A stretch of 64,000 nucleotides of DNA from Tubulanus polymorphus (Eukaryota; Nemertea; Palaeonemertea; Tubulaniformes; Tubulanidae): contig NC_134025.1 of NCBI RefSeq assembly GCF_964204645.1, positions 5,771,001 to 5,835,000 on the forward strand, written 5' to 3'. Shown here piece after piece: positions 1 to 64,000 of this stretch. The notes beneath the pieces are model-generated. The model did not search any database and was not told the origin of the DNA. It saw nothing but the letters and a program-made list of their open reading frames with translations. Position 1 is the first letter of the stretch; each line of letters begins with the position of its first letter. A program made the position numbers and the translations under genes.

Positions 1-992
1 CTCGTGGACCTGTTATTCGGAGATTTTGAAGTGATTTCTTCATTAAGTAGATTTATGTTAAATGGTCCGTTTTAGTGAAATTCAGCATCAATATATTACC
101 GTAAGTTCGCTTTATGCCTTAGCACGTATTCATTATTTAGGCCTCATTAACCCATTATAAAGGCTTCATTAAGTCTTCTTATTGATTTACGAATTTCCAA
201 TTATTCGAATAGATTTTTGATTTTTTTTTTAAATCCGCGTATGCCAGATGCTACGGTATATATTAATTCAAATGCGCTTTATATGCGTCATAATAATGAT
301 ATAAAATTTCTATGTATTTTATCTCCGGTATTATTTGTCAGTCTATATGTCTATATATGACATGTAAAATGTAGTTAGGATACATTTCAGTGCAAGAATA
401 GGAGGAATTTACTGAAACTTTTCTCAATCACCCATTTTCTTTGGGAGGAATAATTGAAACACCATACAGAGCTTACAGTTTTGTTGGATATGAATCTCTA
501 TAACTATAGAGAGCTCAAGCTACGTATACTGAAAAAAGGGCATTTGAAATAGTGATGTTTGATATCATGTTGTTCAGTTAAAACCTGATATGTACTTTAC
601 ATAGATATTACATCCCATGTCCTCTTTTGGAATGTTAGTCATTAAGAGTGAATGTTGTCTTCTATACCGGAAATATTTATGTGAATAAATGGCAGGACTC
701 GTTATGATTAGATTGTGATGGCTGTTAAAACAAAAGCCGTATGTAATACATTTTTCCCTCAGAGAATGCGACAAAGTACATTATGCGTCACAATCTTCAT
801 ATTTACGAACAAGTTGTGGATAGACACTTTACTTCTTGTTGGGAAAAAAGGATACTTATTTGGGATCGTCCCATTTTAGGATAGTTTTAGGAAATGCTCG
901 TCGAGGATTTGATGTATAAGTAATACGGATCAGCCATGTCGAGATTTTATCGTGCCTTGTTTTCGTGCTGTCATTTCTGTCCATTTAATCAG
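1..992. other. Non-coding sequence upstream of the first placed exon
   Basis: No coding exon is supported here. A good donor-like GTAAGT sits at 101, but the only frame open from the left edge stops at 73-75, so it could at most end a 5' untranslated exon. The rest looks like AT-rich intron of the supervillin gene or its upstream flank. Confidence 0.4.
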
Positions 993-1023
993 AAAGCCAG
1001 TCGAAACGCACAACCAGCTGAAA
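993..1023 (+). CDS. SVIL: Supervillin 31-nt microexon
   Basis: A 31-nt stretch is bounded by a pyrimidine-rich acceptor ending TTTAATCAG and a strong GTAAGC donor. It reads [10 protein letters not shown] plus one base, starting in phase 0. The leftover base joins the two-base start of the exon at 1491 to make an Asn codon without creating a stop. It is too short to stand on homology; the support is splice sites plus phase agreement. It implies at least one more exon upstream. Confidence 0.6.
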
Positions 1024-4000
1024 GTAAGCAAATTTATGGAGTGGGGGTGATAGTTTGTTGTTTTTGCGAAAAGTGATATGTGGGTTTAGAGTAAACTTTA
1101 AGCAGAGACATAATATCTTATTGTGTGCTATTATTTATTATTAAGACAATGATAAGTGATTTATAGTTTATTTGCTGAACTATATTAGATACTGATATGC
1201 CCAGTTGTTGACTCGCGCCGAGTGACCAGTTTACATACCACTTCCATGACCATGTACTGGGTATGAGACAATTTTCGAGGAAGTGATCTCTGATAATCGA
1301 TTTTAGCCTTTGCACATTTAATTGATGTGCGACTTTTCGATTCTTAGCAAATGATAAAGTGATTTGTGGCCACATGTTGCAAATGATGGTCTGCGAACTT
1401 GATTTATGAAAACCCACCATATGTTTGTGATTTCAGTGAGATATCACCGGTATATGATTTTATATATTTATACTGCTTATGTATTTACAGATAATGAGAG
1501 TCATGTAGTAGAGTCATCTCCATCACCAGTTGTTGAGGAATCAACTGGACCACGTCGCAGGCGCCGTTCTCCCATCACAAAAACTACTCCCGTAACTAGC
1601 GAAGAATTACATACAGCTCTTCAAGAAAATACTAATGATAAAACCAAGGTGAATGAATATATTTGATTCAGCTGTTCTTCAATATTTCATTACTGCACTG
1701 TACTTTCATCTGATGGCGAATGGTAGCAGGGTGGCGCTCATTCTTGGAAATCAGGGAATTTTGTTGAGATAGATTTCGCATATGATCAAACGGTTTCCAT
1801 CCACGTTTTACATGTTTGATTTGAGTCAAGTGAAGTCAGGGAAAACAATGTTCATACCAGGAATTATTCAAGGAAAAAGCAAATCAAACAAAAGTGGCCA
1901 CCCTGGGTCGTCTAGGATTATTCATATGTTGTTTCGTGTGTCTGACTGGTCTTTGTTTTTGATTCAGAAATTAGATGCCGTAGTCGACGAAGATGAAAAG
2001 ATGGCAGCAGCAGCAGTCAGTCAGGTGAATAGCATATCGAGTGAACCACTAAAATGTGTGTACCAGTAATCAATTCTTATAGCAGTCTCACTTTTAATTT
2101 ATAGGAACTTGAAAAAACTGAAACAAAGGAAGATCTCATTCAAAAGCAAATTAAGAAATACACGACTGGTTCTGAAGTAGTTTCTAAACACCTCTCTAGT
2201 ACCAATACAACGGAGACAGAATCCGCGATGCCGTCGCGTCGATCCCTTCTGAGCCCTCGTAAAGATAGAGAATCGTCAAAATCGCCAATTCGTGATGCTT
2301 GTTCACCTTTACGTGTAACTCACGACATTACCATAGCCAGCAGTAAAATCGATAAGAAGGATGAAAATGACAAGAAGCTTGCCAATCGACCAACTGAATT
2401 CGTAAGTAGTATTTCTTCAATGAGAAGCGAAGAGGAATCTGTTTCAAGCGCGTCACCTGTCTCTGCAAAATCAGTTGGCCGTGCTCAAAGTTTTAAGGAC
2501 AAAACACCATCGCCAAAATCAGACGAGCCCGATGAACAACTTCAAACCTTTTTAAATCGTCGTAGTAAGAATATCGAAGAGTACATGAATGGTAATTCAC
2601 AGCCGGAAAAGATTGATAAAGTTGATACTACGAAGGAAACCTCTGATAGTGGTGACTGTATTAAAGATGCTGTTGCGGCCAAAGAACTTGTGTTTGTTTC
2701 AAAATCTGGGATAGTTCTTGCTGATAATGAAAAACCAGACTCATCGGCTGAACCTGAACCTGTGTCAATATTGAGAATTCATGGTTGCGAAAAAGGAGAA
2801 AGCAGCACCGACATGCCTCATTCAATACTTAAACACACTGAGCCAGAAATCCCACAAGTTCCCACGACTTCCATCCTAAGACATAAATCATCAGAAGAAG
2901 ATGATGAAAAAACAGTTTCAATTTTAAAAAGTAAAGATTCTGTTGAGAGCACCGGAGCTGGATCACCGGTCAAGAGTCGTCACAGTTCTGGGGAGGAACC
3001 GAGACCCATATTGAAGAAACGTGATTCTATTGACATTACCGAACCAGTATCGATATTGAAAAAGCGAGACGCTGAGGATGTCGATTTTACGGTAACTCCA
3101 CCTAGGAGTAGACGTAGTTCAGGAGAAGATGTACGGTCTATTCTCAAAAAACGCGACTCCGTGGAAATTGATGATTACGTTTCTCCTTCACGAAGTCGCC
3201 GAGGTTCGGAGGAAGGACGTTCAATTTTGAAACGTCGAGAATCGGATGGCATGGTTTCGCCGTCGCAATCGGAAGAACGCCCGATTTCAATTTTGAAGAA
3301 GAAATCTAAAGATGAGTCCACCGAAGAATTCCAATTGAATATTCATCCAATTTTGAAAAATAAAGAGGAAGAGGACGATTCTTCGACAACAGAACCCGCG
3401 AGTAAACATTCTATATTGAAAAAGTCTTCCCCACTTAGTTCCGAAACGAAGTCGATTCTGAAACATACGGAGTCGTTTGAAATGGATTTGTCTGTTAACC
3501 AGACACAATTGTCAACCGCTTTCCCACGAAGAACTAGCTGTGATATCGATTTGATAGGCTCTCCGAAAAAACGTTCAACCACCGAGGAGTCGGTTGATTC
3601 CGGTGCAAAGCCGAAATCGCCAAGAAAGTATAAAAGGTCACATACGACTGGAACATTCATGGATCCCGAACTAGCGAAAGTGTTCCTACAACGTCGGGGC
3701 AAAGAGTCTTCACCTGAAGATGAAGAGGATGAGAAGATTTCAGCTGCTGAGGAAATTGCCAGAACTAGGTATTTTCACTAAGAATTCCCATTAAAAGAAT
3801 TCCCATTAAATGATTGAGAAACTATTATTTGTTGACCGTTTTATCCATTTACTTAACATTGAATAATTGAATTATTGAATTTACTATCAAATAGGCAGTT
3901 AGAAGAGCAGGAAGAATCTCCAGGCAGCCGACCACGCAGTATGAGTGTTGCTGAGAGAATATCCCATATGCAAACTCAAGGAGATGAGCTTCCGTCTTCT

Positions 4001-7000
4001 ACAGATTCCGGTGCACTTTCTCCCACTCTTCTTCAAATGAGGTTTGTAATTTGTAAGGAATAAATTACTTGATAAGTTATTTGCATTGTATATGTATATA
4101 TATTGGCTCTTTTACTTTCAATTGAAGGGTGACAGCTCGAAGGTTAAGCGAAGAAACTCCGAATTTATCCGACGCAGAACTTCTGTCTCGCCTCGCCGAC
4201 ATCGCTGAAGCGAAAAAACGATCGAGAAAAGTTCGAGAAGATTGGAGAAGAAACACGCAACCTGTGACTGATGCTGAAATTGAAGCTGCTGATAGTTTAG
4301 GCAGTGTAACTGTCTTCAGAGATCTCATTCAGTCGCACTCGAAAAGAAATATATTTTTCGAACTGGAACGACTGGAAACGCTTCGAAAAAAGTCGCTGTC
4401 CCCGGGAAAAAAGCCGGAATATCCTCAGCACGTGTCAGTGAAATCAAAACATCGCCGAAACCGGAAATCGCCGCGTTACCAGACGCAGCCAATCACATTA
4501 GAGGAACTCGATTCCATTCCAGAAACTGATAGTATTAGAATTAAAAAACCAGTGTCGCCACCACCACCTGCACCGGAAAAAGAACAACCTGTTACTCCAG
4601 GTACTCCAGATCTGAATAAAATGTTGCGTGTACCGTTTTCGAAAGTCGACATGGATGAACTTGATAAAGAATTCAATCAGCTTTTTGATTGGACGCTGAG
4701 AGAAGATGAACAAGCGCAGGAAGAATGGATGGCCGCGAAAGCCGACGAAAAACAAGCGGCAATCGAGAACAAACGCAAACGAGAAAAACGACGGAAAGCT
4801 AACTTACAGTCGCAGATGATGGAAAAAAATGAGGAGATTTCTTCTCATCGCGCAGAGAGCCCTTCGGACGACGTGACGGATATAAGAAAAATGACTGAAG
4901 AAGAAGCAAAACATTCAGATGAAGTCACTCAGTTGAGTGTAATGGAAAAAGCTTCCTTGTTCCTGGAATTAGAAAGAAAGAAGAGAGAGGCAGAGGCTGG
5001 ACCTTCCACGCGTAAAATTGGAGCTAAACGAATAATCAATAAAGCCAAACGAGAACGATCGCTCACTCAACCGATCACGTACGAAGAAGTTTCTCACGCA
5101 TCGAATAAAGATGTGCCGGACTCAGGCGAGAGACGTCCATCCCTCGCAGAGACCAGTAAACAATCTTCAATTGATGATATGGCGGCCGATGCAGCAGAAG
5201 ATGAAGCGTCCAGGTAAGAATGTAAAATCAATCGATGTTTTAGTAATATCGGTGGCCCGGTATTAAAGACTTGTATTAACTTAAACTCAGGAGCTCAATT
5301 CAAAGTGAATTGAGTTAGCTTGCGGGTAAAAGTTGATATCAGCCTATAACACTGGCCCAGTTGCGTTATTCATCATAGATAAATCAGCCATATAATCATT
5401 TGGAAATCTCTAATTTCAACTACTAAATGAATTTGCTTTAAACTATAGGACTTAGTTCCACTGTTCTGGATTATGACTAAAGTTTTACATGATTTAGCTC
5501 TATCTGTGAACTGTGGTGAACTATATACCAGATTAGTGCTTCCACCTGTCTACAGATATACTAAACAACATTTCAATTGCTCTATTAGAATTCATATTAT
5601 TAAGTCTATCGTTTTTTGTGAAACCTGCATGAATGTATGTTTATTACAGTATCATCAGCGCATGGCTGTCTCGTATTTCTTTTTCTAGTCAACATGTTTA
5701 GTCTTATCATCTTATCGAGGCGTTTACTTTCATTTCTTTGTCGAGGCTTCAATCGACTTCTCTTTCTCATTCAGAGGTTCGACATATTCGCTGATTATTC
5801 TTTCATTTTGCGATCGATTCACGCCATAGTATTAATTTTTTGATTCTATTTCTGCATAGAGGTCGCAAGTAGATCAGCTCCATTCAGTTTCCGTAGCACC
5901 TTTTTCGCTGTAGTCTTTGCGTATTGTTTTAGACTAGAAGCTTATTGTACGCACTGCCATAATTCTCGATGGAAGAATCACGCTCGTATATCATCGCTGG
6001 ATTTTTAAAATCGAATAAAATTCATGGCCTACCACAGATGAAACTGGATATGGTTGCGATACAGTCGGCATCAGTGCGGCAACAATGAGAGATGTTATCG
6101 TTACAACTGATTGCATTGTTGAGGGTTAATACATAGATAGAGGAAGAGAAATAACCGAGTGATGCCAGAAATATGCCACGCAGGTTCTAGTTACATATGA
6201 TGCATGTTTTAAACACTGCGTAGAAGCAACAGGTAGCTCGCGAGGAGAATAATGGGTAGTGTTTTTGATAACTCTGACCAGGGGTGTCTTCTTATAAATA
6301 ACAGTTACATTGACAGCTATGCGTCGACTAAAGATTTCAATGTTCTTATTTTTCAGAGCATTCATTTAAAATATAACGCCCTGAGTTTAGATTTCATAGT
6401 TGGGTCCCTGATGCTCCTCGTATTATCAAAGCCTGGGGAGGGAAAACTGTTATGCAATGCATCAGTACTATTTCTTTTGGCACGCAGCGATATAATATAA
6501 ACTTGCTTTTCGGCGTGCTTGTGATGTAAAAACCATAACAAACCCTAGACTAGGTGTATAATGCACATGCGGGAGACTGGTTTGCGTTCATCTGCCATGA
6601 ATATACTACTGCGATCTATTGAGGATATATCATTGGGTGTGTTGGAACGGGACAGACAAGGATTCCTGGATGGATAGTGCGTGAGGGGGCGCTATTTTTG
6701 TGGTATAGTTACTAAAATAGAAAATTCGATTCTTTTATGATTTTTTTTATGGACAGAAATGGACAGAAAAGATTTCTCTACTCTTTTAGTTAATCTATGA
6801 TTTCATTTCTAGACAATTGTCAATCTTAATTAACAATTATTATCTACGTTAGGTAATAGATACATCAAGATGTCAGATCAATGTTTAGGTATTGCGCTGT
6901 TTTAACTTTGGATGTATTTTTTATAGAAAGGTGAAGGAAGTTATTTGGCAGCTGAACATGGTGTCTAAGTTGCATCGCATTTGTGTAAATATCTTAACAA

Positions 7001-10000
7001 GTTCTAGGTTATGCTTTGGTTTTTAAAAGGTTAACGAAATAGATATCACGACTATGAACATAGTTAGCTAGATCTTCGAGTTAGGGAGCGTTCATAAATT
7101 ACGTACCTCCATTGGGGGGAGGGGGGGTTACTGAATTTTGGTACAAAGTGGTACATGGGGGAGGGGGGTCAGCAAAAAAGGTACGTACTTTGAGGGAGTG
7201 GGGTATTAATCAATCTTGGTACGTACTTTATGTACCAAACTCAAATGAAAATAGCCGTTGGTGTTTTATCCGCTTTTAGTACCGGGTATATAAAATCAAT
7301 AAACAGCAATACTTGCTTAATTCTTTTGTTACATCATTAATGAAATCAGGTATTTATATTTTTTTTTGATTTGTGTTCTTTGCATCAATATAATTGGGGG
7401 GGGGGTGGTCATGGGTGCGATGGTACGTACCTAAGAGGGGGGTCAGTGAATTTGGTACAAAGGTGGTACAAGGGGGGAGGGGGGGTCAGAAAAAACGGGA
7501 GGTTTTGAGGTACGTAATTTGTGAACGCTCCCTTAGTTCTTGCAATTAGTTTTACCTGATCAATCTAGGACATATTCCGTCTATCTATGAAAGAGTGTTG
7601 TGTTTGTGTTTTGGAAAGTTTAGATAAATTAAGTTGTGCGTAGGAGGATGTGTATAAATGAATCAGAAGGTATAAGTGTATCACATGTTGATAATTGAAC
7701 TGAACTGGGACGCAAGTCATCATTTTTCGTGATCAGTCGATTTCCTCGTACAGATGATTAGATTTAGTTGTTCATCGGTGCACACATTGTATCAAAATAA
7801 TCATTTCTTCATTTTTGGTTGCGCTCATAATATGTTGTTTGAAGTTTTGATCTGATTAAAACCTTTAGCAAAAATGGCAAACAGTGTTTGTATGCGCTTG
7901 TGTTTGTATGCGCTTGTGTTTCTAAAAACTGCGAGCGGGAAAGAAGAAATTCAGTTACAGGTGGTTTGTTTACAATCTGTCTGTGCAACTAAGACTAATT
8001 CATTAACAGATTATGTTCATCTAAATCTAGGCAGGTGGTGTTTCTTAACGAAACGTTTTTTTAAAAATGAAAAACTTGACTTAAGTTAACTTCCGCACAC
8101 ACATATCTACATACAGTTCTATGCAGGAGTAAGAACCAGTGATTTTTTCAGTTATCAATGTGTTTCTGATATAATTCATGTGGTGCACTGCGAAGGATTC
8201 CGGGCATCCATCAGCGCTTCAGGATTTTACCTTAGCTTCTGACAGTTGACAGCCTGAGTCAAAAGTGAAAGATAGGAACACATTCATATAATACAACGTA
8301 GTTGTGAAAGCATTGTTAGATATCGGCATTAGTGCCTAAAAATGCTTCCTGAATATGCATTTATCAGAAAGTCGATATGTAGTGTCTGGTTTACTTTTGT
8401 TTGGGACATCAAACATGTCTGAAGCAACCTCCGTGTATGATATCGAGACACTGCTGTAGGAGGCGTTGAGATCTCGTATAGTTCGGGGTAAATACAATGT
8501 GCATCGATTTATTTCAGTTTCTACAATTGAAATTGTAGTTCGGATTTTTAAAACATCAATCAATTCATATTACTGGATTACGAATCGAGCGTAACAGCTG
8601 TTCATGCAGCTTTTCTAATGGATGATGAAAACTTTACACACAGAGGAATTAATAACTTGTAGCTCGTTTTATGCTTGAATTACGCTGTATGATGCGTCTT
8701 ACTCTATACCATCAAATCATTAGAGATAATTAATTGATGGTTGATCGACTCGGGATTGGGCAGAAGTTAGGGATTTATTTTTTGAGTCGGCTTCCACGAG
8801 TGAAAAGTTCATACTGCACACTTATTAGATCGTGCTGATACAATTTTCAGTCAGTTTAGGACATTAATGAGTGAGGATGGTTAGTCGTTCTGGTAAAGGT
8901 ACCTCATAACAAATTGAAAGATTCTTATAAATATCTATAAATCCGAGCTTATAGTTAGTTTAATGTTGTTTCCTTTATATATTGAATTCTAATAATTTTC
9001 TTTTAAAATAGAATTTTCCCACATAGATATCATTGATGTGGGTTCCATTTTGCTTATCCTAGTCTAATCTTTCTGTCAATTATTCTCGATTATGTAAACA
9101 TTTTTCGATAGAGTTTGATTTATTGATTGACAGTGTGTAATATACCTTTCTCTTCCGCTTCATCCAGGTCGTGTAGAATGTGGCTCTGTTCTTGCGCGAA
9201 ACGGCCAAAGTCGAAAAATCGCAAAAATCTCAAGCTCGTGATTTCGTGAAACAAATTATCGATCTGCTGATGTGAATAATGTTTTTTTTTTACGTCAGTT
9301 TCTATTTGTCTGATAAAACATGGATAAGAAAACTATTCGCGTAATACGGCTGTAGAGTAGAATGAACATTGTTTTTAGACTAGGTTTCACTATGTATTAT
9401 GCGTACTGTGTTGTTTAAAATGTGGATATAATGCGCAGAGTTTAAATGGATTAATGGATTTTAGGATTTACGTACATTTATCATGTTAATTAACTTTCGC
9501 GGATTAAGAGCAGTAACTACACAATGGCTGACGATGTAAATAACAATAAAGGTGCTACGGAATTAGATATGGAAGACTTTATCGGAAAAATGTCTTTGCT
9601 CGGCGCGAGTGTTCCGGACACTGGTGATGATTATGACATTTTTTATGATTACTGCGACCAAGTTATAGCAGGTATGTGTCATGACTTGCGCGAGCCAGCT
9701 CCGAGTGACGGTGGCTCAGCCAGTAGAAAATCGCCAGGCAGCGAATCTTTGTCTGGAACGGGACCAAGAACCCCTTTATCTTCCATGAATTTGAAATCAA
9801 GTGCGTCAGACATTTCTCATGCAAGTTCTCGAAACATTGCCTCTTCGCCTGTCTACAGTAAAGTTCAACCTTTAGTCATTTCCTCGCGAAACGCTGAAAT
9901 GAAGCGAAGGTTTTTTGGAATGGAACCCGTCTGTGATTTTACAATCGAAAACGCAGCAACTACAAATGAAGCCCTGATTAGTGAAATAACTGTAGAAGAG

Positions 10001-13000
10001 CCGACAGTAGTAGCACAGGATACATACACTACTGCATCTCCTGGTGTAAACAGCAGGGACGATCAACTGACTATGGAAAAACTCGAAGAATTGGATGACC
10101 TGATGCAATACTTTCATCCACCCGGACAAATTGAGTCGACTTGTGAATATGGCAATCAAAGATATGAGCCCACGGCTCAAGTCAGGCAAAGTAACACGTA
10201 CCAGTCAGCAGCAGCATTTCCTATGCATAATCGTCCATCACGTTTGCATCTGCAACAAGATCCAGATCGAAATGCCGCCAGTCATAAATATTTTGCTATG
10301 AGTGGTCAGAACACGGTTTCATCCCCTTGTGGCTTGAACAGAGAGATTGGACATGATTTTTCTAAAGAGCGCCCCCCAGTGTCACCTTATAGTCCTCGCA
10401 ATCCTATTTGTAAGTCTCCTCATAAACAAACGTATCATAGTCAACAGAATTTCTACATCGACAATGGAGTAACCAGTCCTCCACCTTATGGAGATACTAT
10501 GAGTAGCTATGAAGGTTATGGTCCGACATCCTATGAAATGCCTTCAGGACCTACTAAACCTGTCTTCTATCATACAGATACATATAATTTGTCAGGCAAT
10601 GCACCAACTTACTATCAACCTCAACACTCGTCACCTTATTCATACGAATATGGTCAAAGAATGCTATCACCAGAGTTGAATCCACCTTGGCAGCCCTTTC
10701 ACGAAGTTACCAGTCATTACGAGATAAATCAAAGTCAATCTTATCCATTGTCTCCTTCAATGAATCAATCAGTCCCGGTTAATTACGAATTGAGGGGACA
10801 GTCTGATTCAACTTCATCAAGGGCAATTTCACCATCATATCAACAAATCGGACTCATTTCCCCTGAAGTTCATTATGAATCTACAAGAAAATATGATGTT
10901 CACCAGAGTTATTCAAAACCATTAACTCCGCTTTCGCCAAGTCGGACTCAACCGGTTCAAGCTGCTTATTCAACTTACCAAACGCCTGGTGCAGCAGCAG
11001 CAGCAGCAAATGTATCTTCGCCACTCTCACCGAGTCACCCACATCATCGAGCTCAAGATGCTTACTCGACCTATAGATCAGATCAGATACCTACATCAGA
11101 GATTCCTGCTTATTCTTGGCCTGCCCAAACTTTGCCGGTCTTGCAGCCTAATTCCCCATCGTCTCTGACTCAAAAAGAAATGATCCAGAGCTTTCACAAT
11201 TTCATCAAGCCGAAACCACCTTCTATAAACAACACGGACATTGATCTGGATTTTGGTCCTGAACTTGAAGAATATGTCTTTGTCGGAGTAGAAGCTGGAC
11301 CTAATCTTCCGCGCAGTCGTAGCCAAACTCCGGAATTTTGTGGTATGCCGGACTTACGGCGTGCTTCGGTACACGATGTGTTTGCGAGTGGAGGTAATTT
11401 CGCAGTTTGTCGCACACCTGAACGAGGTCCCCTTCTCTCGCCCGAGGTCAAACGTCGAAAAGATCTTCAGAAGATTTCGGACGATCGTCGAGTCTCGGAA
11501 CACGATGTTCTATCTATTGGAGGTTTCATTACGTGTCGGTCACCGGAACCGGGACCTGTTTTGTCACCGGATTTAATGCGTAGAAACAAAAATCTGGTGT
11601 CAATTCGTGAAATGTCCCATAGTCCGAGTCCTGAGACAGAATTATATCCCCAAACTGAAACATCTCAATTATCTCGCCTCGATTGTTCATCCGAACCTCA
11701 GCCAATGCTATCACCTGAACTCAGGAGGAAATTATTTCTATCCGATCTCGATGGAAAATTCGCAACTGCTGAGACCGTTCAGCGTTCTCAGACAGAACCG
11801 AACATCTACTCTACGAAATATTCAGTAACTGATCCTGTTGTTGATGAGTCTTTAATCGTTACTCAGTCCCAACAGTCATTGCAGTTACCCGACACCGAAC
11901 CAGTCGTCCGACCTCGAGCTTTATCCATCGGAGAAATCTTTATCCAACCGTTTGTCGATACGTCTAGAAATGAGGTCGCGGAATTTGACAATTCAAATCA
12001 GGCGCATACCTCTACGCGGGATGAACAAATCGTTGAAGTTTGCGAGCTTTCTGAAGCTCCTCATTTGAAAACGTCGACTGTCGACCTGAAATCTTCATCA
12101 GTCGGTGCTTTTTCGAACGTCGATCATCGACCCGATCGACTTTCCGAAAGTCAAGTTCACGATTCCGAGATTTTGTACGGTTTCGCGCGTTGTAAAGTTT
12201 CCGACACGACGGGTCAGTCGTCCAGCGTCGTTTACAATCTGTACGGCGATTTCGAAGATATCGATTCTCTCGACTGCTATCTAGAACCGACCGACAAAAA
12301 CGACGACGACGAGGTTTCGTATCTAACGATCAATCAACTCGTTCAGAATCGTAAGGGTATTTTCGCCGATGTTAAGTCGTCGGATCGTCCGGTTCCGAGC
12401 GGGATTCTCGTTAGACGTCGCAGTAGTACGAGCGACGATATTCAACAGAGAATCAACAACTATCTCACCGACGTCGAGGCCGTGAAATCTGCACCCGCGA
12501 AAATATCGATCGATATCTCTGAGGATCTGAAGGAAAAGGTCAATTATGATTTCGGGCGGAGGAATAGTTTTCCATTAGCGGCGCCTCCTCCTCGTCTGCA
12601 GAAGTCGAGGCGAAGTGTGGATTTCGGACCGGTCACTCGGATTCCGATCTCTGACGACGATGAAGATGATGATGATGATGATGACGACAATGATGACGAT
12701 GATGATGTTGATCCTTGTAGATTGAGTTTGAGGGAAAAGATGAAAATGTTCGCATCGATGGGACAGAGCGAAGAGAAACCGGCGCCGAAGAGAGATGCTC
12801 CCGTTATTCGGCGTAAACAAAGACGTCATCCATCAAGATTTAGCACCCAGGTTAGTCTTATGTTATAATTATTCTGTTCGCAATTAACAATGAATTTATT
12901 TTTTCTGAAATATTTGATCTTTTAATCTGAGTTGCTGAAAAAGTAGATTTCTTATATATGTTTTCTGAGCTCCTGTAGTCTTGCATATTTGTATGTGAAT

Positions 13001-16000
13001 ATGTATAAACTTTTTTCTTTGAACTTTTTTCTGTTTAGACAAACAAGGTTTGTTAGTATTTTTGTGTTAGTTAATGTTTTATTTTCACTTCTGTTTGATG
13101 TGTCAGTCATAGAAAAAAAAACTATGATTCAGCAACTTTCCTAAACCGAGTCATCCCTTTAAAGAAAGGTCAAAATTCGTCGATTGGCATTTATTGAATG
13201 CTTCCCAGCTTTTACTATTAATGGCTGCCACCTGCAGTAATCTGCTTGAACTATTGCTATCTACGGAACATTTTTGCCGTATATTAGATTGGATTTCGTC
13301 GATACAAATAGCGAATTCGAACCGGTATAATTCGATAGACAATTTCAATGTGAAACAGTGAACAGGTCATTTAGGGGTGAATGAGAACTAGTTCTGTCCG
13401 TATTGCCGGACAGTGCCTGGATATCTTCTAACCAAGATTTTGTCAACTTTTAAAGGCACCCACGTTTTTTGTACGTTTGTGTGACATAATAATAGCATCT
13501 CAGTTGCTACTGTTTTCCCCCCTTATCCATTGATGTGGAGCACAATCTCAGCGCATGTCACAACATATAGATATAACCGGGGACTCGAAAATGAATAACA
13601 GTCCATGATATAATTCATGAATCTTTGATGTTATATCTCTATGGCCACTCTACATCGTGACTGACTGATTTTTCCGTATTTTACTCGTCTGATAAATGAA
13701 AAAACTTTGTCGACAAAATTCTCTTGTTGTGGCGAATGAAGCGTGAAATTATGTCTGTTTTCTGTTCATTTATTGCAGCCTATAACTTACGACGAGGTAG
13801 AGAAGGCGGCTAAGATCTCACCGCTGGCGATGACGCTGGTGAAGCCTCCCGATCCAGAGCTGATGGGAGGAATGCCGATGAGTGCGCAGAGAGATCTGAT
13901 GATTTGTCACGCCGAACGTATTCTATCGCAGCCGAGTTCTCGCCTCGGGTCGCGTCGAGATTCGATCAGTGATCTCGAGGAGGAGGACGAAGAAGAGGAA
14001 ACTAAAGGTCAGATTCCTGAAATAAAATCTGTGATCTAAAATCCTAGTTTATAGAATCTGTGATCTTAGCTGCGATCTCACGGACATGATCCGGCCCGGA
14101 TCAGGCCAGAGTCACATTTGGCCCATGCCTAATTAAAGAGCTGGTAATTAGAGAGCGTAAACCACTCACTCAATACTAAACAGTGCCATGACAAAGCGAG
14201 GCGAGTCACTTTCAGAACTAGTTGCAAGTCACACGTAATAGTTTAACCGGAATTTAACCAAAAATGACGAACCATGTCGGCCAAATGTAGCCTGGCCCAA
14301 ACAGACACGAGCCCTTTTGGCACTTGTGATCGCGGCTCTTTAAAATGTCTTTCAATATCAAAACATTTTCGAGATTTATCATCCAGATAACAAACCGGAA
14401 GCTTCGAATAACAAAGGCACCCTCGACTTGGACAAACTGAGCTCGAAGCTGTCGTCGATGAAGCCTCGCACAGAAACCGGCGAAGTTGATCTGAACTCGT
14501 CGTTCGATGGGAAAGATTCTGCAATGAAGAGTATACTGAAACGTGAAGGTAGTTTCGAACGAGCTAAAGCGGTTAGCATTATGAGAAGAGGAAGCGTGAA
14601 GGATGATACTACAAGTGATGAAGATGATGAAGATGATGATAAAGCTAAGGTGAGAGTCACAGTTGTTTTCTTCTGTTTGGACCTTTTTCCAGGGGGTTTC
14701 ATATTCACAGTTTTGCACTTTGTGTTAAGAAACCCATTTTCATGTTCCGTATTTGGATTTTTATCGCCGAGAGTAAATACATCGTAAACTAATAATTTGA
14801 GTGTAAATATATGCACCCTACGACTCTTGAATACCAGTACATACCGTCAAATGTAATTATTAGATTTGGTTATGGTCCATGAATCTTCTGTTAATGCCAT
14901 TTAATTAACCAGAAATTTATAGATATTATTGATACATGTATTCCCGGTAGATAATATATGATAGTCATTAGGCGTATGACATGAAGGAATATTAACTGTT
15001 TACTGAAGGAAATGATCGGAACTTGTAAATTAATCCTTCATGAAATCGGGGCAATTATGCAACCATTAATAGATTAGATATGGACATACCATGCAGCAAA
15101 TTGAGAACATATCCCTCATTTATAAAAACATCCCTGCTGTGAAGATGGTTGAATGTTTCAGTCAAGTATGCATTTATCTTACTTGTAAGTATGATAGATG
15201 AATCATTTGTTATGCATTATTTCTTTCAAATTTTGCGATCTAAAAGTCTTTGATTCTTCATTCTGGCAAATACCCAATGATGAACTATTGATTCGGATAT
15301 TGTTTGTTAGATAGTTCATTTCCGATGCAATCAATTCAATTAATGATTCTATTATTTGTGTGTTGTCTGGGTTGCGTTGATTTCATTCAGCGACATGACA
15401 AGAGTAGCTGCGACCTTTCATGCTATGTTTTTTATCAAATCAAGCCCCATTCAGAGCTTCTAGTTTTTGTCGAATTTCAAGCGCTGGTATATATACATTG
15501 CTAATCTTCTTTATGTAGGCATAAACTTGTTATATATGCTTATGTCTTGATATATAGTCAGTCCATATAAATGAATATATGGGCCATGTGTACAATGAAA
15601 GAAATCGAAGAACGTAGTCAACTGAACAAAATATATCTACCGCAAAACAACTCTAGGAATAAACAATTCTCGGTACCGATCTACAAAAGCCATAAAATCA
15701 TTGTGATAGAATAGTTCATATTTCATCGAGGATATGTTTCACTTTGTATTAAAGGTAAGACATGGCTCTGATACATTAGGATATATAGTCGCACGTATAA
15801 GGTCATTCCCTGGATGAATAAAAAGTTGTGAAAGCAATGTCTATGTATTGTTTATTAATTATCGCAGGCTAAGGAATTAGTATATGTAATAAGTACGTTC
15901 GCATAGAGAGTTCAAGCAATTACTATAATATTAAGGTTAAATATTACAACGATTGTGTATTTGCCTGTAAATTGGATGTGTTGACCTCTCGCTGCTAATA

Positions 16001-19000
16001 CAGATATATGATCTTATATCGAGTGGTCTTCTAAAGGGCATTATGTAGATATGGCAAGTTGCAGACGGACCAGATCAGATCTCACTAGCCTGGATTTTTA
16101 GTCATCATTCAGAAATTGGTGAGATTCAGCGATATATATTGTTTATATAATGTATTTCAATTAGTTCAAGCAGTGCTAGTATGTAGTTTGTATATCATAG
16201 TTTGACAAATGACTGAAAAACGAAGTGCTTTTCCTTGATGCGACCTTTTCAATCAATGACATTCACCATGTATTTTCAACTGGATGCCTCCCTCTTAGGT
16301 GGGTGCACTGGGCCTATGAAAATACGACCGATTTACTTGCAAAATAGTTACTTAGTTGCATTCTAGTCATGTAAATACGGGGATGCTTTTCCTATGCTGT
16401 ATGATTTCATGTAAATCGTGTATTATGTATAGGCCTGTATATACAATGTACAAACTGAATAGAGTGACAGATGTATATTTCAGATAGCTCTGCATCCAGC
16501 TGAATCATTTCTCTCAGTGGGTGTGGTTCTAAACATCATACTTCCTAATTATATTAATGATGTAAAATATGTACATATGTATAGGTAGACCTATGTCATT
16601 GTTATAGTTCTGATTTATTTTGACTTAATGTCCTTACACTCCACTTCACACGTCTTTTCCTCGAAATCATAATCAATTATGGAAATTCTTATCATTCAAT
16701 GTATTTTTACACAGAAAGCTATTGTATACAACGGCCAATAGATATAGTCGATGTGTATGATTGAACACCTGTTGATACATTGAATATATGGATGTGTCTG
16801 CGATTAGATGCCACACGCCACACGCGTTAACTCCACTGGAGGATGTTCACTTGTCACTTGTCAACGGATATTAGGAATATAGTAGACTGTATTTGATATG
16901 TATTACGAAATATTTCCCCGCTCTAACGGACTAGACTAGAATAGGTAGGAAATTCGGAATAAGATGACTATTGATGAAATTGTAGATCTTTATTTTGTAA
17001 AAAAATTATGATAAAAGCGACGATGATGATAGTATTTTAGTTATCAATGTTGTTCCATTGACCCCTGATAGATTTCATTCAATGTTGGGTATTATGCTAT
17101 ATATTATTCATATAAAATGTAAGGCAGTTGATAGGAGCAGCGCTTGGTGGAATTCCCCCTGAATCTTAATCATCGACCCATTACTCAGCCCCATAAAATA
17201 AAACAAACGCAAACAGCGGGAGTTCTTTTACATAGGATATACTCATGGAACGTTGAAATTTGTTAGCATGTTTGACAGTAGATAGTAATATCTATATTAG
17301 GAGCTGTTAAGTACTTCCTTTGCAGTCAATTTGTAATTCATGAATCTTGAAGCGAATGGTACTCACCGCTGACACAAGTTATTCATTCACTATTCAGAGA
17401 AACATCGTTCTATTAGACTATGACTTAGTTACAGTAATGTGTTTCGTATTTTGATCAAGTCAGTTTTCATAAATTGCTCTACATAGATGCTGTAATATAA
17501 TCTAAGCATATCAGTTGTTGCAATGTCAAGCAGTTATCGGGTTTTCACATATGTTCACATTCGTGTCCATGTCATCTAATCATATGAAATGTATATCATA
17601 TTCCTTTGCCTTTGTGATTTTTCTGAAAATCATTGAATTAGTAGGCTGTATCAAATACTCAGTGATTGATGTACATTATTTTGAATCGGTTTAAAAAAAT
17701 GCTTTTTACATGATTAATTTTTCAGAATGAAAAAGAAGCATCAACATCGTCGCAGAGTAAAAACGAAGCAGTCGCCAGGCAACGGGCGATCTCTGAACGG
17801 GTGTCAGAGGTCACTCCCGCGAAATCAGAGAACAAAAGCGACCAGAAACGAGTGACATCCCGTCATCTAACCCAACCTATAACACCGGAAGAGAAAAAAC
17901 AAGCCGAAGAGGAAATGTCCATCCAGGAAAGGTACGTTGAACCTTAAACGCTCAGTCACTTCTTCGTGGATGTTACAACTTCCAAATGTATTTTTTCGAT
18001 ACTGAAGCTGAAGAATAAAGGACTGATCAATCAATGGTAGAGTCATGTGGGGGCGTGTGGTTTGAATATTCGACTCTGGGAAGCCAGGTCGTGGATTCGA
18101 ACCCTGCACATTACCGTAGTGTCCCTGGGCTAGACACTCATCCTCATTTCCTCTCTTCACCCAAGATTGAGTGGTTGCTCGGATGTTGCTTCTCAGGGTT
18201 ACAGTTATAGGCCGGGGGGGGGGGGGGGTAATGATAACAATTTAATGGAAAGCATCATCATTGAACATCATATCATGGTAGAAATGGTGCTATAGAGATT
18301 AGATGATGATTATCATTATTATGAATATGAATGTTGTCGATTTCAGGTTAGCATTGTTGAAAAAAAGTGGTGACGAAGATTGGAGAAAGCGAGTTGAAAC
18401 TCCTGAAGTAGTGACCAGAACCGGTCGACGAACACGCGGTGACCGACCTAAGAGTATTACGGATCTCGTTTCACAACTCGAAGAGTCAAGTCATAGCTGG
18501 AAAAACAGAGTCGAAGAGAAAGATGTCGGACAATTTACCGTTGAAGGCAAGATGTCTATGGCCGGTAAGCATAGTGATCTATTCTACTTCGAACAAGAAT
18601 TCAAGTAGGGTTTAAGCATACGGGTTACTCAAGTTCGATTTCTTTTTCAGGCAAGATATCCGATAGTCCAATGATGAAGAAACTGAAAACTCCGAGACCA
18701 GCGTCTGTACACGGAAGTATCGTCGGCAGGAAAGGTAGATATTTCAAATTTTTACGATCCGTTATATATGCTAGTAATGTATATTATTCAGACAATCAAG
18801 AAGTTATTAAGTTTCGATATTCAAATGCACAAAGTTTTACGTATAAACAATATTTAGCGCTATGAATGTTGCATGTATTTTATAACACATGCTTACATTG
18901 ATTACAGGACCGTTGAAAGCCACAATCGATTTCCGCCAAAATAAAAAAGCGGGTACAAACAATATGAAAATTGTTTTATTTCTATGTATATACCATTCAC

Positions 19001-22000
19001 TCCCTGTAATGAATATACTGATCACATATTTCTATCAGGAAAATTCTCCAATTAATAGACTTCGGTTTCATCCCTCGGTAGACCCTCTTTAGAGATACTA
19101 TCGGGATAATAGAATAAATTCTTACTTTTTCGCATACCTTTCTGATTTATCATTAATATTTCATATCGATTCATCAATTCATAGGAGCATTTCATAAAGT
19201 ATTCATTCAATAATCATTGAAACAATTAAAAACAGTCATTTTTTCAACTCCTTGAAGCAGTTCCAGTATTAGATAGAAATTACAGTGTATTTTAAGGGTT
19301 TTAACTGTGTCCTGACTTGCATATATATCTACTTTATGAACCGCCCTTATGAAATAATCACTTGCTGACTATGGCAAAAAAATACTCCTACCTCATGAAC
19401 AAGGAAACTAGATATTTTATTGGTTATCTGATTAGGGTATTTTTCGATCAATGCTTCACGAATTATCTACTTATTACGGATTATCTCTCGGTATTTCCTC
19501 AGTGGTTGCTATGGTTACAGTAATCATCACATCTTTTTGAATCACATTCAATTAATTCACAAGTAATACTCAAGCTTTTCATCCGGTATATACTATATCG
19601 AAAATCCTTCTGATTTTTTCATTTGTTTAAAGTTAGCTTTAATGATTGGATTGGTGTTCAACATTTCATTGGTAAGAAGCCAATTGTGTGGAAATTTTCA
19701 ATGTGAAAGGCTATAAATTTAAACATGCCATTTCGTTTGTTACCAATTTTATACTATCTTTTCTCTCTCAAAGTCGTGAAACTTGTCGTAACTTTCATTT
19801 TTATGGGAACAATCTATGTTATTTTATATCTGCTATTCTCCAAAACAAGATTTATTTCAAGTGCATGTTTGCTATATTTCTCTCTCTCTATATATATATA
19901 TATATACTATATTACTGGTAGTACATTATGTGGATTAGTTTCCAAGTGTCACACGTGCTGTTTTTTCATGTTTTTTCTTCACTTCTCTTTTTACTCTTCA
20001 GTCCTCTCGTACTTTAAATCCGAAATAATTGAGTTTTTAAGCATTTGATTTTAGTACGAAAGGTCTGAATGTGTTGCGTCAAGTCATGCTTTATATGTTT
20101 GCGTCGACGCTAATAGCGTTTGCTTCACAATTATCCCCATTAGATTCTGAGTCCAGTGATAGTTCATCTCCACCACGGTCTCCAACGAAAATGCAGCCAA
20201 AGTTCCCAGTGGCTAAAGCAGTCAAAGAGGAGGTTCAGTGTGAGTAGTTTAAGATGGGTGAAATGAAATGCTGTTCAGTTTGAGAACTTGCTCCAGATTT
20301 GTCCGAATAAATGATAGAATAGAACTTATATCTATGTAACTCTATTTTGCGCACTTCTTAAAAAACTGTACTTCTCTACCTTGTTCTATTATTGAGTGTA
20401 CCTTTCACAGTTTATTTGTTTCGCTATTTATAACTGTTATATTATCTTCTCTGTTGTACTGATCTTTCCCTCAATTTAAAACTATATCCCGGTACTACAT
20501 GTATATGTAATTGTCCCTGCCGGTAAATATTTTTATCTTTTCTATACAATCAACCCCTGGCAAGTGAGATTTGTAAACGCTGCATGATGCGAATTCCTCA
20601 TATACCATATACATGCTTGTTTGATCCTTAATTTGTATGATATCTATTTGATATTTACCAGTATATGAATAATACCGGTAACTGAATTGGAAAATTAATT
20701 TGGGATAGTTGTTTAAAGATTAAATGTATTATTAAATCAAGGATAACAATGACAATTGATATTCTTTCATAGGGCAGCTCTAAGGGTAATGACTGCCCTT
20801 TTAGAAGGATCATTGATTCCTAGATCAAAACAACATAAACTTCATAAAAAGAAAAGAAAAATTATTGATTTAGAAAATAAAGTGTTTTCCTGAAATTGAA
20901 GATGGTTTTACGCATATTTCAGTAAAAAAAGCCACACCAGTGAAAGCAACAGTGCCAGTTGAACAACAGACCAATGGTCAAACACAAAAACCATCAGAAG
21001 AGAGTGCGCAAGTTGAAGTACTGAATATAGATGATGAATCCATCAAGTCATTCTTTAAAACTGCTGAAAACTCCAAAAATGAGAAAGTGGATGTCGATGA
21101 AGAAGCATTTGATGATTTGTTCTTCCAATCGGAAGATTTGTAAGTCCTCCTGAACATTGATGATCTGAACAGACAACTACAAAATTAGAACAAATTCTGT
21201 ATCAGTTAGTTTCTGATTGATTTTTAGTTTAACACCAGCAAAGAAGATCAAGCCAAAACGTACTCGTGCTACAACAAGAAATCCCCTTCGTCAGTTGCAG
21301 AACAGGACAGATATTCAACAAGGCTATACTGAAGTCAAAACAGATATAGCAGAAAAAGAGCTGAAGAGAGTCAATAAGGAGAAAGGTATAACTATCTGCA
21401 TTCAATTTGTCTGAAGCCAGTTTTATAGACTCGGTATTAGCTTATCCTAAGATTGCTATAAACCTTTAACTTGGTAGCTAAGTAATCTATTAACTGATAT
21501 ACAAAGATGTTCCCTATCCCAGGTTAAAGTCTTAAAGTCCCTATCCCAAGTTAAAGTTGACTTAATAAAACTAGGACTAGGAGTGTCAGTACGATAGTGT
21601 GGTGATGTATGAATTTCTCATTCTAGTTGCGTCTAATGCTGGTCTGGCTGAATCAGCATTAGCGGGTCTCGCATCAAATGAGAGCTTTTCGAAGGTAGCA
21701 TTGCGTAAAGTCACAGCTGAAAGTGCCACACCGGGGAAAACAGTCGGAGGATTAAATCTCGAACCGTTCAAAGACATAATGCTTATTCACGTCAAAGGTC
21801 GCGCTAAAATTCAAACACGTCTGGTTGAACCGAAAGCTTACTCTTTGAATAGTGGCGATTGTTTCGTTCTGATCACACCTGACAAAGTTTTCCTATGGAT
21901 CGGAGAATTTAGCAACGTCATTGAAAAAGTCAAAGTAAGTATATATTTGAGTTGCGTCTCATCTCAGCTGATACGGGTTGTCATTCAGCCAGATATGTTC

Positions 22001-25000
22001 ATGAAGAGGTATTTTCTTTGTAGTCAAAAGAGGTTGCTGCAACTGTTTCTGAGAAGAAGGAACTTGGATTCAAGAGTGGAAAACCTTTAATTGAAATCAA
22101 TGAAAGGAAACAAGATAACTTTCCTGAATTTTGGGAGGCTTTAGGTGGCAAAGGGAAATATGCAGGTACGTTCTGTTTATTGTTTGAGAGTCTTTGATGA
22201 TGTTGTTCTTGAAGCACTGCTCAGTATAAACTTTGATTGATGTTAGAATCTGGTCCACCACAAGAGGATAGCCTTTACGAAGAGATGATCATGGAAACGA
22301 ATATAGTTTATAAAGTGGCTGATTCTGAGCTAATACCATGTGAAGAATACTGGGGTAGAGCGCTAAAACATGACATGCTGCAAAGCAAAGAGGTACCGTT
22401 GAGTATTTAATCCATTATTCGATATCAAAAATAATCTTGGTTCACGTGGAAAATGACAAAAATGATCTTTTATAATTGCAGGCTTATGTGTTTGATTTCG
22501 GTTCAGAGGTATACATATGGCAAGGTCGCCAAGTGTCCCCTGAAACGCGTAAAGATGCTGTTAGACTTGCCAAAACTTTGTTTGATTTAGAGTATGATTA
22601 TTCCGACACTGAAATCAACCCTATTTCTCCACTAAAAGGTAAAAAAAGTAGCGAAGACAGCAGAAAATCATATGCTTTGAGAGTATTTGTTGGATTTGTG
22701 TATTTTATAATCTGATGTTGTTGTATTAGACGATGACGATGAAGATGGAGGTGTACCTCGTACGGGTCAGCGTCCGGCGTGGACTCTATTCGGTAAACTT
22801 AGTGAACGAATGGAAACAGTATTATTCAGAGAGAAATTCATCGATTGGCCTGATACTTCAAAAATCATCAAGGTGAAATCAACCGATGACTCACAGAACA
22901 AGAGAGCGCGATCAGAAAATCTAAAAGCATTCGACGTTCAGAAGATGATTCCATTGCCCACTGAGCCCGTCAACTTAAAGTTCGAAGGAAGCAATGTAGG
23001 CCGTGGAAAGAAATGGTAAATCAAAATCTTTTTTGGTCAGAACTTGAATTTGTCACTTAGAATGATCGCTGATATCGAATCGCATTTTTTTCTAGGATGG
23101 AGAATCTCGATGGTTTAAAAAGAGAGTTTGATGTTACTACGATAAAGATTACGTGCTGGCACGTTATGGAATTTGATCATTATCAGATGCCGAAAGAGAG
23201 CTACGGACAATTTCACGATGGCGATACGTACGTCATTAGATGGATCTATCTTATTACTGCTGCAGGTATGTTAAAGCCTAATCATAAAAGTGTTCTGATT
23301 TTTCGAGTAGATTTTCACCCCTCAAATTTAACTTTAGGTTTAAAGAGTCTGAAGGGTCATGCCGCTCGTCATTCAGTGACCGGTCGCGAGCGATGCGCGT
23401 ATTTCTTCTGGCAGGGACGTTTCTCAACGGTCAATGAGAAAGGGGCGTCTGCTCTCATGACCGTTGAACTCGACGAAGAACGAGGTCCTCACATGCGGGT
23501 GGAACAAGGCAAGGAACCGGCTTGTTTCACAAATTTCTTTGATGGATCTATGATTGTTCATATCGGTAAACGCGAAGACGAGTCGACGAACACTCAAGGT
23601 GACTGGCGATTGTATCTATTATGTAATGAAATGGATAGCGAATCTTACCTACTCGAAGTTCCGTGCGTTATGGAAAGTTTGCGCAGTCGATCGTCGTTGG
23701 TCGTCGTCAATGTTAAAACAGGCGCGTGTTTGATTTGGCATGGCTGCAAATCGCCAGAAAACACGCGTGAAGTTACGCGAAATAGTTGTAAAAACTTACA
23801 AAAACATTGTCCCATGGAGGTAGGCTTACAAGACGGGGTCGATATCGTGATAACAGAGTTAATCGAAGGACATGAGAACGACGATTTCTGGCTCGCTATG
23901 GAGGTAGATGGTAAACTGCTGGATAGAAAGGAAAAATATGATTGTTTACTCAAAGGTTAGCAGAATGTTAGATTTCTAATATGTGAGCTGCATTTCACAA
24001 GAAATCGATCACTGAATATTGTTGATATTTTCTCTCTTGCAGACAGCAAACATTCCTTTGACCACACGTTTCGGCTATTTTACATGACCAGTGTAGCTGG
24101 CCGATTTGAAGCTCAGGAAGTATTGAATCCTGCCCGTAGTGAACACACTTGTCCATTCCCGTTTATACAAGACCACCTGTATAAAGTGTCACAGCCAGGT
24201 AAGTACAAGTTTTTTAATCATCCACATTATCAAAACGCTGATTCAGACACAACGCATCTTCACTATCACATTGTAGCTTTATTCATGCTGGACAATAACT
24301 ACGAAGTCTTCCTATGGCAAGGCTGGTGGCCTGAGGGTGAGGAGGTTGGTGAGAATGTTACAACAGGCTCAGCAATCGCTCGATTTAATATCGACAGACG
24401 ATGTGCCATGGAAACTGTGATCAACTATTGCAATGGTTAGCATCATCTGATTGAATTATGGTCTTTATTTAACTTAATGTAATCAAGATAATTACAGCTG
24501 ATTGTGTACTGATTCATATTACAGAAAAGTATCCTGAAAATCCGCCAAAGGCATATCTAGTATATGGTGGTGCTGAACCTCTACATTTTACAAATCTCTT
24601 CCCGAGTTGGGAATACGATGATATAGCAATGCAACAAAGTGAAAAGGTAATCTAGCAAAGTTTAATATCTTGGAACCTTTGAAATATGCATGACTATGTC
24701 ATAAACAATATATCAACTTAAACATGTTTACATCTGTTTGATGAAATTTAAGAAGTTGATGTCAAATATTATAGGATGGACGAAAACAAGGCTACAAGGC
24801 TTTGGTGTCTAAGGTGCTAGCACGTTTATCCTGTAATAGATACTCCCTTTCTGAGCTACAAGATCCAAATGAATTACCCGAGGGCGTTGATCCTGGTAAA
24901 CTAGAATCATACTTACATGACGAAGAATTCGAGGTAATGAAACGCCCATTTCCATTCTTCACTATCGTTATTTCACTGATGTATCTTACATAGCGATTTA

Positions 25001-25107
25001 AAAATACCATACTTTTGCAGGATCTTTTTGGCATGACTCGATCTGAGTTCTATGAACTACCGACGTGGAAACAAACGAAGCTGAAGAAAGAAACTGGAAT
25101 GTTCTAA
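993..25107 (+). CDS. SVIL: Supervillin-like actin/myosin-II-binding protein, 5'-incomplete, 27 exons
   Basis: Supervillin is a membrane-associated, gelsolin/villin-superfamily protein that binds F-actin and myosin II at the cell cortex. Exons placed: 993-1023, 1491-1648, 1968-2024, 2105-3768, 3895-4041, 4128-5213, 9514-12850, 13779-14007, 14387-14649, 17726-17931, 18347-18564, 18651-18734, 20144-20239, 20923-21139, 21228-21385, 21627-21934, 22024-22165, 22247-22392, 22482-22638, 22730-23015, 23096-23265, 23338-23955, 24043-24198, 24277-24435, 24525-24646, 24775-24933, 25021-25107. All junctions are GT-AG, phases agree throughout, and the sum is an exact multiple of three. Gelsolin-like repeats occupy about residues 2660-3405 and the headpiece about 3425-3486. 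Family members I remember are about 1,800-2,200 residues, so this one is unusually long, all of it N-terminal. The start codon is not identified; the gene may begin left of the window or use an internal start (see 9514). Confidence 0.93.
1491..1648 (+). CDS. SVIL: Supervillin exon with first TQPIT-type motif
   Basis: The acceptor TATTTACAG and donor AAG|GTGAAT frame a 158-nt exon. It encodes a serine/proline-rich stretch, a run of five arginines (possible nuclear-localisation or membrane-binding patch), then [16 protein letters not shown], a divergent member of the TQPIT-EE motif found five more times in this protein. It ends on a codon boundary. Confidence 0.8.
1968..2024 (+). CDS. SVIL: Supervillin 57-nt exon
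   Basis: This is a phase-0/phase-0 exon of 19 codons (begins [11 protein letters not shown], ends AAAAVSQ) between a TTTGATTCAG acceptor and a GTGAAT donor. It is symmetric, so it could be skipped without a frame change and is a possible cassette exon. Content is acidic then Ala-rich, with no domain. Confidence 0.75.
2105..3768 (+). CDS. SVIL: Supervillin disordered exon with SILK/PILK motif array
   Basis: This large 555-codon exon starts at GAACTTG after TTTATAG and runs through to an AG|GTATTT donor. The protein is charged and Ser-rich with no globular domain. From about 2758 to 3480 it contains twelve copies of a short motif (S/P)IL(K/R), often SILKKRDS or PILKKRDS. Several are paired with an upstream basic-Ser cluster such as [16 protein letters not shown] or KSRHSSGE, which look like basophilic kinase or 14-3-3 sites. 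The human protein, as I recall it, has a single RSILK segment, so the expansion looks lineage-specific. The antisense open frames over this exon are shadows. Confidence 0.9.
3895..4041 (+). CDS. SVIL: Supervillin exon, SVAERISHM segment
   Basis: A 147-nt exon that is phase 2 on both sides (first base completes AGG). It begins [11 protein letters not shown] and contains [14 protein letters not shown], a short predicted helix resembling the S(L/I).E(K/R) helices scattered along supervillin N-termini. The donor is ATGAG|GTTTGT. Confidence 0.82.
4128..5213 (+). CDS. SVIL: Supervillin exon with three TQPIT-type motifs
   Basis: A 1,086-nt exon encoding charged helical and disordered sequence. It holds [29 protein letters not shown] and [15 protein letters not shown]. 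The last two match motifs I recall in vertebrate supervillin (RYQTQPVTLGEV and [12 protein letters not shown]), which places this exon firmly in the family. [13 protein letters not shown] resembles the SLAEKLALF helix of the family. The exon ends AG|GTAAGA in phase 2. The downstream partner I join is 9514; no intervening exon was found in the 4.3-kb intron. Confidence 0.92.
5294..5314. repeat. Short perfect hairpin in intron
   Basis: CTCAATTCA, a 3-nt AAG loop, then TGAATTGAG. The stem is AT-rich and probably incidental. Confidence 0.5.
7084..7532. mobile_element. PIF/Harbinger-like MITE (449 bp) with TTA target duplication
   Basis: The left end starts GGGAGCGTTCATAAATTACG and the reverse complement of the right end starts GGGAGCGTTCACAAATTACG. 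The terminal inverted repeats run 27 bp with one mismatch. TTA at 7081-7083 and 7533-7535 forms a 3-bp target-site duplication. GG-starting termini and TTA/TAA duplications are typical of PIF/Harbinger elements. There is no transposase open frame, so it is non-autonomous. Inside, a G-rich ~70-bp block (TGGTACAAAG-TGGTACA with G runs and GGTCAG) occurs twice, near 7117-7190 and 7436-7500. It sits inside a supervillin intron. Confidence 0.82.
7885..7916. repeat. Two-copy 16-bp tandem repeat
   Basis: TGTTTGTATGCGCTTG occurs twice head to tail inside the intron. No function is evident. Confidence 0.6.
9514..12850 (+). CDS. SVIL: Supervillin giant disordered exon (1,112 codons); possible alternative first exon
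   Basis: A CAG at 9511-9513 gives a phase-compatible acceptor (AG plus T makes Ser, then NYT, then the Met at 9524), so this can be an internal exon. Equally, the ATG at 9524 opens [15 protein letters not shown] and could start a shorter isoform. The exon ends ACCCAG|GTTAGT in phase 0, splitting the TQ|PIT motif with the next exon. Content: an acidic start ([13 protein letters not shown]); a Tyr/Pro/Ser/Gln-rich low-complexity stretch at about 10200-11100 with repeated YSTY and PLSPS; an Ala run at 10991-11008; an internal RASVHDVF...SPE repeat at about 11355-11740; and an Asp run near 12650-12715. No globular domain is visible. Confidence 0.9.
10991..11008 (+). repeat. CAG/GCA trinucleotide run (poly-Ala)
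   Basis: Six GCA codons in a row, encoding Ala inside the low-complexity part of the supervillin exon. A pure trinucleotide run of this kind is likely to vary in length. Confidence 0.8.
12650..12715 (+). repeat. GAT/GAC run (poly-Asp)
   Basis: An interrupted GAY repeat encodes an almost unbroken Asp tract with one Glu and one Asn. It lies near the end of the giant supervillin exon and generates a spurious Ile-rich open frame on the other strand. Confidence 0.85.
12851..13778 (+). other. SVIL: Supervillin intron
   Basis: A 928-bp AT-rich intron between the two halves of the split TQ|PITYDEV motif. I see no other feature in it. Confidence 0.7.
13779..14007 (+). CDS. SVIL: Supervillin exon starting [12 protein letters not shown]
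   Basis: The acceptor is TTTATTGCAG. Joined to the preceding TQ, it restores [14 protein letters not shown], the fifth TQPIT motif. It continues with a helical segment ([16 protein letters not shown]) and an acidic tail ([12 protein letters not shown]), ending AAAG|GTCAGA in phase 1. Confidence 0.88.
14387..14649 (+). CDS. SVIL: Supervillin exon with KSILKREGS motif
   Basis: Phase 1 in, phase 0 out (GCTAAG|GTGAGA). It encodes [11 protein letters not shown], then [17 protein letters not shown] and [11 protein letters not shown]. These are two more members of the SILK/basic-Ser motif class seen in exon 2105-3768, followed by an acidic run. Human supervillin has a comparable RRGSLERA segment as I recall, supporting homology in this stretch. 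Confidence 0.88.
14650..17725 (+). other. SVIL: 3.1-kb supervillin intron
   Basis: AT-rich sequence without coding character. I found no repeat, RNA gene or exon that I can support. Confidence 0.65.
17726..17931 (+). CDS. SVIL: Supervillin exon with last TQPIT motif
   Basis: A polar stretch ([19 protein letters not shown]) leads into [18 protein letters not shown] and then MSIQER|L. Together with the next exon this makes the family-typical [17 protein letters not shown]; the human equivalent I recall is [17 protein letters not shown]. Ends phase 2 at AAAG|GTACGT. Confidence 0.92.
18047..18228 (+). mobile_element. tRNA-derived SINE fragment
   Basis: GTGGATTCGAACCCTG at about 18091-18106 matches a Pol III B box, preceded by a degraded tRNA-like head (GGGCGTGTGG...TTCGACTC). 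Downstream is TGTCCCTGGGCTAGACACTC, close to the TGTCCTTGGGCAAG-type block shared by several animal SINE families. It ends in a 15-G run (18214-18228). It lies in an intron on the gene strand. The head cannot fold as an intact tRNA. Confidence 0.7.
18347..18734 (+). CDS. SVIL: Supervillin exons with [16 protein letters not shown] core (two exons)
   Basis: Exons 18347-18564 and 18651-18734. The first has [18 protein letters not shown], a hallmark supervillin segment, then [16 protein letters not shown] and [12 protein letters not shown] (family form QFTVAGRM). The second gives [16 protein letters not shown] and GSIVGRKG. Phases 2-1-1 agree. This region corresponds to the myosin-II-binding/central part of the N-terminal half by position, which is inference. 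Confidence 0.92.
18908..18952 (+). CDS. SVIL: Candidate 45-nt cassette exon of supervillin
   Basis: TTGATTACAG precedes a 45-nt stretch that reads [16 protein letters not shown] when inserted in phase 1 and exits in phase 1 at GCGG|GTACAA. It would insert 15 residues without disturbing the frame, but the donor is weak and the sequence matches no remembered family segment. I did not count it in the 27-exon model. Confidence 0.35.
19879..19907. repeat. CT/TA microsatellite
   Basis: A TCTCTCTC run passes into a TATATATA run within an intron. Confidence 0.85.
20144..21385 (+). CDS. SVIL: Supervillin exons just before the gelsolin repeats (three exons)
   Basis: Exons 20144-20239, 20923-21139 and 21228-21385. 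They encode [14 protein letters not shown], an acidic helix-forming stretch ([28 protein letters not shown]), and [18 protein letters not shown]. The last matches the basic KPKRR...NPLKMLAARED-type segment that I recall immediately before the gelsolin homology in human supervillin. All phases join. The 683-bp intron at 20240-20922 holds nothing recognisable. Confidence 0.9.
21627..23015 (+). CDS. SVIL: Supervillin gelsolin-like repeats, first part (five exons)
   Basis: Exons 21627-21934, 22024-22165, 22247-22392, 22482-22638 and 22730-23015. Landmarks are [85 protein letters not shown] and [18 protein letters not shown]. These align in order with the human C-terminal half as I recall it. Gelsolin repeats in supervillin lack some of the calcium and actin contacts of gelsolin itself. 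Two copies of CCCTATCCCARGTTAAAGT (about 21512-21557) lie in the intron just upstream. Confidence 0.96.
23096..24646 (+). CDS. SVIL: Supervillin gelsolin-like repeats, second part (five exons)
   Basis: Exons 23096-23265, 23338-23955, 24043-24198, 24277-24435 and 24525-24646. Landmarks are [93 protein letters not shown] and [12 protein letters not shown]. The 618-nt exon is uninterrupted and noticeably CpG-richer than its introns. Order and spacing match the family with no break or frameshift. Confidence 0.96.
24775..25107 (+). CDS. SVIL: Supervillin villin headpiece and stop
   Basis: Exons 24775-24933 and 25021-25107. They encode the linker helix ([12 protein letters not shown]), [20 protein letters not shown] and the headpiece core [20 protein letters not shown], ending KKETGMF and TAA. 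LP.WKQ and the C-terminal KK..G.F are headpiece signatures. In human supervillin the headpiece is reported not to bind actin strongly, so actin binding should not be assumed from this domain alone. Confidence 0.96.
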
Positions 25108-26830
25108 TCCGTGTACATGACATCTGCATTTAAGTAACCAAGAAAACAATGCCTACTTGGTGATTTCGGTGACTGAGACGACAATCGAGACGTTCAACGT
25201 TGTCATCTGTCCATGTTTTTAAGGCCTACAAAATATGATCATATTATTATGTGCTTTATAGGTTCCATCAATATCATATCGAAATGAGAATTTCTTCAAT
25301 CAAGCGATGAATGTCATATCAAGAACTTTTTGAAAATGATTCGAACTGTTCTGCTTGCTAAAAGTGTCCACTCCTGAAGTTTGTGTCAAACTAGTGGCTT
25401 GTTGGATGCATTTGACTCTCACAATCTTCATGTTGTATTTTCGGTGCTATCAACCTATCATAAGCTTGGCAGCTTTTTCTACCCAAACTTAAGCTTCTAT
25501 CTATTTCTCTGCATCTTATGGTGTGAAAACGTAGGCTGTAATGATAAAAAACGAAATGTCACAATTTTAGTTCAGAATTTTTTTCAAATTTCATCCAAGA
25601 GTGCAATAGGCATCAAATCTGATCTGTGTGGTCAATAATTCTAAACATAAACAAGTAGAACTTGTGTGACAAAAAGACTATGGATACATCGTGCACCTGA
25701 TGCATCGATGATTATCAGAAGTTTACTGTATTAAGACTAAGACTCACATTTTGTGAAATGAGAAGCTATTAGTTTTCTAATGCTCTGGATATTGCTGCAC
25801 ATTCCTATCTTGTGGCTTAGTTCAGTTCACTCATTAATCAAAAAGGAATTTATAAACAAAGATATTGTGGCTATTCTAGATTTGAAATTTTAGGACCCAA
25901 GGGGTTTATGTTTAGTATGTGTGCTGGAGGGTATTTTTATTGATGTGTGAATGTTAAATATGTTTATAATAGTACTTTTTCTTTTTTCCCGATATTTATC
26001 AAGTTGGTAACAAGTACTTTTAGTCGGAAGCAGATTTGGTCGGCCATATTTTATATATTCTTCTAGTCCAATATTTGAATTCATTTGGGTAATAACTTTC
26101 TTAAACTTGTTTCGATCAAAGTGTATATAAAAGCTTCATAAATTGTTCGATTCAAATATACCATTGATTAATTTTTGCTATTTTGTTACTTAACATGATT
26201 AATTTTTGTTTTCTCTTATTTAATTACGATGTGAATATTTGGGTTTGATATATAATTATTATTATTATTATTATTAATATTATTACTTATCATTATACCT
26301 GTTAACTACAGATAATTATTTGTATTTGAGGATGAAAATTTAATTGAAATATCCTCATTGTTTTGAAAATGCGCTTTTCATAGAAATCATCTGATTAAGT
26401 GGACAAATACGCTATTCCATATATATTGTGATAAAAACTCCAGTAGCAATGTGTTATCCCTTGTTCTTCATTCGAGAATGTTGAGTCAGTTTGTTAATGT
26501 TTTCAAAAAAATATTGTTTTTTTCTCCTTTAAAACATTTAAATTATGATAAAGGACGACTGTCAACCCCTCTTCTCCCACATGCCCTTGGTAAATTTAGT
26601 CTTTTTGAGACATGAGTACTGATCTGAACGGGCTGGACTTTATCATTATTATTTGTTGGTTACCTGATACACTATTCAGAGATGGATGAATCCTTCAAAA
26701 TGTGATGCATATAATATATGATGATTAATGCTGTGTTGTTGAATGTATATAACTTGTAATTTAATTGCTTTGTACAGATCTATGAGATTGATATATGCGG
26801 GTTAATAAATTGCTGAACTTGCTTGTGTAA
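25108..26830 (+). other. SVIL: Supervillin 3' untranslated region with poly(A) signal
   Basis: A non-coding AT-rich stretch after the stop. AATAAA at 26804-26809 is followed within 50 nt by T/GT-rich sequence, making it the best polyadenylation signal. An ATT microsatellite lies at about 26252-26290. The end is inferred. Confidence 0.6.
26252..26290. repeat. ATT microsatellite
   Basis: An ATT/TTA trinucleotide run in the inferred 3' untranslated region of supervillin. Confidence 0.85.
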
Positions 26831-28100
26831 ATCTATCTGTCGTCTTCTTTTGTTATTGTATCACTGACTTCCTAGATGAATATGGCATTCGACGATGATC
26901 ACTAGAGCCCTTTGCGGATGTATCTCGACCCCAAACCGTAGTGTCCCGTCCATCATCATTTATGGACAATACACTAGATGGCGAACCAACTTAATATGCT
27001 ATAGATTCTTCCTTTGGCGTGCCATAGTAAAATACCGAAGTGATGTCAGATCTGGGCAATTGGAGTGCAATATGCGTGGGAAGAACTCAATGGATTTCTA
27101 GTCGATCGCCTTCACCCGTCGGCCACGACAACTTGTGAATAGTTACGAAACTCGATAGCGTCACATAACGCGCCGCCGAAATATAACTTCTTTATTACGT
27201 ACAATGGACAAAATGTGGCGCCTAATTACAATAAACTATGATGCTTCATTCAATGAAATTATTCTCTCAATTGACAAAAGCCACTTTCGAATAGAAATGA
27301 TTCTTTTGTCATATATTTTTCATTTTGGTTAAAATTCGCGTGTATGTCAGGTTTAAAGAAACATGATGAACTGTTTGTTACGAGTCTGTATGGGCGCAAT
27401 TCACTATTTTTCTGCACCAAAAGTGCCGGATTAGTGTTTACTTTTGCTTAAGCTTTAACTACAGTCACCAAACCATATCATAGATGAATTGAAAAGCAGT
27501 TCTTTTTCATTTTGGGCCGGGTATCGTTCCAATGCTAATAATTGTCAAAAGGGAGATGTTTGACTCTCCAGAGGATTTTCAGCTGAATAAGGCACATCCG
27601 CAATAGCAGTCGCAAGGCCGACATACTCCCAGGTTGTTTCCATCAAACCACATCGAAAAGAATGATTTTGATATTGAAACCCCAGTTTTATATTACAACA
27701 TTATGTATTATTTGTCATAGACATTGTTGCAATTCATTTCTGAAATAAAAAGTTATAAATAATATAGCATCTAAACCACATTCAAAATTGGAACAATGAT
27801 CGATTGGAAAATTCTGGATTGTTTTTAGTTTAAGTTAGTCATCGTCAGATCATTTACAAAAGAATTTGTTGAAACCCGAGCGTTTTGCTTTTCTGTGATC
27901 GAAGTCAAATATTGACAATTGTTCTTCTTATAGAATCTAACTTGTATCTTCTTGTAGAATATAACTTCGTACGGGTTTTTCTTGAGTCCAAATTTTTTTT
28001 CATTTCAATGGTGCACCAATTTTTACAGATTATTTTGGGAATGACACACGGACATGAAATTATGTTTTTCTGAAAAAGCACTTACTACGTTTACTACGAT
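26831..28100. other. Intergenic region between supervillin and the finger gene
   Basis: No coding or RNA gene that I can support. A 24-bp-period duplication (CTTCTTRTAGAATMTAACTT) lies at about 27924-27968. Short open frames have no recognisable product. Confidence 0.55.
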
Positions 28101-28104
28101 CTGG

Positions 28105-28302
28105 AGCCGTGCCAATATTTCGAAAATCCCGCTTTATGATTGGGCGCTTCTAGGTCAACGTCATTCCCGCGTAATCAATGAATGGGCGCGTTCTACGCCT
28201 TTATTGGCTAGTTGCAATCACGTGGGTTCTGTATACAAACATGGCCATTCATCGTGCGTACTCTAGAAACACGGAAAAAGTGCACTGAAAATACGTCAAA
28301 TA
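28105..28302 (+). promoter_or_regulatory. Promoter-like stretch of the C2H2 finger gene
   Basis: CpG content rises against AT-rich surroundings. Elements visible are CCAAT at 28112-28116, inverted CCAAT (ATTGG) at 28139-28143 and 28203-28207, GGGCG boxes near 28141 and 28193, and a palindromic E-box CACGTG at 28219-28224. No TATA box is seen. The transcription start is not determined. Confidence 0.5.
28241..28288 (+). CDS. Possible upstream open reading frame (15 codons)
   Basis: ATGGCCATTC opens a 15-codon frame ending TGA at 28286-28288, just before the main start. If transcription begins upstream of 28241, it could lower translation of the main protein. There is no evidence that it is translated. 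Confidence 0.3.
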   Translation: MAIHRAYSRNTEKVH

Positions 28303-29283
28303 ATGACCATGGCGTTGAGTAATTTCAGCGCTAGCGATGTTGATGCAGATCTCAGAAGACCGAAGCGTTTGCCCGTTAAGAGATCGACGATTTTCCAAGC
28401 CGATTTCACGAACAACGAGACGTTAGATTTGGATGGAATAGTGAAGTTGTTGCAAGCGTATGGTAATTACGACGTTGGTGGAATAAATTGTAGAATATGC
28501 GGTAAGCATTGATTGTAGTGATCAATACTGGTTTGTGCAGGTGCTGCTGTACTGGATACGTGCACTACTTCCACAACATTGGAGTGTAATTTTTAAAAGA
28601 TTTTAAAAATCTACTTTTTAAAGGTGGATTTTCCTTGATACGCTAGTTAGAGCAAGATGTATCGATTAAAAGAACATCTCTTTATCCCTTCTCAGAAGAT
28701 GTAGGGCAGAATTTTTATCTTGTTGCATACGTCACAAGCATATATAATCTGTTGATCACTTTGAACTCGCTCTAGAAACTAGCTTCTAACTGGGTGATAT
28801 TTCGTACAATTGTAGCTGTCTTTTGAACACCAAAATTAATCCATATTCTATATTACGAAATCGTTCTATTGCCTTGCTCTAGATATATGACCTTGAACGC
28901 TATGTTTTTCTTATGGTTTATGATAGTCGGCACGTATGGTTTTTCACTTTTCAGGTAAACTGTATAAAAGTAAAGTGTGTTATGTGAAACATCTTTGGGA
29001 ACACAGTATTTATTGGAAATCATTTGAAGGAGAGACCAATCACACAAGAGTTCTGTCGATTCAGGCTGCTTTAATTCTGTACAATAGGAACAACAACTGT
29101 CATCATACCAGTAATCCTATCGATCATGATCTCCTTAATCTGTTAGTTACTGCACCTCAAGATAAAAAGAAGGATTCTCAAGAATTTCATCAGCACCAGC
29201 TTCATAGCCGAAATCTTCGCAAATCACCGTATAAACGTAAAAAATCCAGCTCTTTATCTGAACCAGATATGCGTTCTTCATAA
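28303..29283 (+). CDS. Small single-C2H2-zinc-finger protein, two exons
   Basis: Exons 28303-28501 and 28955-29283 (intron GTAAGC...TTTTCAG, phase 1) give 175 residues. Residues about 65-88 form C-x2-C-x12-H-x4-H (CRIC...HLWEH), a classical C2H2 finger spanning the splice junction. It is followed by IYWKSFEGETNHTRVLSIQA, which looks like a conserved extension. The N-terminus is basic (RRPKRLPVKR); the C-terminus is Lys/Ser-rich (RKSPYKRKKSSS-like), suggesting a nuclear protein. The second ATG at 28309 sits in a perfect ACCATGG context and may be the real start. I do not recognise the family by name. The 453-bp intron holds nothing else. Confidence 0.85.
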
Positions 29284-31860
29284 TGATTTGTGAATCAATT
29301 ATGGTTTGAGAATTAAATTCAAATGCTTCCCAGGTTGTAATTCACACTGGGAACATTGGTATGCAAATCATTAGTATTGCAGTTATCCGGTGGACATTAG
29401 TGCTGTTTGTTTGTATTTATTGAGTTATGCACAAAAAGGAAAAAGGTCTGTTTTCTCATGTAACATAGAATGTTTTCTAAAAAGTTGCACCAATTTTAAA
29501 TTGTTACATAGAAGACACTTCATTGTGACTGGCTAATCAGAATTTAAATGCTTATCTTATCTATTTCAGTCCAAGTTAAATATAGTCTGATACAAATTGT
29601 CTAATTACCCAATTTTATGAGTTAATGATGCCCTTGAGTGGTAGCTAGTTTTACAAATTTATGTCAAGATGGCCCATTATGTGATTAAAAACCATAGTTT
29701 CTTTTTATTTAGTTGCTTTCTTAAAAGGAATGTAACTGAATTTGGTAAAATCCATAGTGATAATTACTTTTCTTTATCGAATACCATAGGCCTACTACCT
29801 TCATATAGTCAGCCTGTCTAATATGAATGTCAAATTGTGAATAGTACTGAAGTGGATGTGCCATTAAGTTGTGAAAAACCAGTTGCATTGAAACCCTCGA
29901 TCTTCCCATGATTTAATGTGGTTGGATAAAACCAGGGAGGTGGGTGCACTCCCACCTCCTTGGATAAACCAAAAATCTATACTAAATGATTATATATAAT
30001 ACATTGGCTGATAATGTTGCTGAATTCAATGTGCAATTCAATATTGTTTTGAATTCTAACTCTCAATGATCAGTTTCCTATCTTGTAGAAAACATATTTG
30101 TCAATCCCAAGAGTGCCATTTTATTTCATAATGTTATTGTACATCAAATGGTTTCATTAGGATGGAAGATGATTGATGCCCTTGAATGGTAGCTATTTCG
30201 GATGCGGGGCTGGGCGGTGTGGGGAGATTTATTGTACAGAACTGCTTGTTGTGGAATGTATGTAGACAATAGACATGTACACTAATATACTATATATTAT
30301 CGGCTCAAAGAGGCAGCAGAACTCTAATGTGAAATGACAATCTATGCAAACATAACAGGACTGCAGTACATGCATAAAATTAAAGTATCAAATTCTTCAT
30401 TGTTTTCTCCTAAACAATTGATAAATTTCCTAGACATCCCTAAATAGAGACTAATTGACCTTTTGTTTTATATAACAATTAGAATTAAAGATAAGCCATT
30501 TGGCTGATTGAATTAAGTCTTCCTCTTAATGACATGTTACCGAGGTCCTGTTATGAATGACAAACAACTATATTCAACTGAGTGTTGTGAATTTGTGGTT
30601 TTCATGTTGAAATTGTACGGTTTTTCGGATTTGGATTAAGTTGTTGAAGGGGTCAGAAATGGCTGGCAAGGACTATCCATAAAGTATGTACGGTACAGAT
30701 TAAAATGCCAATGTCTGAGAAGTATTAAACGTAATATGCATTAGCAATACATACCGGTACATAGGAAATATATGGATATTTTTTAGTTCCTGCCTCAGGA
30801 ATTCTTAACTTAATGAATACCCCAGAGGATATTTTACCGAATTGTTTGTTTTAGCAACTAACGGTTTATCAAGATGTGCTATGGAAACGATGTGCTATGG
30901 AAGTAAAGACTCCGACCGCTTGTATTGCTTATTTTTGATGAAATAAGATGGTATCTGTAAATAGAATGTTTTAACTATTTTACTAACTAACCACTAAAAT
31001 CCTCACATCATCAAGGATTATTAAACCCTTATGAAAGAGGTTTGAATCTTACCCGGTGATCTGTACAGTCAACCTTCTTCAGGATCAAGGTATTCTAATT
31101 GATATAATAACCACTGAGTGATAAATAAGATTATTTCATTAATTTTGGCTCGTTTGGTAATTTTTAATTTTTTGTCTAATCGCTAAGCTGGCTCTATGCT
31201 AAAATCGATGTTTCGCATTATGGATGGCACATATTTTCAAGGTATGTTAAGTACTAAATGGCATTGAATTAAACAGTATTTAAGTACCAAAGGTACCAGT
31301 TTTATGGACTAGAGTATTACCTTATCTCTAAAGAGTTTTACTATGTTACAATGGAATATAGCAAGAAGGTAAACTTAAATACTCGTCTATAAAACCTGAC
31401 CCCGATGGTATTAGGCATTACAAAATCTGTCATCGTGAACAATGGTATGTTTAGCTATTTATAAATCGAATTATAAATGAAATTCACATGCACTATATTG
31501 ATACATGTAGTATAATCAGCATTAAACCCATGAATGTAAAGAGATTTAAGATGACCTAATGCCTTCTGAAGATCTCTGCTGATTTTACTAATCTACTGAT
31601 ATTTTCATGAAGGAAATGTAGAAATAGATGTATTATTTTTCTAAGAAAACTCTGTCGTGAAATTTTGATTTCAAACCGATATAGCTGGGCTAATTTTTTC
31701 ATGAATGTAAAACATCTGGCTGTTGAAATTTTTACTTGGTTATTTAAGCCAGTTATCTTTGCATTGGCCAACAACTAATATTGCAGTACATGTTAAGATG
31801 GGCATTATGTATATATTACTATGTGAATTTGAATAAAAGAATTTGCCATGTAGAAATATA
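29284..31860 (+). other. 3' flank / possible 3' untranslated region of the finger gene
   Basis: A long AT-rich non-coding stretch. The first good AATAAA on this strand that I noticed is at 31832-31837, which would make a 2.5-kb 3' untranslated region; an earlier variant signal is equally possible. A ~22-bp block (TGATGCCCTTGARTGGTAGC) occurs near 29627 and again near 30173. Confidence 0.35.
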
Positions 31861-32469
31861 GTTGCTCATTTGCATTATTGTTGGAGTGGAGTGTTAGGGT
31901 AGCCTTGAAAAAATCCTCAGTACCGGTAAGCAAGATTCACATGAGAGGAGACCATTATCAAAATAACACAAAACGTAGAATTCAATATGATATCTATTTT
32001 AATTTTACTCTAAGTCTACAATGAATATAATAGGTCTACGGGTACATAACTATTTATAAAATGATGAGGTGCAAGTATTTGAATATTCCACATTAGTCCC
32101 AGACCCAAACCAAGTAATCCAGAAAGTATATCAGGATTAAACAGTAATAATAATCATAACCAATAAAGCATTAAAAACTTTAATTGATACAGTAATGGAC
32201 GGAATTCTTATCATTTGAAAATGTATGTATAAAGAGCTTGACAAAAAATATATCACCGTATTTTGATATATAATAAATCATGATTAATTTATAAAATATC
32301 TATCAAAAATCACAGACTGGACATTCTTAATCACGGACGGATGAGATGCAAAAGAATTACATCATGAGATCATAATTATTAGTATTAAACAGAAAAATAA
32401 TCTATTCAGATACTGGTAGTTATCATAAACTATTGATAATTACACAATTTGAATACTGTAGTTTGATAT

Positions 32470-33115
32470 CATATAAAAACATTTATTTTTCAGTGATACA
32501 TTTCTGGCGATATCGAGGCACAAATAAAGCAAAATTCTGTAACATGAACACGATTAGAAAATTTATGAGAAAATACTTTACAATTTGATTGCTTCAGAAA
32601 ACCACTATGAAGGCAGAGCCTTCTTATAAGTTAATTTAATGTAATGGATAAATATTGTCCGCATTATATGAATTGAAAACCTTCAAGAAAATTGTGATTA
32701 CCGGTATGATAGTAGAAATGCAATGATAATATAGATAAACTAGTAAATTTTTGTACTATATTTTTGTAAAATACATACTATTATCTATAGTATAGATAGA
32801 TATATTGTCTCACGATCAGCCAAATATCCAAAGCATAGCAGAAAATATGAAATATTATATTTCATAGATACTGATGATATATACTGGTAATTATATTATT
32901 CAAGTTAACTAAGTTATTTCAATAAACAGAAAAAATCATCTAAACTACATGAGAAATAATAGGTAATATTATATCAAATATGTATAAATAAACACAGCAC
33001 AATATCACAGATATCCTTTAATAATCCCAATCATCATTGATATACAACAAGGGTCTTCAAGTTCTCCAGAAGAAATATATTCTAACTGGATCATAACAAT
33101 GCTACTATAGAAACC
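32470..33115 (-). other. 3' untranslated region of the giant minus-strand gene
   Basis: Downstream of the stop on the minus strand. Candidate poly(A) signals are ATTAAA at 33022-33017 and AATAAA at 32487-32482. I cannot choose between them. The region is very AT-rich and non-coding. Confidence 0.4.
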
Positions 33116-33509
33116 TTAATATTTTGTACCTGAAACATCTTTCTTTTTGCGAGCTATTTCAGTTTCAAGATGAGAAATTCTTTTAAGCAAGTCTTCTTTC
33201 TTCGAGTTGAGAGGTTCTAGCTGTTGGCGAAGCTTTTCCATTCGTTCAGTAGAAGGCTCTGGTTCTTGTTCAAGTTTGCGGATACCTTCTCGAATATTTG
33301 CATCATCAATCATTGCCTGTATGATAGATCATAAACATATTTCATCCTCCTCATGAACATTAACTGTTTGCCCATAATCACAACCCTCAATACCCACCTT
33401 AGTCATTTCAGAGTTTAGAAGATCACATTTATTCTGCATTTCTTCGAGTTGTGCTTCCATAAGATTTTTCTGACTGTGGATACTTGAAGTTGATGGTGAT
33501 ATCTTTGAT
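33116..33509 (-). CDS. C-terminal tail coiled coil and stop (2 exons)
   Basis: Exons: 33398-33509 and 33116-33316. They encode a Ser-rich linker (SKISPSTSSIHSQKN), a short coiled coil (LMEAQLEEMQNKCDLLNSEM), then IREGIRKLEQE and LLKRISHLETEIARKK, ending SGTKY and the stop. Both acceptors and the 33398 donor (AAG|GTGGGT) fit in phase. Confidence 0.9.
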
Positions 33510-36500
33510 CTAGTAAAGAAGGAAATCATTAAGAGTTATTATACCAGGACTACTATATTAAGAGAGTACAATACCTCGTACGGAATTAAATTTCATAAGG
33601 TTTTTGATAAAGGGCTCAGCAATAATTCTATGCGTAGATTTTTCTATTGTCTTTTTAACGGATATTCAATACTTACGTCATTTTCTGGGGCATTTTCACT
33701 CCTTTCAACTCTGCTAGACGTGATGCAACAAAGTCACTACCAGATGGCACTCCACCATGGGCTGCAAGATATTGACGAATTCGCGCATTGCAGGAAAATT
33801 TGTCATATCCTTTCATACGATCTTTCACCGCCTGTAATTCGAAAACAATAAACATTTATATCCATATGAAGTTTATGTTTATCATCGTACAGTTACTACT
33901 GAACAACTAATGGTAATTTACCCTTTCAGTAAAATCAATTTGTGTTGGTCCAGACACTTTGACATCAACTAACTCATCGATCACAGCGTTTTTATTATCA
34001 ACAGATTTCACATGACGGAATGCAATATCCAGTGCAGCTCGACCGGTCACCATACCTCCGCCAATCAGAGATTGTGCGGTTTCTGTCTTACGGGCTCGAG
34101 AGAAGAACAGATCTTGGCAGATAATCTTAAGAGCCTGAAATAGAAAATAATTAAGAAGTAACTGCAGGGCGATTATAATTCAAGAACCAAATACACTTAT
34201 ACCGACTTATTCATAACTTACCTTATAGAATTGTCTGAGGAAAAGTGGATTTGCATCATTTGTCAAATCATCAACCTTTATATGAGACAAACAATGCAAT
34301 ACAACCACAACAAAGTCACCAATTGATTCCATTCTTTCTTTCCGTATGAACAAAATTTTCTTTTCATGAGAATAGAAGAATGAATTGCGGAATGCATTAT
34401 TTGTGTAATTGTTCGGTGGAAGATTTGTCGCTAGTAAAAGAGTAACTTCAGGTGTTTTCATCATTTTCTGCAGGATGTGTGTAATGAAAACGCCAAATCG
34501 ATAGATTACAAACTGACTCGGTGAGACAGAAGTTATATCAACTGGCACGACTTTTCCAGAGCAAGTCCACTGCGCATCTTTCACATCGATGTAAGGTGTG
34601 TCATAGTCAGCGCCTAGAATTATGGAATGAAAAGTTTACATCAAACTTCAGTTATATAATGATATCCATCGGTATTTAACAATCTAAAAAACATACCTTC
34701 AATTCTATTAGTGGTAAAATCAGCAGACCCAGTTTTCTTCTCCAAAATATCTTCCAAGTCATTGATTTGTTTAAACAATGGGGATGCCATTAAAAGATTA
34801 ATGTAATCCTGTTCTGGTATTCCAGTTGTAGAGAATGGACCAATTTGCGGCTGAGGATAAGTAAAACAACAATATATGGAAAATTTGTCTTTCTTCTTAA
34901 ATTTGATTGCAAAATAATAACAATATATGTAGAAGGATTACCTGTTGCTGGGATTGTACCTTAGGCGCAGCCTTGGCTTCGATCATTGCCTCTTTTTGCA
35001 ATTGAACTTCTTTTTTAGCAGCAACTAACATTTCTTGCTTATTATGGTCTTCTTCTTCAAGTTGAGCCTCTTTCCCAATGCGTGCTTCTTCTGTTGCTTT
35101 CCGTTTGTTACGACGCGCTTTTAATTTTGCCTCAATCAATGATTTGTGTCGATCCTGGTCTTTCTTCATATTGTCTTCGAATTTCTTTTTACTTTTTTCA
35201 TGTTCCTGCATGAAGGTTGATACATGATTAAAAAGGGTAACAGAAAACAATCCAGTTTGAATATCAACTATAAAACTAGATATTTATTCTTACTTCAAGC
35301 AGACGTTTCCTCTCATCTTCAGTTGCATTAGACAATGAGAGTGCCTCCATCTCACGTTTTTGTTGCTCCTCAAATTTCTGTCTTCGGACACGTTCACGCT
35401 CTGCGAGTCGTTCTTTTTCCAGTTGTTCTTGCCGTTTTTGTTCTTCAATCAATTCAGTCTCCAGGTTTCTGTCAATACAAACAATAATTTAAGTAGTTTC
35501 ATTATACTTATGAATATCCTAAGAATATTTCTGCTGTTGCATATATTGTACATACTGATATTTCTGCTTGAGTTGTTTCATTTTTTCTTCTTCACGATTC
35601 TTAGATTCTGCTTTTTGTCTTTCTAATTCTTGTTGTAATTCTTTGAGTGTATTGTTTCGATATTCTTCAGCATCTTCATGTGCTTTTTTAGCTCGTTCTT
35701 CGTAGTCCTACATATGTATCGGATGATGAGAAATTTGAATTTACCTATTCAGAGTCACTCATATCAATAGAAAAGTGCTTTTGTTTACCTTGACAAGTTT
35801 TTCCTCAGGGCTCAATCGTTTCATTGCATCAAATATTTCTTGCAGTTGTTTTTCTTTAAGTTCAAGACGAGCATTCATATGTTTAGCTTCCATTCGTGGT
35901 ACAACATTTTTCTCTGCTTGTATAACCATTTGAACCGTCAAATTATCGAAGTCATGCAACTGGCGCTGAAATGCATAGTTATGTTGTAATAAACAGAATG
36001 CGATCATAGTTTGATTTATACGAGCTACCGTAAGATTAGGTACACACTTCATGATCTTTCTTTAGCTCTTCTTTCCTTTGAATCAGCTCATTTGGAGACA
36101 TGGCTGCTGCATTAGCTGTTAGATCGAGTAGTTCCTGTTCATAAGCTGATATTAGGGTTTCTCGGCCTTGTTGTCGTTGTTCTTCCATTTGAGAACGAGC
36201 CTCAGCTTTAGCAGCTTCTAGCTCACGTTCCAATTGTTCTTCAAGGTGTACTGCCTCTTTCATATGACGTTGGCGTAACACTCCATATATCATGTTCTCC
36301 GCTTGTTCTCCCGATTTTCCCTACAAGTGAGATTCAGTTGTTTGGTATTGGAAAAAAATTACGTACGGGTTTACAAATAAATACACAAAGACTTAGAGCT
36401 TAAGAGATTCTTACTTTTAAAGAACCTTTCAGAGTTGTGCCTTCAAGATCTTTAGCCATATCAGCATTTAAAGCATCCCGCTCTTGTTGCTGATTCAAGA

Positions 36501-39500
36501 GTGCCTTCGTCATTTCTAAATTCTGTTTTTCAGCCAATCGTTCTGCTTTCTTTCTGCGACGCTCTTCCAGCTATATACCGGGTATAGAACAAAATTCATT
36601 AAAAGTTCATCTACTTGAATATAATTCTTAGACAGCTGGTAAACCATAAGATTATCATTTTCACAAACCTTAGCTTGAATTGATTTCTTTTGTCGATCCT
36701 TTTCACCCGCCAAATTGTTTCTTATTTTTTCTAGCTCTTCTTCATGCTGAGCAATAAGTCGATCACATTCTGACTGGCTCAGATTCTTAGAATTCATTTC
36801 CATTTCACGCTCGAATTTTGCATTATGAGCATCAATAGCTAATTTAATCTGTCCAGCTACTTGTTTATCTGTGACATAAGGCATTATTCTATGTAGACAT
36901 ATCAAGATATTTCAAAAGAATTCTTAAAATGAATATTCATTAATAGGACAGCCTTGATTTTACTTCACTCTACTCTGGTTTTCAGTATCTTGTTAAAGAA
37001 TTAAAGTTAAATGCATTTTAACTTTCCATACCTATAGCATGTGTTTCTTCATATAATACATCATTAATTTCAGCATCAAGTTCATGTTGTTCTGCCCTCT
37101 GTTGTTTTTCCATATCTACCTGAGCTAGCAACTGCTCATTAACTAACTTCTGCTGTTCATCTGACAATTTATCACCATTAAGCGTTTCACTAATCTTTGT
37201 TATAACTTCTTCCATTTCTTCATCACCCTTGGCAGCCTACAGAAAATTTATTCCAACATATTTTTCCAGGAAAAAGTGAAACACTTAAAAATTATCTTCA
37301 TATACATGTATATCAATTACCAATACCTTTGCTTTGGTTATTCTATCTAGCTCTTTAGCTACTGCCTTCTCTTTCTCCATTTCTTCACGCATTCGTTTTT
37401 TTGCTGCCAATTTTGCCAGCAAGGCATCTTTCTGACTATTCATTTGATCATTATAGTGTTTAGTTATATTTCGGACTTCGTTCAAATGTTGTTCCATAAT
37501 TTTGTTTCGCTCCTCCTCAGTAGTTCCTTTTAGAGCCTTCTCCATTGTCTGATTTTCTAAACGTTCAAGCTCCTCCTTCAAAACAACACAAATAACCAAA
37601 TTCAGCCTCTTAATCAACATTTGAAATATCAGTTACCGTAAGCAAATAATTACCTTTTGCAATCGTTTCATGACATCCATCAATGCATTCTCTTCTTTCT
37701 TACGATCAGTTTCCTCTTGTAATTCAACTGTCTTTTCATATTGAGATTTCTCTGAAGCATCCAAACTTTGCACATTCTCAATCATCTTGCGACGTTTGTC
37801 TTTTCTAGCTCGAAGTTTGTTACGCCAAGACCCGTTGTATGTTTTATTCTCTGCATTCTTCTTCTCCAATGCCTTTATGGAATCATCTGTTTTAGGGCCT
37901 CCTATTACAAAAAAAAAACAAAATTAATTACATAAGTAAACAGCTTATTGAGTTGTGATTTGAAAGTAACCATTAATATGAATTAATCTTACCAAAATGT
38001 AACGCCTTTATACGGGCAAGCATTGCTTCATTATCGGTTTTATCATCTTCCTGGCATGATGCTAGCTCTAGATCAGCCAACATTTTAGCTTGCACCTGTG
38101 CTAATACAAGCAAATCATGGTTCATCTCTTCATGACTTGGAATGTGTATGTCAGGAACTGTATCTACAGGTATATTCATTGTTTGTGCCTCTTCAATGTG
38201 TTTTTTATGAAGGTCTTTCTTCTTTTGTCGGCGTCGATCGAGTAACTTCTGACGTAATGCAATGAGCTGGTTTTCTTTCTGCTTCTCGAGATTATCTGTG
38301 AGTTTTTGGAGTGCGTTCTGGTAGTCACTCATCAACTTGTCTTTTTCAGCTTCAGATTTTGCATTCTTTAATTTCTTATACAGATCTTCTTTGACATCAG
38401 ATATAGCATTATTTTTCTTTTCCTGGAAATCTTTCAGCAAATCATTTACTTCCTTTATTTCATTAGCGCGTAGATCGCTTTCTAATTTTGCAGCTTCAAA
38501 TGCCTGTTTCTCAAATAAATCCTTCTTCAATCTATCCTGTTCTTCTTGTGTTAAGTCTTTTCCTTTTTTAGAATTGATTGCATCTGTATCAACTAATGCT
38601 GTGACATTTGTTGTGGTCTGTATATCCGATGTGACGGTAGGAACTATTGCTCTTTGAACCGGTTGCATATCCTCTTTCCTTCTTATATCATGCTGTACAG
38701 CAGCAACTGTTACTTTCGGGTGTTGTGCTTGAGGCTGTTGTTCATTTCCGAAAATGTTTATATTTGTATTATTACCTTGTATCAGATTCAGTAATTCAGG
38801 GCTAAGCACGAAAGGTCCACCACTCTCTAACATTGCAATCAACTGTTTCAGAAGGGGTACAAGTTCTTCATTTGATGACGCCGATGTGAGATCTGAATCA
38901 CCATATACACCAGGTAGCATTGAATCATAATCCCCAGCAATAACAAGAGATCCAGTCATCACTGCTTTAGCTTCATTCGCAAGTATTTCAGCCCTTTCCC
39001 TTGCATACTCTAATGCACAATGAGCTTCATCTAGGTTTTCTGAGCGAGTCATAACCTGATCATGTAGTTCCATTTGAAGATGAGCCCTTGCTTGATTGTG
39101 TCGTTGTTTTTGGGTGTTCACTGCATCTGGATTCATGGAGCCTTCTAGCTCAAGTATTCTATCTTGGAACTTTTCTTCTTCTGTAACTAGCTTAGCAAAG
39201 AACTTCCGGACTGTTTCAGTAAATTTGCTATTCATAGAATGGTATTTTGTCTCATTTTTATGTTCTTCTTGGTCAGCATACATCAATACATTTAGAACAG
39301 AAGGTGGCAACACTGATGATATCTCTTCTTCTGCATCAGACCTGCGTTTCACTTCACGTTTTGCATTCTCTTCACAATCCTGCGTCTTGTCGAGAATCAT
39401 TTGAGTTTCATCGTCTACTTGCTTTGAATTAAGTTGCTCAACATCATGAAGTAAATTCTGTGACAATTTGAATTCATCGCCGGTGACTTCTTCCTCGCCA

Positions 39501-42500
39501 TTACGCTGGCGACGCCAGTAACCGCGTCTAGCAGCTATTTCTTCTTCAAGCATGGCAACAGCACCAAGAGGAGGCTTTCGTTTTTTATGCCCTCGTGAAG
39601 ACTGAGTAACAGGCACAACTGTATTAGTTTCAACATTCATACGTACACCTATAACTGGGCTTAAATCACCAGTAATTAGATCAACTGCCTTTTTACCCAA
39701 CTGTATTGGCACTAACCCTGCAAAATAGGAAATACAAACATCATTACGAGTGATCCTGAAATCAAAAACTATGTTTTCTATAAAAACATATGTATCATAT
39801 TCAAACCTTGGCCTTCTGGGTCTTCCATGGTACCACCTAATGGTACAATGCGGTCAGTCATTCTATCACGTTCGGCTCCTAATATTGGCACTTCTCGACC
39901 GGATCCAGATCTATCTAACATATTCATCCCGATCAATATTGGTAATAACTGTCCAGTTCTCACATACTCATACATTCCTAAATGCAACAAAGTGGCAAGC
40001 TTTTAAATACCAGTAGTTATTTCCTAAGGAGATATGTTCACAACAAAGTGATAACTAACCAGGACATCCACCACTAGTAGCAAGCATATTAGCTCGTTCA
40101 GCACGTCTATCAATATCATGAATAGTATGTAATAACTGAGTTTTCATGTGAACGCGAGTTTTAGCCAATTCTTTGAGAGCTGTTTCCATCATGCTCTCCT
40201 CATGACGCGTGTTTAATGATGCGCCAGATTCGACAGCCTCTGATCCTGAAATGATAACATACATACAGTTTATATTCATAACTGCTAGACCTCTCTAATA
40301 AAGATGCATATACAGAAAAGAAATCTAACCTGTGACGCCTTCCTTATACTGTCTCAAAGTATCTAACACTCTGGCTTCACACGCCAAGACACTAGCATCC
40401 AATAAAGCCTGATATCCACCAGAAGAGGGAAGTAATGAGTCATTCTCAATTATTCCAGAATGAATCGATACTGATTTACCACTGCGTACATCAACGAATG
40501 TATCTCCTGGAATGATTGGTACCGTTTTTTGTTGCTCCGTGGTTCTGTACCCACCAATCGGTATAACATCACCCGTTTTTGAATCTATGGACACACTAAG
40601 AATAGGAATCGGTTCACCAGATATCGGATCGATCATCATTGATCCGATTTCAATGGCGATAGGTAAACCACTCACAGGATCTGTGTGAGAACCACCGACT
40701 GGATAAACCGTTCCAGTTTCTGGATGAATTGTCATAGCAACAATTGGAACATGAATTCCAGTATGTGGATCTGCAACCGGATTGCCATATTTCAAATCTG
40801 CTTTTCTTTCTAACGGTTTCAGCTTGATTTGTTTTGGTTTTTCAGTGTTTGAATCAGTCGGATAAGGAATGTATGGAATCAGATACTCGTCAGTTCGACC
40901 AGCCTCACCTAATTGAAAAATTGTATATAACAGTTATCTGAACAAATGGTTAAAATGTTGGCGCAGTCAATGATCTTCAGAGATAATTTATGAACATCAC
41001 TAACCAGTAGCTGAATCTGCAGTGAACACAAGTCTCGATGATACAGCATCAAAGGAGATATTGCCAGCAATTGGTAACACATGTCCAGTTTGTGGATGCA
41101 GGAAATAGTTGCTTGGAACTGGAGTTACTGTTCCATCAGAACTGATCATTTTACTATTCTTAACAGGAATAATTAACCCAGTTTCATCCATGCGCAATAA
41201 ATTTGTGTCTTTGATACTCATGTTTGGACCTGAAATGACAAAGTGAAAAGAATATGGCAAAGATTTTCATAGTGAAGTCGCATTTGGGTGTCAAAAAGAG
41301 CTAACCTAGAAGATCCTGTTTGGTCAGAGGTTCAGCTGAATTTGGTTGGACTAACTGGCCACCAATTCCCTGTCCAAGTACGCCCCATGCGCCGAGTCTC
41401 TCACACTCATGCGTGACCTCTGCTGACATTCGTTGCAATAAAGCACCAACACGTCCAGCAGTCGCCTTGTGTAACTGTTCATCAAATCCACCATTTTTCA
41501 CCAGCTGTCCACGTTGCAGTTTAACTGCATGTTCTTTCAGAAGGCGAATAGCTTCACGCAATGGAGACTCAAATGAAACCTACATCAAACGTATTGGAGA
41601 ATTTATAAAACTTTTCACACAAACTTAATTCTATAATTCATCACAAATCGATAGAATGAACACAAACCTGGTGCTCTTCACGACACTTTTCATCTTCCTC
41701 CATCAGATCATGTTGTCGTTCTAACACCATCAAGAATTTTGAACCTAAACCTTTTCTTCTTTCGAGCTCAGCCTCTAATTCCGTTAATTTCTGCTTGTAG
41801 GCATCCAGATCACCAGGATTGGCCAACGTACTTCGACCCTTCAGGTTCATTTTGGCCGCCCAAAGACCTTTCAGAGATACAGCTTGGTTTGCCACTTTTT
41901 GATACAATCCTTTTACCTCATCTTTCTGTTTCCCGAGCGCAGAAGTGATATCACGCGACTGTTTTGACAAAGTTTCATACAGAGTGTTTGCATCGAATGC
42001 CTCTAAATCAACCTGTTGATCATAATCCCAGAATTCATCACCTTTCACTTCTTCATTTCCGACTAAAAACAAACAGCAATGTGTGATAATCTAAATTTTG
42101 TGTTTCTCCTCAAAATATCTATTCGTTATTCTATCCAAAGTAAAATTACCATTGATAGGCTGGCCTGGATCCTCGCTTTGTTCTGAATTCAACATCTCCA
42201 TGTTTCGATGATATTTCTTGACAGGATGAACAGTTGAACCTTTACTTGAGTAATCATCGAAGTTATACATTCGAGTAGCCATACGATAGAGTGTAACGCT
42301 GTAGATATTCTTAGACCAACCATAACGACGGAACAAAACCTATAAATAAATGAGAAATAACAAATCTTCACTACTGGGTCTCTAAACTTAGGGTTTTACT
42401 GTTACTGTTTGTTTTACTCACCAAAATGATAATTATCAAGATTATAACGAGGACAAATGCCATGAGTAAAACAGCGATCATTTCCCAGTCTGGGGTTTGA

Positions 42501-45500
42501 AGTATGTTGTTATCAAGGGAAATACTATTCTGGACAATATTTGTAGCAGTTGGTGGGAAGAATGGTCCTGTAGTGGCACATTGAACGTTTGGTGGCATCA
42601 CCGAAATATACTGAAATGAAAGAAATATCCAGAATCAGATTCATCATATTCCATACTAATATCATTACACTGAATCTTAAGAATATATATTATTTTTACC
42701 ATTTTTTTGTTCAGGTTGGAACTCAGATAGAAAACGTAAACACCACCTTCGGTAAATTTATACGAGAACAGAGTCGAAGTTGATGACGCAAGAGCCATTT
42801 GCTCAGCCAAATTTCGGAAACCACCATAATCAAATTTCGAGTTGGTGTTGTACAGATTATTCCTGAAAGGAAAATGGATGTGAGCTCATCACATATAACG
42901 AATAATCAAAAATATCTCATTCTTGTTTAGAAACATACTTGTCATAAATTGGATAATGCTCATTTGAAACTATCATGAACAACATCTCTCCATTTTCAAG
43001 GCAAATTGATGGATTTTTTATTCCTGACAGTATATTCGTTGGAGAAGATGGGGTGGTTGCAGACAGCAGACGTCTTCGTGTCTGAAAACCGCCGACAGGA
43101 TTATTGGTATAGTTTCCAGTCACAGTGCCTTTAGCATTCGATAACAATACTGATTGCAAGCTATCGGGATCAGGATCATATCCTCCAGTGATTCCATCAC
43201 TACCCATTTCCATAAAGTAGATCGCATTTGACGTATTTGATAGTGAATCACATTGACTTTTGCTGATCGAGTTGGCAGAATTGATCACTCGGTCCATATT
43301 GGATGATGGAATCTCAAACTGTAGAAAACAATTAATTCGTCAGTGATGTGGATTTGTTATTTCGCATTTTAACATCATTCTATCGAATAATGATTGTGTC
43401 ACCTTATTTGTGCCATTACGATCAGTAATACGAATGAATGGTTCCAATGGAGGTTCAGGACAATGGAAGGTAGCTCGGTTCTTCTGAGATTGACGGCATG
43501 ATGCATCACACACTTGTTCTAGGTCTTGTACTTTACACTTACATAAACCAAGCGTTCGATCATATCCAACATAGTCGGATGGTTGATCACAGAACTGTAA
43601 AACAACATAAATGTCAATTTAGCGTGGAAATCAATTTGGAGACAAGAAATGAATGTTGAATTTCACCGACCTTTTCACGACAATAGGTAACCCATTGTGA
43701 GTCTGTCATACACTGCCCATCTTGGGATCGATAACTGCCCTCTGCACATAGGTCATACACAATTTTGACACAGTCTTGTTCGCGGCCATCCATCGTTTGG
43801 TATCCAGCCTGACATGGACATGTTCTATCACTTGGCTGAAAAATCAAACATCCGGATATAAATACAGGCAAACCTACTTCATCCCTGATGTTCTTTAGTC
43901 CAATTTTAGTACTGATACCATCGATACACATACCTGGAAATCTCTGCCAGCTCCTGTGCACACGCAGGTACTCTGTCCAGTTTTAGTCTGTGCCGAATCA
44001 CCACCACAAGGGAAACAACTTTTCTGAGCAACAAGATGATTGAAATAATTGACAGGGCAGAGTAAACAGTCTACGAGACCTTCAGCTCTTTCACTAGGGC
44101 TGTACGTTCCAGGTGGACAAACAAGAGGATAAGAGGAAGACTTAGGGCAGTAGTAGCCTGAAATTGAAACATATTATAACATCATATTCTATACACAATT
44201 AGTGACAACATACCTATAATGAACTAGTTCAGAGTCTAATATTACCTGCAGGGCAAGGGTAGGAATTGGTTGAGTTGAACCCAAAAACTGCACTACTATT
44301 ACCCAAAGGCTCATCAGTAGTAGCAACAGCTTTACAAACAATGCCTGCTCTACAGGGACGACATGTTTTCCGATCAGCATCATTTCCGTATGTACCAGGT
44401 TTACAAGGCTCACATGTATCGCTGAATGTGGCACGAGGAGATCCATCATATTCTTTATATCCGAGAGGACACTTTTGAGGTTCTTTGGCACCTGAAAAAG
44501 TATTGATGAACATCTTAAGTTTCCACAATTGAGTGGCTTATAATCTATGGTTTCGAAAATGAACTGTACAAACCAGGACTTGTCCCATTGCAATCAAATC
44601 CACCGCAGTAATGACCAGCAGGACATGGTCGAGGGTAACTCGATCCCAGAGGACAATAGAAACCAGGTGGACATGGTTTTTGAGTTTCAGAGTTGTTACA
44701 ATAATATCCCGGTTGACAGATGGTTTGATTCGACGAACCCGGGGGACAGAAATATCCATCATCACAATCCACTCCAACAACAGTAGCATTTGGATCAGGA
44801 CAATAGAATCCAGCTGGACAAGAGAAGCAATCCGAGACAGGACCGGCACCGACTATATCCCTAAAAATATAATCAGTAAATCATTAAGCTAATAGGATTC
44901 ATTGCATTGAAAAAACAACCACAAAATAGATACAAATATTACCTATATGTTCCTGCAGGACATGGCTCTGGACCGTATGTTGCTTCTGTACAGTAATATC
45001 CAGGTGGACACGGACTTATTGTATAGTTTGACATAGCTTCTAAGTTGCACCAGTATCCTGCCGGGCAAGGTTTACACCAAGTTGAATTCTCAGCCCCTTC
45101 CAAATCATTATAAGTACGAAGTGGACAAGGCGTCATGGGCTGATTGAAAGCGCAGTAGTAGCCAGGGGTGCACATCTTAGCGAAAGTGGAATTTGCCGGG
45201 CATATTCGACCAGCGGGACAAACATCGCACTCAGCAGCGGATTTGGCGCCTTCAAAGTCAATTACTTTTCCAGGTGGACAGGTTTGTGGAATTTTCGTTC
45301 CTGAAGTAATAGACAGTAAATTCTAATTGCATGTCTATAGTATAGTATAGAATATTGCACTGATCAATATTTTTCAAATAACAGGTTTTTCTTACCTGCT
45401 GGACAATAGAACCCTCGAGGACAGAGTGAACCAATCGTCGTATCATTTCCATCAGGATTTGGTACCGAGTTGAAGCGGCGACAAAAGTAACCAGCGGTAC

Positions 45501-48500
45501 AATCTCCAGCTGTCCTACCACCAACACAATACATGCCTACATGAAAATATGAATCGAGAATAAATTAAGTTCATGATGAACTGTAGGATCAAGACTTACC
45601 AATACTTTTGATACTCAAGTCTAGACTCAACTTGTACTTACCGGTTACACATTCCGAGCAATCAGACTCCTGTTCTAATCCTGTAGTCGTATTAGGTGTA
45701 TACATTCCTTTTGGACACAATATTGGATTAATGGTACCATTTGGACAGTAGGAGTGTGGTGGACATACGATTGGTTGGCTACTGTTTTGCAAGCAATAAT
45801 AGCCAGCAGGGCATGTGAGGCAGTCGATAGAGCCGGTGTATGGTTGGTAGGAGCCTGAAATAAGTAGATTTAACTTTTATATTCACAAAACAATTTTCAC
45901 TATTCATTATATGACAAATATAATACAAAAACATAAGTTTACCTGGTGGACAAGCGACTGGGAGATCTGTATTCTTGGGACAATAAAATCCTGGTGGGCA
46001 AGCATAAGCCGTTGGTCTTTCTGCTGTTATTTTGGCATTATTTGGACAATAATATCGTTCAGCACATTCTCCTGATGGTTCTATTAATGCTTCACCATCA
46101 CAATAATAACCAGACTTACATGGATAACAATCGCTTTCGGCAGTGCCCGCTGTAATATTTCTCATTGTACCCCTCGGGCAAACTGTCGCATTTACAGCAC
46201 CTGAAAAAATCATGAATGCCATCATGAATCTCCTATTCAGATGCATGGCGATAATTACAAGCTCAGCATCAAATATCTTACCTTCCAAACAGTAATGACC
46301 AACAGGGCAAGGTCCATTTATACCATCATTTGGACCAGGATGTATGGAACGAGTAACACAAAGATAACCAGCAGAACAGGGGCCAGCTGGAGCCGACAAT
46401 CCAGTTACATTACAGAATTGACCAGGTGAACAGGGTAAACATTGACTTGATTCATTCAGTGAAGTGTATGGATTGAATGAGCCTAAATACAGAAAATAAA
46501 CATGTCTAGCAAACCAAATACATCACTATCTAACACATTTGGGGATGGACCCACAATCCTATAACAAATTAAATGATTTTGAAGACCAGTCTTAAGATTT
46601 TGAGCATGTGCATGCCCTAAAACTTACCCATAGGGCAAGGTATTCCATTGTTATTAGTTCCTTCTGGGCAGTAATAGCCTTTTGGACAAGGCAATGAGGC
46701 ATTCATGCCACGAACAGGACATGTCTGGCCAGATGGACAGTTAAGACAAGCGCCTGAAAAGAAAAATCATCTTAATGAAATTTTTTAATGAAAATTTTGA
46801 AAAACTATGAGACATCTAAGACTTACCTAACTCTTCCTGAGGGGCATATGTTCCTATGTCACAAGATACCTCTTTTACAGCCCCGGCAATACAGTAGTGC
46901 CCTACAGGGCAAATGTAGCCCTTAACACCATCAGTAGGATTTGGAATATTTGACCCAGTTAGACATATAAAACCAGCATTACATGGCAAACTAAAACCTA
47001 AAATTCATTGGAAGTCATTATATTAAGTATTTCTGGACGAAATAAATGCTTTAAAAGGTTTTTTGGGGACCTGATAGATTACCTCGACTCGAACTTTCTG
47101 GAGTACAGTAGTGGCCTGGTTTACAAGGCGCGCAATCAGTGAGATTTTTGTTGCCTTTATTTGTGGCCATTGTACCATCAGGACAAGGCGTTGGTATAAA
47201 GCTGCCCTCCGGACAGTAGTTACCAATCGGACAGCGGAATTCTGGAGGATTTGGAAGCCCAATGCTGCCATTACAGTAATATCTGAAAATAAGCAGCAGT
47301 GATAAAAATTTAGTTCATATGCTTCCTTTTTACCGAACGTTTGAGTAGAATAAACCTTACCCGGCAAAACAAAGACCTTCAGCATCAGAAAGACCAGTAC
47401 TCTGACAATAATAACCCGGGGGACAAGGCTGGCATTCGCTGATGGCTGATCGATGAGTTTGATTGTTGAATGTTGTAGTTGGACACGGGAACTCATTTGC
47501 ACGTTTCGTTCCATTCGGACAATAATGACCAGTTGGACACGACATGTTTGATAGTGTAGAAACAGCAAACAAAGTATTGTCACAGAAATATCCTAAAATG
47601 ATTATAGTAGAAATTTTTGTAACCTTTGCTGAATTCAGTCTGTACTAGAAATGAATATCAAATTCTAATGTACTCAACCTACCTCCCGGACATAGTTTAC
47701 ATTCATATTGGCCTACTTCATTCTGATAGTATCCATTATTGCAGCGAGTTGGAATGGCGCTGTTAGCCAGGCAGAAATGGCCAGTTGGACACATGAAGTC
47801 ATAAGGATCCGGTGTCACTTGTCCAGGTGGGCAATAGAAACCTATAGTTTTAATATTGAAAAGATAGTCAGCAAAGTGTAGGATGCACACATAATATTCA
47901 GAATTGATTTTGTAGGGCTAGCTCAGACTTATAGCCTGAACAATTTATAGCATTGATACACATAGGACTAAATAATCACTAACCTCTTGAGCAGATTCCT
48001 GATACAGTTGATTGACCAGTTTCATTACAGAAAGATCCAGCAGTACACGGAGTACATTGAGCTTGTGACTGTAATCCAGTTCCTGCTGCAAATGTTCCAT
48101 TTCTACATGGCTGTGGAATATCAGTTCCGGTCGGGCAATAATGACCAGGAGGGCAAATAACTTGACGAATCGAGGTAGATGTAGGAGGACAGTACCAGCC
48201 AGCATCGCAGTCACCAGTTGGAGTCGAGAGTCCAATAGAATCACAGTATTTTCCAGCTGTACAGTTTATCATAGCAGGAGAGCCTTCTGGACAATAATAT
48301 CCAGCTTGACATTGACCTCCATTGCTGGTTGGCTAAAATGTACATATGTTATTAGCTATCTTACCCTGGTAATACTGATTTAATAGCTGAGACAAAAGAA
48401 AACATGACTTACCATTGACTTGACAGCACCAGATTCACAATACCATCCAGCAGTACAAGGAGCGGTTGGGAAAGCATTATTATACCCTTCACAATACATT

Positions 48501-51500
48501 CCTGGAGTACATGGCAAGCACGCCGATTGTGCTGTTTGTTTAGTCAGGTTGTTAAAAGTCCCTGGTGGGCATGGATAGCTATAAGCATCAGGGGTTTGTA
48601 GTGGACAGTAGTATCCAGATGGACAGATATTTGGAGTATAATCCGATGTATTTCCATTACAGAAGTATCCTGCAGGACAGTCCAGACAAGAACTTTCGGT
48701 TGTCAAACTTTGGTATTTACCAGAAGCACATGGTATAGGGTAATCAGTTCCTCGTGGACAGTAATGGCCTGTTGGGCAGATGTGTCCAATGATTGGGTGC
48801 ACTGTTCCAGTCGGGCACTGCGTTGAATTCAGCTCGACAGGATTTGGTCGATCTGCCCCAGATATGCAGTAGTATCCTGGTGCACAATCTGATGTCGGAG
48901 CTGTTAAATTCACTCCTAGATAATCACAAACAGAAGGTTAATATAAATCAATTTGTTCCCAATGACACCAAGGAACATATGTTTAGTAGTTTTTTAATGG
49001 TTTATATCCTATCTGTGGCCACATACCTTGACAGTATTTTCCTGCATCACAAGGTGTACATTGAATTGCAGCAGCGAGTCCAGTAGAACTGCCATATGTT
49101 CCAGCCGGACAAGACTTCCGATCATGACCAGTACCATTTGGACAGAAGAATCCTTGTGGACATGGTGAACGAGTTGTAGCAACATTACCAGCAACAACGT
49201 TTTCTGGTATACAATAAAAGCCTTCAGGACACTGTTTACAGGTCGAGGCACTACTGATATCGGTATATGAACCAGCAGCACAATCTGCAGGAGCTGGTGA
49301 ACCTTGCGGACAGTGTTTACCAATTGGACATGTTTCCTGAGTACTAATGCTAGACCCAGCTGGACAATAGTAACCTGAAGTATTAAGGTAGGAAATAAAT
49401 CAATGTCTCTAAAGCTTGAGAAGACCATAAATGTATGTAAGTGATAAATATAAAAATACATACCAGGATCACAAGGTCCGGATGTAGCAGTCAGACGGGT
49501 TTGTCCACAGTATTCACCAGGAGTACACTGTTGACACTGTGCCGCATTACTGAGACCGGTCTGGTTAGAGAATGTACCAGTAGGGCAAGCACTAGGATCT
49601 AGTGTGGCACCGACACAATACGAGCCTTCAGTACATATGAGTTCATCCGCTTGTTTGGAGCCAACCGGACAATAATATCCAGGTAAACATGGACCACTTA
49701 CAGCTGTCAATCCTTAAAGAAATGTACCGTACCATTTTATATGAAATATATCTCATAAAATGTAGTTAACTGAACTATTACAAGTTTGATTTCCTACCTT
49801 GATTTCCACAGTAATAACCTCCAGTGCAATTGAGACATTGTTCTACCTTGTGTAAACCAGGAGTGGGACTGTATGTGCCCACTGGGCATGGAATGGGAGC
49901 AGCAGTTTCTTCCGGGCAGAAGCTACCAGCAGGGCAAACATCAGCTGACACACCTGTGATTACCAGTACATAACAATCATATAAAGATTATCCACATCAT
50001 TAAGTCACTGTTATTGAACAATGCTTACCTAGTGTGGGAGCTGTCATATTAGCTTGTTCTCTACAGAAATATCCAGGAGCACAAGGTCGTAGTGGAGACG
50101 CGAGACCATCTTCATCACAAGCCATACCTCCGATACACGGGGTACACTCTGATTGGGCTGTTTTTCCTGTGGCATTATTAAATGTACCTCTAGGACATGG
50201 GTACTGATATTCATATTCCGTTCCAATGGGGCAGTAATAACCTTCCGGGCACAGATACGATCCATAGAAAATGACTGGCCCAAATGTAGCATTACAGTAA
50301 AATCCAGCTGGGCATGGTTTACATGAACTGATTCCTTGGTTATCCTACAATATATCATTTTGTTAGACAATTACCATGTACAGAGAGTACGAGCTATGTG
50401 CTTAAGAAATTACAAGGATTATTGACTGTCTGAGAGTCTGCTTACTTGGTATTCACCGGATGGACATGGCTGGGCAGCACCAAGTCCACCGATACAGAAA
50501 TGTCCAGGCGGGCATGAATAGTTTCCTGGTTTTGCAGTTATTTGACCTTCGGGGCAGTAGTGGCCAGCTGAACAATTTCCTGTTGGATTTGCGAGCCCTT
50601 CGACGTCACAATATTTTCCTGTTCAAATTTTTAAGTATATAATCATTCCAAGAACACGAGTGAGACATTTATGATATATTTCTGATATAGACTTTACCTT
50701 CAGTGCAGATCTTACAACCCGAAGGTGAAGAATTTCCTTCTGTGTCCAAATAATATCCAATACCACATGCAGTGGGTGCAGAGCTTCCCGCAGGACAATA
50801 AAATCCTCTCGGGCAGATATTGCCAGTAATGTTATCCGTAGGACTATGACCAGTTGCAGCTAGAGTGCAGTAATAACCTGTCAATTTAGAAATAAACATT
50901 ATACCGAGGAATCTGTATATGTGTCATTTAATGTCAAACAAGAGAAATATGTTTAAAATACAAAATTATTACCTTGATTACACAAAGCAGTAGGTAATGA
51001 TAACTCCTGAGTGGCACAGTATGAACCAGGAGTGCATTTTGTAGGCTGAACACTGGATTCTGGACAGAATGCACCAACTGGACACCGTCCCCCTTCTGAG
51101 GGATTAATCGGCATAGACTGTGTACTGCCTCCACTGCAATACCACCCAGCACTATTAATAAAGTAGATTTCAAGAATAAATTAGAGTTATGTTTCGTTTC
51201 CAATAAAAATCTTACTCAAGAGATAAAGCTTAATTCACATGACTAACCTGCAGTTATTGGTAGGATTTGTGTTACCATTTCCTTGGCAATACATTCCACC
51301 TGTACATGGTAAACAGGCTGTGGCATTTGTCTGAGTTGTTTTAGGGTTGAATGTTCCAGGAGCACATGGATACTGTGCTGAATGCTCGGTTGCCTCAGGA
51401 CAGTAGTGACCACTTGGACACGTGGTATCCAAGTAAGTTGTAGCATTTGCAAGACAGAAATATCCAGCAGGACAATTAACGCATGTAGGCTGCCCTTCTT

Positions 51501-54500
51501 GGTCCTGATACGTTCCCGGGGCACATCCTGTTGGTACTGTACTGCCGAGAGGACACATAAATCCTCGAGGGCAAATGTCTCCAAAACCTTCAAAAACATG
51601 AACATCATAAAAAAGAATCAAACAAATTAATCTAATCTTTTTAAGATGTATGTTAAGAGATGTTACCTGTATGGCCACCGAGAAGTGGACACGATGGTGG
51701 ATATGAACTATTTGTGTTTGAATTATCAGGATTAGGTCGATCAACACCCGACTGGCAATAATATCCCGGAGAACATAAACCAGTTACAATAGTGGCTCCT
51801 TCAACTGAACAATACCTTCCTCCATCACAATCAGTACACTGCTGAACCTATCGAAATTGAAATCAAACATCAGCAAAAATGTCGTCGCAATTTACGTGTT
51901 ATTAAGGTAGGTAATCAATTTAAAGATTACAAACCCTGTATAGGTTGGTTTGATCACTGTATGTTCCACGAGGACATGGCTGCCAATTTAATCCTGTGCC
52001 ACTCGGACAGTAGTATCCAGCCGGACAGTCATGATATCCAGACTGTGGATCACCTGCTGTAACATTTTCAGGCAGACAATAAAACCTTCAATGATAAAAC
52101 AAACATCAATTGTCAGTCATATTCGAACGGTATATACATCTGGCATATTACATGAAATACCAGTTATATAGAAAACATACAAGCACCAAGGTTTAAGTAC
52201 TATCTACTTACCCATCTGGACATATATCGCACTGCCACATTCCTGTTCTATTAGTATAGTAACCAGGTTGACATGACTTCGGCTGGTCAGATCCTGTTGG
52301 ACATTGTAAGCCAATTGGGCACACAATTGGATTGGGAACATTCGATCCCTCAGGACAGTAGTAACCTTGCTGACACAGGCCTTCAGGATCAATTAGTCCA
52401 TTCTGTTGGCAGTACCATCCAGCTGGACAAGCGGTGCAATCAGCATCTTTTGTTAGACGAGTTGCATTTGACCAAGTACCACTTTGACACTTCACAGGTG
52501 TATGGGTACCTAGAACAACAAAATGTTATATCAACATCTGAAATTTCGATTCATCTATCTAAGGGGGTTAATCATCATCTAGAATCAACATCTGATACCT
52601 TGAGGACAGTATCTTCCAGCGGGACAAATAATCTCAAAGGACGAACTAGATCCACTCGGACAGTAGAAACCTGCCGAACACTCAGCCCTTGGTGCAGTCA
52701 TAGCTAGCGAATCACAGTACCAGCCTAAATGCAAAATAAATATTCTCCATTTAACCATTCAATCTTTTTATCTGTATCAAATGACGAAGAAGCAATAGAA
52801 AAACATTACCAGCAGCGCATTGAAGGCAATCCGATTCATTTCGCAGTCCGGTCATATTTGAGAATGTAGTCACAGGACAAGAGATCGGCTCAGTTGTCTG
52901 CTGTGGACAATAGAAACCAGGTGGACAAATATTTGCGTAAATATCTTGTAAGGGTGCTGCTACACGTGCTCCAGAGCGGCAATAGTAACCAGCACTACAT
53001 GGTAATACTGGATAAATAACACCACCTCCAGGACAATAGTACCCACCTGGAAAAATATGAAATACACGTACATCATTACATTACAGATACCGGTGCATGA
53101 ACACATTGTAATCTATGTAATCATAAGAACTCTTATTCTTTCTCACCCAAACACGGCAAACATTCTGCATCACTGCGGAGACCTGTTGCATTGTTGAATG
53201 TACCGGCTGGGCATGGCCATTCAGTTGCCATCTTAGTTCCAGCTGGACAGTAATGACCCTCAGGACACTGATACAGAGTAACATTGATGACAGCGGATAA
53301 TGAATTATCGCAGTAAAAGCCAGGTAAACACTGTTTACAAGTCGATTGTCGAACATCATCCTGATAAGTTCCCGATGGACAAATCTGTGGTGAACTGGCA
53401 TTGTTGATACAGTAGTATCCAAGAGGACATTCATACCCACTTGGGTTTTGAACGGTCTGTCCCGTTGGACAATAATAACCTGAAATTGGACATGAATGGT
53501 GTTTGTAAGCTACGTTTACAAATCCATCAGGCTGAAGAAAAATTATGCCATAAGTTGTGTGTAAGTCATTCTAGACAGAAAACTGAAACTTACCATCATC
53601 GCAAGGCCCATCAACTTGTGCCAATCCACTGCTCTGACAATAATATCCAGCTGTACAAGGTATACACCAGGAATCATTTTCAGCGCGGAAACTCGGTTGA
53701 TAAAAGCCAGGTGAACAGGGTACCTCAACGCTACTACCCTCAACGCAGTAGTGTCCAGGACGACAAGAGTTTCCTTTAATAGATATTCACAGTGCCAGAT
53801 TAAGAAGTTAGAAGTAATTTATCATACAGAATGAAAATTCGCTCACCTCCATAACCATTTGGTGTAGCACGACTCGAATTACCAGAACAGTAATAACCAG
53901 CCAGACAAGGACCACGAGGAGTTGACATAAGTTCTGCATCACAATATTTACCAGGATCACAGGGTAGTGCAGCTGCACTTCCTTCAGGACAATATTCACC
54001 TACAATGATTATCATACATGTACCAGTATTCTAACCTGTTTGAATAGATCATGATTTGAATAATAAGTAAAACCTACCTAGGTAACATTTGCCTCCCTGT
54101 GGACTGGATGGTTGGGCGAGCCATGAACCGCTTGTACAGTACCATCCTGGATCACATGGGCCAGTTACCGCAGACATGCCTTCATTCGCACAGTAATAAC
54201 CTGGGGTACACTGTGTGCAGGATATCGGACCGGATTGAACTGAAATTTCAATTCGAAGAGATTAATGAATCAATACTTTCATGAGTTTTCTTAGAATTTA
54301 AAACTAATGAAGATAATAATTTACGTGTCAAATTGTTAAACGTTCCCTGCGGACACTTGTACTGTATATCATATTTCGTGCCATTAGGACAATAGTGACC
54401 CGATGGACAGGGTTGGTCAGTGTATGTAGTTGAATTAGCCACACAGTAATATCCTGCAGGACAATCTTTACACGAAGGCTTTCCAGTTTCATCCTACAAA

Positions 54501-57500
54501 ATACATAAAACTTTTGTCATCACATTATGTTTCAAACTATCATACGGTACTCTTATATTCTCATTTCGTTTCAAAGTGAAGAAACAGTTATATATGAAAA
54601 TATGAATAACCTGATATGTTCCAGCATCACAACCAATTGGATTCACAGTAGCCCCAGGACACTTGTGCCCGAGTGGACAGATTCCTCCTACACCAACATG
54701 ACTTCCAGATGGTGAACTACGATCAACACCAGTTGTACAGTAATAACCTGGATCGCAGTCTCCCACAGGGGATGTCAGGTTTGTCACATCACAGTACATG
54801 CCTCCTCTACATTGCTGACATTGACTGGAATGAGACAGTCCGAGTTCATTGCTGTAAGTTCCAGCTGGACATGGTGACCAGTTTGTTCCTGTTCCATTCG
54901 GACAGTAAAATCCACGCGGACACAAGCGATGACCTGATGATGAGTTTCCTACAAATAATAATCATCAAATAGTCTTCCAGTAATCAAAATTCAATTCATT
55001 TTGAAGGAAGCTAGGTTTTATGTTCGGTAACCTACCTGCAATAACCTCTTCAGGAACACAATAATAACCTTGTGGACACTCTAAGCAATCTGCCTGCTGC
55101 GTTAAATTGGTGAATGTACCAGGGGTACATGGTTGTGGCCGAGGACTACCAACTGGACAGTGTAAGCCTATTGTGCAAGGAGTCTCAATCGGGTTGGGAA
55201 CATCGTTTCCACCAGGGCAATAGAAACCAGCATCACAGTCACCAGTTGTTGCAGATAACCCTATAAAAGGAACATTTTCATATTACCATGAACATTCATT
55301 TTCTATCACAAAGACCTTTTAGGTTTTAGAATTTTTTCAATAGTTCATTTACCTGTACCACCACAGTATTTCCCTTCGTCGCATTGTGTACACTGAGAGA
55401 TATTGTGATTACCAAGAGCATTCGTGTAAGTTCCTCTTGGGCATGGAGTTGGATTTCCAGAACCTTCAACACAGTAGTGTCCAATGGGACAGACAGTTGT
55501 TGTAGATACATTAGATCCCAAAGGACAGTAATATCTAGAATAAAAAATAAGTATAATTTACTTCAAATTACTCTTTAAGATATAAATCTAAAATATAAAT
55601 TCACTGTAGTCATAACTTACCCGGCTGAACAAAGACCCGATGTACCAACCATGTTTACATCTGCGCAGTAACTTCCTGCAGGACACTGAACACAGTCAGT
55701 TTCCTGTTCTAATCCAGTCACATTACCATAGCTACCCTTAGGACAGGGGGTTGGGTCAGCAGTACCTTGTAGACAGTAGTATCCCAGCGGACAAATGTTA
55801 GCATCGGCTCCTTTAAAGAAAATATTCGGAACATTTTCGATCAATTAGCCAAGTCTCAGAACTGACGAAAGTACCGAATTGAGGCCAATATTACCTTGAT
55901 TAGGAGCAGAAATATTGGCATACTGCTTACAGAAATATCCAGCTGAACATAAATCAATAGGTGTCACCATACCAGGCATCGGACAGTAATATCCTCCCAA
56001 ACATGGAGAACAATCATTTTCTTGTCTTAGACCTACAAATTATGACACAAAGATGTACATGAAATTCAGATTTCAAATAGCATGTATTTGTGTATTCATT
56101 CTAAACGGCAATACAAAAATGATTTTGTGCTTTGTTCAACAATGATTTTTCCATCATCATGAATGAACAAATTACCTGTCCTATTGTTGAATGTGCCAAC
56201 CGGACATGGGCTTTCTTTACTGTATCTAGTACCAGCTGGACAGTAATAACCCATCGGACAGATAGTGGTCGAGTTATCCAGTACAACAATGTTCATAGTA
56301 TTATCGCAGAAATATCCAGCAGGACAAACTTTACACGATGGCATAGTCTCTTCATTTTGGTAGGTACCATTATCACATCGAATCGGTGCATCGACACCAG
56401 ACGGACAATAATGACCCACTGGACATCTGTAATAAGTATACAAGATACGTTACTAAAACTAGTGATTAATTCATTAACGAAATGGGTGCTCTGGAGGAAA
56501 ATTTCTTGCCTGTACTCATACGGTGCCGTTTGATTCTGACCGAGAGGACAGTAATAACCGCTAGAACAATCGGCCAATGGAAATTCACGACCAATGCCCG
56601 GACAATACTTTCCAGCAGTACATAGTTTACAGTCACTGACGTCAGTTTGTTGCGTAGCGTCGAGGTAGGAGCCGGTTGGGCATGCGGATTTATCTGCGGA
56701 ACCTTGCGGGCAGAAATGACCGACTGGACAATCATTTCCGGTTACACCATCCGTAGGAGCTGGATCGCTAGATTTCAGCAGACAATAGAAACCTGCGAGA
56801 AGAGAAATCAATAACTCAAAACCACAAATTTCTTGATAAATTACCTCCTTAAAGAAGTGTAAATACCTGCACTACATGGACCAGTAGGTAAAGCTAAACC
56901 AGCTGTCTGACAATATTTGCCCGGATCACACGGAGTCGGTTGGTAACTTCCTTCTGGACAGTAGTCACCCGGTTGACATTGGCCTCCGTCTGAAGTTGTG
57001 TTTGCTAGGCTTGAATTTACTGTGCAGTAAAAACCTTAAAATAGAAATTTTTAAGGGGAATTTATAGAAGTATTAACAACGAATCAGATATTGATACCAA
57101 CAATAAATCAATGATCCTACCTGGCGCGCATGGTCCAGAAGGCCAATTGAGACCATCTCGTTCACAGTATTGTCCCGGTGGGCAACCAATACAGTCATTC
57201 AGGTTGCGACCCATAGTGGCGTTGAGGTACGTCCCAGCTGGACATGGATACTGATAGGCACTCTGAGTGGCTTCAGGACAGTAATAACCTCCTGGGCAGG
57301 GGAAATCAATATATGATGACAACCCTAAATAATAGAATGTTTGGTTCAACCTTGTGTTTCGAAGCAATTCAATAACAAACAAAATAAGTTATGAATCTAA
57401 GACATTAATCATAAACATGAACATAATTATAAATGACACCATGAACTCAAAAAACAATGTTGAATAGTAACATAAACATGGAGATCAGTGACCAAACAAT

Positions 57501-60500
57501 CTAATGATCATTATTTACTGAAATAATCAATACTTACAATATGAAGTTCCTTTTATTAGTTAAATGAGAAATTATCAGGGAAGATAAGACATTTATCTTT
57601 CATATTGGTTAAATGATTAACTATTAACAGGGGAATGAAAGACAACTCACCGGTGGGACAATAATAGCCAGCTGGACATGGATGACACTGAGATAGACCA
57701 GTTTCATTGCTGAAACTACCGGCACCACACTGAATCGGAACCGTGGATCCAACTGGACAGTAGTGTCCTTCTGGACATGTTCCTCCTTTACCAGTCTGTC
57801 CTCCTTAAAGTGGAAAATTGAAACATAACCCACAGGTAATCATTGATGATTGAATTATTTATTGTCATGCAAATTCATTAAATTGAGACGAACCTGATGT
57901 GTCACATGATCCATTACCAGTTGGTTTCATTCTATCTATACCATAGTTACAGTAATGTCCTGCAGCACAGAGTCCTTTAGGATTAACCAATCCATCAACA
58001 TCGCAGTAATGACCACCAGGGCATGGAGAACATTGTGATGAATCAGCAAGCCCAGTTATATTGTTATGTGTCCCTCGAGGACATGGCTGCCAATTGATAC
58101 CAGTACCATCAGGACAATAGTGACCTTCTGGACATTCTTGAACCAATGTGCCAAGAATACAGTACCTGATTGTATGACAAAACCAAATCATTGTTGATAG
58201 CAGAAATACATATGAACGTTTTACCATATGATCCCAAAATATTGATGTGGCTTACCATCCAGCTGGGCATATGTAGCATGAAGAACCCATTGTATGATTC
58301 ATGTAAGTACCATTAGCGCATGGTACTGGCTGTGGAGAGTTGATCGGGCAATAATGTCCCTCTATACAGGGAAAATCAGCAGGTTGGGATGTATTCTGAC
58401 CTCCCGGACAATAGAAACCAGCAGCACATGGTCCAGATGTTTGATTTAAACCTTCATGACCACAATAATCGCCTGGTGTACATTGTGTACATTGCTCACT
58501 GCTATTCAATCCATGATAAGGATTGAATGATCCCTAAAATTGCATAAACATTGCAATGAACTTTGAAACATCCAACAAAGATTTGTACTGTACAAGCTTA
58601 AAAAATATTCTCTTAATTTCTAACATGCCATATACCTGAGGACAGCGTTCAGGAAAAGCACTCTGAATGGGGCAATAACTCCCTGGTGGACAAATAGCAT
58701 TTCTCCTAGATTTGGATCCTACGCTGCAAAAATATCCCGCATAACAGAGTCCTAAAAAGAAAAGAAAAGCTTAACGAACCCTGAACTTAAGCAAAACCAA
58801 ACTTAAGAAATCTGTTGTTAGTTTTACCTTCATTATCAAGAAGTCCAGACTGTTCGCAGTACTTTCCAGCTTCACAAGGAGTACATTCAGATTGATTTCT
58901 CAATCCTTCCCGGCCACCATATGTTCCTGGTGGGCATCCTACTGGCTCTGTGGTACCCTCCACACAATAAGATCCTAGATAATCAAATCAACATTGTAAC
59001 CATACATGTATTCTTTAATTACACAAAATCTACATTTGATTATTACTTACCTTGTGGACAAATATTAGCATCTTCACTTTGATTGGGTGATGATGACATG
59101 GCAAAACGTCTGCAGTAATAACCAGCCATGCAAGGGCCGGTGGGTGAAGTCTTTCCGATTTCTCCACAGAATTCTCCACCCGAACACGGGCTGCAATCTG
59201 AACTTGAATTATAACCAATGGCATTTCCATACGTTCCAAGAGGGCAGCCAAACTGGTCACTCCTTTCAGTACCTAAATAAAGATATAGCATCATATGAAG
59301 CACAACTGATGTCATCCTAGCGGGCACATTTGCACCTATGCATATCATATCGAAATAATTCCATCAACTTACCACGAGGACAGTAATATCCAGCTGGACA
59401 TTTAATTGTATCATTCAACACAACTATACCATTGCTATTATCACAGAAATATCCGCCAGGGCAAGTCAGACATTGCCATTCTCCTGGTTGGTCCTGATAC
59501 TGTCCACTAGGGCATATGATTGGCTGCACACTACGTTCAGGACAGAAATGACCAACTAAACATGGATTGGCAGCTGCTGTTCTCTCATTAGTAGGACAGT
59601 AGAAGCCTTGAGTGCAGTTTCCTAGAATATGTTAACAAGAAATGCAATGCTAAAATATTTTTGGTTTATGTATTCTTCGAGTAAGTTGCTTTTACAGTGC
59701 ACTGGTATGTTTATGAGTACCGGTAACTATTTTCACCAACCTGTAGTAGTTGTAAGATTATATTCTTGACAATACTCTCCTCCAGTACATGGCAAACAAT
59801 CTGATGCATTCTGGTTTCCAATCGTTGGACTGAATGTGCCAGGGCCACACGACAGTGGCCACGATGACCCTTCTGGACAGTAGTAACCTGCTGGACATAT
59901 ATCGCCAGTCGAACCATCTGTAGGCTTGGATAATATTGCCCGAGATGTACAGTAATACCCTGCAGAGCAAGAACCTGTTGGCACCGCTAGACCATCGAAC
60001 TGACAGAACTGACCACCAGGACATGGCAAAGGATCTGCTGAACCTAGAAATAGGCAAACGGTACATAGTTCTCATGATATACATACATGTACTTTCTGAG
60101 GTTTGGAGAATGAAATGAAATATTGGGATAAAATTTGAAATTTAAACTGATTTGTATAAATACCTTCAGGACAGAAATATCCTGGTTGACATTTTCCACC
60201 ATTCACAGTATCATTTGCCATAGTAGCACCACTTGGACAATACCATCCAGCGGAACAGTTACCAGTTGGCTGTGAATTACCATTACCTTCACAATACTGA
60301 CCACCAGAACATGATTCACAATCAGATAAGGATGTTCCAGTTGTCTTTTGATTAAATTTACCAGGTGGACATTTGTATTCGGTAGAATATGTTGTACCAT
60401 TCAAGCAGTAGTGACCTATGAAAAATAAAAAAAATTGAATTATTCCTTGCCATTCCTTTGATGATTTGTAGCACAAACAGATGAAGCTCACGCACCTGGT

Positions 60501-63500
60501 GGACAAGGTGTGCTGATAAACTCTGTAGAATTTGTTAAACAGTAATAACCAGCAGGGCATTCTAAGCATTCAGCCATTCCCAATCTATCGGCATAAGTTC
60601 CTGCAGCGCAAGGCAGGGGAAGTATTGTTCCCTGAGGACAATGATTTCCAAGTGGACACACACCTCCTAAACCTCGGAAATAAGATTGGGAAGGGCATGA
60701 CGAGTCATTGATTGAGCTGTTAGTTCGAGCAGGTTCAGGACGATCAACTCCAGAGATACAATAAAATCCTGAAATAACAATATTTCATTTTCAATTTCAG
60801 CTAAGCAAAACATTGACCATGCCAAGCATTTTGAAAGGTGATCAATGATGTTTGTCCATCAATCAAACCTTCAAGATACCGTAACTAACCTGCTGCACAT
60901 TCTCCTGATGGTGTTGTAAGATGTTCTCCTTGACAGTATGAACCCCCAGTACATGGTAAACACTGGGATACGTCTGAGATACCTTCCTGACTACTGTATG
61001 TGCCAGCAGGACAAGATTGCCAGTTAATTCCAGTACCTGAAAGTCAAAAACCCAATAGAATAAGCTATAAAGACTATTTCAAATATCAGCTAATCGCTGC
61101 TAATGCTTCTACGGTACATACCTTGAGGACAGAAGTATCCAGCTGGACAAGGCTGACTTCCCAATGAGGCATTGTGAGGCTGAACTGGTGAACAGTAGAA
61201 TCCTGCCGGACAGACATCGCAAACAGCTTGACCAGATGTGTTTGTGTGATATCCAGGTAAACATTCCTTTAATAAAAGTAAAATATCATCACACACAAAT
61301 AACACAGAAAATGCATATGCATATAAGATACCAGTACATATAGTCACCTTATATATTTCACTGCCATTTGGACAATAAACACCAACTGGACAAAGATGTT
61401 GAGCTGGATTTGGAACTGATATTCTAGTTGGACAATAGTAGCCTCCCCAACATTCATGACTAACAGATGTCATTCCTAGAGTAGATAACAGTTGAATCGT
61501 AATAAGCAATTTGTAAAATGTATAACCAAACTTTAGATACGGTAACTTTGCAACAATTTTTCTACCTGAATTAGGACAGTAAAATCCGCCAGAACAATTT
61601 GAGCACTGAGATTCCATCTGTAGACCAGGCGTACTTGACCATGTACCTGGCGGGCAGGGTGTAGGCTGAGCACTGCCTTCAGGACAATAGGAGCCAGGTG
61701 TACACTGAGTATCAGTAGCCGTACTAGCTCCTCCTGAGCAGAAATATCCAGCTGAACAGGGTGGTCCAGGATCAGTCATATTCCAGTTCGGGCAGTGATA
61801 TCCAGCGGTACAATTCTGACATTCACTAAGAATCTCACGTCCAGTTGCATTATTGTATGTACCCGGTGGGCAGGCCGTCGGTAAAGCTGAACCGGATGGA
61901 CAATAATTTCCAATTGGGCAAATATCTGCATCTTCATCAAAAAGTGGAGTAGAGCTATTCGAACCAGATTTACAGAAATAACCTAGAAAAATAATTCATG
62001 AGAGGTATGGAGGAAGCTGTAGAAATTATGGCACTGAAAATCAATGTTCTGATATACAAAGTATATGTACCCGCTCTGCATGGTCCTGTTGGTAAAGCTA
62101 AACCAGGTGTTTCACAGTATTCGCCTGCAGCACAAGGCAAACAGTCACTAAGTTGTGCGCGATGCGATATGTTATTGTATGTTCCAGGAGGGCACGGGAA
62201 TTCTGTTGAATATTTCGTACTCTCCGGACAATAAAATCCTGTCAGAAAAAAATTGTAGAAAATATTTGAAGAAACAATGACATCTGAACAGAATCAAACA
62301 AAACGAATCAATTCCAACGATTTTTAAAATCACCAACCTTCAGGGCACGCTGTGTTGTTATATAGCACAACAGGATCCATAGTATTGTCGCAGTAATATC
62401 CCAGAGGACAGTTCTTACACGATGCTTGTCCTACTTCATCTTGATATGATCCAGATAAACAACGCAATGGTTGTGAACTTCCAGCCGGACAATAATGACC
62501 TGAATGTGTTTCATTGCAAATTAAGTTAATTGGGCCCAAAAGAAGGAAGGGTGCTAAACATGGCAATTGAATCCGTTACCGATATTGATATTAATCATAC
62601 CTAATGAACAGTTGTATTCTGAAGGATTTGGACTAGCTTGCCCACCGGGGCAATAATAACCAGCACTACAGAGACCAGTTGGTACACCATTTAGAGATCC
62701 TGCACAGTAAGAGCCTGGCAAACACGGCTCACAATCCAGTAGTCCTTTATTACCGGTTGAGTTTACAAAGGTTCCAGGTCCACATGGCCGAGCTGATGCG
62801 CTGGCTAGCGGGCAGAATGTTCCAACCGGACAGATATCACCTGAAATTCATGTATTGATTTGTAGTTAACTCAATGTAAAGATACCGGTATCTACATTCA
62901 AATAATGTCATTTTTAATGCTTCTATACAACTTACCTGTAATATTTCCATCACGAGGATTGGGAATTTTAGCTCCAGACCTACAATAATATCCGCTATCA
63001 CACACTCCAGAAACCTTAGATAGGTAATCACTTGCACAATACAAGCCCGGTGTACATGGAGTTGGATGAGAAGAGCCGACAGGACAGAACGTTCCCGCCA
63101 AACAATAGCTTCCCCACGTTTTGTTAACTGGATTGCTCGATGTTGCTCCGGTCGTACAGTAATATCCCCCATCACACGGGCCAGTTGGTGCATCTAATGC
63201 TGCCCTATCACAATAATAACCCCCTGAAAATAATAACAGCAGAAAGGATTTTGATTTTGACCATTTTGAGAAATTCCCAATGTCAAATGATCACTTAAAG
63301 AGATTCCTTACTAATCAGCTATTGAATACAACTAGTACAAACCTGGACAATCGAGACAATCATGAGGAGCAGTACGCATAGTGAGATTGTTGTACGTTCC
63401 AGCAGGGCATGGATTTTGATTGATCGATTTTGTGTTCAAGGGACAGTAGTATCCAGGAGGACATTCATAAGGAGTATAGCTACTGCTTCCTGATGGGCAA

Positions 63501-64000
63501 TAATAACCTATACAATGAAAATAGAGCGATTACCACAGATCATTAAATCATAGCTAACATTCAATTCAATTTTGGATTTTTAACTAATATACTTTACCTG
63601 CAGGGCAATCTTTGCAAGCAGCTAAACCCTGTACATCGGCATAGGAACCATTTTCGCATGGTATGGGATTGGTGCTTGCCAAACCACCGGGACAATAATG
63701 CCCGATTGGGCAAATTCCACCATAGCCACGTTGGTTATAATTATAACATGTGCTATTATAGGGCAGAGATGTATCATTCCCTGGTGGATAATTGCGATCG
63801 ACACCATATGCACACCAGTGACCAGGGGCACAGTCTCCTGAGAACAGAATGAAAACAGTGCAAGGAAAAGTGTCATCTGTGATTGCATAAGTGAATTATT
63901 CATTTCATTCTAATATTGGATATCTTGGATTTGTAGCTATAAAGAATACCTGCAGGATTTGCAAGATGTTCGGAGTCACAGTATTTTCCAGCGGGGCATG
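33116..64000 (-). CDS. Giant GCC2/GCC3-repeat transmembrane protein, at least 92 exons, 5'-incomplete
   Basis: Reading from 64000 down to the TAA at 33116-33118, I placed 92 exons with GT-AG introns whose phases agree at every junction. They encode about 7,365 residues in the window. Order: extracellular cysteine repeats of the GCC2_GCC3 (ephrin-receptor-like) type with signatures such as CPAGYYCP.GT and C..C..G.YC (residues 1 to about 4650); a membrane-proximal region (to about 4970); one transmembrane helix; then a cytoplasmic part of about 2,380 residues with coiled coils, a TG/P repeat cluster and a C-terminal domain. Signal peptide and start lie beyond the right edge. GCC repeats occur in SCUBE, ELAPOR and SVEP1, but none of those has this length or tail. 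The role is unknown; adhesion or matrix/ligand binding is inference. Confidence 0.93.
33677..34850 (-). CDS. Cytoplasmic C-terminal globular domain, unrecognised (4 exons)
   Basis: Exons: 34697-34850, 34222-34613, 33922-34134, 33677-33831. Composition changes sharply from coiled coil to a mixed, hydrophobic-core sequence of about 300 residues: DYDTPYIDVKDAQW, SPSQFVIYRFGVFITHIL, TLLLATNLPPNNYTNNAF, KILFIRKERMESIGDFV, VLHCLSHIKVDDLTNDANP and AQSLIGGGMVTGRAALDIAF. The stretch LHCLSHI resembles a zincin-like helix lacking the catalytic Glu; that is only a resemblance. The domain looks folded and conserved in character, but I cannot assign it. Confidence 0.9.
34942..37901 (-). CDS. Cytoplasmic long coiled coil (10 exons)
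   Basis: Exons: 37654-37901, 37327-37575, 37032-37236, 36669-36868, 36415-36570, 36048-36320, 35789-35965, 35556-35707, 35294-35468, 34942-35205. Almost every residue is in Glu/Lys/Gln/Leu-rich helix. A short basic signature of the form L.A(K/R)(K/R)..R recurs (WRNKLRARKDKRRKM, LLAKLAAKKRMREEM, EAKLKARRNKRKA). At roughly 690 residues it could span about 100 nm if continuous (arithmetic estimate at 0.15 nm per residue). Likely dimerising or scaffold-forming; the partner is unknown. Confidence 0.9.
37993..39717 (-). CDS. Large cytoplasmic exon: end of repeat cluster, linker, coiled coil (575 codons)
   Basis: The largest exon of the gene. It starts with the last TG/P units (VPIQLGKKAVDLITGDLSPV), then a basic patch (RGHKKRKPP), a helical region (EEEIAARRGYWRRQRNGEEE) and a long coiled coil. 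A disordered stretch follows (NLIQGNNTNINIFGNEQQPQ). A second coiled coil contains LRQKLLDRRRQKKKDLHKKH. Phase 1 at both ends. The plus-strand open frames over it are shadows. Confidence 0.92.
39807..41229 (-). CDS. Cytoplasmic TG/P-rich repeat cluster (4 exons)
   Basis: Exons: 41005-41229, 40330-40908, 40060-40245, 39807-39977; the repeats run on into the start of exon 37993-39717. The unit is about 15-20 residues with the pattern (D/H)P.(T/S)G...P(V/I)..., for example TIHPETGTVYPVGGSHTDPV, SGEPIPILSVSIDSKTGDVI and TGQLLPILIGMNM. A helical insert (EESMMETALKELAKTRVHMK) interrupts the cluster at 40060-40245. The spacing suggests stacked short beta hairpins (inference). I cannot name the family. 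Confidence 0.9.
41306..42339 (-). CDS. Cytoplasmic juxtamembrane segment and first coiled coil (3 exons)
   Basis: Exons: 42150-42339, 41668-42062, 41306-41579. They begin VLFRRYGWSKNIYSV, then a polar linker, then a helical stretch with heptad spacing (YKQKLTELEAELERRKGLG, FLMVLERQHDLMEED). They continue with REAIRLLKEHAVKLQRGQL, then a small Gly-rich segment (LGAWGVLGQGIGG). No known domain is recognised. Confidence 0.9.
42422..42610 (-). CDS. Transmembrane exon
   Basis: This phase-0/phase-0 exon of 63 codons ends the extracellular part (YISVMPPNVQCATTG) and encodes WEMIAVLLMAFVLVIILI and more Ile/Leu. That is a single hydrophobic helix of about 24 residues, followed across the splice by LFRRYGW. 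The Arg pair on the C-terminal side fits a type I orientation with the long Lys/Glu-rich part inside the cell. The open frame continuing past the donor (SKTNSN) is intronic. Confidence 0.93.
42700..43835 (-). CDS. Membrane-proximal ectodomain, possible cupredoxin-like domain (4 exons)
   Basis: Exons: 43671-43835, 43403-43594, 42939-43318, 42700-42862. The first two are a Cys-rich segment not of GCC type (CPCQAGYQTMDGREQDC, LGLCKCKVQDLEQVC). The third and fourth are Cys-poor: FMIVSNEHYPIYDK, FDYGGFRNLAEQM and FSYKFTEGGVYVFYLSSN. The G-V-Y-V-F strand and the upstream His/Tyr segment resemble a cupredoxin-type beta sandwich; this is pattern-level inference. QTRRRLLS at about 43070 is a basic site where a furin-type protease could cut, also inference. 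Confidence 0.85.
43934..46200 (-). CDS. Juxta-terminal GCC repeats outside the regular array (7 exons)
   Basis: Exons: 45943-46200, 45642-45854, 45397-45537, 44943-45300, 44574-44860, 44246-44491, 43934-44157. GCC-type repeats continue (CPPGYYCTEATYGPEPCPAG, CPPGFYCPLGSSYPRPCPAG), but the GVDR and DN marks are missing or unrecognisable. The last two exons drift to a spacing like GTYGNDADRKTCRPCRAG, closer to the GCC3 form found near the membrane in SCUBE/ELAPOR-type proteins (inference). Confidence 0.9.
46282..48915 (-). CDS. Ectodomain super-repeat copy 6 (8 exons)
   Basis: Exons: 48413-48915, 47984-48332, 47683-47841, 47361-47592, 47083-47282, 46827-46997, 46628-46753, 46282-46482. Landmarks: YYCISGADRPNPVELNST near 48860 and YFCDNTLFAVSTLSNMSC near 47570. 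The 168-residue exon at 48413-48915 looks like a fusion of what are separate exons in other copies. The copy closes with SFNPYTSLNESSQCLPC (near 46470), the counterpart of SFNPYHGLNSSEQCTQC in copy 2. Confidence 0.9.
49027..51847 (-). CDS. Ectodomain super-repeat copy 5 (9 exons)
   Basis: Exons: 51667-51847, 51248-51587, 50973-51151, 50698-50877, 50446-50618, 50029-50344, 49798-49953, 49464-49712, 49027-49374. Landmarks: YYCQSGVDRPNPDNSN near 51740. The DN mark is here a degenerate FYCNATFGPVIFYGSYLC near 50290. GTGHDRKSCPAGTYGSST near 49120 is the weakened NW mark of the next copy. Antisense or out-of-frame open frames over this stretch read as Cys-poor Leu/Val-rich peptides and are shadows. 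Confidence 0.91.
51935..54948 (-). CDS. Ectodomain super-repeat copy 4 (10 exons)
   Basis: Exons: 54611-54948, 54325-54493, 54078-54239, 53847-53999, 53594-53773, 53147-53479, 52810-53046, 52599-52724, 52212-52509, 51935-52085. Landmarks: GTGTNWSPCPAGTYSNEL near 54880, YYCTTGVDRSSPSGSHVG near 54730, FYCDNSLSAVINVTLYQC near 53300. The last exon carries GTGLNWQPCPRGTYSDQT (near 51990), the opening mark of copy 5. Many NxT/NxS sequons suggest heavy N-glycosylation. Confidence 0.91.
55036..58165 (-). CDS. Ectodomain super-repeat copy 3 (10 exons)
   Basis: Exons: 57894-58165, 57651-57803, 57121-57324, 56867-57034, 56516-56792, 56176-56426, 55895-56032, 55621-55810, 55353-55534, 55036-55260. Landmarks: GTGINWQPCPRGTHNNIT near 58090, HYCNYGIDRMKPTGNG near 57930, YFCDNTMNIVVLDNSTT near 56290. 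The exon at 56516-56792 uses a GTACAG donor chosen by phase. The 326-bp intron at 57325-57650 is the longest in this part and contains nothing I recognise. Confidence 0.91.
58256..60768 (-). CDS. Ectodomain super-repeat copy 2 (8 exons)
   Basis: Exons: 60496-60768, 60164-60415, 59741-60043, 59373-59621, 59051-59272, 58828-58974, 58636-58751, 58256-58533. Landmarks: FYCISGVDRPEPARTNSS near 60740 and YFCDNSNGIVVLNDTIKC near 59430. The last exon opens with SFNPYHGLNSSEQCTQC and ends in phase 2 inside AGW|YC. It is the shortest full copy, two exons fewer than copy 1 or 3. Confidence 0.92.
60890..64000 (-). CDS. Ectodomain super-repeat copy 1 (exons 1-11 of window)
   Basis: Exons: 63950->64000, 63598-63837, 63343-63507, 62936-63223, 62601-62840, 62338-62499, 62071-62238, 61566-61982, 61348-61475, 61122-61266, 60890-61036. 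Landmarks: HWCAYGVDRNYPPG near 63800; YYCDNTMDPVVLYNNT near 62370; TGINWQSCPAGTYSSQEG near 61020, which opens the next unit. All introns are phase 1 except the one after 61348-61475 (phase 0). The first exon is cut by the window edge (reads CPAGKYCDSEHLANPAG). Confidence 0.92.

Follow-up and report, generated by a model that had tools for sequence, protein, structure and literature searches.

The window analysed here, a 64,000-nucleotide stretch of contig NC_134025.1 of the nemertean Tubulanus polymorphus, encodes on its minus strand a cysteine-rich protein in which blocks of ~690 residues recur about every 3.0 kb. The locus raises the question of whether these blocks were multiplied with their introns in place or received their introns afterwards. 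The first-pass annotation had taken the former view: blocks some ten exons long would have undergone segmental duplication, far enough back for their introns to have diverged. We modelled the gene across the window and its right flank, compared the repeat units with each other and with those of a paralogue, and evaluated the intron positions against several null models.

Gene model and protein architecture

Our own exon-chaining gene finder, trained on the cysteine-rich frames of the region, was run along the minus strand between window positions 76.5 and 42 kb. After removal of 11/111 modelled exons that fell outside 43.9-75.7 kb, the remaining 100 (75.6 to 43.9 kb), spliced in silico, gave a cysteine-rich ectodomain of 7,144 residues without a stop, extending 11.6 kb beyond the right window edge; this model did not place the N-terminus of the protein with confidence. 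Ectodomain exons had a median length of 200 nt and introns of 90 nt. Read-through of 96/99 ectodomain introns led to a stop or frameshift, making them necessary to the exon model. Two doubtful micro-exons were kept in all counts, one of 12 nt at window 57538-57549 and one of 3 nt in the sister gene described below (C8:11025013-11025015).

Toward the C-terminus, the ectodomain ends in a cysteine-rich flank (43934-47440, minus strand throughout) that can be aligned to the paralogue. It is followed by a juxtamembrane region (42700-43835), for which a Pfam scan gave no family above cut-off, an exon with a transmembrane segment, WEMIAVLLMAFVLVIILIIIIL (42422-42610), and a cytoplasmic tail containing DP.TG..IP repeats and a long coiled coil (33130-42339, 3' end uncertain). 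Juxtamembrane region, membrane segment, and tail together form 2,607 amino acids without a stop. In the exon model, the cysteine-rich ectodomain is thus followed by the juxtamembrane region, a single hydrophobic segment, and a long charged coiled-coil tail; the segment and the coiled coil were recognised by eye. The best explanation of the locus is that the gene, which lies for the most part within the window, encodes a giant membrane protein with a single pass, having ~7,100 cysteine-rich residues outside the membrane and ~2,200 inside as modelled, and we consider this reading as a whole probable.

Several other features were observed along the gene. DP.TG..IP(V/I) repeats occupied window 39807-41229 (minus strand) of the cytoplasmic tail and matched no Pfam family above cut-off; a genome search with this part of the tail found no further copy beyond the window gene. 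Both the window gene (~43080) and its paralogue (~10999.5 kb on C8) had an RRRLL motif ahead of the transmembrane segment, possibly a processing site. N-terminal residues 0-620 (window coordinates 75618 to ~72124, outside the window) formed a separate array of ~33-residue cysteine modules with self-match offsets such as 95-100, 130, 160, and 190, and with weak matches to the ELAPOR1 and NCD3G models under their cut-offs. On the plus strand, neighbouring long open frames occurred at window 2105-24440, one with a gelsolin repeat above cut-off (23073-23960), which may be supervillin-like. Genome-wide, the glutamate receptor ligand-binding family had 77 exon-level matches, and a single exon, when compared, was closest to GluN3A. 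A photoprotein query of the genome gave one weak match (E 0.001), and a GFP query gave none, though its positive control also went unmatched; the receptor and photoprotein results suggest an animal source.

Super-repeat units

A six-unit profile matched exactly six end-to-end copies of 676-695 residues at 1016-1064 bits, which keep the same phase and contain few gaps. All are on the minus strand: U1 (63757-66921, residues 1842-2524, 1039 bits), U2 (60706-63754, 695 aa, 1035 bits), U3 (57909-60700, 676 aa, 1016 bits), U4 (54700-57909, 679 aa, 1042 bits), U5 (51703-54706, 691 aa, 1064 bits), and U6 (48823-51694, 688 aa, 1042 bits), followed by a partial unit, U7p (47266-48814, 390 aa, profile positions 3-397, 430 bits). 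U1 lies nearly all beyond the window, with its C-terminal end at 63757-64000. The cysteine-rich flanks of the array gave only pieces of 32-225 bits against the unit profile, out of phase (74-225 bits in the C-terminal flank).

The period of ~690 residues and the great divergence described by the first-pass annotation agree with these units, whose full-length protein identity was 0.44-0.49 at any separation. Its six super-repeats within the window hold as to tandem order, but the landmarks used to count them mark five full units (U2-U6) plus U7p; extension to the right, which it had proposed for counting all copies, added U1, the sixth full unit. Likewise, the proposed start of the range at 46282 is an exon edge, but lies beyond the end of the array at 47266. 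G[VIA]DR..P was present at all six places expected (63785, 60731, 57922, 54710, 51728, and 48839), and (Y/F)(Y/F)CDN at five of six (62384, 59437, 56300, 53304, and 47576), the other, near 50.29 kb, being weakened to FYCNATFGPV (exon 50029-50344). GTG.NW..CP.GT matched at four sites (60999, 58069, 54857, and 51962) and, as claimed, was weakened at the fifth, where exon 49027-49374 has GTGHDRKSCPAGT.

One-piece self-BLAST of the whole protein returned zero off-diagonal rows and was replaced by fragment searches. Between residues ~1840 and 6330, most 120-residue fragments found their best match 675-695 residues away or at a multiple of this distance. For a register test we took fragments every 20 residues across the six units and scored whether the best match was the homologous column of another unit. 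This was the case for 186/202 fragments of 90 aa, 172/203 of 60 aa, and 150/204 of 40 aa, contrary to the outcomes that had been named as refuting the super-repeat, namely a short period only or landmarks aligning no better between units than within them. A super-repeat above the short-module level is thereby confirmed. Each unit holds 27 C..G..C anchors and 72-73 cysteines, with 72 columns being cysteine in all six units. Inner periods were weaker, column shifts of 78, 208, 280, and 416 being among those that stood out within the unit profile.

Paralogue on contig C8

All 118 matches listed in a genome search with U4 fell at two places, the window gene and a sister gene on contig C8; the search scored 66/125 candidates, and a miss there does not prove absence. 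In the sister gene there are four full units, scoring 642-691 bits, besides several that are truncated. Its model kept 80/154 exons, those dropped being outside 11000340-11052720 together with five doubtful ones between 11012300 and 11018000. The flanks of the two arrays were alignable on both sides at 40% and 43% identity, the latter over 687 aligned positions of the C-terminal flank, and the C8 gene too has a coiled-coil tail, recognised by eye.

The four full C8 units, without the truncated ones, were used for intron counts and for a ten-unit tree, from which U7p was left out. In the tree, a branch at 99/98 divided window units from C8 units. The order among the window units was unresolved, and among the C8 units V2 and V4 alone formed a pair, at a modest 86/87. 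Long end branches make the grouping unsure. Identity among window units was slightly above that between window and C8 units (0.44-0.49 vs 0.40-0.45). This two-sided split with little inner order suggests as probable that each gene amplified its units largely on its own, that amplification came shortly after the two genes split, or that exchange within each gene followed it.

One C8 stretch, 11029758-11031656, is free of stops and introns and matches the 670-residue U4 query from residue 63 to residue 668. It was modelled as a single exon of 1,893 nt, and the unit to which it belongs, V1, has two introns. In the N-terminal part of the paralogue (C8:11052586-11079146, loci L010-L013), several modelled exons were exactly 150 nt long in phase 0-0 with one repeat each, and near-identical copies were found ~4.7 kb apart. 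These exons, unlike the super-repeat, seem to have been copied together with their introns.

Intron positions between units

U1-U6 contained 58 introns at 50 sites, 43 of which were private to one unit. Shared intron pairs numbered 9 of 136 possible, no site was common to more than three of the six units, and 14/15 unit pairs had at most two introns in common. Across 283 comparisons of an intron site with another unit, the other unit was uninterrupted within +/-8 codons in 227 and shared the exact site in 18. Introns near unit ends (columns <45 or >640) had differing columns or phases among units, and U3 had none there. The divergence of introns reported in the first-pass annotation is thus a difference in position, not in sequence alone.

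Introns had a context preference. A glycine codon was split in phase 1 by 66/99 ectodomain introns, and about half of all ectodomain introns were at glycine AG|G. Glycine sites carried an intron at 51/260 AG|G vs 8/450 TG|G, a contrast inflated by the splice model, which itself favours AG|G. Exon lengths were far more even than those from random breaks at glycine codons (CV 0.36 vs 0.95 +/- 0.09).

The amount of sharing has to be read against this preference. Random insertion weighted by splice context gave 5.9 +/- 2.5 shared pairs vs 9 observed (p = 0.14), and with U7p included, 11/160 pairs were shared vs 7.5 +/- 2.7 for random glycine-codon sites. A context-blind null, in which the introns of each unit were shifted round, gave 1.4 +/- 1.2 vs the same 11, a value reached in 0/5000 shifts. 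Only when a null took the glycine or AG|G preference into account did sharing fall to chance; the excess over the context-blind null reflects preferred sites or some inheritance, two sources that the counts distinguish incompletely. Between window and C8 units 7/180 pairs were shared, with 7.4 expected under the glycine-codon null, and within the C8 units 4 were shared vs 1.5 expected (p = 0.06). In the flanks outside the arrays, the paralogues had one exact intron site in common (16 and 9 introns on the N-side, 10 and 8 on the C-side).

Two other explanations were rejected. Near-misses within 15 nt were fewer than chance (8 vs 16.3 +/- 4.2), so intron sliding does not explain the differing positions. 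All-vs-all BLAST of the 99 window introns returned one 19-nt pair, and consequently no introner family, as would be expected of copies of one mobile intron, was seen.

A local exception was found in U1 and U2, which had three successive introns in common (columns 207, 287, and 342); the exons between them measure 240 and 162 nt in each unit. Taken for this pair by itself, such triple sharing has a chance of 0.0065, which rises to 0.07 when the best of 15 pairs is considered. Identity between the two units reached 0.60 around the shared introns, above the rest of the pair, and at least one duplication or conversion may therefore have carried introns.

Origin of the array

Copying of ten-exon blocks predicts recurring intron positions, and these were mostly absent. 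The internal tandem duplication proposed in the first-pass annotation therefore stands, but its copying of ready-made exon blocks is not supported, with 43/50 sites private and overall sharing at the level of the context-aware nulls; the local U1-U2 exception does fit it. The small number of positions in common among copies indicates that the introns probably came after the block had multiplied, and amplification first with introns later is the history we think probable. It builds on the observed super-repeat, unit divergence, mostly private intron sites, splice context, and paralogue.

Under this history, tandem duplication of an intron-poor coding block of ~690 residues with ~27 C..G..C anchors would have yielded six and a half copies in the window gene and, in its C8 sister, four full copies together with pieces. 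Eight to eleven introns would afterwards have entered each window copy, largely independently, and their entry would have gone on until exons were evenly ~200 nt; one C8 copy would still have only two. From the star-like tree we infer that the duplication was old and quick, and the ancestral unit was presumably intron-poor, rather than all of its introns having been replaced. Counting against late gain, observed sharing exceeded the means of the context-aware nulls in both window units (9 vs 5.9) and C8 units (4 vs 1.5).

That excess, slight in both genes, fits a different history, in which duplication copied about ten exons at a time, introns included, and nearly every intron was later lost and replaced at a new site. 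Sharing far above the context-blind null fits it as well, as do the three U1-U2 introns in a stretch of high local identity. We nevertheless regard it as unlikely, given the predominance of private sites, the 14/15 unit pairs sharing two introns or fewer, the deficit of near-misses, and the single exon that spans most of one C8 unit; it also requires both massive loss and massive gain. Distinguishing full turnover after block duplication from late gain would take an outgroup species.

Gene conversion could have kept the units alike for a time and so hidden their true age. The clustering of window units apart from C8 units (99/98) and the one U1-U2 stretch more alike than the remainder are what such concerted evolution would leave. 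Yet the units are 51-56% different in protein with mostly private introns, and identity among window units is barely over that with C8 units, which makes this quite unlikely as an account of the array; conversion, if active, ceased long ago. The notion that there is no super-repeat, only short modules with landmarks recurring by chance, can draw on the inner column shifts and the ~33-residue repeats of the N-terminal 600 residues but is refuted by the fragment self-search, the register test, and a profile on which full units score >1000 bits in phase, leaving it a negligible probability.

Tandem copies within one gene have genome, expression, and, in part, selection in common, which makes them a clean system for testing at which places introns insert and when their gain stops. 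The ten full copies in two genes provide 90 modelled intron placements (58 and 32), with AG|G preferred, and even exon sizes in the window gene. According to passages of a review (PMC3488318), recent paralogues retain intron positions and ancient eukaryotic ones do not; by that description the window units resemble ancient paralogues rather than recent ones.

Sequence and structure relatives

Pfam family. The Ephrin_rec_like cut-off (PF07699, 23.1 bits) was reached by 7/18 listed matches at the gene (contig C1, matches up to E = 1), one of them only together with its neighbours. U4 as a whole scored 17.6 bits, under the cut-off. The ectodomain is thus a member of this Pfam family through weak modules. 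A Pfam scan of U4 (E up to 1) listed only Ephrin_rec_like, with Ig and Fn3 absent, and window 48380-48937 stayed under the TNFR_c6 cut-off at 15.3 vs 29.4 bits.

Solved structures. A profile of 13 window exons searched against solved chains matched Mst1, a mastigoneme protein of Chlamydomonas, at E = 2.3e-16 over 98 profile positions in three stretches; TNF receptor 21 was next, with E 2.1e-5 at best. A single-sequence PDB search with U4 gave no match at E 0.01. One AlphaFold2 model was weak (mean pLDDT 58.5), and Foldseek with this model returned no row at E 0.001 or better, its top two rows being weak matches to Mst1 (E 0.011 and 0.020). This low-confidence model has fold matches in ELAPOR1 (best Z 7.1, over 52 residues), the calcium-sensing receptor, Mst1, and TNF receptors, which we take only as small disulfide modules. 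The ectodomain is best explained as a string of small C..G.YC modules, rich in disulfides and of the TNF-receptor/Ephrin_rec_like type.

Predicted function. The ectodomain contained 150 N-glycosylation sequons vs 51.6 +/- 5.5 in shuffles, or about three times as many. The protein may function as a glycosylated rod or tether: a heavily N-glycosylated disulfide rod, its period set by the super-repeat, would hold something away from the membrane, and the coiled-coil tail would tie it to the cell interior. Each unit would presumably span ~40 nm, assuming TNF-receptor dimensions. A bolder proposal is twofold, that the protein is an animal counterpart of mastigonemes (a glycosylated disulfide filament with its own membrane anchor and coiled-coil tail, its 690-residue super-repeat setting a long axial period) and that the locus is at the same time a natural replicate experiment in intron gain, in which nine of ten old copies of an intron-poor block (six in the window gene, four on C8) gained eight to eleven introns each, for the most part independently, and one has two. 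That both hold is distinctly improbable. Counting against the mastigoneme part, a choanoflagellate study (PMC9671500) reports S. rosetta to be without an Mst1 or PKD2 homologue by BLAST.

Comparison with known systems

Our literature search in one open library found no description of this gene, which is not proof of its absence from print. The closest solved sequence to the window exons is Mst1 (8tx1, 8wa2, 9b4h), a protein of 1,987 residues from the mastigonemes of Chlamydomonas. Apicomplexan CRMP and GCC2-GCC3 proteins are likewise cysteine-rich and are described as having GCC2/GCC3 domains; they are parasite proteins, likened here by description only.

Titin (connectin) has super-repeats of 7, 11, 6, and 10 domains according to sections of PMC12241362, and the likeness to the window gene is that small modules form a fixed higher-order unit that is itself repeated. 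Titin's modules are Ig and Fn3 inside the muscle cell, whereas those of the window gene are disulfide modules in an ectodomain. In the same sections the middle-Ig segment of titin has one exon per Ig, while exon edges in the window gene vary among units. The window protein is built like titin, yet is not a titin: a cysteine-rich module protein can bear a titin-like order in its ectodomain, which prompts one to ask what its long period corresponds to.

For the introns, the nearest parallel is molluscan hemocyanin. Parts of PMC7931591 describe internal introns that differ among tandem units, with about half of the internal sites unique to one unit, and propose independent gain at conserved proto-splice sites; parts of PMC8599328 describe saturation by small exons and phase-1 linker introns between units, with one exception reported. 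Hemocyanin as so described and the window gene both have tandem paralogous units in one gene with internal introns mostly not in common. They differ at the unit boundaries, where a linker intron was not found in the window gene (differing columns and phases, none in U3), and the proteins are unrelated. The window gene would add a second, unrelated case alongside hemocyanin. Its super-repeat with scattered introns is a new combination, not a new category.
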